Positions 1 to 64,000 of a stretch of 64,000 nucleotides of DNA are shown here, piece after piece. Source of the stretch: Rhodopirellula sp. (GTDB lineage: Bacteria; Planctomycetota; Planctomycetia; Pirellulales; Pirellulaceae); assembly GCA_002701385.1 (NCBI GenBank), contig NZVD01000007.1, forward strand, positions 20,466-84,465, given 5' to 3'. How positions within the stretch are numbered: the first letter of the stretch is position 1; the number at the start of each line of letters is the position of its first letter. The notes beneath the pieces are model-generated. The model made no database searches. It had not been told where the DNA came from and saw nothing but the letters and a program-made list of their open reading frames with translations. Both the position numbers and the translations under genes were made by a program.

Positions 1-1082
1 TGGGGATTCCCGAAGCAGAAAGGAAATTCCTGGCAGGCGTTAAGGCTCAGTTTGAGAGTGAAGTGGTCTATGGAAGTGTCGCTGAAGACTTAGAGAAGCA
101 AGGCGTTATTTTTACCGATACCGATACTGCACTTAAAGAGCATCCGGAGCTGTTGCGAGAGTATTTCGGTACGATCATTCCATCAGAAGACAATAAGTTT
201 TCGGCATTGAATTCAGCTGTTTGGTCAGGTGGGTCTTTTATCTATGTTCCACCCGGAGTGAAGATCGAGTTTCCTTTGCAGGCGTACTTCCGTATTAATG
301 CTCAAAACATGGGACAGTTCGAACGGACTTTGATCATCGTTGATGAAGGGGCAGAAATTCACTACGTCGAAGGCTGTACTGCACCGATGTATAGCAGCGA
401 TAGCTTGCATTCAGCGGTTGTCGAAGTAATCGTTAAGAAGAACGCCCGTTGTCGTTACACCACCATTCAAAACTGGGCAAATAACATCTACAACCTGGTA
501 ACGAAACGAGCCGTCTGTTATGCCGATGCTACGATGGAATGGGTTGATGGTAATCTGGGTAGTCAATTGACGATGAAGTACCCTGCAGTCTATATGCTTG
601 AACCTGGTGCACACGGGGAAATCCTGTCCATCGCGTTTGCTGGTAATGGGCAGCATCAGGACGCAGGGGCGAAGCTGGTTCATGCCGCACCTCACACGAC
701 CGGACAGATTATCTCGAAATCGATTTCTAAAAATGGTGGTCGTAGTAGCTATCGAGGGTTAGTACGTGTGGAAGAAGGGGCGACTCACGCCAAAAATAAC
801 GTGGTGTGTGATGCCTTGATTCTGGACCCTGAAAGTCGTAGTGATACCTACCCCTACATCGAAATTATGGAGCAGGATGTTTCGATCGGTCATGAAGCAA
901 GTGTGTCTAGAATCGGTGAAGAGCAGTTGTTCTATCTGACAAGTCGCGGTCTTTCGGAAACAGAAGCCAGCGCGATGATTGTCAACGGGTTTATTGAACC
1001 TCTGGTTAAAGAACTGCCGATGGAGTATGCCGTGGAATTGAACCGGCTAATCCAGCTCCAAATGGAAGGCTCGGTCGGCTAA
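1..1082 (+). CDS. sufB: SufB, Fe-S cluster scaffold (5' truncated by window)
   Basis: SufB is the scaffold subunit of the cytoplasmic SufBCD complex, which assembles Fe-S clusters. The ORF track starts at a GTG at 63, but the frame is open to the window edge and reads [13 protein letters not shown] upstream, a typical SufB stretch, so the true start lies outside the window. The C-terminal beta-helix core is complete. The motif [10 protein letters not shown] holds the conserved Cys matching the SufB cluster-assembly cysteine, and IGHEAS follows. sufD lies 103 nt downstream, and a Rieske protein and a DUF59 protein follow on the same strand, so this is a suf operon. sufC is not in the window and probably lies upstream. 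The family assignment is firm. Confidence 0.96.
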
Positions 1083-1185
1083 ACACTACGGGATCTTGCC
1101 GTAAGTGACATTACTAAGTCCTATACTATGATGCTGAACAGATGTAAGTCGGTTGGCACTTTGAGAAAACAGATAAAGTAGATTC

Positions 1186-2487
1186 GTGACGCAATTAGGT
1201 TTTGATACCGAGGGTTTTCAGTCTTTCCTGTCGGCTAGACAGGAGCCTGAATGGGTAACGGCACAACGCAATGATGCGTGGAGCCAGTTTGACGAACAAC
1301 CGTGGCCGACTCGCCAAGATGAAGAATGGATGAGGACTGACATTCGGTTGTTTAAACTGGATAAATTCTCGATGCCAAGCTCCGATCAGGTTGATGGCTT
1401 TGATCAAATCAGTCCCCTGCTCTCTGCCGGCGTTGATTTAGGTGGTTCGGTTCACAGTCACAATGGTATTTGTGTCTCTGAATCTTTTGCTGATGACCTG
1501 AAGCAACAGGGGATCGTCTTTGGAAGCTTGGACTCACTGGTGACTGAGCATAGTGACTTACTGGAATCAACTCTGCTTCGTGCCGCCTTTGACCGTGAAG
1601 ACCGTTTCGCAGCTTTGCATGCTTCGTGCTGGACAGGCGGGCAATTCCTGTTTGTTCCCCGTGGTGTTCATGTAGAACAGCCCTTTCATGTGCTTTCGTC
1701 TTTGTCCGATGGAGGTGTCGATTTAGGACACACCATTGTTGTTCTGGAAGATGGGGCGAGTGCGACTCTATTAGCAGAAACTGCCAGTAGTACAGAAGAG
1801 GCCGAAGGCCTCCATTGTGGTGCGATCGAGTTGATTATCGGCGACCGAGCCAATCTGCGTTATGTAAATCTGCAGAACTGGGGTCAACGAGTCTGGCACT
1901 TTGCTCGTCAAAAAGCCGTCGTAGGACGTGATGCTCATTTGCAATGGACAAGTGCAGCGATGGGATCCCGACTCTCTAAAGTGAATCAGCATGTAGTGTT
2001 GAATGGTGAAGGCGCCCAGTCTCAGATGAATGGTGTGTTGTTTACAGAAAACAAACAACATCTGTCTTACCACACTCAGCAGTATCATAAAAAAGCCAAT
2101 TGCTATAGCGACTTTCTATATAAAGCAGCATTGCAGGATAAATCTCACACTGTGTGGCGTGGAATGATCAAGGTCGATGAAGAAGCTCAGCAGACCGATG
2201 GCTACCAGCGTAACGATAACCTATTGCTTTCAAATAGTTCCCGAGCGGATTCTATCCCCGGTCTGGAGATCGAAGCGGATGATGTCCGGTGTACGCATGG
2301 AAGCACAACAGGCAAAGTAGATGAAGAGATGATCTATTACGCCCAGTGTCGTGGCTTTACGCGTAAAGAAGCTATGCGGCTTATCGTTACCGGTTTCTTC
2401 CAGCAAATTTTTGATCGTATCACTATCGAAAGTGTACGGGATGCTCTCGGCCTGGCGATTGCTCGCCGAGTAAGAGACTACGAATAA
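1186..2487 (+). CDS. sufD: SufD, Fe-S cluster assembly protein
   Basis: SufD is the partner of SufB in the SufBC2D complex. The 433-residue product has the usual SufD length, with a variable N-terminal part to about residue 150 and then the SufB/SufD beta-helix core. The motif RCTHGSTTG contains the His equivalent to the functionally important SufD histidine, and MIYYAQCRGF plus a terminal helical segment close the protein. The start is a GTG at 1186 without a strong Shine-Dalgarno, but no better start lies upstream of the conserved region. It follows sufB by 103 nt and precedes the Rieske gene by 16 nt. Confidence 0.95.
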   Translation: MTQLGFDTEGFQSFLSARQEPEWVTAQRNDAWSQFDEQPWPTRQDEEWMRTDIRLFKLDKFSMPSSDQVDGFDQISPLLSAGVDLGGSVHSHNGICVSESFADDLKQQGIVFGSLDSLVTEHSDLLESTLLRAAFDREDRFAALHASCWTGGQFLFVPRGVHVEQPFHVLSSLSDGGVDLGHTIVVLEDGASATLLAETASSTEEAEGLHCGAIELIIGDRANLRYVNLQNWGQRVWHFARQKAVVGRDAHLQWTSAAMGSRLSKVNQHVVLNGEGAQSQMNGVLFTENKQHLSYHTQQYHKKANCYSDFLYKAALQDKSHTVWRGMIKVDEEAQQTDGYQRNDNLLLSNSSRADSIPGLEIEADDVRCTHGSTTGKVDEEMIYYAQCRGFTRKEAMRLIVTGFFQQIFDRITIESVRDALGLAIARRVRDYE

Positions 2488-2503
2488 ACACAAGGGAAAA
2501 ACC

Positions 2504-2821
2504 ATGGCTGATTATGTCAAGGTTCTGAATGTCGCCGAGTTAGACGACCCTGGTAAAATCATTCTGGAAGTAGATGACCGAATCGTTGTTCTGGTACACG
2601 TCAATGGTTTGTTTTATTGCATTGACGATGTCTGCACTCATGACGATGGACCGTTGTCGGATGGGGAACTAGATGGATGTGATTTAATCTGTCCTCGTCA
2701 CGGTGCCAGATTCGATGTTTGTACCGGACAGGCTAAATCACTGCCGGCCACACGGCCAACGGCAAGTCATGAAGTGAAGGTTGAAAACGGCGAAGTCTTT
2801 GTTAAGGTATGCGAAGACTAA
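2504..2821 (+). CDS. Rieske [2Fe-2S] ferredoxin
   Basis: This is a small cytosolic Rieske-type ferredoxin of 105 residues. The two cluster-binding motifs are present: CTHDDG near residue 43 (C-x-H) and CPRHGARFD near residue 62 (C-x2-H). No signal peptide or membrane anchor is visible, so it belongs with the NirD/BphA3-like soluble Rieske proteins and not with respiratory Rieske subunits. A purine-rich AAGGG lies just ahead of the ATG. Proteins of this type are common in suf operons and are thought to carry electrons for assembly or to be an early client; the exact role here is inferred from context. Confidence 0.9.
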   Translation: MADYVKVLNVAELDDPGKIILEVDDRIVVLVHVNGLFYCIDDVCTHDDGPLSDGELDGCDLICPRHGARFDVCTGQAKSLPATRPTASHEVKVENGEVFVKVCED

Positions 2822-2852
2822 AATACAAGAGTATGTTGGGAGTTTAGATGCG

Positions 2853-3176
2853 ATGGCGTTAACTGAAGATCACGTGCGTGAAGAGCTTAAGAAAGTAATT
2901 GACCCTGAGCTGTTTGTGAACATTGTTGATTTGGGATTGATCTATGACGTCAATTTCGAGCCCAATGAAGAAGACGACTCGAGAAAAGATGTCAAAATTG
3001 ACATGACGATGACCAGCCCGATGTGCCCCGCGGGGCCCCAATTAATTGCTAATAGTAAGCAGGTCGTGTCGGCTATCGAAGAAGTCGCTGAAGTTGAGGT
3101 AAAGATAGTCATGGATCCTCCCTGGACTCCGGACTGTATGACCGAAGATGCCCGGGATCAGTTAGGTATCTTCTAA
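2853..3176 (+). CDS. DUF59 / SufT-like Fe-S assembly factor
   Basis: This is a MIP18-family (DUF59) protein, the type called SufT or PaaD-like, which helps mature Fe-S proteins. Conserved motifs include the N-terminal VIDPEL and VDLGLIYDV, then MTSPMCPAG with the conserved Cys, and PPWTPDCMTEDAR. The track ORF begins at 2781 inside the Rieske gene, but ATG 2853 is preceded by GGGAG and gives a normal family N-terminus, so that start is preferred. That leaves 31 nt between the genes. mfnD-like follows after 16 nt and is probably co-transcribed. Confidence 0.9.
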   Translation: MALTEDHVREELKKVIDPELFVNIVDLGLIYDVNFEPNEEDDSRKDVKIDMTMTSPMCPAGPQLIANSKQVVSAIEEVAEVEVKIVMDPPWTPDCMTEDARDQLGIF

Positions 3177-3192
3177 ACGGCGGATCTTCTGG

Positions 3193-4224
3193 ATGAGAGT
3201 CTATTTGTATGAGATGGTTTCAGGTGGTGGCGCTCTGCTACCAGCAGCCATCACCGCAGAGGATACCGGTCTTGCCGACATCAACGATTTCCATGATGTA
3301 GTTACATTAATCTCTGATGGAAGCCAAATGCTAGAACAGCTGGTCGAGTTGTTTTTGTTGATGCCTGGTGTTGAAGTTTGGGTGTCTGTCGATAGCCGCT
3401 TGAAACAGTTCGGACAGCAACTGAAGGAGCGAACGGGGGCAGACGGAAATCAACCGTTTGTACTCTATGCTGATCCGCAAACCCCATGGGCTGTTTTTGA
3501 AGAGTGTTGCCGCGGCGCGGATTGGACGCTGATCGTCGCTCCCGAATTAGGTGGATTGCTGGAAGATGCATGTGGACGCTGCGTTGTATCAGGAGGGAGA
3601 TTGCTTGGCTCCGGGTTGAAACTGAGGCAGTTAGGGATCGACAAGCAACGGCTCCATCTCTGGGCTGACAACCACGATATCCCAATGCCTCCCTGGGGAA
3701 TCGCGGAGGCCGGGGCCACGAATTTTAATTGGTCCACTTCTAAGACGCTTGTTAAACCTATTCAAGGAACAGGTGGCGTCGGCATTCGAGTTGTAGGCGA
3801 CTCGCTTCCCCCGGACGGTAAATGGCTCCTTGAGACGATTGTTCCGGGGATTCCTGTGAGTGTGGTGGCTAATCTGACAAAAGAAGAGGCCGTTTTGTTA
3901 CCTCCATGCCATCAGGTTCTCGGCGGCAACGGTGGGTATGAGTATCTGTCTGCCGAATTATTGGAACATGAAGGACACCAACAAAGGGCATGGGAATTAT
4001 CGCGACGTGTGCTCGACGCATTACCCTTGGATGGTTCATCCGGTTGGATCGGGCTGGATTTAATACTCGGAGACAACCGTGAAGAAGATTTTTTGATAGA
4101 AATCAATCCGCGAGTGACAAGCACGATTTCAGTTCTGTCCGAATTAGAGTCGTTCGTCCCGGATCAGTGGAGTAGATCGACAAATCTTACGGAACTGATG
4201 TCGGAAGCAATGAGCGGAAAGTGA
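3193..4224 (+). CDS. mfnD: ATP-grasp ligase, MfnD-like (tyramine-glutamate ligase)
   Basis: This ATP-grasp protein of 343 residues resembles archaeal MfnD, which joins glutamate to tyramine in methanofuran synthesis. Visible family features are the N-terminal VYLYEMVSGGG, the central VAPELGGLLEDACGR, the nucleotide-loop segment KPIQGTGGVGI and the metal-binding EINPRVTS near the C-terminus. A GGCGGA lies ahead of the ATG. It sits 16 nt after the suf-type DUF59 gene, and its last 61 bp overlap the convergent mfnE-like gene. The neighbouring mfnE and mfnF homologues support a role in a methanofuran-type cofactor for H4MPT-linked C1 transfer. The precise ligated polyglutamate or tyramine substrate is inferred, not shown. 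Confidence 0.8.
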   Translation: MRVYLYEMVSGGGALLPAAITAEDTGLADINDFHDVVTLISDGSQMLEQLVELFLLMPGVEVWVSVDSRLKQFGQQLKERTGADGNQPFVLYADPQTPWAVFEECCRGADWTLIVAPELGGLLEDACGRCVVSGGRLLGSGLKLRQLGIDKQRLHLWADNHDIPMPPWGIAEAGATNFNWSTSKTLVKPIQGTGGVGIRVVGDSLPPDGKWLLETIVPGIPVSVVANLTKEEAVLLPPCHQVLGGNGGYEYLSAELLEHEGHQQRAWELSRRVLDALPLDGSSGWIGLDLILGDNREEDFLIEINPRVTSTISVLSELESFVPDQWSRSTNLTELMSEAMSGK

Positions 4225-4775
4225 CGATCTACGTATCCCGTTCGCGCTAATGTCTCCAATTCCTGTGTTGGAGCAAAAGTGGACTTAAGTAGGTGTAAAT
4301 CCGCCTTGAACTTAATAGCAAAAGAGGCCGCGATCGAATCACTAGTGACGCACCAGGAGATTGGCAATCGGGGTAAACCTGATCCAGATTCATGCTGATT
4401 GAAAAATGGTAGTACCTCCAGTCCTTGAGTCGTTCCCGGTTGCACCAACGAAGCCAGTCGATTCATATCAATGAATTGCTCCTGCTCATTGCCATGGCAA
4501 GTCACGCCAAGCTTTTCGCATATTAGGCGGGTATTGCGGTCCATCACCTGAATGCTGTTGTAGTGGCATTCCTTATGTCGGAGATTGTATTGGAGTTGGT
4601 GTTGCCGAATGCGTTCAACTTCCAGGCCTCCACCGCAGATTAATAGATTGGAATGCTCGGTAAATTGTTCGAGATAGGCCTGAAGTCGCGGCAGGTAGTT
4701 GGTGGTGGTTAACAGGCTGCCACCAATTTTAATCACATTGACCTTATTAATGACCTTGTTATTGACCTTGTTCAT
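4164..4775 (-). CDS. mfnE: Amino acid kinase family protein, MfnE-like
   Basis: This belongs to the amino-acid-kinase fold and resembles archaeal MfnE, which phosphorylates the aminomethylfuran alcohol of the methanofuran precursor. Motifs seen are VIKIGGSL at the N-terminus, a glycine-rich ICGGG loop, VTSDSIAA and LHLLKS. The track start at 4823 lies inside mfnF; ATG 4775 sits one base after the mfnF stop (TGATATG), so translational coupling is likely and this start is chosen. The first residues are an odd triple NKV(N/I) repeat encoded by three near-identical 12-nt units. The 3' end overlaps mfnD by 61 bp on the opposite strand. The substrate is inferred from homology and neighbours. Confidence 0.78.
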   Translation of the reverse strand: MNKVNNKVINKVNVIKIGGSLLTTTNYLPRLQAYLEQFTEHSNLLICGGGLEVERIRQHQLQYNLRHKECHYNSIQVMDRNTRLICEKLGVTCHGNEQEQFIDMNRLASLVQPGTTQGLEVLPFFNQHESGSGLPRLPISWCVTSDSIAASFAIKFKADLHLLKSTFAPTQELETLARTGYVDRHFPLIASDISSVRFVDLLH

Positions 4776-4776
4776 A

Positions 4777-5841
4777 TCACGGACTCGTTGCCAGTTCCTG
4801 TTGAAGTAATGCGGCGACAGCAAGTGCCGGACCTACTCTGGAGACCTGCTGGTTGATGCCTGGCCAGAGGTCTGACAAATGAATCACGGGTATGTCTCCG
4901 GCCAGTTCCGTGATTAGGAAAGTAGCCTGGCCGACTGCAATGATTGAATCTGGTTGGGAATTCAATTCAGCTAAAACCTTTTGCGTGGCAACGGTTAATA
5001 GGTCGAACACAGCTTGTCGGCTTTGTTGGACTAGTTGTTGTAGCTCCAAGTCGGTTAATAGCTCTGGGCATTGGCAAATCATTCTGGCCATCCGGCGTTG
5101 AGCATCCTGGCGGGTGGCCGGCTTGCCGTCTGCGGTTGAGGTGTTATGTGGCTGTTCTGCAACGTCTCCACTTAATAAAAAGACATCCAGTGTGGTAGCA
5201 AAAAGTTCACGCGCTACAGGAGTGTGGGTGTTATCTAAGTTGAATTCTGAAACCAGACTACAGATTGGCGTTCTTTCGACGCCGCAATACACAAGCTGTC
5301 CGGACTGTAAGCGAGTCAGGTCGTCGAGTGAATCTGTCGCGACCTCACCATCGACCAATGGAATGATATCTGTAGAAGTGGAACCGATGTCGATAAGTAG
5401 ATGTGTATTATCCGGGACTAGTTGCCCACAGAGATTTGCCATGGCATGCCAGTTAGAGGCGGCCAGTGTATGCCAGTTCTGACTTGCTTGCGTGGCAGTT
5501 CTCCATGAGCCGTCGGTGCCATAAAAGTAAATGGGAAATCTATCGCCGGCTGCCGTTTGGACGGCGGTGCAGATTGCGATCACTCCGGATTGCTTCGACG
5601 AAAAACAGTCTGCAAGCTCGCCGGTCATCGTGACCGCAATCGCGTCGATAACTGCATAGGCATGCTTGGATTTACAGTGGGCAATATACTCCCCAATCAT
5701 GCCTTCCACAACGGTCGCTAATTCCTGATGCCGGCTCCACATTGGAAAAGGCTTTGTCTGGACATAGCTCCCGTCGTCAGAGGCCAGTTTAATATTGGCT
5801 CCTCCAATATCTAATCCGAGCACTCGTTGATCGGTCGTCAT
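4777..5841 (-). CDS. mfnF: MfnF-like protein, hydantoinase/oxoprolinase-type (H4MPT-linked C1 pathway)
   Basis: This 354-residue protein has the actin/ASKHA-like fold of the hydantoinase A/oxoprolinase group. It shows the phosphate-1 motif LGLDIGGANIK at the N-terminus, TMTGELADC, and LLIDIGSTSTDIIPL as a second phosphate loop. Archaeal MfnF condenses the furan phosphate with glutamyl-tyramine in methanofuran synthesis; bacterial homologues are usually labelled H4MPT-linked C1 transfer pathway protein. It reads straight into mfnE with 1 nt between stop and start. Its upstream flank holds only the terminator of the DUF1598 gene, so its promoter should lie between 5842 and about 5895. The family is clear; the exact bacterial cofactor (methylofuran type) is inferred. 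Confidence 0.82.
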   Translation of the reverse strand: MTTDQRVLGLDIGGANIKLASDDGSYVQTKPFPMWSRHQELATVVEGMIGEYIAHCKSKHAYAVIDAIAVTMTGELADCFSSKQSGVIAICTAVQTAAGDRFPIYFYGTDGSWRTATQASQNWHTLAASNWHAMANLCGQLVPDNTHLLIDIGSTSTDIIPLVDGEVATDSLDDLTRLQSGQLVYCGVERTPICSLVSEFNLDNTHTPVARELFATTLDVFLLSGDVAEQPHNTSTADGKPATRQDAQRRMARMICQCPELLTDLELQQLVQQSRQAVFDLLTVATQKVLAELNSQPDSIIAVGQATFLITELAGDIPVIHLSDLWPGINQQVSRVGPALAVAALLQQELATSP

Positions 5842-5895
5842 TTGAGGCGTACTTTCTTGTTTGGAGAGTGAATTTGCTCACATATACAAAGCTAC

Positions 5896-5926
5896 AAAAA
5901 AAAACCTCCTCGGTACACCGAGGAGG
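5896..5926 (-). terminator. Rho-independent terminator of the DUF1598 gene
   Basis: A perfect 9-bp stem (CCTCCTCGG / CCGAGGAGG) with a TACA loop is followed on the minus strand by nine T residues. It lies 46 nt downstream of the DUF1598 stop codon and insulates mfnF from it. Confidence 0.93.
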
Positions 5927-5971
5927 CCTTGGATTGTAAAGAGGTTCTTACTCTCTAGTACCAGCGACTGG

Positions 5972-7339
5972 TTAGTTCCACCATTCTCCGGCTGAGTAAA
6001 GAGACTCTGCTTTCTCCCAGACTTTGCGAACTTCAGGGTTCAGCGTTGGGTTTTGAGCTGGAGATAAGTAATCGATATCAACACCACCAGAAGCGGTGAC
6101 TACTAATCCTCTGGAAGTCTTAATGAAACTGGTTTGTGTACTAACCTGTCGTGGCGTATGCCAGGTTTCGGTTGCAATACTGCGTTGACGTCCAAGTAGA
6201 TGTGGTAATTCAAGTTGGGCTGCCTGTTGCAGATTGTGATTGCGGATAACAGCTGCCGCGACACACATATCCATTACATTGCGAAGTTCTGTAAAGATGG
6301 GGTCTTCTTTGCCGAGTGCGTTGTAGCGTTCGGTCATCATTTGAGCCCATTTTTCTGCTGCAGGATCTTTACCAGCAGCCCGTACTACTCCGTCCCCTTG
6401 ATAGAGTTCGGATTCGGTCATGGCCTTCACGCCCTGTCCACGAATTTCCCAGGCAAGTCCTTGAGCATCCCGGGCAACGCTATCGTAATTACAGGCTAAC
6501 CACCAGCGAGGATTTACATTAGCGTTCGTAACGCTTACTGAATTGCGAGCGGTGGAAATGAATCCAGGCAATACCTTGGAGTCATCCAATTCCATCGCAA
6601 TTTGCTTCATGCGGATGTCGGCGGCGACTAGGATTCGAGCGAAATGAGTGTTTCCTGGAATGCCATTAATGGAGACGGATTGATTACCCATAGCTTGCTT
6701 TAGTTGAGCCCCTAGGATGTTCGGGTTACGAACACCGGCTCGATTCAATCGATTCAGCGTGTTTTTGTAATTAACCAATCCCTGTTTGGTTGGGTCGATG
6801 GAACAGCTAATTCTTTCCGGACGGTCCGCGTTGACAGCGCGTAGTGCACTGAGAAGATTATCCAGAAGTAAAACCGGTTGGCCCGTAGTCACGCCGACTA
6901 CATTGGCCTTTTCGTCGATTTTCCAACCTTCGCCAGGACCTGCTAGGACAATGTCCTGTTGTTCAGGGTAAACAAAAACGTATTGAATACGTTGTAAACC
7001 AGCTAGATATTTGACGTCATCAGGTAGTGCACCCTGGTGATTGGCAACCGCTTCGGCAATGGCTGACTCGAGGCCACGTAGTGAAACCATACGCAATTCC
7101 GTCTTTGCCGCCATCTTTCCTTCTGCTGGTTTGATCCGTTGACGCATTTCCTTCAGGAGCAACTTACGGCTTTCTGTATCCACATTGCTTACAACACCGT
7201 CAGCATTGATCGAAATCCCTCCCACGCTGTTGTTACGGAAGAATCCGTTACCACCTGCGTAGACGAATTGGAAGGTAAAAGCGACAGCCATCAGGGCGAT
7301 TACACCCGCGATGCGTTTATATGCACGATGACTCACCAT
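5972..7339 (-). CDS. Exported DUF1598 domain protein
   Basis: This 455-residue protein starts with a short basic stretch and a hydrophobic segment around residues 10-28 (IAGVIALMAVAFTFQFVYA), a signal peptide or membrane anchor. The central region, with GEGWKIDEKANVVG and TGQPVLLLDNLLSALRA, matches the DUF1598 family as I remember it from planctomycete genomes, where the proteins have no known function. The start ATG is preceded by a good AAGGAG. It is a single-gene unit with its own terminator and a leader holding two inverted repeats. The domain call is from memory of the family and should be checked by a profile search. No catalytic motif is visible. Confidence 0.75.
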   Translation of the reverse strand: MVSHRAYKRIAGVIALMAVAFTFQFVYAGGNGFFRNNSVGGISINADGVVSNVDTESRKLLLKEMRQRIKPAEGKMAAKTELRMVSLRGLESAIAEAVANHQGALPDDVKYLAGLQRIQYVFVYPEQQDIVLAGPGEGWKIDEKANVVGVTTGQPVLLLDNLLSALRAVNADRPERISCSIDPTKQGLVNYKNTLNRLNRAGVRNPNILGAQLKQAMGNQSVSINGIPGNTHFARILVAADIRMKQIAMELDDSKVLPGFISTARNSVSVTNANVNPRWWLACNYDSVARDAQGLAWEIRGQGVKAMTESELYQGDGVVRAAGKDPAAEKWAQMMTERYNALGKEDPIFTELRNVMDMCVAAAVIRNHNLQQAAQLELPHLLGRQRSIATETWHTPRQVSTQTSFIKTSRGLVVTASGGVDIDYLSPAQNPTLNPEVRKVWEKAESLYSAGEWWN

Positions 7340-7366
7340 AGTTGGAACTCCTTAGTCAATTTCCTC

Positions 7367-7407
7367 GTAGCAACAAATGCTACCTAATCAGTACTTGTTT
7401 AAGTACT
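7367..7407 (-). promoter_or_regulatory. Paired inverted repeats in the DUF1598 leader
   Basis: Two inverted repeats stand side by side just upstream of the DUF1598 start: GTAGCA/TGCTAC with a 5-nt loop (7367-7383) and AGTACTT/AAGTACT with a 4-nt loop (7390-7407). Neither is followed by a T tract on the minus strand. They could be operator sites or leader hairpins; function is unknown. Confidence 0.4.
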
Positions 7408-7885
7408 ATTGATAATTCTTTGTTCAATTCTCGACATGCCCGGTCAAACGAATTTGCCCAATTTGCAGGAGCATCTTGTCTTTGCCGGTTCACCAAAGCC
7501 ATTCACGAAAAGTGAATAGAATGGTCCGTCGAATATTCCTTCGTCATTTCGGCCATTGTTTCCGAAGGTTTAATCTGTTTGCCTAGGCAATGCTTACATT
7601 GCATTAAAGCACTCAAGGTCAGCCTAATCGTTCCTGCTTAACATGCGTTGCCTATTATTATTGACAGAGATTGCTAGAAGGCAAACAGAATTAGTTTTTC
7701 AATCGCTCTTGATGACTGTATTTACTCCATATTACTTCCGATTCTAGCAATTGTATCAAGAAAATGCAGTTGGCCTCTCAGAGAGGTGTTCATTTTTGCT
7801 ACACTAGCAATTGAAGAGTGACCACTGGAAAAAACACAAAGAATTAGCCTGGTTATTGCCGGATAGAATGGGTTGTAGGGATTGT
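7408..7885. other. Divergent intergenic region with repeated CTAGCAAT boxes
   Basis: This gap separates the DUF1598 gene from the sigma-54 activator gene, which are transcribed away from each other. It holds three copies of an 8-10 nt element: ATTGCTAG at 7670-7677 (inverted), and CTAGCAATTG at 7745-7754 and 7804-7813 (direct, 59 nt apart). A perfect palindrome CCTCTC-A-GAGAGG lies at 7775-7787. A TTGACA occurs at 7661 but has no convincing -10 partner. No gene is seen; the track ORF at 7722-7919 on the minus strand has no family resemblance. Confidence 0.45.
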
Positions 7886-9895
7886 ATGCTTGCTTATTTA
7901 GTAATACGTGAAGGTTCAAAGTGGGTTGACGTCATCCGCTTAGAAGCAGGAAGAACCGCCACTATTGGCCGTGCATCGACAAATAAGGTCACCATTCAGG
8001 ATGATCGAGCGAGTCGATTTCATGCTGAAGTATTCTTCAGTGACGAACATTGGGTGTTACGGGATTTGGAAAGTCGTAATGGCACATTGGTAAACGGCCA
8101 GCCGATTACTGGCGATTACAACCTGATTGTCAATGACACCATTCGCATTGCAAATTGTCAGTTATCGTTTGTCGAGGAATTATCCTCCGCATTTCCAGAC
8201 AGTTTTGAAGCAGACACTGGAGTATTGCGAGAGCATTTGAGAAGCGACACCAACGACTTTCTGGAAGACTCCAACGTACTCGATTCGATTAGTGTTGCAA
8301 CGATTACACACCGCCAGGGGCAAACGAATTTATTACAGCGTAGAGCGGACACTAAGTCCGGTACCAAAATTGGCGAATCGGTTGCCAGTCTGTGTAGCTT
8401 GGCCTTTGATGTTGCCGGTTGCAGCGATGAACAGGAAATTGCCCAAACCGCTCTCGACGGTGTCTTCAACAGCACGCAAGCACATGCGGCGGCCGTCTTA
8501 CTGGCTCCCTACGATATTGAAGGGAAGGTCACAGGCGTCGATCTGAAGGTCATCGATTCACGAGTGCTAAAAAACGTATCAAAATACCATCGAGTAACAA
8601 GCTATCTGGCGTCCACTGTTCTAACAGAGGGTGAAGCCGTGTTGGCGGCTGATATTAGCGAAGACAGTCGTATTGCGAGTCGTGACAGTCAGGGGGAAAT
8701 TACTTCCACGAGCATCGTTTGTGCACCGATTCGTTATGACAATCGCATTCTAGGGTTGCTTCATGCTTATTCTACCGATGGTGAACGCTCGCTGGATCCG
8801 GATGATCTCGAGTTCATTCTGGCATTAGCTGACATCATCGGCCTGGCGTTAAGGACTTTGAGTCGTGAACGCGAATTGGCTGAGGACTTATCACTTTCCA
8901 GGAGTGAAGTTCAACAGTTGCGAAGTCAATTGGAGGCTGAGAGTGAAATAGTAGGAGGCAGTCCGGCTTTAGATAGAGTTAAGCAGGATGTCGTTCAGGC
9001 GGCACCGAGTCGGGCGACGGTTCTAATTCGTGGTGAAAGTGGTGTAGGTAAAGAGCTGATTGCTCGAGCGGTTCACTATTCCAGTCCCCGAAGTAACGGC
9101 CCATTTGTTTGTATGAACTGCGCCGCGTTGTCCGAATCTCTGTTGGAGAGCGAATTATTTGGGCATGAAAAAGGTGCCTTTACTGGAGCGACCGATCGAA
9201 AAGTCGGTAAATTTGAAGCCTCAGATAATGGGACGATTATGCTGGATGAAATCGGTGAGATGAGCCCCGGCGTACAGGCGAAATTTCTGAGAGTGTTGGA
9301 AGGTCATCCCTTCGAGCGGGTCGGCGGCAACCAGCCCATCGAAGTCGATGTGCGGGTTATCGCGGCCACGAATCGGGATTTAGAAGTGGCCGTGGCCGAG
9401 GGGCGTTTCCGACGTGATTTGTATTTTCGTTTGAATGTAGTTGAGATTTTAGTCCCCCCGTTACGCAAACGCCCCGAAGATATCGAGTTGTTGGCATATT
9501 TCTTCCTGGACCGATTCAGGGAAGAGACCGGCCGAAAGATTTCGGGATTTAGTGCTGAGGCGATAGTCCAGCTACAACAATATCGCTGGCCGGGAAATGT
9601 ACGAGAATTGAAAAATATGGTGGAACGAGCTGTCGTTCTTTGCCGCTCATCGCAAATTGAAGTATCCGATTTATCTATGTCTAACCTGACCACTCCTGAT
9701 ACCTCAGAGATTAGGCCCAATCATGACACCTTTAAGCCAATTAGTCTGGAGGAGATGGAACGATTACACATTTCCAAAACATTGGCATATCACGATTGGA
9801 ATAAGAGTCGGACCGCCAGCGTCCTTGGCATTGAACGCTCGACGCTCGATCGTAAACTAAAGCGATATGACATCCAACGCCCAGGTTCACCCTAA
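7886..9895 (+). CDS. Sigma-54-dependent activator with FHA and GAF sensor domains
   Basis: This is a transcription activator that drives RNA polymerase sigma-54 open complex formation. Domain order from the chosen start: FHA (about residues 24-90, with [16 protein letters not shown] and [13 protein letters not shown]), GAF (about 165-320), AAA+ sigma-54 interaction domain (about 350-590) with Walker [10 protein letters not shown], the sigma-54 contact loop GAFTGA and Walker [12 protein letters not shown], and a Fis-type helix-turn-helix at the C-terminus ([16 protein letters not shown]). The track start is a TTG at 7811; ATG 7886 with AGGG five bases ahead gives the normal FHA N-terminus. The FHA domain suggests control by phosphothreonine, linking it to the Ser/Thr kinases of this genome. 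Targets are unknown. Confidence 0.93.
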
Positions 9896-9904
9896 GTCCT
9901 GATT

Positions 9905-10624
9905 ATGTTGTACTCTCCAGCGGATGTTAGCGTCATCATCCCAGCAGTCAATGAAGCTGAGTTTTTGTCTGCTTGCATCCGGTCGGCTCAATTAGCCGGA
10001 GCCAATGAAATTATTGTCTCGGATGGTGGTAGTACTGATGCAAGCTGTGACATCGCTTCCAGCTTGGGAGCCATCGTTGTTTCAGGCAACTCGGGGCGTG
10101 GCCCTCAACAAAATGCCGGTGTCCAAAAGAGCACGCATCCCCTGCTCTGCTTTCTTCACGCAGATTGTTTACTTGGTCGCTCATCCTTAGAGACGCTTTG
10201 TATTGTAGCTAGCCAAAAGGAGGACCTTTATGCATGCTTTCGCCAGAGTATTGCCGCCGCAGGCACTAAATATCGTTTGCTCGAAATTGGAAATAATATG
10301 CGTGTTCGGTGGCAGAAGCGGCCATATGGAGATCAAGGGATTTGTATTTCTCGAGCGTTGTATCAGCGAGTTGGTGGATTCGAAGACGTGCCTTTTATGG
10401 AAGATGTGCTACTCGCAGGGAAACTCAGGCAGCTATCGATCGCTCCTTGCCTACTCAATGACCGTATTGAGGTGAGTCCACGAAGGTGGCAACGTAGTGG
10501 AGTGATTCGACAGACTCTAAAGAATTGGAGTTTGTTACGACAATTAAAACGAGGACGCACGCCTGATGAACTCATCGAACAATACGCGAGAGATGATGAA
10601 CAGAGACGAGGGGGAAGTGAGTGA
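9905..10624 (+). CDS. Family 2 glycosyltransferase (TIGR04283 type)
   Basis: This is a 239-residue GT-A fold glycosyltransferase. It has the N-terminal VSVIIPAVNEAEFL, the nucleotide-sugar motif VSDGGSTDAS, a metal-site-like FLHADC, and GDQGICISRALYQRVGGF before a conserved FMEDV. This pattern matches the short TIGR04283 group, whose arsenosugar label is not evidence of function here. No membrane segment is obvious. The gene begins 9 nt after the sigma-54 activator, so the two are probably co-transcribed. The acceptor sugar or lipid is not predictable. Confidence 0.85.
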   Translation: MLYSPADVSVIIPAVNEAEFLSACIRSAQLAGANEIIVSDGGSTDASCDIASSLGAIVVSGNSGRGPQQNAGVQKSTHPLLCFLHADCLLGRSSLETLCIVASQKEDLYACFRQSIAAAGTKYRLLEIGNNMRVRWQKRPYGDQGICISRALYQRVGGFEDVPFMEDVLLAGKLRQLSIAPCLLNDRIEVSPRRWQRSGVIRQTLKNWSLLRQLKRGRTPDELIEQYARDDEQRRGGSE

Positions 10625-10721
10625 CGCATCGAATCAGTAGAGCGCTCTGTTGGAAATTCCAGACAAGGCTTGCCGGTTCCTAAAAGGGGCTGTGTCGAAA
10701 CAGACTTAGAGCCCGCCAGAT

Positions 10722-11903
10722 TTAAGCAGCCGGTTCATCGCCCAGCATGGTTTCTTCCAGCCAGAGTCCGATTTCATGTTCGTACTCCACATTTTCACTA
10801 CTGTTATCCATCAATAATTGGCGGTGGTAGTCAGCAGCTCCCTGATTGTTGATGTGAGCTTCTGCGGCATTTTCAAAACGATCTGCCGGATCCACCGCAA
10901 TCAACTTTCGGCAGAAGTTAATCAGGAATTCCTTATTGCCAAGCTTTGGGGGGAGTATTTCTTCGAGTTGGTTTGGTAGATCGAGTTTCGCTTGTACCAT
11001 CTCGTCATAGTTTCGTTTTCCGGCAAAAGGATTTTTGCCGGAAATGAGTTCAATCAATACATACCCTAGACTTGCTAAATCGCTGAGTGGTGAAGCAAGC
11101 TCCCCTTTGAGTACCTCGGGGGCAGCATAGGCTGGTGTGCAGGTTCGTTGAGGCGGAGGAGATTCAAGTGGGAAAGCAGATCCAATATCAATGATTTTTG
11201 CAGCGCCCGTACGTTTGATCATGATATTCCCGGGCTTAATGTCTCCGTGCACAATCCCATATCGGTGCAATGCCTCCAAGGCACTCAAGCACTCACGGAC
11301 AATGGCAATCGCGGCTCCGGAGCGGAAGCGAGGTTGGTTTTGGGTGGTTGTGACGATGTGATTGTTAATCCGGTTCCAGCGTTTCTGACTAACATTCGAC
11401 TCTAGACGCTGCATACGTTCACTGTTAAGCAGCATTCGTAAGTCCAGTCCATCAATCCATTCCATAACCAGCATTCGAATACGGTTGCGATCGACAAAGT
11501 TATGAACATCCAACAGGTTGTCATGTTGAATCTGAGCGATCCGCATGGCGACATCTGCATGGCGCTGCATCGTTTCAACATATGCGTCTTCATTGGAAAA
11601 GCGTTCCGGCGAAAATACCTTGATGGCAACCGGAAGTGTGAAATTATCTGCCCCTCGGCGTTGTGAAAGGTAAACCTTTCCCTGACCGCCGGCTCCGAGG
11701 AGTTTTGTCAGATGGTGGTGTGTGGTCCAGCTTAACCGTTGGTTATCCAGAAAGTTTTGATACTGTTCGACAAGTTCATTGTCCGTCTGCAGCATAGCCT
11801 TCGGTTCCAGCGAATAGGATATCGTCTGGTCTTCCGGGGCTCGGGTAATGGTGACCGTTAGGCGTTCCATTTCTTCGGCAGCATCAAGTTGTGATTCGCT
11901 CAT
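10722..11903 (-). CDS. Soluble Ser/Thr protein kinase-like protein (HGD/DIG variant)
   Basis: This is a Hanks-type kinase of about 393 residues. It has the glycine loop LLGAGGQGKVYL, the catalytic Lys in VAIKVF, a catalytic loop HGDIKPGNIMI and a magnesium loop IIDIGSAF, followed by TPAYAAPE. The catalytic Asp and Asn are kept, but the usual HRD is HGD and DFG is DIG, so this is a non-RD kinase and probably does not need activation-loop phosphorylation. No membrane span or sensor domain is visible; residues 1-65 are an uncharacterised N-terminal extension. ATG 11903 is preferred over the GTG at 11912. It is convergent with the glycosyltransferase gene and separated by about 100 nt. Confidence 0.88.
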   Translation of the reverse strand: MSESQLDAAEEMERLTVTITRAPEDQTISYSLEPKAMLQTDNELVEQYQNFLDNQRLSWTTHHHLTKLLGAGGQGKVYLSQRRGADNFTLPVAIKVFSPERFSNEDAYVETMQRHADVAMRIAQIQHDNLLDVHNFVDRNRIRMLVMEWIDGLDLRMLLNSERMQRLESNVSQKRWNRINNHIVTTTQNQPRFRSGAAIAIVRECLSALEALHRYGIVHGDIKPGNIMIKRTGAAKIIDIGSAFPLESPPPQRTCTPAYAAPEVLKGELASPLSDLASLGYVLIELISGKNPFAGKRNYDEMVQAKLDLPNQLEEILPPKLGNKEFLINFCRKLIAVDPADRFENAAEAHINNQGAADYHRQLLMDNSSENVEYEHEIGLWLEETMLGDEPAA

Positions 11904-12027
11904 TATATTCACGACAAACTAAACCAGGAAAAAATCGAATTGGTAGTTCGCCTGCCCTCCACAATCACGGTTAATAGTTACGTTTTTTAATAATTACGGC
12001 AAGGCTATTCATGGAATATTCATCCAG

Positions 12028-13041
12028 TTATACGCAAGGTTTTTTCCGGGCGGGGTATCCAAGCCGTTTATCTACGACGTTGAGTGGTTCTTCTCCTCGG
12101 AGGAAACGCTGTATGTTTTGGCTAACAAACTTGATCGTATTCGGGACTCGAAATCGGGATTGAGCGCCGACATGAGGACTGATGACAACATTTTCCATTG
12201 TCCAAAGCGGGCTTGTCGGATGCAGTGGCTCGACTTCCACTACATCCAGTCCTGCTCCAGCCAGGTAGCCGCTTTCTAAGGCCCCAATCAGGTCATCTTC
12301 CTGAATCACGGGGCCTCGGGCAACATTGATAACAACACTACCAGGTTTGAGTTTTTCCAAAACCGATTGGTTGATCATGCCTTTTGTTTCGGCATTAAGC
12401 GGGACACATAAAATCAGGCAGTCAATCTCATGGAGGATATCATCTAATTGATCTGCTCCGACCAGACGCTCGACATAGTCCGGTTTATCCCAGGGGTATT
12501 TGTCTGTGGCCAGAATCCGATTACCCCAGGGAGCAAGTACTTCAGCGATCCTACGGCCATTTCCTCCAAACCCAACAATCCCGACGGTTTGGCCATGGAA
12601 GTCCATCGTAGGCCGACGGACGAATTCACGTTTTTCGTAAGCACGGAAGAAAGTTAGTGCGCTACGATAAACTCCAAACAGTAGGGACATAGTCTGTTCT
12701 GCCACTTGATTTGCAAATAAGCCTGAGACGCTGGAAACCAGTATGTCGGAGTCGATGACTTCTGGTTTCAGGCAATGGTCTAGCCCAGCGGCGGACGATT
12801 GAATCCACTTCAACCGTCCTTGTTGAACGACCTCTGCCCAGGGAACAGGTACTTTGGCATGGCCTACGAATATGTCCGCCTGCATGATTTCTTCGGCAAT
12901 CCCGGATTGTCCGGCATTGATTACTTCGATTTTATCGCTACACTCATTTAGCTCCGCAACCTGTTCGTCCGTTACTGGGAAACAAAGAACGACGCGGCTT
13001 TTTTGAGTGTCCTCGATTGGCGTATTGGTGAGATCAGCCAT
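12028..13041 (-). CDS. D-isomer-specific 2-hydroxyacid dehydrogenase
   Basis: This is a 337-residue NAD(P)-dependent dehydrogenase of the phosphoglycerate/glyoxylate reductase family. The Rossmann motif is VGIVGFGGNGRRIA, and the catalytic Arg (NVARGPVIQ), Glu (VVEVEPLHP) and His (ISPHVGAQS) are all in place. It lacks the ACT domains of SerA, so it is probably a stand-alone hydroxyacid dehydrogenase and not the committed serine pathway enzyme. It starts with ATG at 13041 and is divergent from the DoxX gene. The substrate cannot be told from sequence. Confidence 0.9.
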   Translation of the reverse strand: MADLTNTPIEDTQKSRVVLCFPVTDEQVAELNECSDKIEVINAGQSGIAEEIMQADIFVGHAKVPVPWAEVVQQGRLKWIQSSAAGLDHCLKPEVIDSDILVSSVSGLFANQVAEQTMSLLFGVYRSALTFFRAYEKREFVRRPTMDFHGQTVGIVGFGGNGRRIAEVLAPWGNRILATDKYPWDKPDYVERLVGADQLDDILHEIDCLILCVPLNAETKGMINQSVLEKLKPGSVVINVARGPVIQEDDLIGALESGYLAGAGLDVVEVEPLHPTSPLWTMENVVISPHVGAQSRFRVPNTIKFVSQNIQRFLRGEEPLNVVDKRLGYPARKKPCV

Positions 13042-13153
13042 GTTATTTAAATTCCGGATAAATCAGATGGAAGAAAAGTAGTTTGTTATCGGTGGGAATT
13101 GGGAATAGTTGATAAATCGACTCAGGACATTCGCCGATATGAGCTTAATCCTG

Positions 13154-13182
13154 TTGGCGAATTGGCTATTTTCTAGGATAAT
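13154..13182 (+). promoter_or_regulatory. Sigma-70-type promoter for the DoxX-oxidoreductase pair
   Basis: TTGGCG and GATAAT are separated by exactly 17 nt, matching the -35/-10 consensus at 4/6 and 5/6 positions. Transcription would begin near 13189, about 56 nt ahead of the DoxX ATG. Confidence 0.65.
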
Positions 13183-13244
13183 AAGAGTTTAACGATTATG
13201 CGATCAGGCCGGACACGACTTGTGGCTCCGGATTCAGATATAAA

Positions 13245-14201
13245 ATGAGGAGAAGACCACTGAGCGCTTCAACCAAACAGCTTGGAACAGCAGCCATCAT
13301 TGCTTTAGTCTTGCTGCGTCTTGCCCTAGGTTGGCACTTCTACAAAGAAGGTTCTGCCAAGATGCAGGATGGTTTCTCATCCACAGGTTTTCTAGGAGCT
13401 GCCAAAGGACCTTTAGCCGATTCATTCAAGGGTATGTTATGGGATGCGGATGGCAAAATTCGCTTATGCTACGTTCCTTCGGATTCCAGTCAGGTGTGGT
13501 CCGAGCCAAGTTATGACACCCAAAAGGTAAAAGCGTACTGGAAGCAGTATCTAGACCAAGTCTCAAACTTCCATGGCTATGATGCGGCGACAAAAAAACG
13601 TGCCGCCGAAGCACTAAAGGTGCGCTCTGGACAACTGGATGACTTTTTCAAATATAACCATGTTGAAATCATCGAATTCTTTCGTCAAATGGAACGCCGT
13701 GAGGAACAGCTTCAGCGATCCGATATGACCGGTGTTTGGAGCTTAAAAGGTCAGGGAACGAAACTCCAAGGAGAAGTTAATGCAACCCGAGCGGGCTATT
13801 TGGCTTCTTTGGATTTAATCTGGGAAGGGATTGAGCGAGACCTTAACTCATTTGGGCAGGGAGATGTGCTAGAGATAGGAGAATTGGATGGTCCGGCTAT
13901 TTCAAGCTCTCAAATTGACAAGTTTATTCCCTGGTTCGACCTGCTCTGTGGACTGGCGTTGTTAATCGGATTTTGTACACCAGTTGCTGCGATCGCTACT
14001 GCGGGCTTCTTGCTCTCCGTTTGTCTAACCCAATTCCCGGGGGCTGAAGGAGCCCAACCCGTTTATTACCAAGCCATTGAGATGTTTGCTTTACTCGTGG
14101 TCGCATTTGCGGGTGGAGGCAAATATTTGTCACTTGATTCAGTTATAAATCACTTTTGCAAAAGCTGCTGCAATTCATCAGAGCAGACTGTTAAAGAATA
14201 A
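13245..14201 (+). CDS. DoxX-like membrane protein with large extracytoplasmic insertion
   Basis: This 318-residue inner-membrane protein has one hydrophobic helix near residues 15-30 (AAIIALVLLRLALGW) and three more after residue 225, including DLLCGLALLIGFCTP and MFALLVVAFAGGG. The four helices and the LRLALGWHFYKEGSAK start fit the DoxX family, whose members are usually about half this length. The extra 180-190 residues between helix 1 and helix 2 are hydrophilic and should lie outside the cytoplasm. It precedes the Tat-exported oxidoreductase by 19 nt, so the pair may act together. The ATG at 13245 has no Shine-Dalgarno upstream; AGGAG lies just inside the gene, so the start is uncertain. 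Confidence 0.75.
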   Translation: MRRRPLSASTKQLGTAAIIALVLLRLALGWHFYKEGSAKMQDGFSSTGFLGAAKGPLADSFKGMLWDADGKIRLCYVPSDSSQVWSEPSYDTQKVKAYWKQYLDQVSNFHGYDAATKKRAAEALKVRSGQLDDFFKYNHVEIIEFFRQMERREEQLQRSDMTGVWSLKGQGTKLQGEVNATRAGYLASLDLIWEGIERDLNSFGQGDVLEIGELDGPAISSSQIDKFIPWFDLLCGLALLIGFCTPVAAIATAGFLLSVCLTQFPGAEGAQPVYYQAIEMFALLVVAFAGGGKYLSLDSVINHFCKSCCNSSEQTVKE

Positions 14202-14220
14202 ATAAAAAGGAAAGTACGTC

Positions 14221-16017
14221 ATGAACCTTACACCTGAAGAAAAGGAAGTAGGACGCGGTAATTACTTTGATGCGATTGGTGTCAAACGCCGTGATTTTCT
14301 TAAATCAGTTGCCGCCGGAGGACTCGTTTCCGGTGGTGGTTTAGGAGCGGCCTACTTTGGTTACTCAACGGTCGATGATCCCGTTCGAATCGGCGTCATT
14401 GGAACTGGCGATGAAGGTAGTGTGCTCATCGGAGCTCTCAATCCTGCGTATTGTCAGGTGGTTGCTATCAGTGATCTACGTGAATTTAACGTGCATCGCG
14501 CTTTTCACGGAGACTACGCGAGTCCGGCTGCCATGGCTGCTCGACCTGGTCTGATAAGAAAGTATAACTTTACATCGGAAAAGGAAGCTCGGAATCACAT
14601 TAAAGTCTATAAAGATGGCTATCAAGAGCTATTGGCCGATCCTGACATCGAAGCGGTGATCATCGCTGTACCACTCCATCTACATGCCAAGGTGGCCATT
14701 GATGCCATGCTGGCTGGTAAGCATGTGCTGACTGAGAAGTTGATGGCAAAGACTGTTGCGGAATGTAAATTGATGGGACGAGTCGCCAAAGAACAGGGGC
14801 TCTATCTAGCGACAGGTCATCAGCGTCACTACAGTGTGCTATATGATAATGCGGTCAATCTGATTAAATGGGGCGTATTGGGCGAATTACATCACATTCG
14901 AGCTCAGTGGCACCGTGGCAACCTGCCCGGTCGTGACAGTTGGCAAATGCCACTTCCCGGAGGAGAAATTCCAATCGGCGGTACGGATGCAGATCGGTTT
15001 AATAAGATTGCTGATGGCATTAAATCGCTGACTCGGCAGGTTTCAGCTGAAAAAGATCCCGTTGCGAGACAGATGCTTGAAGGTAAGCTGGCTCAGTACA
15101 TTGCTTGGGATAGCGATAAAGACGGTGTGTTGGAACGTGCTCGTAAACATGGCTATCAGGATTTTGAATTGCCAGCCGGGCACTCACGATCAGCATTGGA
15201 AGAGCTTTGTCGCTGGCGATTGTGGGAACGTACCGGTGGCGGTTTAATGGCTGAGCTTGGCAGCCACCAAATGGATGCAGCTGGAATCTTTTGTAGTGCC
15301 CTGCGTAAGGACGGAAAGAAAGCCCAGCCACTTAGTGTTCACGCAGTTGGCGGACGTCATATCTTTGGTCAGGATCGTGAGGTAGAAGATCATGTCTATT
15401 GCACGATCGAATTTCCCGCGCCGGGATATGAAGACGCATTCGATGTGGGCTATGAAGATCCTGGTACCGGTGCTGGTAAAGGGCCGGTCGCAGATTGGGT
15501 TAATGACAATAACAAGAAAATTGTCGTGACCTATTCTTCGATCAACGGAAACGGATATGGAGGCTACGGTGAAGTCGTCATGGGTACCAAGGGAACTTTG
15601 GTATTGGAACGAGAATACGAGGTCATGCTTTATAAGGGCTCGAGTACAACTACGAAGGTAGGTGTCAAAGAAGGGCAAGGTGGCCCCACGATGGATACGC
15701 AGGCCAGTGGTGAAGCCGCTCCGGTCGCACAGGCCGCTCAAACAGGGCCCGTTAGTCGTGGATACACCGAAGAGATTGAGCATTGGGCTTATTGTATTCG
15801 AAATCCAAGCCCGGAAAATCAGCCTCGCTGTAATCCCAAAGTCGCTCTTAGTGACGCTGTCATCGCGTTGACCACCAATGTAGCCATTCGAAATGGTGCT
15901 AATAATCAAGGTGGCTATATTAAATTTGAAGATAGTTGGTACGACGTCGATAATGACGAAACACCAGATGGTTCAGATTTGACCGAGACTCGCCAACGCC
16001 TGACAAAAAGTAGCTAA
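14221..16017 (+). CDS. Tat-exported Gfo/Idh/MocA family oxidoreductase
   Basis: This is a 598-residue NAD(P)-linked oxidoreductase exported through the Tat pathway. The N-terminus carries the twin-arginine motif KRRDFLK (about residues 23-29) and a Gly/Ala-rich hydrophobic segment. The Rossmann domain follows with VRIGVIGTGDEGS, DPDIEAVIIAVPLHLHAKVA and GKHVLTEKLMAK, in which the family EKP is EKL. TGHQRHYS and GGGLMAELGSHQMDA belong to the catalytic half. Planctomycetes carry many such exported members, thought to act on sugars or polyols, often with tightly held cofactor. AAGGA precedes the ATG, and a strong terminator follows the stop. The substrate is unknown. Confidence 0.9.
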   Translation: MNLTPEEKEVGRGNYFDAIGVKRRDFLKSVAAGGLVSGGGLGAAYFGYSTVDDPVRIGVIGTGDEGSVLIGALNPAYCQVVAISDLREFNVHRAFHGDYASPAAMAARPGLIRKYNFTSEKEARNHIKVYKDGYQELLADPDIEAVIIAVPLHLHAKVAIDAMLAGKHVLTEKLMAKTVAECKLMGRVAKEQGLYLATGHQRHYSVLYDNAVNLIKWGVLGELHHIRAQWHRGNLPGRDSWQMPLPGGEIPIGGTDADRFNKIADGIKSLTRQVSAEKDPVARQMLEGKLAQYIAWDSDKDGVLERARKHGYQDFELPAGHSRSALEELCRWRLWERTGGGLMAELGSHQMDAAGIFCSALRKDGKKAQPLSVHAVGGRHIFGQDREVEDHVYCTIEFPAPGYEDAFDVGYEDPGTGAGKGPVADWVNDNNKKIVVTYSSINGNGYGGYGEVVMGTKGTLVLEREYEVMLYKGSSTTTKVGVKEGQGGPTMDTQASGEAAPVAQAAQTGPVSRGYTEEIEHWAYCIRNPSPENQPRCNPKVALSDAVIALTTNVAIRNGANNQGGYIKFEDSWYDVDNDETPDGSDLTETRQRLTKSS

Positions 16018-16045
16018 TCCGCCCCTTGCGGAAGAATGATATTAT

Positions 16046-16093
16046 CCCGCAGTGATACTTACTTAGAAGTTGAGTCACTGCGGGATTTTTTTT
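16046..16093 (+). terminator. Rho-independent terminator after the oxidoreductase
   Basis: A perfect 10-bp stem (CCCGCAGTGA / TCACTGCGGG) with a 19-nt loop is followed by A and eight T residues. It ends the DoxX-oxidoreductase unit and overlaps the 3' end of the convergent small membrane protein gene. Confidence 0.88.
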
Positions 16094-16463
16094 GAGGTGT
16101 GGATCTGGGTGAGCGATTCTGTCGCGTGGACGGTGAAGGGACTAAACTGCGGCGGAACGTATTTAGGATTCCCATGACGACTAATATGCCGACGATTAGT
16201 GGGAGCATAACTCGTACAGAGGGGCCGCTTATGACCATAAATGCTACGGCAATCCCCAGTAAGACGCCCGTCGGCCCGCGAAGACGTTGGAGCACCTTGA
16301 TTAAGTCATCGTAGGCAAGCCGAAAGATAGCAAAGAAAATAGTGACTCGAAGTAGAATGTCGAGCGAACCTTCCTTGAGTTCTTGCTGGCCGGAAAAATG
16401 AATTCCGACGCACAGTAGCGTTAAAATACAAAGCACTACGGTGCATCGCCGTTTTAAATCCAT
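16059..16463 (-). CDS. Small multi-span membrane protein, unknown
   Basis: I do not recognise this protein of about 134 residues. It has hydrophobic segments near residues 6-22, 38-58 and 65-102 (for example GVLLGIAVAFMVISG and LPLIVGILVVMGIL), so three or four membrane helices are likely, and a Ser/Lys/Arg-rich C-terminal tail. The track start at 16490 is a TTG inside the sugar isomerase gene; ATG 16463, with AGGG in front, is preferred. It follows the isomerase gene by 19 nt and may share its transcript. Its last codons run through the stem of the opposite-strand terminator, which weakens confidence in the exact 3' end but not in the ORF. Confidence 0.55.
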   Translation of the reverse strand: MDLKRRCTVVLCILTLLCVGIHFSGQQELKEGSLDILLRVTIFFAIFRLAYDDLIKVLQRLRGPTGVLLGIAVAFMVISGPSVRVMLPLIVGILVVMGILNTFRRSLVPSPSTRQNRSPRSTPQKKSRSDSTSK

Positions 16464-16482
16464 GTTGCCCTGATCTTTATGC

Positions 16483-17325
16483 TTAACCAATTTTGGCTTT
16501 CAGATCAGTCAGTAGGTTCACGGCATGGCTTATCTCAGCCTTTTGGCGTTCCGGTTCCTGAGGGATCTCGCGTTCGATCGTTAATGGGCCGGTATAGCCA
16601 AGTTCGTCCAACGTTCGTAGATAGTTTTCCATACCGACGTCCCCTTCTCCGAGTGGCACTTCGGCTCCCCATGTTTCTCCGGGTTGGTCAGACCAAGTGC
16701 CATCTTTGCAGTGAATGCTTTTCACAAAAGCTCCCACTTTTTGTAAAGCTTCAATTGGTTCTCCTGTCCCGTACAGAATCATGTTGGCAGGGTCGAAATT
16801 GACAAACAGATTGTCTCGTCCCACATCGCTGATAAATTGCAGTAGCCCTTCAGCGGTTTCCTGTCCAGTCTCCAGGTGTAATGCCTGGTTGTTTGCCTTG
16901 CAGTGATCAAGCAGATCCTGAGTGACTGCTACGATTTCCTGATAGAGTGGATCGGAGTTGTCGTGCGGGATGAAACCAAGATGAAGAGCGACAACGTCGC
17001 AGTTTAATAATCTCGCGAAGTCGGCAATTTCCTTCATCTCCTGCACGCGATCTGAACGGGTTGTCGGTGGCACTAACCCAACGGTATCGACCACAGTTGG
17101 AATATCGGCATAGCTTTCGCCTTCAAATCCCCCGAATACTGCGGTAAGTGTAATACCAAGCTCTTGCAGTTGAGCGAGAAACTTTTCTGCATTCTCAGGA
17201 GTTCGCGTTTCTTTTTCAGGGGCGTGCAGCTGGATCGTGGGAACACCCAACTCATGGGCAACTTCAATTTTGACTCCGAGTCCGGCGTCGATACTGGTAA
17301 ACACTCCGATTGGCCACTTTTCCAT
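16483..17325 (-). CDS. Sugar phosphate isomerase/epimerase (xylose isomerase-like TIM barrel)
   Basis: This is an AP-endonuclease-2/xylose-isomerase-like TIM barrel of about 280 residues. Metal-binding positions appear in ALHLGFIP, LHLETGQE, NFDPANMIL and SIHCKDG, and TIEREI supplies the last acidic ligand. ATG 17325 is chosen over 17376 because GAGGAG lies six bases ahead of it and the family N-terminus (PIGVFTSID) begins right after. Such proteins are abundant in planctomycetes near Gfo/Idh/MocA genes, as here, where the oxidoreductase lies about 470 nt away in convergent orientation. A role in sugar or inositol breakdown is likely but the substrate is unknown. Confidence 0.87.
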   Translation of the reverse strand: MEKWPIGVFTSIDAGLGVKIEVAHELGVPTIQLHAPEKETRTPENAEKFLAQLQELGITLTAVFGGFEGESYADIPTVVDTVGLVPPTTRSDRVQEMKEIADFARLLNCDVVALHLGFIPHDNSDPLYQEIVAVTQDLLDHCKANNQALHLETGQETAEGLLQFISDVGRDNLFVNFDPANMILYGTGEPIEALQKVGAFVKSIHCKDGTWSDQPGETWGAEVPLGEGDVGMENYLRTLDELGYTGPLTIEREIPQEPERQKAEISHAVNLLTDLKAKIG

Positions 17326-17411
17326 TGGGTTCTCCTCGAGGGCGTAAGGTGGTTTAAGCTTGGCTACATGCCGCATTATACAACAATGACGAGCGGGTCA
17401 TAGTTGGGCCA

Positions 17412-19394
17412 TTAAATTCGATCTAACGAATCTATCCATTGAGCCAATGACTCTCTTAAGCTGTCCGTTAACTTACCGGGAGCTTCCAATTCTTGTTCGC
17501 TCACGGGGTACTTGGCATCCTTTAGTGCTTTCACTGCATTAGCAACAGCAGCACTGACAGGCGAGCCTTTGACCAGAATGGCGTGAAAGGCAACTCGCTC
17601 TGCAGGGTCGTTTGGAGCAATTCCTGCTCGTAATGGAAAGGGAGCGTCGATCGGGATAATACCACGGACTAAATCTCGATACGAGAACCCCAGAATCAGG
17701 GCCATTGCTCCTCCCGCCTGACGCCCTATGGCAACAATCCGATTACGGTCGATATTGTACGTGTTGATCACATTATCCATCGTTTTACGAATGAATTCGA
17801 TTTCGGTAGGTTGCCAGCGATTTTCATCCTCAGCTTTAGGGGCCAGCACAATTAGATGGTGTTTTGCAGCCAGCTTCTTCCATTGTTCCACGAGTACTTC
17901 GTCGTTGACATCTCCGGGAGCATGGAGCCAGACAATCAGTCCATGAGCAACATCGCTTCGGTAGTTGTCCGGTATGATAGCGTGGCAGTCGTTGGCTTCT
18001 TCTGGCAGTTTGATTTGAACAGTACCAGTTGCGAGGTTGTTGGCAGGTGCTGCGATGGATGGCGGACTGTGCCCATCGATTGATGGTGTGTCGAGAGGTA
18101 AAGGGCTCAGGGTGAGTTCCGTATTCATCTCCTGGCCATCTCGAAAGAAGGTGATGGTAATAACAGCCGACGGTTCAAAGTTCGCTAATTCCACTCTGAG
18201 TTGATTGTGATCCGCCACATCAGTTTGATTGAGAGAAGTAATTAAGTCCCCTGGCTTGATGGCAACCGTTGCAGCTGGACTGTTGGGGTAGACGTATCGA
18301 ACAAGTACGCCAGCCTCTCGGTGGTTTCTGTCCGGTAGTATGCCTAAGAATGGGTGTTCATACGGTTCTAGCGTTTCGGCTAATGTTAATTCCGTCATCG
18401 CAACGGTACCGTCGCGTTGATACTTGAGTGAAATGGTGTCGCCCGCGTAATGTGCACCCAAAATATGACGCAATTCAGATTGACGGGCAATCGGCTTGCC
18501 AGCCATCTCGATAAGAGTGTCTCCTTTTTTGAGTCCCGCATCATGAGCTGGCGATTTCGGTTGAACCGCTATAATCTCGGCCGGCAAGTCGTAGACGTTG
18601 CCCGACGTTAAGGAGACTCCGATGCGGCCAGGGTGTAGGTTTTCTCCCGCTTTAAGTTTCTCCAAATGAGGTTCTAGATCGGCTAGAGGAACGGCAAACC
18701 CAATTCCGGAGTCATACCATTCCGTGCCGTCGGATTGTCCGCCTTGTGGATGTGGAGTTAGAGGAGTTAATACGCCAAATACTCGCCCATGGATGTCAAT
18801 AAGAGGACCACCGTAATTTGCAGGAGAGATCTTGGCATCGGTTTGGATGGCCTTGCCCCAAATGCGATTGGAGGCACTTATAATACCAACACTTTGGTTT
18901 GAGATGTTACGAGAAAACGTCTTCCCTAAAGCGATAGCCCATTGGCCAACGGTGATTTCTTCTCGAGGTACGAAAGGTAGAATTGGGTACGACTCGTCGG
19001 TGTTGACTTTGAGTAGCGTTAAATTGCGGCTGTGATCATGAGCAATGATTTTTGCGGCTGCACGTTTGCCGCTGGGAGTGGTGGCCAGAATCGAAGTAAG
19101 GCTATCTCTTACCATGGTCGAACTGGTAAGGACATATCCATCGGAAGAAACCGCTAAACCGGAGATGGGACCAATTTCCTGAGACTCCAGGCCGCCCACT
19201 AATTCCAATTGTACAACGCTCGGACTAGCCTTTTCGACCGCAGCCTGAAGAGCCTTTTCTTCACGCTCTAGTAATTCATCTTGTGCGGCGGCTGACGAAA
19301 TCCAGCCGAGAGACGAGAGCAGTAGCAGGAATGTCAGTTTCTTGGTGACCAATATTTTGCTAGTTAGGCGAGGTGAGAGAGGTACGGGTTGCAT
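17412..19394 (-). CDS. HtrA-like pseudoprotease with two PDZ domains and esterase-like C-terminus
   Basis: This 660-residue exported protein has a signal peptide (about residues 18-38, ending SSAAAQ), a trypsin-like domain (45-245), two PDZ domains (about 255-340 and 345-430) and an alpha/beta-hydrolase-like domain (465-660). In the trypsin-like domain the His, Asp and Ser positions read T93 (LTSSTMV), N124 (HSRNLTLL) and Y194 (PANYGGPL), so the triad is gone while the fold motifs remain. In the hydrolase-like part the nucleophile elbow is GRQAGG, with Gln at position 559 where Ser is expected. Both halves therefore look non-catalytic. It is the last gene of the long minus-strand cluster, 7 nt after the second pseudoprotease gene. 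Confidence 0.85.
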   Translation of the reverse strand: MQPVPLSPRLTSKILVTKKLTFLLLLSSLGWISSAAAQDELLEREEKALQAAVEKASPSVVQLELVGGLESQEIGPISGLAVSSDGYVLTSSTMVRDSLTSILATTPSGKRAAAKIIAHDHSRNLTLLKVNTDESYPILPFVPREEITVGQWAIALGKTFSRNISNQSVGIISASNRIWGKAIQTDAKISPANYGGPLIDIHGRVFGVLTPLTPHPQGGQSDGTEWYDSGIGFAVPLADLEPHLEKLKAGENLHPGRIGVSLTSGNVYDLPAEIIAVQPKSPAHDAGLKKGDTLIEMAGKPIARQSELRHILGAHYAGDTISLKYQRDGTVAMTELTLAETLEPYEHPFLGILPDRNHREAGVLVRYVYPNSPAATVAIKPGDLITSLNQTDVADHNQLRVELANFEPSAVITITFFRDGQEMNTELTLSPLPLDTPSIDGHSPPSIAAPANNLATGTVQIKLPEEANDCHAIIPDNYRSDVAHGLIVWLHAPGDVNDEVLVEQWKKLAAKHHLIVLAPKAEDENRWQPTEIEFIRKTMDNVINTYNIDRNRIVAIGRQAGGAMALILGFSYRDLVRGIIPIDAPFPLRAGIAPNDPAERVAFHAILVKGSPVSAAVANAVKALKDAKYPVSEQELEAPGKLTDSLRESLAQWIDSLDRI

Positions 19395-19401
19395 TGGTGA
19401 T

Positions 19402-20403
19402 CTACTTCCCCTGTAGGACGAATTCGATTAACTCGTCATCACGCTGAATGACGAGAGTGACATCATCGATCTGGTCAATAAGTTCTAGTTCGCTACGCAG
19501 TGTTGAGCAGGAGTCTATTCGGCGATCGTTGAGATACAGGATTAGGTCGTCTGGGCGAATGCCATTCTTCTCAGCCTCGGAATCTGCAGTGACCGAGTCA
19601 ATAAAAGGGGGCGTCTTTGCCAGCACATCTGGTACTAATTGAAGACCGAGTGTCTTAAGTGTATGTGGGATTTCCGGACGAATGGCGTCTTCATCGAGAC
19701 TTCGCGGTCGGGTTCGTCCTGCTAGAATGTCTTTAACAGCTGAAGTAAGCTCCTGAATCGGTACGGCGTAATTTAACCAAGTGCCATTCTGGGAATTGCG
19801 AAGCTCTTTTCCCAGCAAACCTGCCAACTCACCATTTCTGTTCGTTAAAGCACCTCCGGCTGCTCCAGGGTTATTAGTAATGGCATCCAGCACGTAGACA
19901 GACCCCTTGTAAGTTGTTTTAAATGCTCCTCGCCGCGCATTGAGTGGAGTTGTGGCTGCAACGATTCCATGCAGCACACTGTTTGGTTCATCGCCGGTTG
20001 CAATTTTGAATAGATTACTGAATGTGAGGATACGAGCTCCGGGGGCAACGGATACGGCATCTCCAAGCTTGAACGCATCGAGACCATCGGTGTCAATTTT
20101 TAAGACGGCGATTTCCAACCGAGGATCGGCTCCGATGATTTCACCCTGGAACTTTCGGCCGTCATCTAACGTGACAGTGATGTAGTCCGTGTCCAGAACG
20201 TAGCTCCAGACTGTCAGGATATGCCCTTCTCCACTGATCAAAAAACCGCTTTGATACCCTTCCAGGCCGCGGATTCCTCCAGCACCATAGATTTTGACCA
20301 TCTTCGGCTGGACGCTTGCTGAAACGACGGAAAAATCAGCCGCTTGCGTCGTTGGTGCTGTGCTAATGCCGACCAGCAATAAAACGAATAGGAAGTGTTT
20401 CAT
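19402..20403 (-). CDS. HtrA-like pseudoprotease with one PDZ domain
   Basis: This 333-residue exported protein has a signal peptide (residues 1-21, KHFLFVLLLVGIS...QAA), a trypsin-like domain and one C-terminal PDZ domain (about 245-333, with GIRPDDLILYLNDRRI). The catalytic positions are all changed: Ser67 for His (LTVWSYV), Glu97 for Asp (DPRLEIAVLKI) and Ala182 for Ser (NPGAAGGAL). The surrounding motifs are well kept, so the fold is probably intact and selected for. Its start codon overlaps the stop of the active protease gene (TAATG), so the two are translationally coupled. A regulatory or substrate-binding role beside the active paralogue is inferred. Confidence 0.87.
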   Translation of the reverse strand: MKHFLFVLLLVGISTAPTTQAADFSVVSASVQPKMVKIYGAGGIRGLEGYQSGFLISGEGHILTVWSYVLDTDYITVTLDDGRKFQGEIIGADPRLEIAVLKIDTDGLDAFKLGDAVSVAPGARILTFSNLFKIATGDEPNSVLHGIVAATTPLNARRGAFKTTYKGSVYVLDAITNNPGAAGGALTNRNGELAGLLGKELRNSQNGTWLNYAVPIQELTSAVKDILAGRTRPRSLDEDAIRPEIPHTLKTLGLQLVPDVLAKTPPFIDSVTADSEAEKNGIRPDDLILYLNDRRIDSCSTLRSELELIDQIDDVTLVIQRDDELIEFVLQGK

Positions 20404-22199
20404 TATTCCGTTCTTTCCCCGATATTGAACTCGAAGTCTTCGATATTTAACTCTCCATAAACGGTGTCACCGTGATGAATTTCCAGTCGACGAGGTAGCA
20501 TGCGGCCATTTACTGATTCGTATTCAGAGAAGTAAATTTCACATGGATCCACACCCAAATCCGGGAACATTTCCATTGAGGTAAGTAAACCGGTGGATGG
20601 TGAGAAATAGAAACGACACTCAATAACACTATGAGTGGCTACCAGGACATCTTGTTTTTCTTTGTGTTTGGGAGTTGGCATGGAGCCCAGATAGTAAACA
20701 TCTCCGAACTGCGTAATGCCAGTTTGTTGAATGTGCTTCCATAAGTGCAAGGCAACTAACAGGCCACCGCTGCCCCGTGGAGACTCCTGTTGCCCCAGGT
20801 CATTATCAAGTACAGCAAAAGCCTTTCCCTGCGGTAATTCAGCATCCACTCGAGTTTTCGTGAGCGTGATCGTGGCGTCACCCAGATTTCCAAGTTTTCC
20901 ACGGAGTACCCAGTCACCTTTTGCCGTTTCGGGTTTTGTCTGTTGTGTATAGGCGTCCCAGACGCGGTTTTGGTTCAGGCGATTGAAATGGAAGTTCGCA
21001 AACCCCCGGCGTGCGGCGTAGAAAGGCTGGACAACGGCTGGGAGTTCAGGCGAAGCCGGTTTGGCCGGCTTGGGTTGCATCGGTTCCTCGGGCGTTTCAG
21101 GGTCCTCGCTATCAGGCATGGGGGCAGGACGTTGCTGTCGATTGGGCTGGACTCGAGCAAGCAATTCTTCCGGGGAATGCACTCCGGTTAACCTGACAAA
21201 GGTATCAATGCGTTCGCCTTCATGGAGGAAGGATAACGGGACTCGCCATCCTCGTGGGTAGATTCCCAATACGTTTTTGAATCCATTGACGGTTGTTATG
21301 TTCCGGCCACCAAAAGACAAAAGCTGATCACCATAGCGCAGTCCACGGCGAAATGCATCCGAGGATTCAGAAATGTTGGTGACGATGACACCGCCCTTCT
21401 CATCGGTCGAAACGGTTGCTCCGAGTGTAGCATGGTCGAGGATACGTCCACTGTGTAGAAATCCCATGAAATGCTTGATTTGATTGATTGATATGGCATA
21501 CCCAACACCTACATTGACTCGTCCTCGTTTTTCAAACGAGCCGCGGCCATTGATTCCGATCAGGTCACCGTTTTCGTTGTATAAGGGCCCCCCCGAATTT
21601 CCAGGATTGATGGAGGCATCAGTTTGAATGCAATCCGCATACTCCAGCAGCGTCCCTGCAGGATATTGGTACCTATGCACACCGGACACGATGCCATAGG
21701 TGACGGTTGGATTGAAATCCGTGGCCAGTAAAAAAGGATTGCCGACGGCAAAGCACCAGTCACCAACTCGAACTTGATCACTATCCTCTAATTTGGCGTA
21801 GGGGAAGTCATCACGTCCCAGGAGCTTGATTAAGGCCACATCTCCGACCGGGTCGATGCTTACGAGGATAGCATCGTAGAGTTCGCCGTCATTGATGGCG
21901 CATTTCATCGCCGTGCCTGCAGGCTGAACAACATGGTAGTTGCTCAAGGCATATCCGTCAGGGCTGATGAGCACTCCGGAGCCTCCCCCTTTACCTTCAT
22001 TGGCAAACACCATGACGGTTGAAGCACTAGCTTTTTTGATAGCTGCGACTCGCTTTGCTTGAGACGCAAGTACATCTGCGGGCACTTCCAGTTGCTGGGC
22101 GGACACCATAGTGGACAGAAGTGTCAACCCACATAACGTTGCCAATTGCCGCAAGTATCTGTGCAATATTACCCGGGCTCTTTTTTGTGTTTTCATCAT
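20403..22199 (-). CDS. HtrA/DegP-like serine protease with PDZ and extra C-terminal domain
   Basis: This 598-residue periplasmic protease has a signal peptide (about residues 15-34), a trypsin-like domain with an intact triad His89 (LSNYHVV), Asp120 (VGDVALIKL) and Ser202 (NPGNSGGPL), and one PDZ domain (about 255-340). After a proline-rich linker (about 350-390, PMPDSEDPETPEEP) comes a 200-residue C-terminal domain ending GELNIEDFEFN, which is not part of ordinary DegP and looks beta-rich, perhaps like lipoprotein-binding LolA/outer-membrane sorting folds. Its start overlaps the stop of the NPCBM gene (ATGATGA). It is the only likely active member of the three tandem HtrA-like proteins. Confidence 0.9.
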   Translation of the reverse strand: MMKTQKRARVILHRYLRQLATLCGLTLLSTMVSAQQLEVPADVLASQAKRVAAIKKASASTVMVFANEGKGGGSGVLISPDGYALSNYHVVQPAGTAMKCAINDGELYDAILVSIDPVGDVALIKLLGRDDFPYAKLEDSDQVRVGDWCFAVGNPFLLATDFNPTVTYGIVSGVHRYQYPAGTLLEYADCIQTDASINPGNSGGPLYNENGDLIGINGRGSFEKRGRVNVGVGYAISINQIKHFMGFLHSGRILDHATLGATVSTDEKGGVIVTNISESSDAFRRGLRYGDQLLSFGGRNITTVNGFKNVLGIYPRGWRVPLSFLHEGERIDTFVRLTGVHSPEELLARVQPNRQQRPAPMPDSEDPETPEEPMQPKPAKPASPELPAVVQPFYAARRGFANFHFNRLNQNRVWDAYTQQTKPETAKGDWVLRGKLGNLGDATITLTKTRVDAELPQGKAFAVLDNDLGQQESPRGSGGLLVALHLWKHIQQTGITQFGDVYYLGSMPTPKHKEKQDVLVATHSVIECRFYFSPSTGLLTSMEMFPDLGVDPCEIYFSEYESVNGRMLPRRLEIHHGDTVYGELNIEDFEFNIGERTE

Positions 22200-23407
22200 T
22201 TTATGAGTTTTCCATCACCCAGGTTAAGCAGGTCACCAATGTCTAGGTTTTTTCCATAATCTACGGTAATTGAAAGTCTGCGAACGCCTGTGATATCCAG
22301 ATCCAAGACTCGAATATCCTCAGGGTCAGTCAAGAAGTCCTTAAACAGCTGTCGATTGTCTCCAAGGATGATTAGTTCTAAATGTCCCCGCCCTTTGGAT
22401 TCTTCTGCCAAGCCAGCCGTCAAATGCAGGTGGTTAAACTCGTCCGTAAGGCGATAGACCAATTCAGTTTTACTACGCAGTGATAGCCCTTTACTAAACG
22501 TCTGTTCGCCAATAATCAACTCGCCACCATTGGCATTACGGTCTTTTACAGGAGCGTATAGTTGGGTTAGGCGATTGCGAATGAGCCTGCCGGTCAAATA
22601 CGGAGTCCACTCAGCCCTCTCGGGTTCTAAGTCACTAAGGTAGGCGATATTAGAACTAGCAAATCGGAGTTGTTGGATGTTCTCTAAGCCCAGAGTGATC
22701 GAGTCTCCTAAACCCGTTTCAAATGACAGTGAGTTTTCTTCAGATTTCCATGTCAATCGGCGGGCTTGCCACAGGTTTCCTTGCAAGTCGTGGATTTGGC
22801 AAATTGTTTTTGCGACTTCGAGCGAACCTGGTTTCAATAGTTTGATACCGGCAAGTTTGGAGAGTTCAACAGGTATTCGGTCACCGTCAAAATTGAATGT
22901 GACCGCCTGCTCGTCGACTCGCTCAATAATACCTTCTAATTCGTCAATTGCGCCACTGGGACGCAATACAATCAGAACGTCGCCAGCAGAATCCGCTTCG
23001 AGAATGGCGTTGTAATCCTGCTGAGCCTCTTCCGTTAGTTGGCGGAACTGGATACTGGAGATACTATCGCTTTTGAGACGGTAACTTAATTCCTCTGCAA
23101 TTGTTGCCCGGGCATTGGTTGCTGTAGCAAGCACGTTGCTGGCATGGATTGTACTGCCATCGTGGAGTTGGATAGCGAACTTGTTGTTGGGAGGTACCTC
23201 TGCATTAGCATCGCTCAGGTTGATCGTCTGCAATTGCTCGATCGCTAACGTCTTAGTTTGACCATCCGAGGTGAATTTAAGATTGTCGTCACTAAGTTCG
23301 GTTACCTCTCCGACCAATTGACTGCCGTCAATAAGAGTGACTTCACTCTGTGGTTCGGCAAAAACCAAAGTTGTTGCCAAAATTACAATTGTATTCCAAA
23401 TCTGCAC
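22196..23407 (-). CDS. Exported NPCBM/NEW2 domain protein
   Basis: This 403-residue protein has a signal peptide (residues 1-18), a middle region of repeated short beta segments that read like small SH3- or Sm-like units (VTLIDGSQLVGEV, AIQLHDGSTIHAS, LEGIIERVDEQAVTFNF), and a C-terminal NPCBM-type carbohydrate-binding domain (about 280-403). The NPCBM part shows FSKGLSLRSKTELVY, ELIILGDNRQLF and LDITGVRRLSITVDYG. Planctomycetes often pair NPCBM with PDZ or trypsin-like domains, which fits the three protease-type genes that follow, the first by a 4-nt overlap. It probably binds envelope polysaccharide or glycoprotein. Function in this cluster is inferred. Confidence 0.82.
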   Translation of the reverse strand: MQIWNTIVILATTLVFAEPQSEVTLIDGSQLVGEVTELSDDNLKFTSDGQTKTLAIEQLQTINLSDANAEVPPNNKFAIQLHDGSTIHASNVLATATNARATIAEELSYRLKSDSISSIQFRQLTEEAQQDYNAILEADSAGDVLIVLRPSGAIDELEGIIERVDEQAVTFNFDGDRIPVELSKLAGIKLLKPGSLEVAKTICQIHDLQGNLWQARRLTWKSEENSLSFETGLGDSITLGLENIQQLRFASSNIAYLSDLEPERAEWTPYLTGRLIRNRLTQLYAPVKDRNANGGELIIGEQTFSKGLSLRSKTELVYRLTDEFNHLHLTAGLAEESKGRGHLELIILGDNRQLFKDFLTDPEDIRVLDLDITGVRRLSITVDYGKNLDIGDLLNLGDGKLIK

Positions 23408-23453
23408 GTCGCAGTTTACCTCCCCCGGAAGTGCTTTTTCCTAAGTGACGGGT

Positions 23454-24479
23454 CTAGCTTCCGTCACGAGCCAGTTTTCGAAAGTACTCTTCAATGACTT
23501 CACGATAATGAGCGGGCAATTCTTTGCTGATTTGCTGTAACGCTTTTTGTCGTTCTTTGGGAGGCAATGCCCCCCAGTCGTCCGCCTCACCGTGATTGCG
23601 GCGGTCTACATTGCCTGGGCCACTTCCACCAAGAGGATTGGAGTCCTGAGCTGGTGAACTTGGATTAAGGCTGCCTTGCCCCTGGCCGCTTTGCTGCTGT
23701 TGTTGCTGCTGTTGTTCCAACTCTTCAATCATTTTGTCCAATTTGGCGATGACGTCATCTTCTTCTTTTCGCACGCGAGTACCTGCGCGGCCCAGTTTAA
23801 GGCGACGTTGAATGTCAGACATTAGCCGAGCGACTTCATCCAAGGAGTCCTTTTTTAGCGGGGCGATGTCCGCTTTCATTAGGTTGGCAAGTGTCGAGTA
23901 TCGACGAGGAATGTCCGCTTCGTTTTCAAGCAGCAATTCGATGGATGCAAGGCACTTATCTTTGGCCAGAATACGATGATATCCAGTTGCCTGGTAGAAC
24001 AACAAGGTAGCGGGATCTGCGACCTGTTGAGGCCGGATGCCCTCAAGGACTTTTAAACATTCGTCTTGAAGCTGGCTTTGAGCTAACCAGCGAGCATAGT
24101 AGAGCTTGAGGTTGTTAATCACGAATGGAGCGAGATCATCTTTACTTAAAATCGCCGGTATTATGTGAGCTTCGGTTGCTGGGGTAGTTTCCAGTTTGGC
24201 GACTAACGTGGCAACATCCCGATTTGTCAGGATTAAGCTGTTAACGAGTTGGTCTAGCAAGAGGGATTGGTCCCCGGATGCTAGCGGAGTATCCCAAAGG
24301 ATGCCGATTTGAAGGCGGACCGTTTCGTCTGCGTCTTGGTTCTTGAGGTGATCTTCCAGTTGCGCCCGAATTTGACCAGCATCAGGAATGTTCCATGATG
24401 CTCGTTTTTCTAAATCGTCAGCAGCAAAAACTGTTGCTGTCAGCATTAACAATACGCAGATGGTTTTTGTAATATGCAT
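23454..24479 (-). CDS. Secreted helical protein with poly-Gln linker, unknown
   Basis: I do not recognise a named family. The start is moved from 24560 to ATG 24479, which has CGGAG ahead, lies 16 nt after the previous stop and opens a signal peptide (HITKTICVLLMLTATVFA). The next 200 residues look alpha-helical and TPR-like (LLFYQATGYHRILAKDKCLASIELL), then come a coiled-coil segment with eight consecutive Gln, a Gly/Ser/Pro-rich stretch and a conserved-looking C-terminal element around WGALPPKERQKALQQISKEL followed by HYREVIEEYFRKLA. The terminal element reads like a motif seen at the ends of other planctomycete proteins of this cluster type. It lies between the poly-Gln protein and the NPCBM gene. 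Confidence 0.7.
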   Translation of the reverse strand: MHITKTICVLLMLTATVFAADDLEKRASWNIPDAGQIRAQLEDHLKNQDADETVRLQIGILWDTPLASGDQSLLLDQLVNSLILTNRDVATLVAKLETTPATEAHIIPAILSKDDLAPFVINNLKLYYARWLAQSQLQDECLKVLEGIRPQQVADPATLLFYQATGYHRILAKDKCLASIELLLENEADIPRRYSTLANLMKADIAPLKKDSLDEVARLMSDIQRRLKLGRAGTRVRKEEDDVIAKLDKMIEELEQQQQQQQQSGQGQGSLNPSSPAQDSNPLGGSGPGNVDRRNHGEADDWGALPPKERQKALQQISKELPAHYREVIEEYFRKLARDGS

Positions 24480-24495
24480 GTAAACTCCGATAGGC

Positions 24496-26352
24496 TTACT
24501 GGTTTTTCCCCAGTACGATGTCACGAGTGATTCGCTGCAAATCCCGTTGTGTCTGACCAAGCTTTTGCAATGCTTCCACTAAGTCAGTGTCCTTGGCTTG
24601 ACCGGTTGGATCATCGATGTCATCCAGCAAACGTGAATAGCGTTGAGTCCGTTTGTTGATTCGCAATTGAAGCGAGCGAATCATTCGTAGCTCAGACAGT
24701 TGGTCGACCAGAGGCTTTTCCTGCTGTTGCTGCTGCTGTTGCTGCTGTTGCTGCTGTTGCTGCTGGTCCATCAACTCCTGTTGAGCCGCTTGAAGGGCTT
24801 CAATCATTTCTTCAATGGACTGGATGATGTCTTCCTCAATGCTAACGGTCAGACGGTCAACCTTCGTTTGGCTAAGACGGTCAGAAACCTGATCCATGTC
24901 TTCGATCATAATCTTGACTGTTTCTGGGAAGGCGATGGAAGATCCTTCTTCTAAGAGGAGTGTCAATACTTTGTCAGCTTCCAGTGAGATCTTACGTTGC
25001 TGGAATCCTAGCTTGTTCGATTCGATCTGAACTTCTCGACCTCGGTCATCTTCTGGGATTTTGGCTAACTGCAATGTGCCTTCATAAACTTTAAGTTCCA
25101 TTTCCAGCATTTTTCGAAAGCGACCTTCGAGCAAGGCCAGCATCCGTTCCAGCTCTTCTTCACGCAGTTGTCGCAAGATCTCTTCAAGCTGAGCCTTGGC
25201 CTCTACTAATTTCTGTTTGGCCGCTTCCTGAGCTTCGATCGACTGTTCTCGTCGAGCCTGTTCCAGTTCCAGCTGAGCCTGTTTCATTTGCTGCTGAGCC
25301 TCTTCCAGCTTTTTACGTGCTGGGTTTTGGTCTTGCTGCTGATCATTTTGGCTTTGCTGTCCGGGTTCAGGTGATCCACCTTGCATGGGTTGGCCACCCT
25401 CCATTGGTTGGCCACCTTCCATCGGCTCGCCACCCTCCATTGGTTTGCCACCTTCCATTGGTTTGCCACCTTCACTGGGCTTGGCGGACATGTCCCCAGG
25501 CTCTCCCGAATCCCCAGGCTCTTTAGGATCCTTGGGGTTTTCGTCGGGATTACCATCTTCACCAGATTCTTCACCTAGATCGTCACCAGGGTCATTGGGA
25601 TCGGATTCATCGCTGGGGTTTTCTTCGTCGGAATTGCCATCGTTGTTATCTGATGGGTTACCACTGTTCTCCCCCCCGTTGTTTTCAGAGTTTTCGCCGC
25701 TTTCAGAGTTCGCTTGACCTCCCTCTTCGTTTGCTTTGATTTTTTCTGCTAAATCTCTGGTCTCATCGGAGATGCGATCCTGTTCTTTGGCAATTCTTTC
25801 AGGATCTGCCCCTCCCTCATTCTGTCCCTGAATGGCTCGCTGCTGTCGAAGTAATCGCTCGACGTCACGAATATACTCTCGGTACCTTGCCTTTTCGGTT
25901 TTTAGGCGGTCTCCGTCATCTTCGGTAATCAGCAATTCCAGAATTTTCGCCAGTTGCACCTGAACGTCTGCCTGTTCATCGACGGCACGTTTGAGTTGAT
26001 CTTGATTCAACAAACGGACAATGGATTGCATTTGCGTGGTCGTTAAATTGTCCCTTGATTGCTTGTAGGCATCACGAAGTAAAGCCGCTCGCTTCGGGTT
26101 GTTTGCGGATTCGAACTCAGCCATTCGCAAGATTAATTCTTCGATGCGTTTGTACTTTTCAGCAATTTTACTTTGCTTAAGAGCGAGGTCCGTTGTGCCT
26201 GATGGGGAATCATCAGCTGTGGACTCAGTGGCATCGGTAGCAGGATCTGCTTCAGTGGCAACCTGCGCGAAAAGTGTCATTGGCATGAACACGAATGCCA
26301 GAACCAGCATTGGAAGGCGGACCATTGATGTGCTTGAACGTAAGCTATTCAT
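24496..26352 (-). CDS. Secreted coiled-coil protein with acidic, GG-x-PME and poly-Gln repeats
   Basis: This 618-residue protein has no named family. A signal peptide covers about residues 8-30 (LPMLVLAFVFMPMTLFAQ). Long helical segments are broken by an Asp/Glu/Asn/Gly/Pro-rich stretch (about 205-290), a run of six-residue repeats of the type GGKPME (about 290-325), a Gln/Glu/Arg-rich coiled coil (about 335-420) and a run of 15 Gln (530-544). The C-terminus is again a coiled coil. Low-complexity helical proteins of this kind often sit between DUF4175-like and VWA genes in proteobacteria and planctomycetes. The gene starts after a 225-nt gap and may have its own promoter. A structural or scaffold role outside the cytoplasm is inferred. 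Confidence 0.72.
   Translation of the reverse strand: MNSLRSSTSMVRLPMLVLAFVFMPMTLFAQVATEADPATDATESTADDSPSGTTDLALKQSKIAEKYKRIEELILRMAEFESANNPKRAALLRDAYKQSRDNLTTTQMQSIVRLLNQDQLKRAVDEQADVQVQLAKILELLITEDDGDRLKTEKARYREYIRDVERLLRQQRAIQGQNEGGADPERIAKEQDRISDETRDLAEKIKANEEGGQANSESGENSENNGGENSGNPSDNNDGNSDEENPSDESDPNDPGDDLGEESGEDGNPDENPKDPKEPGDSGEPGDMSAKPSEGGKPMEGGKPMEGGEPMEGGQPMEGGQPMQGGSPEPGQQSQNDQQQDQNPARKKLEEAQQQMKQAQLELEQARREQSIEAQEAAKQKLVEAKAQLEEILRQLREEELERMLALLEGRFRKMLEMELKVYEGTLQLAKIPEDDRGREVQIESNKLGFQQRKISLEADKVLTLLLEEGSSIAFPETVKIMIEDMDQVSDRLSQTKVDRLTVSIEEDIIQSIEEMIEALQAAQQELMDQQQQQQQQQQQQQQQEKPLVDQLSELRMIRSLQLRINKRTQRYSRLLDDIDDPTGQAKDTDLVEALQKLGQTQRDLQRITRDIVLGKNQ
24721..24765 (-). repeat. 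CAG/CAA triplet run coding 15 Gln
   Basis: Fifteen glutamine codons in a row, mostly in the order CAG CAG CAA, form a near 9-nt period. Such a run may change length by slippage without breaking the frame. Confidence 0.9.
25381..25480 (-). repeat. 18-nt tandem repeat coding GG-(K/E/Q)-PME units
   Basis: About five imperfect 18-nt units (plus strand core CCACCYTCCATYGG) encode GGKPME, GGKPME, GGEPME, GGQPME and GGQPMQ in the secreted coiled-coil protein. Divergence is mostly at third positions and at the variable third residue. Confidence 0.85.
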
Positions 26353-26577
26353 GGAAAAAATACCTCGCGAATCTTGGATTAGGTAGTCGCCGCTTTAGTA
26401 GACCGGTCTAACGCATCCATGGAATCGAAAAATGTTTGGCATGCAAACCGTTTTACGACCGATTTATACCTCGTGAAAAATACGAGAAAACCAAAAATGC
26501 GTCCATTAATGCGTCCATTTCAGTTTGGCACCAATGCCCCTATATCGGGTGGGGATGACACTAGCCAGACTGTTAAT
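26353..26577 (-). promoter_or_regulatory. Intergenic region with tandem 12-nt repeat, possible promoter
   Basis: This is the only sizeable gap within the long minus-strand cluster. It holds two perfect back-to-back copies of AATGCGTCCATT (26496-26519). Downstream on the minus strand lies TATAAA (26463-26468), a plausible -10, preceded by a short inverted repeat CTCGT/ACGAG. The -35 is weak. The layout fits an internal promoter with an operator for the coiled-coil protein and protease genes, but this is inference. Confidence 0.4.
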
Positions 26578-29154
26578 TTATTTTAACAGATCAAGGACCT
26601 GCTTCTTCCGTTCGTCTTTGGTCTTTTCACTGATTTCTTCCTGATCGTTGATCAAATCACGGATTAAATCAATTAATTCGTTATACGTTTCCAATTCCAG
26701 CATGTTGTCCAAAACCGCGCTCATTTGGACTAAGATCACATCAGCTTGAGTTAATACCTCTACCGCGTGATCTTCGTTGGCCACCCCTTGTTCAATGGCC
26801 TTCTCCATCGCCAGCAATCGGTCATCCAGCGTGGGAAACTCGGCCGAGCAGACATGTTTGAGAGGGTCCGAAATCAGTTCTTTAAGTCGGTCTTTTCGTT
26901 CTTGCGTGTCGACTCGATTATTGATTAGCTGCAGGCGAATGTCGTCAAACGAGACAGCCACGCCGAGCGATTCCTGATTAGACTTTTGGCTTTGAACGAT
27001 GGCACGTTGGATTCTCAATAGCCGCAGACTTTCTTCCCGGCGTTGCTTTTCTTCCGGGGTCAGTGTAGGTTCATCGCCCTGCTTGTCTTCTGGTTCACTA
27101 CCTGCATCACTGCCACTAGTACCCTGCACGCTATCGAGAACTTGTGCCAGCGAATCGCGCATTCCCTGCACTTCTGCAAGGATTAGTTCATAGCGTTGTC
27201 GTAGTGATAGCTCCTGACGTTCGAGGATGGCCAGCAGTTGTTGGTCAGTGACTACATCAAGTGTGAACTGACTGCTGCTGCCAATGTTGGGATCGCCTTC
27301 AAGGTCGTATTTGTCGCTCGCTTGAATCGACAACGTAATGGTCGATTCCGGTTCTAATTCGGTGGACTCATCTTCAGCCCGCTGGGCTCGCAGGTCGAGT
27401 GGCGTTTCCAATTCCTCACCGTTTTGAATTGGAAGCGGGAATGTCATAGATTCCCCTTCCTGAGGCTTCACGTCGAACCAACTGGATGACACTCCGTAAT
27501 CATCGGTAACCTTACCTTTGATCGGTATGATTGCATTCGGCGTGATCGCTGACCCGATTCCTTGCAAGCTGATGTCGAGGTTGGGAGGTTGGTCTAATAA
27601 AGCACCGATCGACACTAGGAATGGTTCGGTCGATATGATGGCATCCTGATCGTAAAGAGAGATCGTCAAGGCCACATCGTTGTATAGCGGAGTCACTGGA
27701 AAAAGGAGCGTTTGTTTAGAAACAGCCAGGCTGGTCAAGACTCTTTCGCCGTCCGGAGTAAATCCTTCGATGACCGAATCAGATGTGGTCGGCTCTCCTT
27801 GTTCGTCCACACTGCAGAGTTCCCCGTCCTCGACGGAGAATCTTAGTATTTCGCCATCCAGATTTGTTAGCCCTTGCAACAGCTCTTTGTGAATCGGTCC
27901 CGGCTCAGTTTCCGGGTCAGCAGAAGCCAGCATGACGGCCAGACCCATAGAGGTCTTTGTGCGACTGTCTGGCAATTGCAGATAAGCCACTCGGTACTGA
28001 GCAGTCAGCGGGTCGCTGATATGGATCTGTTCAAGGGACTTGTTGGCATGCAGTCGTATCGTGAGGTCTGAACCAAACGGCAAAGATGTACGTCCGGCGA
28101 TCCAGGGCTGGTCGTTAAAAGGGAGTTTTTCGGTGTATTCAGGGTATTGGTAGTCTAGAGTTACATCCTGGATCTTTGGGCTGTCCACCACATCGATGTA
28201 ATAAGGGCCGATACGGTGATCGTTGCCTACGATTTCAAACTCAAGGCTGCCGGTAATGCCATTCAGAGGATTGTCATCCAGCACAAAATACTGGTCACCA
28301 CCCCCTGCTCCCCCCTCTTTATTGAGATTGCGGCGTCCGGTCACACCATCTTCGGTTTCGTAATACAGGACACAGGATCCGGGAATCTCTTTTTCACCAT
28401 TTGCATTGACCAATAAACGTAAAGTCGCTCCGGTAGCTACTTTTACTCGATCCTGGACGAATTGTTTTTGTTCGTCGATGCCGAAAGTGAAACCAGTGAA
28501 GTTTTCTCTGACTACAGTGAGCCCGATAATCTCGATTTGGGTATTACGTTCCCATTTGTCGCCCGAAAGCATGTAAAGTCGTTTGAAGGCCAAATTTGCC
28601 ATGGAAGAGTTCATGGCACTAAACAAAATGACAGATAGTAAGAGAATGGTTGCCAACGTAATACGTTTGGTTAGCAAGCCGGAATTAAACACTTCATTGA
28701 CATTAATTGCCCCAATGGACTCCAATGCCATTTGTGAAGTCTCCGAAAGCATTTCGGAACTGTACTGCTCTTGTTCACTCGGTTCCTGACGTTCCTTCAG
28801 CGTAACGGTCGTTACCAGAGCATCCTGAAGGTCGTCAAATCGTCGTTCAAGCAATAGGGCCAATGATCGGTCATTGAACTGAACAAAGGCTCGTTGGCCA
28901 ACGAAGCGGAAGAGGATATAGCAGAGGATGCCTCCTACGATCGCCAGAAGAATTCCGCGTGCTCCCTGAGCGAGTTCATTGGCTCCGACTAGTACAGGCA
29001 GATAATCAACAGCTAGTCCCAGCCAGAACATAACTCCCAGCCAAACGATGGCCAGACTGATGCCTTCAATCCAGACGAACAATCGAATCCGTGAACGGAG
29101 TCGTTGTAAAGTCCGTTGGATTTGAGGATCGATTTGTTTTTTAATCTGGTCCAT
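26578..29154 (-). CDS. Large membrane protein, DUF4175-like, unknown
   Basis: This 858-residue protein has two hydrophobic helices near the N-terminus (about residues 30-52 and 66-85) and a third near 165-185 (ITLATILLLSVILFSA), then a long extracytoplasmic region of beta-rich, Ig-like character (VTLDYQYPEYTEKLPF, ITPNAIIPIKGKVTDDYGVSSSWF) and a C-terminal coiled coil of about 200 residues. This order, three N-terminal helices followed by Ig-like and coiled-coil parts, resembles the DUF4175 proteins found beside MoxR/VWA genes, but the similarity was judged by eye. It starts 27 nt after the VWA/GATase-like gene, so it belongs to the same transcript. Confidence 0.65.
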   Translation of the reverse strand: MDQIKKQIDPQIQRTLQRLRSRIRLFVWIEGISLAIVWLGVMFWLGLAVDYLPVLVGANELAQGARGILLAIVGGILCYILFRFVGQRAFVQFNDRSLALLLERRFDDLQDALVTTVTLKERQEPSEQEQYSSEMLSETSQMALESIGAINVNEVFNSGLLTKRITLATILLLSVILFSAMNSSMANLAFKRLYMLSGDKWERNTQIEIIGLTVVRENFTGFTFGIDEQKQFVQDRVKVATGATLRLLVNANGEKEIPGSCVLYYETEDGVTGRRNLNKEGGAGGGDQYFVLDDNPLNGITGSLEFEIVGNDHRIGPYYIDVVDSPKIQDVTLDYQYPEYTEKLPFNDQPWIAGRTSLPFGSDLTIRLHANKSLEQIHISDPLTAQYRVAYLQLPDSRTKTSMGLAVMLASADPETEPGPIHKELLQGLTNLDGEILRFSVEDGELCSVDEQGEPTTSDSVIEGFTPDGERVLTSLAVSKQTLLFPVTPLYNDVALTISLYDQDAIISTEPFLVSIGALLDQPPNLDISLQGIGSAITPNAIIPIKGKVTDDYGVSSSWFDVKPQEGESMTFPLPIQNGEELETPLDLRAQRAEDESTELEPESTITLSIQASDKYDLEGDPNIGSSSQFTLDVVTDQQLLAILERQELSLRQRYELILAEVQGMRDSLAQVLDSVQGTSGSDAGSEPEDKQGDEPTLTPEEKQRREESLRLLRIQRAIVQSQKSNQESLGVAVSFDDIRLQLINNRVDTQERKDRLKELISDPLKHVCSAEFPTLDDRLLAMEKAIEQGVANEDHAVEVLTQADVILVQMSAVLDNMLELETYNELIDLIRDLINDQEEISEKTKDERKKQVLDLLK

Positions 29155-29181
29155 GGTTTGTTACATATTCTGAGTTCGGTG

Positions 29182-31956
29182 TTAAGCTAATTTACACAAT
29201 CTTCGAATGACCCATTCAATGCAAAGGATGCCGCTGATGATGGCGATTAGCCATGCCATGAGCATCTCTTCAAAGTCTTTGTCTGGTGTGCCTGGAAGTT
29301 CCGTTTCTTGGTCCCGTGGCACAATGGTTGTTGCAAGCCCCTGCGTTTCTTCATTATTAGACGCACTGGTCGTACTGGAAATTCCCACAAAATAGGTTCC
29401 ATTGGTTTGACTGGAGGCGTTCGATAGTAAGGCGTCGTTTCGACGAGGGTTCTCGATTTCTAATTGAGGGACACGGACTCGAACATCACGAGTCAATAAA
29501 TCAGTAGAACCGGGGAGCGGAACTTCCACTCGATAATCGCCTTCCTGGGTGGCAATGAACTGACCGGTGTACATTCCCTCTCGTGTGCCATCCGCAAGTA
29601 GCTTCAGTTGGATTGGGTCCCGAGTGCCATCGGGTTGGACGAGAACAGCGTCGACAGCATCGGCGGAGAGTGGATCATGTTGGGCGTCAGTCAGTACAGC
29701 CTGGATCGTAACGTGCTCGCCAAGAAAAGTTCTGTCTTTGTCCACAAGTAGGACACCTCGGCTTGAGTCCCGTAATAACCGACCTTGGGAGACCCAGCGA
29801 ATAAGTTTAGTGTAGTATTTTTCAAAGTAAGCTTCTTCAATGCTGCGGAGACGCCACATTTCTCCGCTGGCCTGGAAGAAGACTCGCCCTGCTCCATAAA
29901 AATGCCCTGCCATATAAATCGGGAGTTCATCATCGATGGCAGTGTCGGGGTCAGAGAATCGGCTATAGACCTTGGCTCCAGGCTTCGGATCCTTGGCCTT
30001 GTAGTAGCCATAAACTCCGTCAAACGAAGCCCAAGCCTGTTCGCTTCCCAATTGACTGTTGTCAAGCCATAGAAACTCGGCACTGAGACCATCATCGGAA
30101 AACTGGATTGGCCAAGCGGTGTCACCGCCAAATCGTCCGAGACTCAGAGTCACTCCCCCCTGATTATAGAAAACGACCGGGTAAAGGTTTTTGATCAGGT
30201 CGATACCTCGGCGGCGCCCTCGTCGCATGCGAGACCATTCAGGCGTGAAGACCGGGCCGGCCACGACAAACAGCCCCCCTGCTTCTTCAGAGACCCAACG
30301 TTCGATAAGTTCAATTTGTCCGTCATCCAGTGCTTCCCAGTCCGGATCAAAGGCGACAATGGCATCGTATTCAAAGAGCTCTTCGTCGAGTTGCGGGAAG
30401 TCATAGATGACTTCGTCGGCTTCCTGGCTAATGGTGTCTTCGGCGGTCTGTAGATAGACGTGCACTTCAACTTCGTCGTCACGATAGAGCATGTTTCGCA
30501 GGAACCGATATTCACGAGTGGGGCCGCCGGCTACTAGCAGGACTTTCGTGCGACGGTCGACAATTTCGACGGTCGCAGAGCGTTGGTTGTCACGATCGTT
30601 TTTGTCATCGGCTGGGACTTGGATCCGGATGACGTAATCTCGTTTCCCCTGGGAATTTTCGTCGGGTTCTAATTCAAATTCGACCGGTCGTGTTTCTCCA
30701 TCTTCTGCGAGGTCGAGTTGCAATTGATCTTCGATTTTGTCCTGAGAAGTATCGTCAGCAGGCGTATTCACTGGTCGACTGATTAAATCAACAGGAACAG
30801 AACGGTTGTCGATTCCATAGGCCTGAACGTAGCCAGTAATTTTGAAGCTGTCACCGGGGTAAACCCGTTCAGGCGCCTCAATGTCGACGACGCGAATGTT
30901 CTTGGCCTGCTGGTCACTCCCGATTCCCACAGGATAAAGCGGAATGTTATACGTGCGAGCCGATCGGACGGCGACTTCCAGGTCTTCACCGGAATTACTT
31001 CGTCCGTCGGTATAAATCACAATGCCCGCGATCGGCCCACCTCGTTCTTTGTTGACCAGGAATTGGACGGCATCCCCAAGACGCGTCTTGCTTCCTCGTG
31101 GAAGCAAGGCAGTATTCCACTCGATTTCAGGCAGTTCCATCGAATCGGATTCCGCGGTATCGTCGGTTGAAAAGTCAGGTGTGGTAATCCCCAGCGTATC
31201 TGTAAAGGTGAGTTGTGGATGCCGCAGGTTTCCAGCAGCAATGACGATCACTCCGGCAAGCACAAAAACCATGCTCGCTAGCAGAGACCATGATGAAGCC
31301 TCTGGCTGATCCTTTTTTCGACCTTTGGTGAGGTAAAAGAGAAGTGCCACTGCCGCGGCTACGATCAACCCGATACCAATTTTGACCAAATCCCGGACAG
31401 CACCGATAGCAGCATCGGAGAGTTGAGAGTCATTGCCCGAATCGAGTCGTGCAATTCTAGGAAACGTCGCTATCTCCACCGGTCGGCTCTCTTCACTAAA
31501 ACGATGCACGATGACATCGTGTTGTTGCCGAAGTGTTTCTAGAGTGGTTCCCTGATTGAATTCATTGATGACTTGTGTAATTCGTGCCAGCCGCTGCTCG
31601 TCTGAGTCGTCAGTGAGTCCCATGCTTTGACTGGTGTCCACCAGAACGTGGACTCGGGAATTTTTAATGATTGTTTCCTCGGTCACTCGCTCCAGATTGA
31701 AGAAGTAGAAGAGTATCCCAAGTAAGGCGGCACAACGTAATACAATCAACGTGATGGAAGTGGATTTGCGAAGCTCCTGTGTGTCCCGTTTGTAAATCCA
31801 AACGACGTAACCTGCAAAGGCAGCACAAATCAATACAAGCAAAAGCCAGTGCCAGGCTTCAGTCAGAGAATTGACGCGAGTGAATTGGAATTGCGTTTGC
31901 TGTACTTGAGCGAGGTGGGAAGCTCGGGTTGCCTGTTGGAAAAGCTCGGTAATCAT
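29182..31956 (-). CDS. Membrane VWA protein with glutamine amidotransferase-like domain
   Basis: This 924-residue protein has N-terminal membrane helices (about residues 35-55 and 70-85), a split von Willebrand A region with an intact MIDAS motif DTSQSMG (about 107-113), a further pair of helices (about 190-245) inserted in that domain, and VWA-end motifs IAGIVIYTDGRSNSG and PLYPVGIGS. A middle domain starting TKVLLVAGGPTREYRF and containing YDAIVAFDPDWEAL looks like a class I glutamine amidotransferase-like fold, as in other members, without an obvious catalytic Cys. A C-terminal helix (about 900-918) anchors the end. Its ATG overlaps the stop of the BatA-type gene (ATGA). Confidence 0.83.
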   Translation of the reverse strand: MITELFQQATRASHLAQVQQTQFQFTRVNSLTEAWHWLLLVLICAAFAGYVVWIYKRDTQELRKSTSITLIVLRCAALLGILFYFFNLERVTEETIIKNSRVHVLVDTSQSMGLTDDSDEQRLARITQVINEFNQGTTLETLRQQHDVIVHRFSEESRPVEIATFPRIARLDSGNDSQLSDAAIGAVRDLVKIGIGLIVAAAVALLFYLTKGRKKDQPEASSWSLLASMVFVLAGVIVIAAGNLRHPQLTFTDTLGITTPDFSTDDTAESDSMELPEIEWNTALLPRGSKTRLGDAVQFLVNKERGGPIAGIVIYTDGRSNSGEDLEVAVRSARTYNIPLYPVGIGSDQQAKNIRVVDIEAPERVYPGDSFKITGYVQAYGIDNRSVPVDLISRPVNTPADDTSQDKIEDQLQLDLAEDGETRPVEFELEPDENSQGKRDYVIRIQVPADDKNDRDNQRSATVEIVDRRTKVLLVAGGPTREYRFLRNMLYRDDEVEVHVYLQTAEDTISQEADEVIYDFPQLDEELFEYDAIVAFDPDWEALDDGQIELIERWVSEEAGGLFVVAGPVFTPEWSRMRRGRRRGIDLIKNLYPVVFYNQGGVTLSLGRFGGDTAWPIQFSDDGLSAEFLWLDNSQLGSEQAWASFDGVYGYYKAKDPKPGAKVYSRFSDPDTAIDDELPIYMAGHFYGAGRVFFQASGEMWRLRSIEEAYFEKYYTKLIRWVSQGRLLRDSSRGVLLVDKDRTFLGEHVTIQAVLTDAQHDPLSADAVDAVLVQPDGTRDPIQLKLLADGTREGMYTGQFIATQEGDYRVEVPLPGSTDLLTRDVRVRVPQLEIENPRRNDALLSNASSQTNGTYFVGISSTTSASNNEETQGLATTIVPRDQETELPGTPDKDFEEMLMAWLIAIISGILCIEWVIRRLCKLA

Positions 31957-34292
31957 GTTGCTACACCTCCTCCTTTGGGAGTGTGATAGCTCAATAGATA
32001 GGCCAGGAATTGTTCCCCGACCAGTCCGGCAAGTAAGATCATCATGAGCCAGAAGCTGGCGGTTCCACCAACGTTTTGAGAAGCACTGCCCTGAAATGCA
32101 TCGAGGTCAGATAACCGCACGGCAATGGGTTCCAGTGAAGCGATGAGTTGTTCCTTTTCGATTCGGGCGGTATCCCCTTCTCTGGCATTGACGTTCAGAG
32201 CATATCGTGAGTCTTCATAGGCTCCGTCGGTTCGTTGGGTGACGACATCGTAAATACCACTTGTCGTCGTCCCGGTGGTCGTCCTTGAAGGTGTTGCATC
32301 ACCGCCGAAAGTGGCATTTATGACAGGCGATTGTGGGTCAGACTGTACAGCTTCTAGTTTTTCTATCGCGCGGGATGCCGGATCCTCTCCAGGTGTGAAA
32401 ATAGTAACCGTGTTGTTATATTGCTGGAGATCCAGAGCGATATTCAGTTCCGCGCCGACCGGCCACCGATCCAGAATTCGCTGACTGGAGGTAAGGTGAG
32501 CATGGAGTTTCAGAAGGACGACCACGAAACTGGGGTCCTGCCCCCAATTGTTCCACTCAGGATTTAATGTGGATGTGAAACAGACCACTCGGCCATTGCC
32601 AAATTGCTGTTCAACGGCAAAGGGTTGCTGATTATGAAGTTTGCAAATGACACGCACCGTGGAGTCTTCAGGTGGAGCCCATTGCGGAGTTACCTGCATG
32701 TATTGGTCGATTGAGACTCGTCGAATGAGTGGGTTTCGTTCGTTGAGAAAGAAATCAAATACCGGATGGTCGATGATGTCCAAATGAGGAGTGGCTTCAT
32801 CGAGTGGCGGTACATTAATAATTGAACCGGCAAATTCCACCGGCATGAGCCCTTGTCCACTTCGATAGAGTTGATCATTGAAGAACTTAACATCGACCTG
32901 ACTTCCGGCAAACCAGGCCAGACCTCCGCCGTGAGTGACATATTGCTCGAGATTGGTAATGGCGTCCGGGTCGAGACGACCAATATCCATCAGATAGATA
33001 GCACTGTATTTGGAAAGGGATTCGGCTGGCGTGTCTCGGAGGAATTCTACAGGTTGGACATCCGGGATGATTCCCGTGTTAGTCAACTGGCTGGGGCGAA
33101 AGACGCTATTGATGAAGTATTGATTACGTTGGTCAGACGTTCCATCCACGAGAAGGACGTGGTCCCCTTCCGGAAAATCAAGCACGGTGAAACGGGAATT
33201 GTCCGCCAGGATGGAGTCTTCAGGTAACTCGGCATCCACCACATGTTTGCCGGCTTCCGGAAAGAACACCTGGACACGTTTCGTTGCGGTGACGCCGGGC
33301 TCGATGTTGTCAAAAACGACGACCGGCAATTCTTCAATTTGTCCAAGTACCTCGGCTGGTTCGGCAGCCTGAACTGTTCCTTGGGCATGGAAAATAGAAC
33401 GCATTTTGACCTGAACGTTGGTTGCTGGTTCGGAACCATAATTCTTAACTCGCAGGTGCATGAACAGAGGCACGCCTGCAGCCCGAGTGTCGTCGGCAGG
33501 TAAGAGTTCCGTAATCGCTAAATTTGTATTGCCGTTTTCTACGCAATCAACCAAATGAATTTCTTCACTTTGACTGCTGAGATTGGCTAGAGCTTCTTTA
33601 ATTTCAGCAGGGTTCTCCCAATCGTTCTGTCTGAAATCTGAAATCAAGTAGACGTTGCGATGTTGGTCAGGGTTTCTTGCAACTAAAGTCTGTAACAGTT
33701 GCAGAGCGGGCAAAGGGCCGTTGTCCGCCTGGGTAAGGATCATGTCTTTTTGACGGTCAGATAAACGCTCAGGGAAATCAGAATCGACAAAGGCACCTGA
33801 AAAGTCGGCGACATTGTTCATAGTGACTTCAGCGATTTCCTCAACCAGAGCGGTAGCCCCGCTGGCTTTCGAGAATCGCAGAAGCGTGAAGCGTTGATTA
33901 CTTCGTTCGCTGGCCTGAGAACTAATACGCCCAACGATCGTTAATGCCCGATCGAAAGCTGTATTTCCATTGGCCAATTCCCCCATAGAGTAACTGTCAT
34001 CCAGCAATAGGAAATGGTGAGTTTCTTTGGCGCCAAAGCGTGTTAGCCAGCTCTTTCCTGGATCCCATTGGGCGAGCATCGCTACGATGAGCCCAATGAT
34101 GAATACTCGGAGGAGCAGCAGTAATAGCTGCTTGAGCCATACCCAACGTCGGTGTTTTTTATAACTAGCCAGCAAGAACTCCATTGCCGCCCATTCGACG
34201 CGCTTATGACGCATCATGTTGATCAGGTGGATCAACAATGGCAACAGGGCGAGTAAAAAGCCCCACGTTAATGCTTGATAGGTGAAGTTCAT
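31953..34292 (-). CDS. BatA-type N-terminal membrane protein with VWA domain
   Basis: This 779-residue protein begins with the BatA/aerotolerance N-terminal signature (FLLALLPLLIHLINMMRHKRVEW and a second helix near residues 55-75). A VWA domain follows with the intact MIDAS motif LDDSYSMG (about 98-105), later beta-rich segments, a GATase-like stretch (YSAIYLMDIGRLDP, VTHGGGLAWFAG) and a final helix (about 750-770). DUF58 lies 14 nt upstream and the second VWA protein overlaps by 4 nt. In other bacteria the MoxR-DUF58-VWA set acts as a chaperone-like or metal-dependent assembly machine in the envelope; the client here is unknown. Confidence 0.86.
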   Translation of the reverse strand: MNFTYQALTWGFLLALLPLLIHLINMMRHKRVEWAAMEFLLASYKKHRRWVWLKQLLLLLLRVFIIGLIVAMLAQWDPGKSWLTRFGAKETHHFLLLDDSYSMGELANGNTAFDRALTIVGRISSQASERSNQRFTLLRFSKASGATALVEEIAEVTMNNVADFSGAFVDSDFPERLSDRQKDMILTQADNGPLPALQLLQTLVARNPDQHRNVYLISDFRQNDWENPAEIKEALANLSSQSEEIHLVDCVENGNTNLAITELLPADDTRAAGVPLFMHLRVKNYGSEPATNVQVKMRSIFHAQGTVQAAEPAEVLGQIEELPVVVFDNIEPGVTATKRVQVFFPEAGKHVVDAELPEDSILADNSRFTVLDFPEGDHVLLVDGTSDQRNQYFINSVFRPSQLTNTGIIPDVQPVEFLRDTPAESLSKYSAIYLMDIGRLDPDAITNLEQYVTHGGGLAWFAGSQVDVKFFNDQLYRSGQGLMPVEFAGSIINVPPLDEATPHLDIIDHPVFDFFLNERNPLIRRVSIDQYMQVTPQWAPPEDSTVRVICKLHNQQPFAVEQQFGNGRVVCFTSTLNPEWNNWGQDPSFVVVLLKLHAHLTSSQRILDRWPVGAELNIALDLQQYNNTVTIFTPGEDPASRAIEKLEAVQSDPQSPVINATFGGDATPSRTTTGTTTSGIYDVVTQRTDGAYEDSRYALNVNAREGDTARIEKEQLIASLEPIAVRLSDLDAFQGSASQNVGGTASFWLMMILLAGLVGEQFLAYLLSYHTPKGGGVAT

Positions 34293-34306
34293 TGGGTATT
34301 GGTTGC

Positions 34307-35203
34307 CTAGTGGCGGACACTCATCCTGCTAGATAGGTATTTGGCCAGTACTGCGTCGAGTGGGTCGCTGGTGCGGATCAGAGCATAGTCGACCACGTTT
34401 TGTGCACATTGACGACGAACTTTATCGAGGAACTGATGGAGGGCTTCCAGATATCCTTCCCGGAGTGCTCGAGGATTGCAGTTTAGGAAATCTTCGCTTT
34501 CCAAACCGTCGAATCGCATTGGACCATTGAATTCAAAGTCAATTTCATCGTCATCCATGACGTGAAATACGAGTACGTCATGCCCGCGCTGACGTAATAA
34601 TTTCAAACCTTTCATGATCCCGTCAACGTCTCCGAGTAAGTCGGAAACGAGCACGATCATACCCCGTCTGGGGACGGTTTCCGTGATGCCTCGTAGAACT
34701 TCGTAGACATCGGTTTTGTCTTTGGGAGTTTCTATATTGAGGCTTTCGATGATCGAATGGATGTGGTTGCGTTTACTGCGAATCGGAATCCGCATGCGCA
34801 CCTTTTCATCGAAGGTGATGCAACCAACAGCATCTTGTTGTTGCAAGACCAGATAGGACAGGCTCGAAGCAATCGTAGCAGCATATTCATACTTACTCAG
34901 GTCACCATTGCCGTATTGCATGCTTTTAGAGACATCCACGACCATAGTGCATCGCAGATTTGTATCTTCTTCAAATTGCTTGACATACAAACGGTCCTGT
35001 CGAGCCCAGACTTTCCAGTCGACATGGCGCAGGTCATCCCCGGGCACGTACTCACGGTGCTGTAAGAATTCCACCGATTGGCCGAAATAAGGACTCCGAT
35101 GCATTCCGGAGAGAAACCCCTCGACAATGTGTCGTGCCCGTAGATCCAGCCTGGCAATCCGCTTGATTGCCTCAGGATGCAAAAATCTTTTGGAATCGGG
35201 CAT
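34307..35203 (-). CDS. DUF58 domain protein (MoxR partner)
   Basis: This 298-residue cytoplasmic protein carries the DUF58 signature [20 protein letters not shown] (about residues 47-66) and a VWA-like fold with the MIDAS motif VDVSKSM (about 90-96). No membrane span is visible. DUF58 proteins work with MoxR AAA+ ATPases. The start codon lies inside the 3' end of the MoxR gene (32-nt overlap), and the N-terminus [17 protein letters not shown] is normal for the family, so the overlap appears genuine. The BatA-type gene follows after 14 nt. Confidence 0.92.
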
Positions 35204-36236
35204 CGTTTGTCAGTTCATCTTCCTTGCTTGGGGTGACTTCGACTAATTGTTGAATTACGTCATCTGAGGTAACGCCGTCACTTTCGGCTGCGAAGTTAAC
35301 AACGATTCGGTGACGCAAGACTGGTTTGGCCAGTGCCTGAATGTCTTCAGTGGATACATGAGTTCTTCCATGTAACAAGGCGCGGGCTTTACCGCCTAAG
35401 ATGAGGAATTGAACGGCACGAGGCCCAGCGCCCCAGGCGATACTGTCAGAGACGAATTCGGGAATCCCTGGATGTCCGATTCTGGTTTGGCGGACCAGCG
35501 ATAGGGCATAGCGAATGACGTGATCACTTACGGGGACTTCCCGAACCACTTGTTGTAGCGATACGATCTCTTCGGCAGTCAACACGGTCTCGACCTCGTT
35601 GGTGGTTGCCGTAGTGGTTTGCCGAGCAACCTCAAATTCCTCATCGAAACTTGGGTAGTCCACGAAAATCTTAAACATAAAGCGGTCTTGTTGTGCTTCC
35701 GGTAAGGGGTACGTACCTTCCTGCTCGATCGGGTTCTGAGTTGCCAGAACAAAGAACGGGTCGGAGAGAGGGTGTCGGACTCGACCAACCGTGACTTGTT
35801 TTTCCTGCATGGCTTCGAGCAACGCAGCCTGTGTTTTGGGAGGCGTACGGTTGATTTCGTCAGCAAGGATCATGTTGCTGAAAATAGGCCCTTCCATAAA
35901 TCGACGTTCACGCGCACCGGTCGTCTTGTTTTCTTCAAGAATTTCAGTACCTGTGATGTCCGCAGGCATCAGGTCGGGCGTGAATTGAATTCGATTGAAT
36001 GACAGGTTCAATGTTTTAGCCAACGTGCTGACGAGTAACGTCTTGGCCAGCCCCGGGACACCTTCCAGTAAACAGTGTCCTTTGCTGAAAATCGAAATGA
36101 GGATTTCTTCGATGACGTCCTGCTGACCAATGATAATTCGAGAGAGCTGATTGGTGATTTTCTCTCGTGCGTCGGCAAGTTGTTTGACCGCGTTTGAGTC
36201 CACTTGTGGGGGCGAATCGGTTCCATCGCTAGCCAT
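35172..36236 (-). CDS. MoxR family AAA+ ATPase
   Basis: This is a 354-residue AAA+ ATPase of the MoxR group. It shows Walker [10 protein letters not shown] (about residues 60-68), Walker [10 protein letters not shown] (about 122-130), sensor 1 [13 protein letters not shown] and the arginine-finger region [11 protein letters not shown]. MoxR proteins act with VWA-domain partners to fold, activate or load cofactors into client proteins. It is the first gene of the long minus-strand run; AAGGA precedes the ATG, and the leader contains a small inverted repeat GCCGAA/TTCGGC (36274-36291). The 3' end overlaps DUF58 by 32 nt. Confidence 0.94.
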
Positions 36237-36534
36237 GGTTTCCGGTATCCTTCCAGTTGATTGATAAGTGCCCGCCGAATGATTGTTCGGCAGGTAAAGC
36301 CTCTAGTCTCTCTTGCAATGGACCAAGTCCTAAAAAGAGACTATTTAACATAATCTTTTTCATTGTGAATTGCGCTATGTCCAGCACGATAATTGTCAAA
36401 TCTCAAGTGGAATTCGGACTTGTTTCCTGCCGGCGAGTTTGGCAGAGAGCGACTTGGACATACTGCAGAATTTAGATAGGCGAGCGACGCAGCCAACTTA
36501 CGACTCAACACGTAAATTGAATCCTGACCGACGG
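36237..36534. other. Intergenic gap upstream of MoxR, no gene
   Basis: The gap separates the PQQ-like gene's stop from the MoxR start; both genes lie on the minus strand. It should hold the MoxR promoter. Only the inverted repeat GCCGAA-TGATTG-TTCGGC (36274-36291) stands out; no convincing -35/-10 pair or terminator was found. Confidence 0.4.
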
Positions 36535-39500
36535 TTAAGGTTTTGGCTTTTCCGGTGCTTCTTCCGGTTTTGGATCCGGCTTCTTCTCTTGCTTGGCAGG
36601 TTCCTTTTTCTCTTCTTGAGGTGCCGCTTCTTTTGGGATTTCCTTGGCCTGATTTTGCTGCTGAACCGCCTTGCCAACCTGTCCAAATGCTTCAAACAAC
36701 CCTTTGGCAAATGCGTTTGCAGATCCAGTGGCACTCCCTGCTGCCTGAGCATGCATCCTCACAGGTGCGGCAGGCCAGGTTGATTGTTCGGTCAGAGTGA
36801 AATTGAAAATGTGATTCTTATCCACCACCACGGTCACTTTTTTATTTGCAAGATCCGAAATGACGTTGAATACTCGGATATATCCGGGGATTTCACGAGG
36901 AGGCATCAACATGCGGCCATCTCTTTTGTCCATACAGAATACTTCAGAGCGAATACTTCCGCTTGTTCGATTCTGAGTCGAAGTGGGGTTAAGCTGACGG
37001 ATAAAGGCCATCACTGGTGAAGAGGAGGATTGCGACATTGGTAATGCCCAGCCTTCTACAGCGGCAGGAGTTTGCCATAGAAACTCGCCGGTTCCAGCAT
37101 CTAACGCGTAAATGTTCCCGTTGATAAGGTGAGTTTTCATGCCGATCGACGGAATCGTAATTCCTCGCAGGGTGGCGCTGCGATTAGGAATGACCAAAAA
37201 CTGATCTGCATATGGAATGACATAAAGATTCGTCATTTGAGGTTCTTCGGGCAGCGTTTGCTGCACTACGGGTTCACCTGTCAGCAAATCTCGGATTTCA
37301 AATTTTCCTGTCGGTTGCATGAGGGCTAAGCGTGAACCCATCATTTGACCTCGCAAGCCGGTTATATATGTTTGTTGCCAAATCATCTCTCCGTTAGAGA
37401 CGTCCTGGAGGCCGATCATGATGTCCGTCCCGGTGAGTTGATAGACGAGCGACTTGAATCCCTCAATTGGCCATCGCTCCGAACGGGTAATTCCTTCGAT
37501 TTGCTGTACTTCGGAACCATCAATCAAACTGTATTCCGTGGCCACAACCGAATTCGGAGCAATGACGATAATGCGATTGCCCTGAGTGTAAATTTCGCTT
37601 CCTGTTTGAATGCCATTCCGAATCCAGATGGTTTCCCCGGTGATGGGGTCGACGCAATTCAGGTCACCCTGTTGTTGGTAGACAATCCCATTGAGATTGA
37701 TGTCTCCGGATAACCCCAATTTGTTTCCGCTGGAATCGACTGCGTTGTAACGACGAGTTCCCCAGGGGGTGGTTGTCACTCGTGAACGTAGTGGAATGGA
37801 AACCGAGCTATTGGTGTTAACCGGTAAGATTGGTTTACGCCATAAAATTGCTTCGTTAGGGTCATTACTTTCGTTTAGCAAGTCAATCGCCAATACTTCG
37901 CGGCCGATAAAGGTGAACATGTAATGGCCGTAGATTTTTGCATAGGCTACGGTGTACTGCGTTCCAAAGACTTGACGCCCGGTGTTGAGTGAAACTTCTT
38001 GAACGATCTTTCCGGTGGCCGAACGAATGGCGATCGCATTTTTCTGCTGGTCGTATCCAACCGAATACCCAGTCGGCCATGGGCCGCGGATCTCCTTGAT
38101 CGGAATGTTGTAGATTCGTTGGTAGCTTGGAAATTGTCCTTCGGTATCTTTCGTTCTTTCAACACTTGTAAAACCGTGAGGCCAGGCGTTCGTTGAGTTA
38201 GTAATGTTCTGAAAGTGTTCCGCCTTTAAACGATTGGCTGCAAATTCACTCCCGGTCATTTCGCCGTCTACCGGGACATCAGCCCAGCGTGATTGTAGCT
38301 CCATGTAATAATCATGTGATTCGGGATAACGCTCGACATTTTCATATAGTTTGGCCAGTTCCACATGACAGCGACGCTGAATGGTCTCGTCGGTGGATTC
38401 GAGCTGAAGTGACACTAGCAATAACTCAGCTTCCACCGTTTCTTGAATGAAACTGGATTCTGAATCCACTAAGGTGCTGGCTAGTTCTATTCTCGCAGTG
38501 TCCGCCAGCGTATGTGTGCCGAAGAAGCGTGTGAAGTCGCGGAGACGATTGGCGTCCTGATCCTGAATGGCTTCATCGAGATATTTGGAAATGCGAGTTT
38601 CAATTTCTGATCGCTGTTGATCGTTGCTGGCAACTAGTAGCGAACGCAGTTGACCTTGAACCCAACGGTCGGTACGAACGTGTACTCCCTGTATAGTTAG
38701 CTTCAAGGCTTCATTGACATTCGCCCCAGCCTCTTCCGATTGACGTGTATGGTCGATCAGTTGCAAATAGGTGTCAAACGCTGCGATCAGTTCTCCGTTG
38801 GTTCGTTGCCCGATCGCCTTGGTTTGAAGCAAACTGTCAATCTGTTGCCTAGTCAATGGCATACTTTCCAGTTCAGCAATCAGATTCTGGTAGCTTGTGT
38901 AGTCCTGCTCGAGCAATCGCAGCATGGTACGAATGAGTAATTGCCCAATGGAAAGGTCATCAGGAGCGAGCTCGACGGAACGTCGAAGTGTCAGGAGTGC
39001 ACCGTCGTAGTCACCCTCCTGAAGTTTGAGTTCAGATTGGCGGGACAAGGCCCAGATGTCGTCAGCATCTTCTTCCAGTCGCTGGGCAACTTGTTTTTTA
39101 AGAGGCTCAAGTTGGTAGTACACCGCAACAGCGTCCGGTGTTTGGGATATTACCTGCTCCTGAAAACAAACCAAGTTTCCGAAAGATTCATTGAGTTCAA
39201 TTGTCTTGAGAGGCTTGCCAGATTCGATTTCGACTTGAATCAGTTGCTTATTTGACGTGGGGATGAAGTAGGTGTCCTCCGATCGGAATCCTCGCCCGTT
39301 TACTACTCCTCGTTCCAAAACCAGATCTTCTTCCCAAACGGGCTCTCCCGTTTCCACCGAAATGGACGAGATCTTGGATTGTCCTACGATTAAGGCTAGA
39401 TTGTCTACAACACATCCGATGTATAGGTCACCGGTACGGGGTACGGGCTTCCAGCGAGGTTTACCAGTCAGTAAGTCAAGACAGATAAGGTTACTGTTTT

Positions 39501-41403
39501 CGGTAGGAGTCGCAACAACGGTCCCATTGGCAATCGTAATGGTCGAATCGATCCATTCTTGCTTCTTTCCGCTGCCGTTGTTATACGGGATGCCGTTAAA
39601 TTGCCGGGCTTGTGTGAGATTGCGATTCGCGTAAGTGTAACCCCAAAGCAGAGTTCTGGATGAGATGTCAACTGCCACAAGTGCACCAGCCGAAGTCGGA
39701 CAAACCAGCACTCCGTCGGCAAATGAGGGTGAAGCACTCGAGAGTCGTCGATTGGAATCCAGAGTGATCTTGCGGTTGTCTACATGGGCAAGTTGCTGCT
39801 GCCATTCGAGCTGACCGGTCATTGCATCGAGGACTAATAGTCGAATTTCACCGTTCTTTTCACCAATCGCATAGAGTTTTTCGTAGAGAGGTAACGGAGG
39901 ACCTAGGAAGAAAATACCGGCTAAGTCTGCAGAATCTTCACCGGTTTCTCCGCCCACAATCCAATTTAAGCTCCCTTCACTTTCGATATCCAGCGAAATG
40001 AGCTTATTGGTCGATCTTGGTCCACCGGCATTGGACGTTCTTGGATTAAAAACGAAACTCCGGCTGTTGGTTTGCTTGACGATCTCCAGATCCCACAGGG
40101 CAAAAACCTGTTTCCCATCACTGCAAACTTGTCCAAACGCATGGTCCTGCATCAATCGCTGACGTAGCTCGTTCTTACGGCTGACATCTGCAGTACCTGC
40201 ATTCTGTGTAGAGGTCTCCAGCAAACTGTCTTCATCTTCAGTTTCAAACCAAGGGAATTCCCATTTCCGTTTCCCCGTTTCAAAGTCTATCGCGATCACA
40301 CGAGAAGGACTACGCGTTATAACGGTGTTGCCCACAACCAAGGGTTGAACCGAGGAGATGGCATGTCGTTGCTGTAACTGTTGAGATTGAATGAGAGACT
40401 TTAAATGGCCTTCGTCGATCCGATCAGCACCAGTTGGAACTCTCCATCGTATTGACGGTAAAGGAACGCCACCCTGACTGATAGCATTTCGGTCTGGTGA
40501 ACCGCGGAATAAGACCCATTCGATGTTGTCGTGGATCGAATGGACCTCTCCCTTGCCTGCCAGTCGATTTAGCCAATCAATTGGGTTTTCCTCCGAGTTA
40601 AAAATCTCACGTCGCTCACCACCGATTTCAAAGGTGGCACCAGGTAATCCATTTTTTAGCTCCAATAGAGTTTCTGAAGCTTTATTGGGAAGCTGGGCAT
40701 GGAGCCAACACGTGGCTAATACGAGTGAGAGTTCGGGGTCATATTTTTTGCGAGCCCCAGGCGTATTGTGTACTCGTTGAAAATTAAGAGCTGCCGCTAG
40801 TGGATGGCCATTGTCCAGATCGCGATAGGCTAGCAAGATGGCGGATTCATACCCGGATTCAGTGTGGAAGTACTTCCGGGTTACTTCTGTTAGTCCAGAG
40901 ATATTCCCTGAAGAAAGTGAAGCATTGAGGATTTGCTTGGCTTCTGTCCCATATTGAAGTTCGTAAATCTCCAATGCCTGAGGAGGTAAAGAGCCGAGTA
41001 GTCGTTGAGCTTCCCCTTTCAGGCTTACAAACGTTCCTGGGGACTCTTCCAACTCCACAAAATAGTCCTGATTTTCATCGGTGCCTTCTTGGTTTGCATT
41101 GGAATCTGCATTAGGAGCGACCTCTTCCTCAAAGGAATGGGTAAGGATGGTACCCAGATGGGAGACCGCATCTCCAAATTGCTCTTCCTCTACAGCACGC
41201 TTTGCCCGACTCAGATGTTGCTTTACGACGCGAGGTGCAGGCAAAAAGACATTGGTGGTGGGTTCCTGTGCTGTCAATTCCAAGGAATTGGAGTAACCGA
41301 ATGCCAATACCGTCAGCATGACTAGGAGAAGACGCAGCAACGATGTGGCTTCGTTTACGTTACGAAACACAGTTATAAAGGTTGGTTTTGAAGGTTTTTT
41401 CAT
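36535..41403 (-). CDS. Giant exported PQQ-like beta-propeller protein with TPR-like middle
   Basis: This protein is about 1620 residues long. The track start at 41535 is moved to ATG 41403, which opens a signal peptide (residues about 18-43, LLRLLLVMLTVLAFG). An N-terminal region is helical, then a first PQQ-like beta-propeller follows with typical blade ends such as VIAIDFETGKRKWEFP, LVAVDISSRTLLWGY, LICLDLLTGKPRWKP and ISSISVETGEPVWEE. A TPR-like middle (KLQEGDYDGALLTLRRSVELAPDD) leads to a second propeller (NCVDPITGETIWIRNG, IYALDAGTGEFLWQT). The C-terminal 50 residues are a Lys/Pro/Glu-rich tail. The catalytic residues of quinoprotein dehydrogenases were not seen, so a structural or binding role outside the cytoplasm is more likely. 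Confidence 0.83.
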   Translation of the reverse strand: MKKPSKPTFITVFRNVNEATSLLRLLLVMLTVLAFGYSNSLELTAQEPTTNVFLPAPRVVKQHLSRAKRAVEEEQFGDAVSHLGTILTHSFEEEVAPNADSNANQEGTDENQDYFVELEESPGTFVSLKGEAQRLLGSLPPQALEIYELQYGTEAKQILNASLSSGNISGLTEVTRKYFHTESGYESAILLAYRDLDNGHPLAAALNFQRVHNTPGARKKYDPELSLVLATCWLHAQLPNKASETLLELKNGLPGATFEIGGERREIFNSEENPIDWLNRLAGKGEVHSIHDNIEWVLFRGSPDRNAISQGGVPLPSIRWRVPTGADRIDEGHLKSLIQSQQLQQRHAISSVQPLVVGNTVITRSPSRVIAIDFETGKRKWEFPWFETEDEDSLLETSTQNAGTADVSRKNELRQRLMQDHAFGQVCSDGKQVFALWDLEIVKQTNSRSFVFNPRTSNAGGPRSTNKLISLDIESEGSLNWIVGGETGEDSADLAGIFFLGPPLPLYEKLYAIGEKNGEIRLLVLDAMTGQLEWQQQLAHVDNRKITLDSNRRLSSASPSFADGVLVCPTSAGALVAVDISSRTLLWGYTYANRNLTQARQFNGIPYNNGSGKKQEWIDSTITIANGTVVATPTENSNLICLDLLTGKPRWKPVPRTGDLYIGCVVDNLALIVGQSKISSISVETGEPVWEEDLVLERGVVNGRGFRSEDTYFIPTSNKQLIQVEIESGKPLKTIELNESFGNLVCFQEQVISQTPDAVAVYYQLEPLKKQVAQRLEEDADDIWALSRQSELKLQEGDYDGALLTLRRSVELAPDDLSIGQLLIRTMLRLLEQDYTSYQNLIAELESMPLTRQQIDSLLQTKAIGQRTNGELIAAFDTYLQLIDHTRQSEEAGANVNEALKLTIQGVHVRTDRWVQGQLRSLLVASNDQQRSEIETRISKYLDEAIQDQDANRLRDFTRFFGTHTLADTARIELASTLVDSESSFIQETVEAELLLVSLQLESTDETIQRRCHVELAKLYENVERYPESHDYYMELQSRWADVPVDGEMTGSEFAANRLKAEHFQNITNSTNAWPHGFTSVERTKDTEGQFPSYQRIYNIPIKEIRGPWPTGYSVGYDQQKNAIAIRSATGKIVQEVSLNTGRQVFGTQYTVAYAKIYGHYMFTFIGREVLAIDLLNESNDPNEAILWRKPILPVNTNSSVSIPLRSRVTTTPWGTRRYNAVDSSGNKLGLSGDINLNGIVYQQQGDLNCVDPITGETIWIRNGIQTGSEIYTQGNRIIVIAPNSVVATEYSLIDGSEVQQIEGITRSERWPIEGFKSLVYQLTGTDIMIGLQDVSNGEMIWQQTYITGLRGQMMGSRLALMQPTGKFEIRDLLTGEPVVQQTLPEEPQMTNLYVIPYADQFLVIPNRSATLRGITIPSIGMKTHLINGNIYALDAGTGEFLWQTPAAVEGWALPMSQSSSSPVMAFIRQLNPTSTQNRTSGSIRSEVFCMDKRDGRMLMPPREIPGYIRVFNVISDLANKKVTVVVDKNHIFNFTLTEQSTWPAAPVRMHAQAAGSATGSANAFAKGLFEAFGQVGKAVQQQNQAKEIPKEAAPQEEKKEPAKQEKKPDPKPEEAPEKPKP

Positions 41404-42029
41404 CCTGAAAACCTTGGAAATAGAAGTTTTTTTAAAAGAATAAAATCCCTCAAAAAGTACCTGATTTCGACGAATCCAGACTCTCAATGGGACGTTTACT
41501 CCGAATAGTGGCGGAGATACCGTCATTGTACGCATTTTCGATTTAAAAATCTCGTATTCGTGGGTCTCGAAGGGAGGAATTCGGGATGCGGCTGCCCATT
41601 ACTTGCTTTTCAATGAGCATGATCAACGCTTATAACGTTAATTAAACCCCTTGTTTTATAGTGTTTTAGTAGGGTTTAGTAGGTGAGTGACACCCACTCG
41701 ATGAATTGGCTCTCATTGAAAATCGAATATTGGCACAATCTAACGGTGAGCTCTTTTTATGGGTGCTCCGGAGGTCTAGAAGCTGTTTTTAGAGGAATTT
41801 CGGCGGTATTTGAGGGGGTTTTCGAATGAACAGAGAAGGAGAACGGTCTTGTTGTCCGACAAGACCATAAAGAGAGAGGCTGGATTAGTTTTTCAGGTTT
41901 TATTGCCTTTACTATTGCATTTATCGTGCAAAACCGGCCTAATTACCCGCAGGTTGAAAAAATTAACAGATAGAAAACGTCGTCACACGACTCAATTTCA
42001 TCGTATTTCCTTACAAGGAGGACAGATAA
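41404..42029. other. Divergent intergenic region between PQQ-like and HU genes
   Basis: About 625 nt without a credible gene. It must hold the promoters of both flanking genes. A perfect inverted repeat GGTCTTGT-TGTCCG-ACAAGACC lies at 41845-41866 without a T tract. AT-rich stretches occur near 41640-41690. The track ORF at 41810-42037 spans this inverted repeat, has no family resemblance and overlaps the HU Shine-Dalgarno, so it was rejected. Confidence 0.5.
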
Positions 42030-42347
42030 ATGGCTAAAGCCCCAACCAAAACTCAGGTATTGAATACTGTTGCTGACTCGTCCGGTGTCGGTAAGAAAGA
42101 AGTAACGGCAGTGTTAGACGCACTTGCAGGAATGATCGGTGACACAATCAGCGATGGTGAAACCCCGTTTACAATTCCAGGTCTATGTAAGATTGTTGTT
42201 CAGCATAAAGAAGCAAAGCCTGAACGCCCTGGTACCAACCCATTTACTGGTGAGCCTACTATCTTCAAAGCTCAGCCAGCAAAGAACGTTGTTAAAATTC
42301 GTCCTTTGAAAGGTCTGAAAGACATGGTTGGCCAACCTGGCGCATAA
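42030..42347 (+). CDS. HU/IHF family DNA-binding protein
   Basis: This is a small basic nucleoid protein of 105 residues of the HU/IHF family. The dimerisation helices (TKTQVLNTVADSSGVGKKEVTAVLDAL), the beta-saddle beginning FTIPGLCKI and the DNA-intercalating arm with RPGTNPFTGEP, matching the HU consensus RNPxTGE with its key proline, are present. It is longer than typical HU at the C-terminus (PLKGLKDMVGQPGA). The Shine-Dalgarno AAGGAGG at 42015-42021 is strong, and a strong terminator follows, so this is a highly expressed single-gene unit. Confidence 0.93.
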   Translation: MAKAPTKTQVLNTVADSSGVGKKEVTAVLDALAGMIGDTISDGETPFTIPGLCKIVVQHKEAKPERPGTNPFTGEPTIFKAQPAKNVVKIRPLKGLKDMVGQPGA

Positions 42348-42389
42348 CCATTACCTAGCTCCTAAGCTTAGGTACATAATTTAGAAAAG

Positions 42390-42419
42390 CGGCGTTCTCG
42401 AAAGAACGCCGTTTTTTTT
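42390..42419 (+). terminator. Rho-independent terminator of the HU gene
   Basis: A 9-bp perfect stem (CGGCGTTCT / AGAACGCCG) with a CGAA tetraloop is followed by eight T residues, 42 nt after the HU stop. Confidence 0.94.
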
Positions 42420-42495
42420 ATGTTGGCAACAACCAAATCACTTATTTTGCATAACATCTGCATCAGTTGCTTACAGGCCAGCTAAACTAATTCGT

Positions 42496-43548
42496 ATGAC
42501 TCCTCATCAGATACTCGTAGGCCTTTTAATACTTTACCCCGCCCTAGCCTGGTGGCTTTTTCGGGTTTTGTGGGTGTCCGAAAACCGCCTGCGGGCAATT
42601 CTTCTCAAGCTGAGTTTGCTAGTGGGCTCGTCTCTATACTTGTTCGGAGCTTTGGAATACTACTTTATGCACTCGGTTGCAATCTCTGATGGATTTGGGC
42701 AGACCTTAATGCACCGTAATTGGATCAATAAATACGGTGATCGCCCTAAAAACTCATTTGGCTTACGGGATGCCGAACCGGTTATGGGGGACAAGCCGAC
42801 GCTTTACGTAGTCGGGGATAGTTTTACAGCTGGACACGGTATTGATGATCATCGAGACCGTTACGCCAATTTGCTGGAGAACCATCTTGCTGGAGAATGG
42901 GACTTGATGTTATTAGCCAAAGGGGGCTGGGGTACGGAGAAACAGTTGGAAGTGTATTCCGAATGGTCCAATTTGAGAGAAGATCGAGAAGGTGTCATCG
43001 TTTGGCAGTATTACATTAATGACATTGATCATTCTGGCATCGCCACCGGACTGACTCGTCCTTCGATTCATTTTGGAGCCCCTCGGCTGCTCAAGCCGGT
43101 CGTCGATAATTACCATCTTGCTAACTTCCTTTATTGGGGAGTCTTTCGGGCTATCTACGCACAGCAGCTGGGTGAACAGTATCTGTCCTACCTGACAAAT
43201 TGTTACGAGAATCAGGAATCATGGGATCACCATCAGCAGCAATTACAGCGAGTAGCAGACTTGCGACAGCGGTCCGAGTTAACCACGGTTGAAGAGATCC
43301 CTCCTGAACGTAAGTTGATTGTCGTGGTTTACCCGAATTTAAAAGACATCGAGGGTACACGCAAAATGTCTGAAAAGGTAGTTAGTTTTTTCAGAACCAG
43401 AGATGTCGATGTTGTGGATATGGCCGAGTTGCTTGCAGACTATGAATCAGATGAGATAACCGTCAATGCACTCGATGGGCACGCTAACGAAATGGTCAAT
43501 CGATTATTGGCAGACCACTTGTACCAACACTTTTTTCAGCAGTTTTGA
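42496..43548 (+). CDS. Membrane-anchored SGNH/GDSL-like hydrolase
   Basis: This 350-residue protein has two N-terminal membrane helices (about residues 4-22 and 34-55), then an SGNH-type domain. The nucleophile block reads YVVGDSFTAGHGI (about 106-118), the oxyanion Gly may be in AKGGWGTEKQ, and YYINDIDHSG provides the Asn block. Near the end, LDGHANEMVNRLLADHL fits the catalytic Asp-x2-His block. The domain resembles esterases and acyl-modifying enzymes acting on glycans or lipids in the envelope. It stands alone between the HU terminator and the tRNA gene. The substrate is unknown. Confidence 0.8.
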   Translation: MTPHQILVGLLILYPALAWWLFRVLWVSENRLRAILLKLSLLVGSSLYLFGALEYYFMHSVAISDGFGQTLMHRNWINKYGDRPKNSFGLRDAEPVMGDKPTLYVVGDSFTAGHGIDDHRDRYANLLENHLAGEWDLMLLAKGGWGTEKQLEVYSEWSNLREDREGVIVWQYYINDIDHSGIATGLTRPSIHFGAPRLLKPVVDNYHLANFLYWGVFRAIYAQQLGEQYLSYLTNCYENQESWDHHQQQLQRVADLRQRSELTTVEEIPPERKLIVVVYPNLKDIEGTRKMSEKVVSFFRTRDVDVVDMAELLADYESDEITVNALDGHANEMVNRLLADHLYQHFFQQF

Positions 43549-43671
43549 TATGTCGAGCCGACTGTTTGAGGTGGCTCTTGATTTAATCAGTACCGAGTTG
43601 ACGGGAAGAGCTTTCTGCTCGCCCGACAGATATTTAACGCATTCAGTGTTAAATGGTGGGGGATATGGCAG

Positions 43672-43700
43672 AAAAAAGCCTGCTGACCGGGCCAGCAGGC
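43672..43700 (-). terminator. Rho-independent terminator of tRNA-Phe
   Basis: The perfect stem GCCTGCTG / CAGCAGGC with a 7-nt loop is followed on the minus strand by six T residues. It begins 10 nt after the tRNA 3' end. Confidence 0.9.
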
Positions 43701-43709
43701 ATAAGAAAG

Positions 43710-43782
43710 TGGTCGGGGGCGGGCTCGAACCGCCGACACTCGGATTTTCAATCCGATGCTCTACCAACTGAGCTACCCGACC
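43710..43782 (-). tRNA. tRNA-Phe (GAA)
   Basis: A full cloverleaf of 73 nt can be drawn on the minus strand: acceptor GGTCGGG/CCCGACC, D-arm GCTC/GAGC, anticodon stem TCGGA/TCCGA with loop TTGAAAA (anticodon GAA), 5-nt variable loop and T-arm GGCGG-TTCGAGC-CCGCC, then discriminator A. The 3' CCA is not encoded. A terminator follows directly. Confidence 0.97.
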
Positions 43783-43945
43783 ATATCAGCTGTATCTGTT
43801 TTTATAGTGATACTTTGCAGTATCGGCACAGAACGTGTGAAAAAATAGGTTAAAGCAATTAATCTCAGTCGACAACCCCACAGGTAGATTTGATTTCTAA
43901 AAAACTCAGGGCAATATAGGGCTGATTGGTCGTCTGCTAGGTTGC

Positions 43946-43973
43946 TTGACACCCCCTATCTAATGTCTAATAT
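43946..43973 (+). promoter_or_regulatory. Sigma-70-type promoter of the ExbBD/beta-propeller cluster
   Basis: A perfect -35 TTGACA is followed after 16 nt by TAATAT. Transcription would start near 43980, leaving a leader of about 100 nt before the first gene of the plus-strand cluster. The rest of the 297-nt gap after the tRNA holds a small inverted repeat GATACT-TTGC-AGTATC (43809-43824) and no gene. Confidence 0.65.
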
Positions 43974-44079
43974 TCGTTTAGGGAAATGGGTAAATACTCT
44001 ACAGGGATAGAGGGGGATTATCCGCTTTGCCGATATACTTCTCATACCATCAGCTTGTCTTTTTTGGAACTTCGGAATA

Positions 44080-45885
44080 ATGCAAATGCGACTCTTTGTC
44101 GTTGTGGGGTTACTGCTTGGTTCAGTAGGGCTCTCTCCGCTTAACGGGCAGGATTTCGTGAAGTCCGCTCGCGTGCGTGCCATTGTGGATAAGGCGATCG
44201 AGTTCCTTGAAAGCGACCTTACAGGTGCTCCTCAAATGTCGCCGGCGGCTTATGGTTCAATCCTTGTCGGGTATACGGTGTATAAATATCACGATATTTA
44301 TCAGGTGCCGGGCGGAAAGAATCACCCCAAGGTGGTGGCTGGTAGAAAAAGGGCTTTAGAAGCGGTTGCGGATGTTTCTCAACCGAATTACACGCAGGAG
44401 AAGAAATATTACACTGCTGCTATCGCAGCGATTTTCTTTCTTGATACAGACCCGGATGCCCACCGCAATGAAATTGCTACGCTGATCGACGTGATTCAAA
44501 AAGGGCAAAAGAAAAACGGTTCTTGGGGATATCCCGGTTCGAGCCCCAAAGAAGGGGATAATTCGGTAACCCAATTTGTCGCCTTAGCACTTTGGATGGC
44601 AAAAAACCGTGGCTTTGATGTGGATACAAACACGCTTGCTTTGGCAACCAATTGGTTTTTACGAACTCAGGCGCCTGATGGTGCTTGGGGCTACCATGGA
44701 AACGACCCCGGAGTATTTCGCCGAGTTTCACAGGAAGTGAAAGGGGAAACCGGTGGGGATAATTCGTGGGGGCACCAGTCGGATGCCGCTTGTGGTGCTT
44801 CAAGTCTGTATATTCTTGCGGGTACTTTGCAGTTTATTAATCAAAAGCCGAAGACCGAGCCCAAGAAACAGGCCAATGTAAGTAGTGCGGTGAAGCTCAA
44901 GACGGATGATGAGAAGTTTGCGGCGAATCCGTTGACTGACCAGGTCGATCGCGCATATTTGATGGAATCGCTCGCTTTGGCGGATAGGTGGTTTGGAAGG
45001 CACTTTAAATTTTCCGGTAAATCCGGCAGGAAGCAGGCCTATCAAAATGTCTTCAAGAGTCGTTCGATTGCCATAGGGTTGAATGACGAAGAACCGGCGC
45101 GTTGGCTCTATTATTCACTTTACATTTATGAGCGGTATGAAACGTTCCGAGCGTTGGCTAATGAGCAGTCACTGATGGTGGAACCGCCATGGTACAGTCG
45201 TGGAGTCGCGTTTTTAGAGGCTGAGCAACGTAGTTCGGGCAACGGATCCTTTAGAGGTCCGGCGCAGACACAGGTAGCTGGTCCTGCCATGGATACTTGC
45301 TTTGGATTACTGTTTCTGATGCGAAGCACGCTCAAGAGTGTCTCCAATCTGGCTCGAGACACGCAGTTCATTTCTCTAGGAGAATTACCCGAAGACGCAG
45401 CCAATGCTCGGATTGTCGATGGAAAAATCGTAACCACGGAATTGGGAGGAGATATTGGTAATCTTCTCGATCAGCTAGAAGGGCTGGATCCTGAGAAATT
45501 CGAAAACATGAAGAAATTCCCCAAGGTGCTGGAGTTATCAGCGGATGAAGAGGAGCGGAAGGCACAGATTGCTCGCGTGAAATCTATGATTTCGGAAGGG
45601 GCTCCTGCAGCACGGAGAGTCGCAATTCGAGCCTATGCCCGTGAGCAGGGACTCGATGCCGTGCCGATTCTGTTGTACGCCTTAACCGATCCGGACGTGG
45701 TGGCAACGCAGGAAGCTCGTAATGCACTGCGATTCATCAGTCGGCGACTCAATGGATTTGGTTTACCGGACAATCCGTCACCGGAAGAAAAGGCAGAAGC
45801 GATCGCTAAGTGGCGTAATTGGTATCTGCAAGTACGTCCCGAAGCCGAGCTGGAAGAAGATGGGGTTACTGGGGTCAATCAGTAG
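44080..45885 (+). CDS. Exported squalene-cyclase/prenyltransferase-like repeat protein
   Basis: This 601-residue protein has a signal peptide (residues 3-24, LFVVVGLLLGSVGLS) and an alpha/alpha-barrel-type repeat domain with QW-like motifs QKKNGSWGYPG (about 143-153) and QAPDGAWGYHG (about 198-208), as in squalene cyclases and prenyltransferase beta subunits. The acid motif DXDD of hopene cyclases was not found, and export argues against sterol or hopanoid chemistry. The C-terminal 120 residues look like HEAT repeats (AVPILLYALTDPDVVATQEARNAL). ATG 44080 and 44086 are both possible starts. It is the first gene of the ExbBD cluster, 38 nt ahead of the TonB-shaped protein. Confidence 0.8.
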   Translation: MQMRLFVVVGLLLGSVGLSPLNGQDFVKSARVRAIVDKAIEFLESDLTGAPQMSPAAYGSILVGYTVYKYHDIYQVPGGKNHPKVVAGRKRALEAVADVSQPNYTQEKKYYTAAIAAIFFLDTDPDAHRNEIATLIDVIQKGQKKNGSWGYPGSSPKEGDNSVTQFVALALWMAKNRGFDVDTNTLALATNWFLRTQAPDGAWGYHGNDPGVFRRVSQEVKGETGGDNSWGHQSDAACGASSLYILAGTLQFINQKPKTEPKKQANVSSAVKLKTDDEKFAANPLTDQVDRAYLMESLALADRWFGRHFKFSGKSGRKQAYQNVFKSRSIAIGLNDEEPARWLYYSLYIYERYETFRALANEQSLMVEPPWYSRGVAFLEAEQRSSGNGSFRGPAQTQVAGPAMDTCFGLLFLMRSTLKSVSNLARDTQFISLGELPEDAANARIVDGKIVTTELGGDIGNLLDQLEGLDPEKFENMKKFPKVLELSADEEERKAQIARVKSMISEGAPAARRVAIRAYAREQGLDAVPILLYALTDPDVVATQEARNALRFISRRLNGFGLPDNPSPEEKAEAIAKWRNWYLQVRPEAELEEDGVTGVNQ

Positions 45886-45923
45886 AGCTCAATGCCTCGG
45901 GTGACAACAAAGAATAGCAATCT

Positions 45924-46823
45924 ATGAGTACTGTTAATCCACTAGAACTGCCAGGTCGTCGTCCTGTTCGCTATAAGGACATGATCAAGATAACCTCCTT
46001 TGAGAAGGTTACCAGTTTTCTTTTTGCCTTGAATTTCCTCATTGGGATGTTTTTTGTCGCGATGTTCTTTATGTGGCTAGGAACTGTGCAGATTGTTCGT
46101 ATTGAACCGGTGCCGATTGTCATGGTGGAACCAAAGCCTCCAGGGGACAATCCCAAAGGCTATGAAGAAGATGTTGAAGCTCCAGGTTTGGAAGAATCGC
46201 AGGACTTCACCGAACCACGTATTGAAGAGACGTTTCTTGCGGTGACTGACGCGGTCACTGCGACATCCGGAGCTCTCGTGGCCATGAACACCGGAGCGAC
46301 TTCTAGTAGTCATGGTTCCGGTTTAGGAGATCGCCGAAGCCCGGGGGGCACCGGAGGTGGCGGTGGAAAGGACTACAGCGATCGCTGGAAGATTAATATT
46401 ACAGCTCGGAATATCGATAGCTTTGCCAGGATTCTGGATCAATTTAATATCGAGTGCGTCGTATTTGGTGGAGGGGTTAGTACGTTTGACTATGCGAAAA
46501 ATCTATCGGATACAGCTCCCACCAAATACTCGCTGGAAAAATCGGACGGACGGAGTGTTTATAACCCGTCAGAAGAAAATGCAATTGTCTGGACCAAGGA
46601 ACTGTGTGAAAAAGCGGGAATCCGAACAGCCGGACGGTTCCCGACTCATGCCTATCCTGTAGAGCTTAATGCCATATTGACCAAGTTGGAATTTGATAAA
46701 GCACAGGCTGCAGGCAAGACAATGGATGAAGTACGGCGTACTACTTTTGAAGTGCGTGGCGCCGGGGGCGGATTTCAGTTCGTTATAACCAACCAGGAAT
46801 ATCAGGTTGCGATTAGAAGATAA
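45924..46823 (+). CDS. TonB-shaped single-span membrane protein, unknown
   Basis: This 299-residue protein is not a recognised family, but its architecture is that of TonB/TolA: a short cytoplasmic N-terminus, one membrane helix (about residues 34-54, LFALNFLIGMFFVAMFF), a Pro/Glu-rich stretch (VEPKPPGDNPKG), a long linker with a glycine run (SPGGTGGGGGK) and a C-terminal folded domain of about 160 residues (WKINITARNIDSFARIL to the end). ExbB and two ExbD genes follow. It is therefore a candidate for the protein that passes proton-driven motion across the envelope. Sequence similarity to TonB itself is not evident, so this is inference from shape and context. Confidence 0.65.
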   Translation: MSTVNPLELPGRRPVRYKDMIKITSFEKVTSFLFALNFLIGMFFVAMFFMWLGTVQIVRIEPVPIVMVEPKPPGDNPKGYEEDVEAPGLEESQDFTEPRIEETFLAVTDAVTATSGALVAMNTGATSSSHGSGLGDRRSPGGTGGGGGKDYSDRWKINITARNIDSFARILDQFNIECVVFGGGVSTFDYAKNLSDTAPTKYSLEKSDGRSVYNPSEENAIVWTKELCEKAGIRTAGRFPTHAYPVELNAILTKLEFDKAQAAGKTMDEVRRTTFEVRGAGGGFQFVITNQEYQVAIRR

Positions 46824-46899
46824 GTAATAACATCTCGTTGATAAGCGTGATGTTTAAATGCATTGATTCAATGCTTTGTATAGAAGAAACGAGGAAACA

Positions 46900-47580
46900 G
46901 TGAATACGTTTTTGTTATTTGCACAGGACGACGCAGGCGGCGGAGCATCCGTCTCGGACTATTTAGATTATGTAGGGAACAGCATCTATGGCGTGCTTGC
47001 TGTGATCGCTTTGTGGGGGCTGTATTTGGTCGTCATGGTTTGGCGGCGTGTCGGCGCGAAGCGATTTAAGAGTGAAGCTAAGCTGAATCAGTTCATGGAT
47101 GTCATCGATGAGCCCTTATTGCAAGGTGATTTTGACGGGGTGTTGAGTGTTTGTGATGGAAACAAACGAGCGATGGCCCAGCTGATTTATTTAGGGGTTA
47201 TGAATCGCTCCTTAGGATACGCTCAGGTGCGTCAGCTGATGGCCGATCGCTTCCAACGCGATGTTCTGGCTGATCTGGAAAATCGAACCAGCTTAATTAA
47301 CACCGTGATCAAAAGTGCCCCGATGGTAGGCCTGCTCGGTACGGTGGTCGGGATGATGGGAGCTTTTGGGAAACTCGCCACGGCAGATCAAGTGGACCCA
47401 TCGGTATTGGCCGGTAACATCATGGTCGCGTTGATCACCACTGCTAGTGGGCTGGCTATCGCGATTCCACTGACCGTGCTCTTGTCCTTTATCAATATTC
47501 GGATTCGGAAGCTGGAGGACATGGTGGGAGTTGGCTTGACTCGTTTCTTGCCTGCTCTAAAGCATGTAATGGATGATTAA
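46900..47580 (+). CDS. MotA/TolQ/ExbB proton channel protein
   Basis: This inner-membrane proton channel subunit of about 226 residues has one helix near residues 22-42 (IYGVLAVIALWGLYLVVMVW), a cytoplasmic segment, and two C-terminal helices. The family signature is seen in TVIKSAPMVGLLGTVVGMMGAF and NIMVALITTASGLAIAIPL. The track start at 46876 is a TTG; GTG 46900 follows GAGGA by four bases and is preferred, though not certain. It works with ExbD to turn proton flow into motion. The TonB-shaped gene is upstream and two exbD genes follow. Confidence 0.92.
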   Translation: MNTFLLFAQDDAGGGASVSDYLDYVGNSIYGVLAVIALWGLYLVVMVWRRVGAKRFKSEAKLNQFMDVIDEPLLQGDFDGVLSVCDGNKRAMAQLIYLGVMNRSLGYAQVRQLMADRFQRDVLADLENRTSLINTVIKSAPMVGLLGTVVGMMGAFGKLATADQVDPSVLAGNIMVALITTASGLAIAIPLTVLLSFINIRIRKLEDMVGVGLTRFLPALKHVMDD

Positions 47581-47634
47581 GACGCTGTGTAACGAGTGTT
47601 GATTTTGTGAGAACGGCGAGAGAGAGTTTTTGAG

Positions 47635-48117
47635 ATGACGATGCAAGATGGAGCCGAACAACCGCTGATGGCGGAACGGGAAATCGAAGATCCGGAAATG
47701 GATATCACACCGATGATTGATATTACCTTTCTGTTGCTGATCTTTTTTCTCGTTGCTTCCAAGATGGATTCCCCTGCATCAGGAGAATTGCCCACGGCTG
47801 TGGCTAATCGTCCAATCATGGCTGATAAAGCGATCGTGTTAAATATCGAGAAACAGGGCGATGGCATCAAAGTGACATCACCTCAGCAATGGGATCAGCC
47901 TGCGAAGGAATTCTCCGGTGATATGGATACCCTCACCGGCGAAGTGACTGAATATGTTGGGCAGATTGTAGCCGTGGATGAAGAAAAGCAAGTGCTGTTA
48001 CAGGCCTCCGGTTTGGTGAAGCATCGGGATATATCCAAGGTGGCTCAGGCGGTTGGTAAGGTTGGTACAGATTCTTCCAAGAGTTTGTACGTGGCGGTGA
48101 AGCAGGTTGGGCAATAG
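47635..48117 (+). CDS. ExbD/TolR family protein 1
   Basis: This 160-residue protein has a short N-terminus, one membrane helix (about residues 26-43) and a periplasmic domain. The signature MDITPMIDITFLLLIFF includes the Asp that carries protons in ExbD/TolR. The N-terminus is acidic (EREIEDPEMD). It lies 54 nt after exbB and 14 nt before the second exbD, so the three are co-transcribed. Which of the two ExbD proteins pairs with ExbB, or whether they form a mixed dimer, cannot be told. Confidence 0.92.
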   Translation: MTMQDGAEQPLMAEREIEDPEMDITPMIDITFLLLIFFLVASKMDSPASGELPTAVANRPIMADKAIVLNIEKQGDGIKVTSPQQWDQPAKEFSGDMDTLTGEVTEYVGQIVAVDEEKQVLLQASGLVKHRDISKVAQAVGKVGTDSSKSLYVAVKQVGQ

Positions 48118-48131
48118 GCGAGGATAGAGCA

Positions 48132-48623
48132 TTGACTGTGGATGACGACTACATGAGCGAACAGGTTTCTTTTGGTGGGAAGAAGCTAGAAGAAGATGAT
48201 CTGGATATGACTCCGATGGTCGATGTTACGTTCCTTCTACTGATTTTCTTTGTCATGACGGCTGCGTTTACGATCCAAACCTCGCTGCCTGTGCCGACGC
48301 CACAAAGCGAAGAAGCCAGTACCAATGCCGTTCCGGAGGATACGGATGAAGATCCTGAATTCATTACGGTCAAAGTCGATGCGGAAAATAACTTTTGGGT
48401 AACAGCAACCAATGGTCTGGATCAGGAGTGCACTGACATTAAAGACCTCCGCACTCAACTACGGTTGATGAAGGATGATATGGGAGAGGTGAATAAGATC
48501 GTAGTCGAGGCCAATGAAGAGTCCTTGCATGCTCAAGTCGTGGCAGCGATCGATGCGGGAATGGTCATCGGTGTCGACCAGGTGCAGTTAATGACCGTGC
48601 AGGAAGACAATATTAATTACTAA
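48132..48623 (+). CDS. ExbD/TolR family protein 2
   Basis: This second ExbD of about 163 residues has the same layout: an acidic N-terminus (KKLEEDDLD), the signature MTPMVDVTFLLLIFF with the proton-carrying Asp, then a periplasmic domain. The start is uncertain: TTG 48132 has GAGGA eight bases ahead, GTG 48138 is close by, and ATG 48153 lacks a clear Shine-Dalgarno. The sequence differs strongly from ExbD 1 outside the helix, so the two are not a recent duplication. The first propeller gene begins 6 nt after the stop. Confidence 0.9.
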   Translation: MTVDDDYMSEQVSFGGKKLEEDDLDMTPMVDVTFLLLIFFVMTAAFTIQTSLPVPTPQSEEASTNAVPEDTDEDPEFITVKVDAENNFWVTATNGLDQECTDIKDLRTQLRLMKDDMGEVNKIVVEANEESLHAQVVAAIDAGMVIGVDQVQLMTVQEDNINY

Positions 48624-48629
48624 GGGCTA

Positions 48630-51131
48630 ATGCAAAGCATGAATGCACAAGAGTTTGTGGACCTCCTGAATTCGCTCTCAGTACTGGATGCCAGTGCTGT
48701 TGAGATTTTGCGTCATCAAACCGATGTCCAAAATAATTTGGTCTCGCCCAACCAGCTTTTGAAAACGTTACTCGATAGCGGGCAAATTTCGCGTGAACAG
48801 GCAAAAGTTGTTGTTGCCAATCTCCAATCCTTACAATCTGCTCCTGCTGGACCTCCTCAGGAAGAGGAAGTTATCGATTTATCTCAGGTTAATCTCACTT
48901 CGGAACCGGAGTCGGTGTCTGGCGAGGACGAAGACATTATCGATCTCAGTCAGTTAGGTCAAGCCGCGGAAGCCGAAGACGAGGAAGTGATCGATCTTGA
49001 TGACTTTGGGGTGGAGGAAACTACTGCGGAAGAATCTGCACCAAGTGACATGACAGACCGTCGCGGGCTTGATGAAGAGGAAGAAGCCAACTGGGGTGGT
49101 TTAATGATCATCGGCAACGCTTTGCTGTTTGGTCTGTTCTGCGTTGGTGTAGTTTTACTGTATGTCGTCCTGGCGAATAATACGGCCCGACATCAATGGG
49201 ATAGCGCGTTGAAGCAATATACGGGCGGGTCCTACCAGCAGGCGAAGAATCTCATGGAAGGCTATTTGGAGGAGTTTCCGAGTGACGGGAATGCCAATCG
49301 TGCAAAAATCTACGCCATTATGTCGGAGGTCCACATTCAGCTGGTGAGTGTGCGTAAAGATTCCATCGAACGCATCCGAGTGGCCTTGATTAATGGTGAC
49401 ACACTGGAAGGGTTTAAGCAGGAATCAGAAAACGAATTAAAATCCTTACTGCCCCGCTTGGCAGAATATTACGTTAATGCCGCCAGAATCCTACCTGGTA
49501 TGGAAGAGAAAAAGGAATACGTTGCGCTGACACAAAAGACCTTGGACGTTATTGAGGAAGTTCGGGCTTTAAGCGACGCACGGCAGGACAATGCTTTCAT
49601 CGCTCGCATCGATAACATTAAACGATTGATGAGAGAAGCTCAGGGATTGGTCAATCGAAGTGAGGCTTTGGAAACGACTCTGGCTCAGATCGAAAAGTAC
49701 ATAGAAGCCGACTCTTTGGAAGACGCATTTCTTGCTCGAAATCAGTTGATCAGCACTTATGTAGAATTGCAGTCGAACAAGGCGTTACAAAAAATGGTAA
49801 TGCGTATTTCGGAGGCGGAACAAAGTCGGGTGATTCGTGTCGAACCGACGATCCAGCCGAACAATCAACCGATCCCAGTTCCTCCAGAGCATAAGGTGAT
49901 TGTCGCGACTCGTAACGGAAGTAATATTTCGGGCGTTCAGGGTTACTATGTCACCGTCCTGGCCGGAGATAGTGTTTATGGAATTGAATTGTCTTCCGGC
50001 AGTGTTAATTGGCGACGGTTTGTCGGATTACAAACAAATTATCATCCCATTCGAGTATCGGATGACGGATTATCCGATACGCTACTGGTTGATGGAGCTC
50101 GTTATGAAATCGTCCGAGTTGATTCGTCCAGCGGCGAACAGAAATGGCGACTCCCGATTGGAGGCGCATTTACTCAGCCACGAATGTTTAACGGCATGCT
50201 TTACTGCAATACGCACCTAAAGCGAACATTGCGATTCAAAGGTGGGGATGGGCAAGTCGCTGAACAGGAGGTGCTGGTCGGTTCCTTGTTAACGATTGAT
50301 CCGGAAACGGGTGTTGTTCAGCGACAAATTCAGTATCCAATGGGGGCTCATGTAGAACCTGGGTTTGATGATGAAAACGGCATCATCTACCAAGTTGGAG
50401 ATCATTCCAATCTGTATGCTATCTCGGCCCAAACAGGTGATTGCGTTGGCGTTTATTACGTCGGCCATGAGGACAATGCTATTGCTGTTCCTGCTGTCTA
50501 TGCGGTTGGCTATATCATTCTCATACAAAACGGGCAAGCACGATCAACCTTACATGTGTTGAAGCATGGTGAGAATGGATTTACCAGAGGGCAAGATTCT
50601 AAGACGTTGGAAAACTTGGTGAAAATGCCTCCTCAGGTCTTTGGACGTAGATTGCTTGTTTCGACCGATAGGGGCCAAATATACGTCTATGACGTCGATC
50701 CAAACCTCCTCAATCCAATTGGGCCATTGGCTCTAATGGCGTCGGTAGAAGGTGAGTACGACGATCCGATCCGCGAATTTGGAATTGCTAAAGATGGAGT
50801 CCTATATATGGGTGGGAGAGGCCTCGTGAAATATCAAGTGCAATCGCAATTAGGGCAGCTAAAGAAAGATTGGGCGAAATTCCAAACGGCCGTGTTTGTC
50901 GCTCCGATACAAAAATTTGGGAATGTAGTGATTTATGCCCGACAGAAACAAAATACGACTCGGGTGACGGTATCCGGGCATCTGGTGAAAGAACCGGATG
51001 CCTCCTGGGAAGTTGACCTAGCAAGGACAGCAGGTACTGCTTTTGTGCCAAACCATCCAATTCAGTCTTTAGTGTCAACAAACAAGCCGGATTTTGGATT
51101 ATTTAGAGCTGCGGTAGGTGCAGAAGAATAG
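48630..51131 (+). CDS. Single-span PQQ-like beta-propeller protein A with kinase-type N-terminal domain
   Basis: This 833-residue protein has four parts. Residues 1-66 form a helical domain ending LLDSGQISREQAKVVVANLQ, similar to the N-terminus of the kinase at the end of the cluster. Residues 75-135 are an acidic linker with three copies of an (E/D)(V/I)IDLSQ-type motif (EEVIDLSQ, EDIIDLSQ, EEVIDLDD). One membrane helix follows (about 155-181), then a TPR-like segment and a PQQ-like beta-propeller (about 420-833) with GIELSSGSVNWRRFVGLQT and AISAQTGDCVGVYYV. The linker should be cytoplasmic and the propeller periplasmic. It is a paralogue of the next gene. Confidence 0.85.
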   Translation: MQSMNAQEFVDLLNSLSVLDASAVEILRHQTDVQNNLVSPNQLLKTLLDSGQISREQAKVVVANLQSLQSAPAGPPQEEEVIDLSQVNLTSEPESVSGEDEDIIDLSQLGQAAEAEDEEVIDLDDFGVEETTAEESAPSDMTDRRGLDEEEEANWGGLMIIGNALLFGLFCVGVVLLYVVLANNTARHQWDSALKQYTGGSYQQAKNLMEGYLEEFPSDGNANRAKIYAIMSEVHIQLVSVRKDSIERIRVALINGDTLEGFKQESENELKSLLPRLAEYYVNAARILPGMEEKKEYVALTQKTLDVIEEVRALSDARQDNAFIARIDNIKRLMREAQGLVNRSEALETTLAQIEKYIEADSLEDAFLARNQLISTYVELQSNKALQKMVMRISEAEQSRVIRVEPTIQPNNQPIPVPPEHKVIVATRNGSNISGVQGYYVTVLAGDSVYGIELSSGSVNWRRFVGLQTNYHPIRVSDDGLSDTLLVDGARYEIVRVDSSSGEQKWRLPIGGAFTQPRMFNGMLYCNTHLKRTLRFKGGDGQVAEQEVLVGSLLTIDPETGVVQRQIQYPMGAHVEPGFDDENGIIYQVGDHSNLYAISAQTGDCVGVYYVGHEDNAIAVPAVYAVGYIILIQNGQARSTLHVLKHGENGFTRGQDSKTLENLVKMPPQVFGRRLLVSTDRGQIYVYDVDPNLLNPIGPLALMASVEGEYDDPIREFGIAKDGVLYMGGRGLVKYQVQSQLGQLKKDWAKFQTAVFVAPIQKFGNVVIYARQKQNTTRVTVSGHLVKEPDASWEVDLARTAGTAFVPNHPIQSLVSTNKPDFGLFRAAVGAEE

Positions 51132-51189
51132 CTGAGGGAGGGACAGGTTGTGATCGCAGCCTGCCCTGCTGTAGCGGAGAATGTGACGA

Positions 51190-54100
51190 ATGAGCGTCGA
51201 ACAGTTTATAGACCAGATTGCAGGTAAAGGCCTGCTCGATGAAACGCTGTTACAGCGGCTACGTCGTGACGCGACGGCCGATGGTAATCAATGGACGCCA
51301 CAGGATGTTGTTAAATTCCTAGTTGATCAGGGGCACCTAACACGATTCCAAGCCAAAAGTCTCGTCAAAGAACTTCAAAATGATCAGCCAGCAGCACACG
51401 AATCTTTGGATTTGGCGAGAAGTGAGTCGATTGACGGTCTTAGTATTGGTGTGATGGACGACCATGACGACGATGAAGAAGTGATCGACTTAGAAGCTGC
51501 CATGCCCGCGGCAGTTTCTGGTGCCTCCGACAATGATGGCGATGACGTAGTTGATTTGAGCCAGGCGAACGCACTGCAATCCCCCGTTCAGCCACTAACT
51601 ACGACTGCAACACAGAATCCGGTACAGGGAATGCAGCCCGAAACGCAGGCCATGCAAGGGCAACCAGGAGTTTCTTCGGAAGCGATTGGTGGCGATGAGG
51701 CCGCAGTCTATGGTTATGACGACATTCCTACGACCTTGCTGGATAAACAATTTAACAATCAGATTTGGGATCGTCGCTTTCTTTATGCCACTTGTGTAGT
51801 CCTATTGCTTCTAGTCGGTGGTGCGGGCGTCTTTTACTTCATTATTAATAACAAATCAGCAGATACTAAATTTGACGCTGCCTTGGCTGATTATGACGGT
51901 TCTCAGTACCAACAAGCCGTCATTAGCATGCAGGATTTTGCTAATACTTTTCCAGCGGATGAACGTGCCAATGAAGCTTTGGCATTAGTCCACCTAAGTA
52001 ATATCCATCTGCTTGTTCAGAGCCAGCAGGGAGATTCCATTCCCGAAATTACCAAGACGATCACGGCAGGTAAAGACATCCCCGGCTTTTCAAGTCGGGC
52101 TCGAAATGAATTGAAAATCGAATTGCCTCAATTCGTCAATGTATTTCTAACGAGGGCAGAGGCGACTTCGATTCTATCCGAGAAAAAAGAAAACTATGAT
52201 TTGGCGATTGATGCGTTGGCCTTGATCGACTTACCAGGAGCACTGGGGACGACACGTAGTGAACCAGCAGTCCGTAGTGAATTGGAAGCGATAGACGAAC
52301 GGATGGCATCGGTAAAGCGGCATATTGACCGAGATACTCATCTGGGCACGGCGCTGAATGATATGGGACTGGCCGTCAATAGTGGGGATGTCAGCAAGGC
52401 CTTTGATAGCCGCCGCGAGTTGTTGGATCTGTACCCTGAGTTGAAAGGGGATCAGAGGTTGAATTCGGTCCTGACGCAGATGATCGATACAGAACGCTCC
52501 AAAGTGCGGAAGGTAAACCCTACGTGGCGGGCATCCACGGAGTTGTTGGTCAATACCGATGGTGCCGGCGTTACCTCGTCAACCAGAGGAGCAGCTATCC
52601 CTGGAGTCCAAGGAAGGGCCGTGGTCTTGACAGGAGGTAATGCAGTCGCATTGAACGTGGCTGACGGTAGTGTCGCTTGGCAGCAGTTTGTTGGTCTTCA
52701 AACGGGGATTGCACCAATTCAGATTGGAGAAGTCAGTATTCTCGTGCAACAACAGGCAGGCAATGTACTGGGGGTAGACAGTGAAGAGGGGAAAACTATT
52801 TGGAAGCTGGAATTGGAACCGCTAATCACTTCCTTGTCGGCCGTTGGCAATCATGTGGCACTGACGCTTGCCGCTAAAGACGGCGGGACGTTACTGATGC
52901 TGGATGCAGCAAATGGTGAGACCATTTCTCAGATTGAAACCTCAATTCCCCTCAGCCAACCACCTGCATTTAATCAGGATCAAAGTGTGGCTTATCTGGT
53001 TGGAGATCATTCGTTTGTTTACGCGATTTCTCTAGCGGATGGAAAGTGCCTGGATGTTTACTTTCTAAATCATGGAGTCGGTGCTGTGCCGTTTGCTCCT
53101 GTATTTGTAAATGGGTATTTGCTTCTGGCTCAAAATCTGGAAGATCAGGCTGGCTTGCTAACTCTCAAACAAGAAGGGCAAGGACGGTTTGCTAAGAGTG
53201 GGGAAGTAGTACGACTCCCCGGTCTGATTGCTTCGGAATTACAGACACTTGGAACCAAAGTGTTATTGGTTACCGATTCCGGAGACGTGCGTTTGTACAA
53301 CGTGCAAAGTCAGGACAATCTTGCAGATCCTGTGCTGGCTCCACTGGCAGCAACAACGTTGGATTCAGATGGACCGGCACGGTATTTCGTGGATTTATCT
53401 GCTAGTCAGGCTCAAGTTGGAGCTAGGGGGATGGCAAGCTTTGCGGTGGGATCTGATGGGCAATTAGGTGGTCTAAAAAGCGTCTTTCAACAGGATGTAA
53501 TTGTTGCCTCCCCTCTTCATGTGTCGGGCGTGCAGTTATTACAGAGGATTCGCCAGGGCGCTAGTTCTGTGACGGTTTCCGCCACACGAGACGGAGGTCC
53601 TATTGTCGCTTGGGAGACTGAGTTGGCATCGTTGTCAGATAGTATTGTTGTGTCGCAAGGTAATTCTGTGGTGACCGTTGATGCTCAGGCTCAGGTGTTT
53701 AATCCAGAGGTCCAGGGGAGCACCAGTGGTGACGAATCTCTTACGTCTGGGCGAGGTTACTCACACGCCGTCAATGTTGGTGGGAATCTTGTGCTCCAAA
53801 GTTTAACAGGTTCGACAGACGTGTTGGTGTTTGATGATGTCAGCGTTGGTGCAAAAGCTGCTCGCGTCAGTCTTCAAGGGCTTTCAGGGAAACCTGTCGG
53901 TCCCGGTGTTGCCTTTAGTGGTCAGCTTTTGGTGCCGATTGACGACGGTCAGCTAGCTGTGTTTGACGTTAGTTCCGGTGCTCAGTCACTGATCGCTTAT
54001 CATCCCGAAAAAAGACCGGAAGAAATCGTTCGTTGGTCTAGGCCTGCTTTGCCATCGGACAATGCGAATTCATTCGTAGTGATGCGAGGCAGGCAGCAAT

Positions 54101-54627
54101 TGCAAAAGATCGGGGTGAACCCGGAACCATTGCCTCACCTGGAATTGCAATCCGTTGTGACATTCGATGTCCCCGTGTATGAACAGGTTGCAGCGGTCGG
54201 ACCGACAATTTATCTGATTCGCCGAGGTCGGAATAATGATGAGATCGTGGGTCTGTCTTACGATACGCTTGAAGAGTTAAATACTCAGGCGGTAACAGGT
54301 CGTGTAACCTGGGGGCCTTATCGGGTCGGGGATTCCGTATTGGTATATACCTCTGGAAGCCGGCTGTATTGCTTTGGTAATCAACAGAACCTGCTGTGGC
54401 GTAGTGACAAGTTGGACATGACGCCGGTGGGGACAGGCATTCAGGACGGGGAGGACTTTCTCATGACCGGATTGCAGGGAACGCTTTGGCGAGTCAATAC
54501 TGACGACGGCACGACGGTAAGTCAGACTGAGTTAAAACAACGGGTCGTAGGAAATCCATTCGTTGTCGATGCAGAAGTTTGGGTTCCTACTGATTCGGGC
54601 ATGCTGTCAGCATCCGGTCAGGAATGA
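51190..54627 (+). CDS. Single-span PQQ-like beta-propeller protein B, paralogue of A
   Basis: This 1145-residue protein repeats the plan of protein A: a helical N-terminal domain (1-65, ending FLVDQGHLTRFQAKSLVKEL), an acidic linker with two motif copies (EEVIDLEA, DDVVDLSQ) and a Gln/Pro-rich part, one membrane helix (about 196-218, TCVVLLLLVGGAGVFYFII), a TPR-like segment (DAALADYDGSQYQQAV) and a longer propeller region (about 460-1145). Blade motifs such as ALNVADGSVAWQQFVGLQT match protein A almost position for position. GGAG lies ahead of the ATG. The extra 300 residues are C-terminal, with blade-like repeats. The two genes look like an old tandem duplication. Confidence 0.86.
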   Translation: MSVEQFIDQIAGKGLLDETLLQRLRRDATADGNQWTPQDVVKFLVDQGHLTRFQAKSLVKELQNDQPAAHESLDLARSESIDGLSIGVMDDHDDDEEVIDLEAAMPAAVSGASDNDGDDVVDLSQANALQSPVQPLTTTATQNPVQGMQPETQAMQGQPGVSSEAIGGDEAAVYGYDDIPTTLLDKQFNNQIWDRRFLYATCVVLLLLVGGAGVFYFIINNKSADTKFDAALADYDGSQYQQAVISMQDFANTFPADERANEALALVHLSNIHLLVQSQQGDSIPEITKTITAGKDIPGFSSRARNELKIELPQFVNVFLTRAEATSILSEKKENYDLAIDALALIDLPGALGTTRSEPAVRSELEAIDERMASVKRHIDRDTHLGTALNDMGLAVNSGDVSKAFDSRRELLDLYPELKGDQRLNSVLTQMIDTERSKVRKVNPTWRASTELLVNTDGAGVTSSTRGAAIPGVQGRAVVLTGGNAVALNVADGSVAWQQFVGLQTGIAPIQIGEVSILVQQQAGNVLGVDSEEGKTIWKLELEPLITSLSAVGNHVALTLAAKDGGTLLMLDAANGETISQIETSIPLSQPPAFNQDQSVAYLVGDHSFVYAISLADGKCLDVYFLNHGVGAVPFAPVFVNGYLLLAQNLEDQAGLLTLKQEGQGRFAKSGEVVRLPGLIASELQTLGTKVLLVTDSGDVRLYNVQSQDNLADPVLAPLAATTLDSDGPARYFVDLSASQAQVGARGMASFAVGSDGQLGGLKSVFQQDVIVASPLHVSGVQLLQRIRQGASSVTVSATRDGGPIVAWETELASLSDSIVVSQGNSVVTVDAQAQVFNPEVQGSTSGDESLTSGRGYSHAVNVGGNLVLQSLTGSTDVLVFDDVSVGAKAARVSLQGLSGKPVGPGVAFSGQLLVPIDDGQLAVFDVSSGAQSLIAYHPEKRPEEIVRWSRPALPSDNANSFVVMRGRQQLQKIGVNPEPLPHLELQSVVTFDVPVYEQVAAVGPTIYLIRRGRNNDEIVGLSYDTLEELNTQAVTGRVTWGPYRVGDSVLVYTSGSRLYCFGNQQNLLWRSDKLDMTPVGTGIQDGEDFLMTGLQGTLWRVNTDDGTTVSQTELKQRVVGNPFVVDAEVWVPTDSGMLSASGQE

Positions 54628-54643
54628 TTGGAGTGCCGAACTG

Positions 54644-57112
54644 ATGAGTCAAATCAATGAAATCAAATTATCGAGAGAATCCAGAGGATTCAGCAATATG
54701 ATTGGAAACCTCAATAGCAAACGAATCCAGCGATGGAATAGCCTGAGTGCGTTAATTGCACTTTGGGTTGGATTGATTGCGTTACCGGTCGTCAGCTTGA
54801 GCCAGGATAGTCAGGAACAGGTCGAAGAAAACCTGATCGAGCGACTTGAAGCGACGATTCCCTATGATGAAATCACAGTGAAAGCTGATGACGATACTGA
54901 AGAAGTGATTCAGTTGGAATTGTTGGATTTTGCAGGAAGGAAAACGCCGGAATTGAAGACAAGCGGCAAGCTTGAGATTCGCTTGTTAGGCAACCCCGAT
55001 GATGTGTACGAAGTGTTCTGGCGAGACATCGTGAAGATTCGTCTTTATGAAGATATTATGATCGATGAAGTGAATGGTTACATTGACAGCCTCAAGTTTG
55101 ATGAAGCCTTTGATTACTTGCTTTTTTTGAGAGCGGAATATACAAACCTTCCCGGGACCGAAGAAGTCCTTGCCCGATATCAGTTTTCTCAGGGAGCAGC
55201 TTGGTTGAAACAGGGGCGGGACTTGGAAGCCTTGTCATTGTTGGAATCGCTGCATGAGAATTATCCGGAATACGTTTTCGATGCTGGCCCAGATACGGCA
55301 AAAACGAAACTCAACGAAGCGGCAGCTGCCGTACTTAAAAGCTACCTAAGTGACCAGAAGATTGTGCTGGCTCGCCGCTTTAGTCAACGGTTGATTAAGA
55401 CACACGGAGTCTCGGTCGTTCCCGCTGCTCTGGATACCTTGAGAACGTTAAGAGACATAGCCGCAGCCAAACGGGATGATGCTCGTGCTTTACTCGATGA
55501 AGGTAAGCTTCGAGAGGCACAGAAAGCAGTACGGGAAATGATCGAGATCTTCCCGCAGGTTGAGGGTGGCCGTGAAATCGCGGTCGAAGCCATTCGGAAG
55601 TATCCACTGGTCACGGTCGGAACCGTTTACCCTTCCCTGGAGGATGATCGTAGTCGAATTGATAATTGGGCAGCCCGTCGTACGGGTACGCTTACACGCC
55701 GGATGATCATGGAATATGAAGGCCCCGGCACTGACCGAGGGGAATACACATCTCCCTTTGGTGAGGTGAAACAGGGAAGTGATCGGAAGACGATTCGTAT
55801 CCGTATTAATCCACTCAATTTATCCGCCAATAATCAGATTTATGGTTACCACTTGGCCGAGCGACTATTGAAAATGGCCGAACCTGGTCATGCTACTTAT
55901 AACCCCCAGTGGGCATCGATTTTTGATCGAGTGCAGGTAGCCGGAGTGTTTGATGTCGTGGTGCACCTCCAGCGTCCCCATGTTCTTCCAGAGGCGATGT
56001 TGCAGGTTTTTCTGGATGCCTCCATTGCCAGTGATTCAGCCGAAGCTCAGGACGGCCCGTTTATTCCCGGACCTCCAGTCGAAGAAGGGATTCGTTACGT
56101 TACTAATCCCAACGACCCTTTCCCAGTAACCTCGGAGGATCCCAATTTCATTCCTCCCAGCGAAGTTCTGGAGATTCAGTTTGAAGAACAGAAAGACCTG
56201 ATCAAAGCATTGCGGAAAGGAGACGTAGATGTCGTTGATCGCCTTTCTCCAGTTACTGCTGTGCAGTTACAAGAGGAGCCGGGCTCAACGATTAAAGTCG
56301 TCCCATACGCGCTTCCAACGATTCATATGTTGGTTCCAAATTATGATGAACCGTACATGAAGAATGACCTCTTCCGCCGGGCAATCTTATACGGAATTAT
56401 GCGTGAAGCCACGTTGAATGAGTTAATCCTAAAGAACCGTAGGATTCCAGGATGTCAGATCGTCAGTGGCCCGTTTTCACCTGGTATGGGCGTCGATGAC
56501 CCTTTGAGTTATGCCTATAACCGCGAAATGGTGCCCCGCCCCTACGCTCCTCAATTGGCCGTTGTTCTCACTAAGTTGGCTGAGCAACGATTGCAGGAAC
56601 AGGCAGAACGTAAAAAAGAAGAACCACCCGAGATACCTGAATTGGTGATCGGTTACCCTCCCGAAGAGGATGCACGAATTGCCTGTACGGCATTCAAATT
56701 CCAATTGGAACAATTGGAAGTGTTCAAGGTAAAGTTGGTGGAGTTCGAAAAAGGTCAGACAATGGATCCAACCGGCGAATGTAATCTGACATATATGAAA
56801 GTAGCAATGTGGGAGCCGATTGTGGATACGGCACGGCTGATCTCTCCAAATGGCATTGCCGCAATTACGGACGATCATGTGAATCGAAGTGTCCAGTGGA
56901 TGGAACGAGCCATTCGATGGCCGGAAGTCAGAGCTCGCGTTCGCCAGGTACATCGGATTACACATGAAAAGGCTGCAGTGCTGCCTTTGTGGCAACTGAG
57001 AGAGTACTTTGCTCATCGTGAAGGAATTACTTTAGGGGCCGAAGCTCCAGTTTCACTTTATCACGGTATACAACGTTGGCAGTTAGTGCCTAACTTTGAT
57101 GAAGTAGAGTGA
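54644..57112 (+). CDS. Exported TPR / SBP_bac_5-like fusion protein
   Basis: This protein of about 822 residues has a signal sequence or anchor near residues 35-55 (ALIALWVGLIALPVVSLS), a helical TPR-like half (about 100-330, with LKFDEAFDYLLFLRAEY and EGKLREAQKAVREMIEIFP), and a C-terminal half resembling the extracellular solute-binding family 5 of peptide ABC transporters (NNQIYGYHLAERLLKMAEP, YMKNDLFRRAILYGIMREATLNELIL, LPLWQLREYFAHR). No permease or ATPase genes are nearby, so a transport role is doubtful. ATG 54644 has GGAG ten bases ahead; ATG 54698, with GAGGA, is an alternative that shortens the n-region. The track start at 54563 lies in the previous gene. Confidence 0.75.
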   Translation: MSQINEIKLSRESRGFSNMIGNLNSKRIQRWNSLSALIALWVGLIALPVVSLSQDSQEQVEENLIERLEATIPYDEITVKADDDTEEVIQLELLDFAGRKTPELKTSGKLEIRLLGNPDDVYEVFWRDIVKIRLYEDIMIDEVNGYIDSLKFDEAFDYLLFLRAEYTNLPGTEEVLARYQFSQGAAWLKQGRDLEALSLLESLHENYPEYVFDAGPDTAKTKLNEAAAAVLKSYLSDQKIVLARRFSQRLIKTHGVSVVPAALDTLRTLRDIAAAKRDDARALLDEGKLREAQKAVREMIEIFPQVEGGREIAVEAIRKYPLVTVGTVYPSLEDDRSRIDNWAARRTGTLTRRMIMEYEGPGTDRGEYTSPFGEVKQGSDRKTIRIRINPLNLSANNQIYGYHLAERLLKMAEPGHATYNPQWASIFDRVQVAGVFDVVVHLQRPHVLPEAMLQVFLDASIASDSAEAQDGPFIPGPPVEEGIRYVTNPNDPFPVTSEDPNFIPPSEVLEIQFEEQKDLIKALRKGDVDVVDRLSPVTAVQLQEEPGSTIKVVPYALPTIHMLVPNYDEPYMKNDLFRRAILYGIMREATLNELILKNRRIPGCQIVSGPFSPGMGVDDPLSYAYNREMVPRPYAPQLAVVLTKLAEQRLQEQAERKKEEPPEIPELVIGYPPEEDARIACTAFKFQLEQLEVFKVKLVEFEKGQTMDPTGECNLTYMKVAMWEPIVDTARLISPNGIAAITDDHVNRSVQWMERAIRWPEVRARVRQVHRITHEKAAVLPLWQLREYFAHREGITLGAEAPVSLYHGIQRWQLVPNFDEVE

Positions 57113-57123
57113 GGATTTGTGAG

Positions 57124-58995
57124 ATGTTAAGAGTAAGCATTATGAAAAGGCAGCTGAGTGGCATACTTGCGATAGCATTTCTGCTACTACCGTTCACGCT
57201 TATCGCTCGGGATGAAACTCCAGCGTCAACGGCTCCGGCGGCAGACACGGCAGCCACAGAAGACGAGACAACCGGGCAGACCACTGACGAGGCAGATAGT
57301 AACAGCGTAGTGGCAAGTGATGAAGCGGATCAGTCCGTAGAGTCTGGAGAGGATTCAGCAGCAGATAAACACTGGATCCTAACGCCTTACCAAATGCGAA
57401 TCTGGTTGGCTGTTGATGCTTCTCCTCAACTACAGGCTTTGGATGCTTCAGCCGTTTCCCGCAGGGTAAATGCTTTGGTGGATAATTGGGTTGGAGCAGG
57501 ATGGGATTTGCAGATAGAAGCACCACCTCGCAAAATCTATACCGACTTGTTATACAATTTTGACGATCTGGGCATTCTGGATATCGCGGCCTTGTATGAA
57601 CCATTGCCGGAGAAAAAAGAAGCAAAAATTCGAGCGGTCCAGTATGACAAAGAGGAAGAGTCTTCAGACGAGATGGAGGAGGTTGAACCTGAGGTGGAGG
57701 AGGAAAAGCCTCGTTTCCCGATCGAGAAACAAAAGCTCATCACTCCCAACCTGCTTCGGAAGCTCGACAAAATCTATGCCACTTCCCTGCGGTATGAGAA
57801 TGGAGTGTACGAACTGGGGGTTGCTGAATTTGACACGAATGCTCGAGTGCGTGTCCTGACAGCCAAACGAAGTTTCAGAAATCTGGAGACACTACCCGCA
57901 CAGATTTTCAGTTGTTTGAAGGAAGTGTTTTCACCGATTGCCCAGGTGGATTACAACGGTGTAACCGACGGGAAAACAGCGAGGATTAAGATTCGAGCCG
58001 CTGCCATGGTTGCTGACGTGGAAGCCGGCTCTCCGATCATGATGCAAAAAGGAGATGTTCTGAGGCCTGTTGTTCGTAAAAATGACCGCAGCACTCAAGC
58101 TCCGGAATATGACGGCGTCATCGAAGTAACCTGGACTTACATGTATATCAATGACCTGACAGTGCAAGAGGACGAAGACTTAGGTGTATTAAGAACCAAT
58201 GGTAATGGTAAGGGACAGGTTATCTCGACGTTTACGATGTTGCGTAACCCGATTGCGGCTCGACGTAATACTCTCCAGGAAAAATACGGTTTGCTGGTAC
58301 GTCCGGTTCAGGAGTCGTCGTTACTTAAGATTGTCGCCAATGATCGTGAGAACTACACACTGCAAGGATATAACGTCTATGCTAAGTCACCGAAGATAGA
58401 CCCAGAAGCAGAAGGCGATGCTCCGACACTACTAATTGGACAAACGGATTGGCGGGGAGCAATCGAAGTCACTCAGGATATATTCCAAAATCAGGGAACG
58501 ACAAAACTGGTTGTCATCTATGTTCGCAATGGACAGCAGGTGCTGGCTCGGCTCCCGATTGTTCCGGGCTATCGAGCACTTGAGGAAGTGAAACTACCAA
58601 ATGACGACTATCGTCTACAATATGAGGCGTTTTTTGTTGGGTTTCAGAATTCAATACTGGATTACACCGTTCAGCAGGCCGTCTATAAGATCCGGATTGA
58701 ACATCATATTAATAAAAACGAAGAAGAAAAAGCTCGAAAACTACTGAAGGAACTGAGCAAAGTACCGTCGGCGGTGGCGTTAAATGATGTGTTGTCCAAG
58801 CGAGAGGCCTCGCTTCAGGATGACCCCAATATCGATGCGAATACCAAACGCAAGATCGAAGGGATGTTTGAAAAAACACGTAAACTGATTAACGAATATT
58901 TGCAGGGAAATGACGTCGAGGGTAATGTGTTAGTAAAGATGGAATCAGCAGTAAGGGCTAAGTTTGGCGACCCTCCTGCTCCGATGACACCTTAA
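57124..58995 (+). CDS. Secreted protein of unknown family
   Basis: I do not recognise this protein of about 623 residues. A signal peptide is clear (about residues 8-26, LSGILAIAFLLLPFTLIA). It is followed by an Ala/Thr/Asp/Glu-rich stretch, then a folded region with an acidic insert (EEESSDEMEEVEPEVEEE) and beta-rich segments (VIEVTWTYMYINDLTV, TTKLVVIYVRNGQQVLARLPIVPGYRAL). The last 120 residues look helical. ATG 57124 is chosen because GAGGA stands nine bases ahead; the GTG at 57109 overlaps the previous stop. It belongs to the cluster by spacing (11 nt) and is followed by the kinase gene. Confidence 0.72.
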   Translation: MLRVSIMKRQLSGILAIAFLLLPFTLIARDETPASTAPAADTAATEDETTGQTTDEADSNSVVASDEADQSVESGEDSAADKHWILTPYQMRIWLAVDASPQLQALDASAVSRRVNALVDNWVGAGWDLQIEAPPRKIYTDLLYNFDDLGILDIAALYEPLPEKKEAKIRAVQYDKEEESSDEMEEVEPEVEEEKPRFPIEKQKLITPNLLRKLDKIYATSLRYENGVYELGVAEFDTNARVRVLTAKRSFRNLETLPAQIFSCLKEVFSPIAQVDYNGVTDGKTARIKIRAAAMVADVEAGSPIMMQKGDVLRPVVRKNDRSTQAPEYDGVIEVTWTYMYINDLTVQEDEDLGVLRTNGNGKGQVISTFTMLRNPIAARRNTLQEKYGLLVRPVQESSLLKIVANDRENYTLQGYNVYAKSPKIDPEAEGDAPTLLIGQTDWRGAIEVTQDIFQNQGTTKLVVIYVRNGQQVLARLPIVPGYRALEEVKLPNDDYRLQYEAFFVGFQNSILDYTVQQAVYKIRIEHHINKNEEEKARKLLKELSKVPSAVALNDVLSKREASLQDDPNIDANTKRKIEGMFEKTRKLINEYLQGNDVEGNVLVKMESAVRAKFGDPPAPMTP

Positions 58996-59063
58996 GGCTC
59001 ACTTTTCTTACAGCACTAATTAATTGCCCCTATGACCCCAAGTCCCCCGCTTGGATATGAACG

Positions 59064-60422
59064 ATGGCCCGTAAGTCAGCATTTCAACATTCGGCACTCA
59101 TCAGTAATCTGGTCACTCAGGAACAGATGGATGATGCCCTGCACTCGCTGAGGCAAGCTAGCCAGAGCAGTGTCGAGAGTGAAGTGGGAATACTTGAAGG
59201 TGCGATTTCTGATACTCAGTTGGCTGAACAGTTGGTTTACAACGGAGTGATATCCACTTATCAGGCCGAACAATTACAGAGTGGGCGTACAAAGTTTAAC
59301 CTGGGGCCATATGTGATCACTGACTGGATTGGTCAGGGAGGAATGGGGCAGGTGTTCAAAGGAGAGCACGTGGTGCTGGGCCGGGTGTCGGCGATCAAAG
59401 TGCTGCCACTGGATAAATCCAATGAATATGCGATTTCAAATTTCCATCGAGAAATAAAACTGCAGGCTCGTATGGACCATCCGAATTTGGTTCGAGCGTA
59501 TGATGCTGGGCATGACGGGAAAGTCCATTTCTTAGTCACTGAATACGTGCCAGGGCGTGACCTGCGTCGTTTGATCCGCAATCAAGGAAAACTGACTGTG
59601 GCTGAAGCAGCCGGCGTAATTATGCGAGTCTCTCGAGGCCTACATTACGCTCATCAACAAGGGCTGATTCATCGCGATATCAAGCCTGGGAATATTTTGG
59701 TGACAGAGGACGGCACAGCTAAGTTGTCCGATCTTGGACTATCGGGATTCGTGGATAACGATATTGAAGATCCCCGAGCGGGGAAAATAGTGGGGACGGC
59801 TGATTATTTGGCTCCGGAGTTAATTCGCAATCCGCGTAACGTGTCCACCGTGACGGATATCTATTCATTGGGTTGCACGTTGTATTATTCCATCACCGGT
59901 AAAGTGCCCTTCCCTGGCGGCAGCGCGAAGGAAAAGGCGAGACGGCATTTGAATGAGCATCCCTGGCATCCGCGACAATTTAATCCGGATGTGAGCGAAG
60001 AATTTGTTGAATTGATTGCTGACATGATGGAGAAGGACCCACAGAAACGTATTCAGTCAGCTGAAGAAGTGGCTAATCGCCTGGAGCCTTGGGCGACGGA
60101 GATTACACATTTGCATTCTCAGGAATTACTGGATACTCCCTGGCATGCTCCCGCTGTCCCCGTCGAATCCGCTGGTGCAGTTCCGTCAGACATGCATGAA
60201 ACTCAACCTGATGGATACATGGAGAGTGCTGAGGCCTTAACCGGAACGAAATCGGAGACTTCCCAAGAGACGTTCAGTAGTCATAGTCGGGACGCATCCC
60301 CTCCTCCGATGACATGGTTACCGGAGCCAGATCAGGGCATGAAGTGGACGGTTGGTAAGGCCCTGGCAATTGCCATCCCCGCTTCCATCTTGCTTGGTGT
60401 ATTGATAGGGGTGAACCTTTAA
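59064..60422 (+). CDS. Tail-anchored Ser/Thr protein kinase
   Basis: This is a 452-residue Hanks-type kinase. Residues 1-75 form a helical domain ending QLVYNGVISTYQAEQLQSGR, the type common at the N-terminus of planctomycete kinases and similar to the N-termini of propeller proteins A and B. The kinase domain (about 85-345) has IGQGGMGQVFKGEH, the catalytic Lys in SAIKVL, HRDIKPGNILV and LSDLGLSGF (DLG for DFG), and GTADYLAPEL. A linker with many Ser/Pro/Glu leads to one C-terminal membrane helix (about 430-450) with almost no residues beyond it, so the kinase has no sensor domain of its own. It closes the cluster, 68 nt after the secreted protein. Confidence 0.93.
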   Translation: MARKSAFQHSALISNLVTQEQMDDALHSLRQASQSSVESEVGILEGAISDTQLAEQLVYNGVISTYQAEQLQSGRTKFNLGPYVITDWIGQGGMGQVFKGEHVVLGRVSAIKVLPLDKSNEYAISNFHREIKLQARMDHPNLVRAYDAGHDGKVHFLVTEYVPGRDLRRLIRNQGKLTVAEAAGVIMRVSRGLHYAHQQGLIHRDIKPGNILVTEDGTAKLSDLGLSGFVDNDIEDPRAGKIVGTADYLAPELIRNPRNVSTVTDIYSLGCTLYYSITGKVPFPGGSAKEKARRHLNEHPWHPRQFNPDVSEEFVELIADMMEKDPQKRIQSAEEVANRLEPWATEITHLHSQELLDTPWHAPAVPVESAGAVPSDMHETQPDGYMESAEALTGTKSETSQETFSSHSRDASPPPMTWLPEPDQGMKWTVGKALAIAIPASILLGVLIGVNL

Positions 60423-60484
60423 CCGTTTAGACAATTGTCAGTTCTTTAATACGGCTGAAGTGCTGTCGAAGTAATCAGCGATGT

Positions 60485-61069
60485 CTAACTGGTTAAAAGT
60501 CTCACTTTTTCCATTGGGAGGCCGATGACATTAGATTCACTGCCTTCAAGGATGTGTAACCAGTCCCATCCGTCCTGATAACCGAACGCTCCGGCCTTCC
60601 CTTCCCATAGATTAGTATCCAGGTAGGACTCGAGTTGTTCGTCAGAGACGTCGTCCATTGTGAGTGTGGTGGTGTCAAGCTGGAGTGTCGTTTTGTCTTC
60701 GGGGCGAATCCAGAGGCATAATCCGGAGTGTACACGGTGTTGTTTTCCTCGGAGCAGCGTGAGCATCCGTCGGGCATCATCTCGGTCACGTGGTTTGCCA
60801 AGTACCTGTCCATGGCATTCAGCCACGGTGTCGCAGGCGAGTATGATTGCCGAGTCATATCGGAGAGCTACATCAGCAGCTTTTTGGCGAGCTAGTCTAA
60901 CGACGAGCTCGGGGGGCGTTTCTCCACTGCAAACACCACATTCGGCGCCTTCACTTGGAGGATCGACGGTAAATTGGTACCCGTGTTGTTCTAAAAGTTG
61001 CTTCCGACGCGGTGATGAGCTGGCCAGAATCAGTGGTCGTGAAGAGTTTAAGAGATCCATGATTTCCAC
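60485..61069 (-). CDS. maf: Maf-like nucleotide pyrophosphatase
   Basis: This is a Maf/YhdE-family nucleoside triphosphate pyrophosphatase of 194 residues, which clears modified or non-canonical nucleotides. The signature LASSSPRRKQLL is near residues 16-27, followed by ARQKAADVA, the catalytic-acid region LACDTVAECHGQVLGKPRD, and GKAGAFGYQDG near the C-terminus. It overlaps the rluA-type gene by up to 22 nt; ATG 61060 is an alternative start. The order rRNA-rluA-maf on one strand suggests a shared transcript. Confidence 0.92.
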   Translation of the reverse strand: MEIMDLLNSSRPLILASSSPRRKQLLEQHGYQFTVDPPSEGAECGVCSGETPPELVVRLARQKAADVALRYDSAIILACDTVAECHGQVLGKPRDRDDARRMLTLLRGKQHRVHSGLCLWIRPEDKTTLQLDTTTLTMDDVSDEQLESYLDTNLWEGKAGAFGYQDGWDWLHILEGSESNVIGLPMEKVRLLTS

Positions 61070-61734
61070 TCTTTAGGCAATGGAGCATCGAATGTCATTG
61101 GTTGTTTTTGCGTCGGATGGTTGAGTGTTAGCGAGGCGGAATGCAAAGCGATACCGTGGGGGAAGCTTATGGTACTACCATACTTTCGGTCACCCAGAAT
61201 GGGAGTTCCTTGGTTTGCCAATTGAACGCGGATTTGGTGTTTTCGTCCGGTTTCTAAATTGAGTTCTAGTTGGCTGGATTGGGAGAATTGGTTTAGCAAT
61301 TTAAAGTGTAGGATAGCTTGTTGGGCATTATCAGCTTTGGGCGAGCAGACTTCCATTCGACGAGCCGCATCGTTCTTACGGAGGTAGTTTTCGATTGTTC
61401 CCTGGTGAGGTAGTTCCGTTGGTGGAATTAAGGCCAGGTAAGTTTTGGATACAGTCCGATCCTTAAAGGCTTTAGTAAGTCGTGCAGCTGCTTTAGAGGT
61501 CCGAGCTAGAACTAAGGCGCCGGTGGTTAGTTTGTCGAGTCTAGAGACGATACCGAGATAGACGTTACCAGGCTTGTTGTACTTTGTGCGGAGATAGTCT
61601 TTAGCTTGATCTACAATCGAAGGTTGTCCTTCGGCTGCTCCCTGGGTAACGACCCCAGCGGGTTTATTGACCACGAGCAGGTGGTTATCTTCGTAGAGTA
61701 CGTTGAGAGCCATGAGAGGGGGACATTTAGCCAT
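61048..61734 (-). CDS. RluA family pseudouridine synthase
   Basis: This is an RNA pseudouridine synthase of 228 residues. It shows LLVVNKPAGVVTQ, the catalytic motif SRLDKLTTG with the active-site Asp (HRLD in most relatives, SRLD here), KTYLALI, and LELNLETGRKHQIRVQLA plus ILGDRKYG near the end. There is no S4 domain, so it is of the short RluA/RluC-like type. The gene begins about 80 nt after 5S rRNA on the same strand. A 23S or tRNA target is plausible but not shown. ATG 61713 is an alternative start. Confidence 0.9.
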   Translation of the reverse strand: MAKCPPLMALNVLYEDNHLLVVNKPAGVVTQGAAEGQPSIVDQAKDYLRTKYNKPGNVYLGIVSRLDKLTTGALVLARTSKAAARLTKAFKDRTVSKTYLALIPPTELPHQGTIENYLRKNDAARRMEVCSPKADNAQQAILHFKLLNQFSQSSQLELNLETGRKHQIRVQLANQGTPILGDRKYGSTISFPHGIALHSASLTLNHPTQKQPMTFDAPLPKEWKSWIS

Positions 61735-61810
61735 TTGGACCCGACTTCGCCCTACCTAAGGACTTCGACGGGTAAACTTGGTGTTGATCCACTAGTTTAG
61801 TCGCGCGCAT

Positions 61811-61817
61811 AAAAAAA
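61811..61817 (-). terminator. T tract directly after 5S rRNA
   Basis: Seven T residues on the minus strand follow the 3' end of 5S rRNA at once. The 5S terminal helix just ahead could let this act as a weak terminator, so some read-through into the rluA-type gene is possible. Confidence 0.4.
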
Positions 61818-61924
61818 CCCGGCGATACCTACTTTCGCGCTTTTGGCACTATCATCGGCTTGAAAGGCTTAACTACTGTGTTCGGTATGGGAACAGGTGT
61901 GGCCCTTTCAATATGGTCACCGGG
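61818..61924 (-). rRNA. 5S ribosomal RNA
   Basis: The minus strand reads a 107-nt 5S rRNA. The terminal helix CCCGGTGACC/GGTATCGCCGGG closes it, and the conserved loop CCCATACCGAACAC and GTAGTTAAGCC are present. It lies about 190 nt downstream of 23S. Confidence 0.95.
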
Positions 61925-62112
61925 AAGGACCCGACAGCGCCGTTAGACGCTGGCGGGTCTTGGTTTGCAATGGTAGATGATTATTTGCGAGTGTCTTGCT
62001 TAAAACAGAGCGAAAACATTCGTTGCGATTAAACTAATTTGTTTTTGAGCACTTAGTCATCAGGTTGTTTCTAAGTTACGCGTAATGCGTGAGTTTAGAA
62101 GCACTGAATATA
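61925..62112 (-). other. 23S-5S spacer
   Basis: This 188-nt spacer holds no tRNA. An inverted repeat around GTTACGCGTAATGCGTGAG lies close to the 23S 3' end and is probably part of rRNA processing stems. Confidence 0.6.

Positions 62113-64000
<1,888 letters not shown>

Follow-up and report, generated by a model that had tools for sequence, protein, structure and literature searches.

Over much of the Planctomycetota, an operon that carries MoxR, DUF58, BatA and VWA genes ends in three genes for HtrA-type proteins, here named A, B and C, and the same arrangement is found in the 64,000-nt stretch of Rhodopirellula sp. DNA analysed here (the window). A has a complete His-Asp-Ser triad. B and C keep the fold and have lost all three catalytic residues. 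The proposal of the initial annotation that B and C are selected pseudoproteases is strongly supported, since neither gene has an intact triad in any relative, signs of decay are absent and dN/dS is low (0.02 for B, 0.10 for C). From sequence comparison, the three proteins probably constitute one HtrA system of the periplasm, with B and C as putative non-catalytic partners of A, acting as regulator or adaptor.

One intact and two degenerate HtrA proteins in one operon

The trio lies downstream of operon neighbours labelled U1 to U4, VWA1 and VWA2 (Table 1), and the MoxR AAA+ gene adjoins the DUF58, BatA and VWA genes on one strand. Translational coupling within the trio had been proposed from two junctions, ATGATGA and TAATG. 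TAATG is indeed the A-B junction. ATGATGA, however, belongs to U1 and A, with ATGA common to A and the preceding U1, and therefore does not lie between two proteases; B and C are separated by TAG, 7 nt and ATG. Immediately before MoxR, the window encodes a 1666-aa TPR and PQQ/BamB-like beta-propeller protein (36535-41535, minus strand), which is found at the same place in several relatives. Downstream of the trio (12028-17376) there are sugar-phosphate isomerase-like, small membrane protein, Gfo/Idh-like and DoxX-like genes, which adjoin the trio in the genus and in part of the family, frequently on the opposite strand.

Table 1. Features of the operon and of its terminal HtrA-type genes (window coordinates).
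Feature	Position	Strand	Description
Gene A	20406..22199	-	598 aa; active HtrA-like protease; H89/D120/S202, one PDZ, C-terminal all-beta domain
Gene B	19405..20403	-	333 aa; pseudoprotease, Ser67/Glu97/Ala182 at triad positions, one PDZ
Gene C	17415..19394	-	660 aa; pseudoprotease Thr93/Asn124/Tyr194, two PDZ, C-terminal dead esterase domain
C residues 445-660	17415..18062	-	alpha/beta-hydrolase, PHB depolymerase/feruloyl esterase-like; nucleophile Ser replaced by Gln559
A residues 395-598	20406..21017	-	conserved C-terminal domain, helix + ~11 antiparallel strands; DUF4292-like, sub-threshold
U1	22196..23407	-	NPCBM-domain protein; 4-nt overlap with A start (ATGATGA)
U2	23454..24560	-	conserved operon gene; start codon uncertain
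U3	24496..26352	-	conserved operon gene, coiled-coil/Gln-rich
U4	26578..29154	-	conserved membrane protein in operon; no Pfam match
VWA2	29182..31956	-	VWA domain in membrane protein
VWA1	31953..34292	-	membrane protein, BatA-type
DUF58/VWA protein	34307..35203	-	
MoxR AAA+ ATPase	35172..36236	-	

Alignment to the solved DegP, DegQ and HtrA structures placed the triad positions at H89, D120 and S202 in A, at S67, E97 and A182 in B and at T93, N124 and Y194 in C, in full agreement with the residues first read from the DNA. The three residues of A stand in classical motifs, with GNSGG followed by the PDZ domain, as in an S1C/HtrA peptidase. The corresponding stretches read VWSYV, RLEIA and PGAAGG in B and TSSTM, SRNLT and PANYGG in C, and neither protein thus has the triad of such a peptidase. 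The Pfam Trypsin_2 profile nevertheless scored above its cut-off in A, B and C (E 9e-31, 3e-19 and 4e-21), together with one, one and two PDZ domains respectively, which bears out the claim that fold and PDZ domains are retained in both paralogues. For C, the HtrA fold was also found in an AlphaFold model (pLDDT 91), which matched DegP (E 4e-31) and the DegP dodecamer in Foldseek; the model of A (pLDDT 87) matched DegP by fold, and the A sequence matched DegP at E 1e-39 with the triad present. Judged by eye from their signal peptides, A, B and C are predicted to reside outside the cytoplasmic membrane. Annotation of B and C as serine proteases is likely, and would be wrong.

A general loss of triads among the HtrA proteins of this genome was considered and rejected: it contains 14 Trypsin_2 domains above the cut-off, 12 of which, A included, have intact H/D/S, the two exceptions being B and C. 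Together with the phylum-wide pattern described below, this indicates that the loss in B and C is not due to chance. The same genome also has one 699-aa frame with two trypsin-like domains in tandem, one intact and the other degenerate (G000:C22:13532-14794; L006, L015).

A and C each carry an additional C-terminal domain. The last 216 residues of C, its C-terminal third, belong to the alpha/beta-hydrolases of the PHB-depolymerase/feruloyl-esterase type (NCBIfam E 2e-13; LC-Est1C in the PDB, E 2e-13 with the family profile). The nucleophile elbow reads GRQAGG, compared with GHSMGG or GLSAGG in the enzymes (GxSxGG); the window's protein has Gln559 in place of the serine and so lacks GxSxG, and the nucleophile Ser is present in only 3 of 78 aligned C sequences. 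With a pseudoprotease domain and an esterase domain without nucleophile, C contains two dead enzyme domains. The esterase domain is present in the window's class, and most C frames of the other classes sampled are too short to hold it. The C-terminal domain of A is conserved and is modelled as a single helix with about eleven strands. DUF4292 matched it in 10 of 21 members with a best E of 2e-4, the window's member lying below the cut-off; there was no PDB sequence match, and the Foldseek list for A was filled by DegP matches. A LolA/RseB-like fold would be our guess from the strand pattern.

Ancient triad loss under purifying selection

We compared 80 neighbourhoods from the same order with 40 from another order and other classes. 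A kept Ser202 in 119/119 sequences, the Asp in 118/118 and the His in 117/118, the single exception (L193) falling in a region with an alignment problem that is also unclear in a second member of the family (L195). At the nucleophile position of B, none of 121 sequences has Ser; in the same set, the His position is Ser in 104, and the Asp position is Glu in 71 and Asp in 20. C has no Ser at its nucleophile position either (0/113), and Tyr in 111 of 113; its His position is mostly Phe, Tyr or Trp and its Asp position Met or other residues. Every B or C retains at most one triad residue, so that relatives with intact triads, which would have spoken against selected pseudoproteases, are absent from the sample. 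The idea that the pattern is peculiar to the window's genome was rejected on the same data. Of 118 genomes searched in the order, about 100 have a B orthologue, with few exceptions at 43% identity or more. The former active site is bordered by conserved segments, 'GKELRNxxxNTWLNYAIP' in B and 'WYDSGIGFAVPL' in C, and the alignments show C to be shorter in the loop where A has 'RYQYPAG...'.

Gene order is conserved as well. U4-U3-U2-U1-A-B-C is kept in the order and mostly also in other classes (80 + 40 neighbourhoods), and MoxR-DUF58-BatA-VWA lies upstream of U4 in 11 of 20 genomes with longer DNA, other classes included, and partially in several more.

Purifying selection, as anticipated, acts on both degenerate genes. 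Against the nearest relative (L046), on which the estimate rests because synonymous sites were saturated for the other congeners, dN/dS was 0.046 for A, 0.021 for B and 0.098 for C. Nor were the frameshifts found that would have signalled decay: the B matches listed are free of stops, the sole exception coming from a genome that is 67% complete. Tyr194 of C ranks 20th of 619 columns by conservation, indicating that the replacement itself is under constraint; the replacements at positions 97 and 182 of B are not conserved and vary. A tree made by a quick method (61 sequences, with four paralogues and DegP/Q/S of E. coli) recovered each of the three proteins as a single clade (support 100 for A, 99 for B and 100 for C), with the same inner groupings in each. 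B and C have long branches and group together with support 94, a grouping in which a long-branch effect is possible. Because each protein forms one clade, we conclude from the sequences that both catalytic losses, and all three genes, are older than the divergence of the sampled planctomycete lineages.

Partnership of the three proteins and competing readings

Profiles of A, B and C were run against 392 genomes spread over Planctomycetota. A was detected in 65, B in 66 and C in 67, with all three in 64 at those cut-offs; two further genomes (G171 and G241) have a weaker A adjoining B and C (L193, L195). The three genes occur together in about 66 genomes. G306 has A and C only. Partial sets in the draft genomes G012, G041, G046 and G048 probably stem from contig breaks. 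Among the best 80 matches of a named-genome scan, the titles are those of planctomycetes, two being just 'bacterium'. Some Pirellulaceae contain a second B-like copy of about 35% identity, and three of them (G019, G036 and G058) have the divergent set only. Across several genomes of the order, such second B-like genes (G026:C1:7965098, G060:C2:2092067, G054:C3:26515 and others) show about 30-36% identity; these copies are perhaps part of a second, divergent trio.

The three genes are kept even where they are far apart. The closed genome G222 has A at 4.06, B at 3.73 and C at 6.61 Mb, and a distance of 390 kb separates C from A-B in G420; linkage alone is therefore no explanation for the co-occurrence. 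In addition, A and B are fused in one uninterrupted frame at L179:7254-10388 (family f60) and at L192:4282-7236 and L194:9219-12554 (f103), with no signal-peptide-like stretch ahead of the B part, which suggests that the two proteins function next to each other. Co-occurrence and synteny indicate a shared pathway, not contact. Taken with retention after unlinking and with the natural fusions, co-occurrence makes a functional, and probably physical, partnership with A a well supported reading of the sequences. That the trio has been kept together since the cutting residues were lost suggests that the dead copies have a job.

We propose that A, B and C would be three obligate members of one system, made from the end of the MoxR-DUF58-BatA-VWA operon, with A as the sole catalytic subunit and thus the one that cuts. 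B and C would have lost catalysis early and been retained through selection for binding, the conserved Tyr probably filling the former active site of C, in which the His position is usually aromatic. Most likely B and C would associate with A, either in a mixed trimer or as trimers docked via PDZ domains, and would then control the activity of A or hand clients to it. In HtrA trimers, activity is relayed between neighbouring subunits, and control by two pseudo-subunits would for this reason be achieved most simply in a mixed trimer; the long branches of B and C and the shortened loop of C leave room for B and C to trimerise apart from A. The MoxR and VWA proteins would form an ATP-driven machine for envelope proteins, as may be suggested by MoxR/VWA pairs elsewhere, which assist specific complexes. 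The sequences themselves show the catalytic loss, its age, the selection on the genes and their co-retention with A. Physical association, for which the fusions are indirect evidence, the direction of control and a link to MoxR/VWA activity are what we infer for the system, and mixed trimer, allostery and client delivery are all conceivable mechanisms. A stricter version, in which an obligate mixed particle (for instance a trimer with a single active subunit and two dead ones) is activated by its pseudo-subunits and coupled to MoxR/VWA across the membrane, seems to us rather unlikely; if true, the particle would be a previously undescribed planctomycete envelope quality-control or sensing system.

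The strongest competitor, still clearly less probable than the partnership with A, is that B and C are only client receptors or decoys, which would capture unfolded or peptide ligands via PDZ domains and pseudo-active sites, then either pass them on to A or protect them from it, with neither mixed oligomers nor allostery. PDZ domains in all three proteins and the conserved segments beside the former active sites of B and C fit this reading, and nothing specific sets it apart from the main explanation; the A-B fusions, however, favour a close stoichiometric association. Somewhat less probable again, B and C might have no contact with A and serve as PDZ scaffolds for the MoxR/BatA/VWA machine in envelope protein assembly or sensing, A being a mere co-member of the pathway. 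The presence of MoxR, DUF58, BatA and VWA genes in the same operon across the phylum would agree with such scaffolds, as would a possible ligand binding by the dead esterase domain of C and the role of MoxR/VWA pairs as chaperones for specific protein complexes described in two papers (PMC9976466, PMC3893208). On the other side, A and B share one chain in the fusion proteins of two families, and A, B and C are adjacent, and are retained together when away from the operon. We consider new catalytic chemistry at the old site of B or C very improbable: Tyr194 of C is nearly invariant at the nucleophile position, but positions 93 and 124 of C vary freely or are hydrophobic and positions 97 and 182 of B vary, which leaves no conserved acid-base set. 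Finally, the disappearance of all catalytic residues from two of three genes might suggest decaying duplicates of A, a reading refuted to near certainty by strong purifying selection, one ancient origin each for B and C, open reading frames throughout, and their persistence in almost all of the ~66 genomes with A.

Relation to known systems and significance

Among the closest known systems, DegP, DegQ and DegS (S1C, HtrA) share the combination of trypsin-like and PDZ domains. Unlike in these proteases, none of the three catalytic residues remains in B or C, A combines a single PDZ with an additional C-terminal domain, and C has a dead esterase domain. In Arabidopsis Deg5/Deg8, different HtrA paralogues form one particle, which offers a model for a mixed A/B/C trimer; both of its subunits are regarded as proteases, whereas at most one of the three cuts here. 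The beta chain of hepatocyte growth factor is a trypsin-fold pseudoprotease reused for binding, with Tyr at the nucleophile position as in C, but it is an animal secreted ligand without PDZ, and its Tyr is of unrelated origin.

An active and a degenerate HtrA protein also share one cluster in MamE/MamO of magnetotactic bacteria. MamO is needed for MamE-dependent proteolysis with its own triad dispensable, and such pseudoproteases arose independently in three magnetotactic groups (PMC4794232). The dependence of MamE on MamO is the measured precedent for the role proposed here for B and C. In contrast to that system, the planctomycete trio has two pseudoproteases instead of one, PDZ domains in B and C and a dead esterase in C, where the MamO system has a TauE transporter, as well as a MoxR/VWA operon and conservation over much of a phylum. 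Its proteins are not assigned to either family by the NCBIfam equivalog profiles, scoring at most 60 bits for MamO and at most 134 bits for MamE against a cut-off of 800. The upstream half of the operon, with MoxR, DUF58, BatA and VWA, resembles the MoxR-VWA (BatA/DUF58) chaperone systems, from which it differs by the HtrA trio and U1-U4 at its end; the papers that we found describe no HtrA trio of this kind. A literature search on planctomycete pseudoproteases or on HtrA with MoxR returned nothing relevant, and HtrA, PDZ and MoxR are absent from the main text of a Planctopirus limnophila transposon paper.

HtrA pseudoprotease partners are already known from magnetosomes; in the planctomycetes, one live and two dead members are kept over much of a phylum, a specific Tyr has become fixed where the nucleophile was lost, and the live member is naturally fused with one of the dead ones in some genomes. 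The trio is a natural system in which to test how pseudoenzymes control active paralogues, and a first handle on a planctomycete MoxR/VWA operon without described function.
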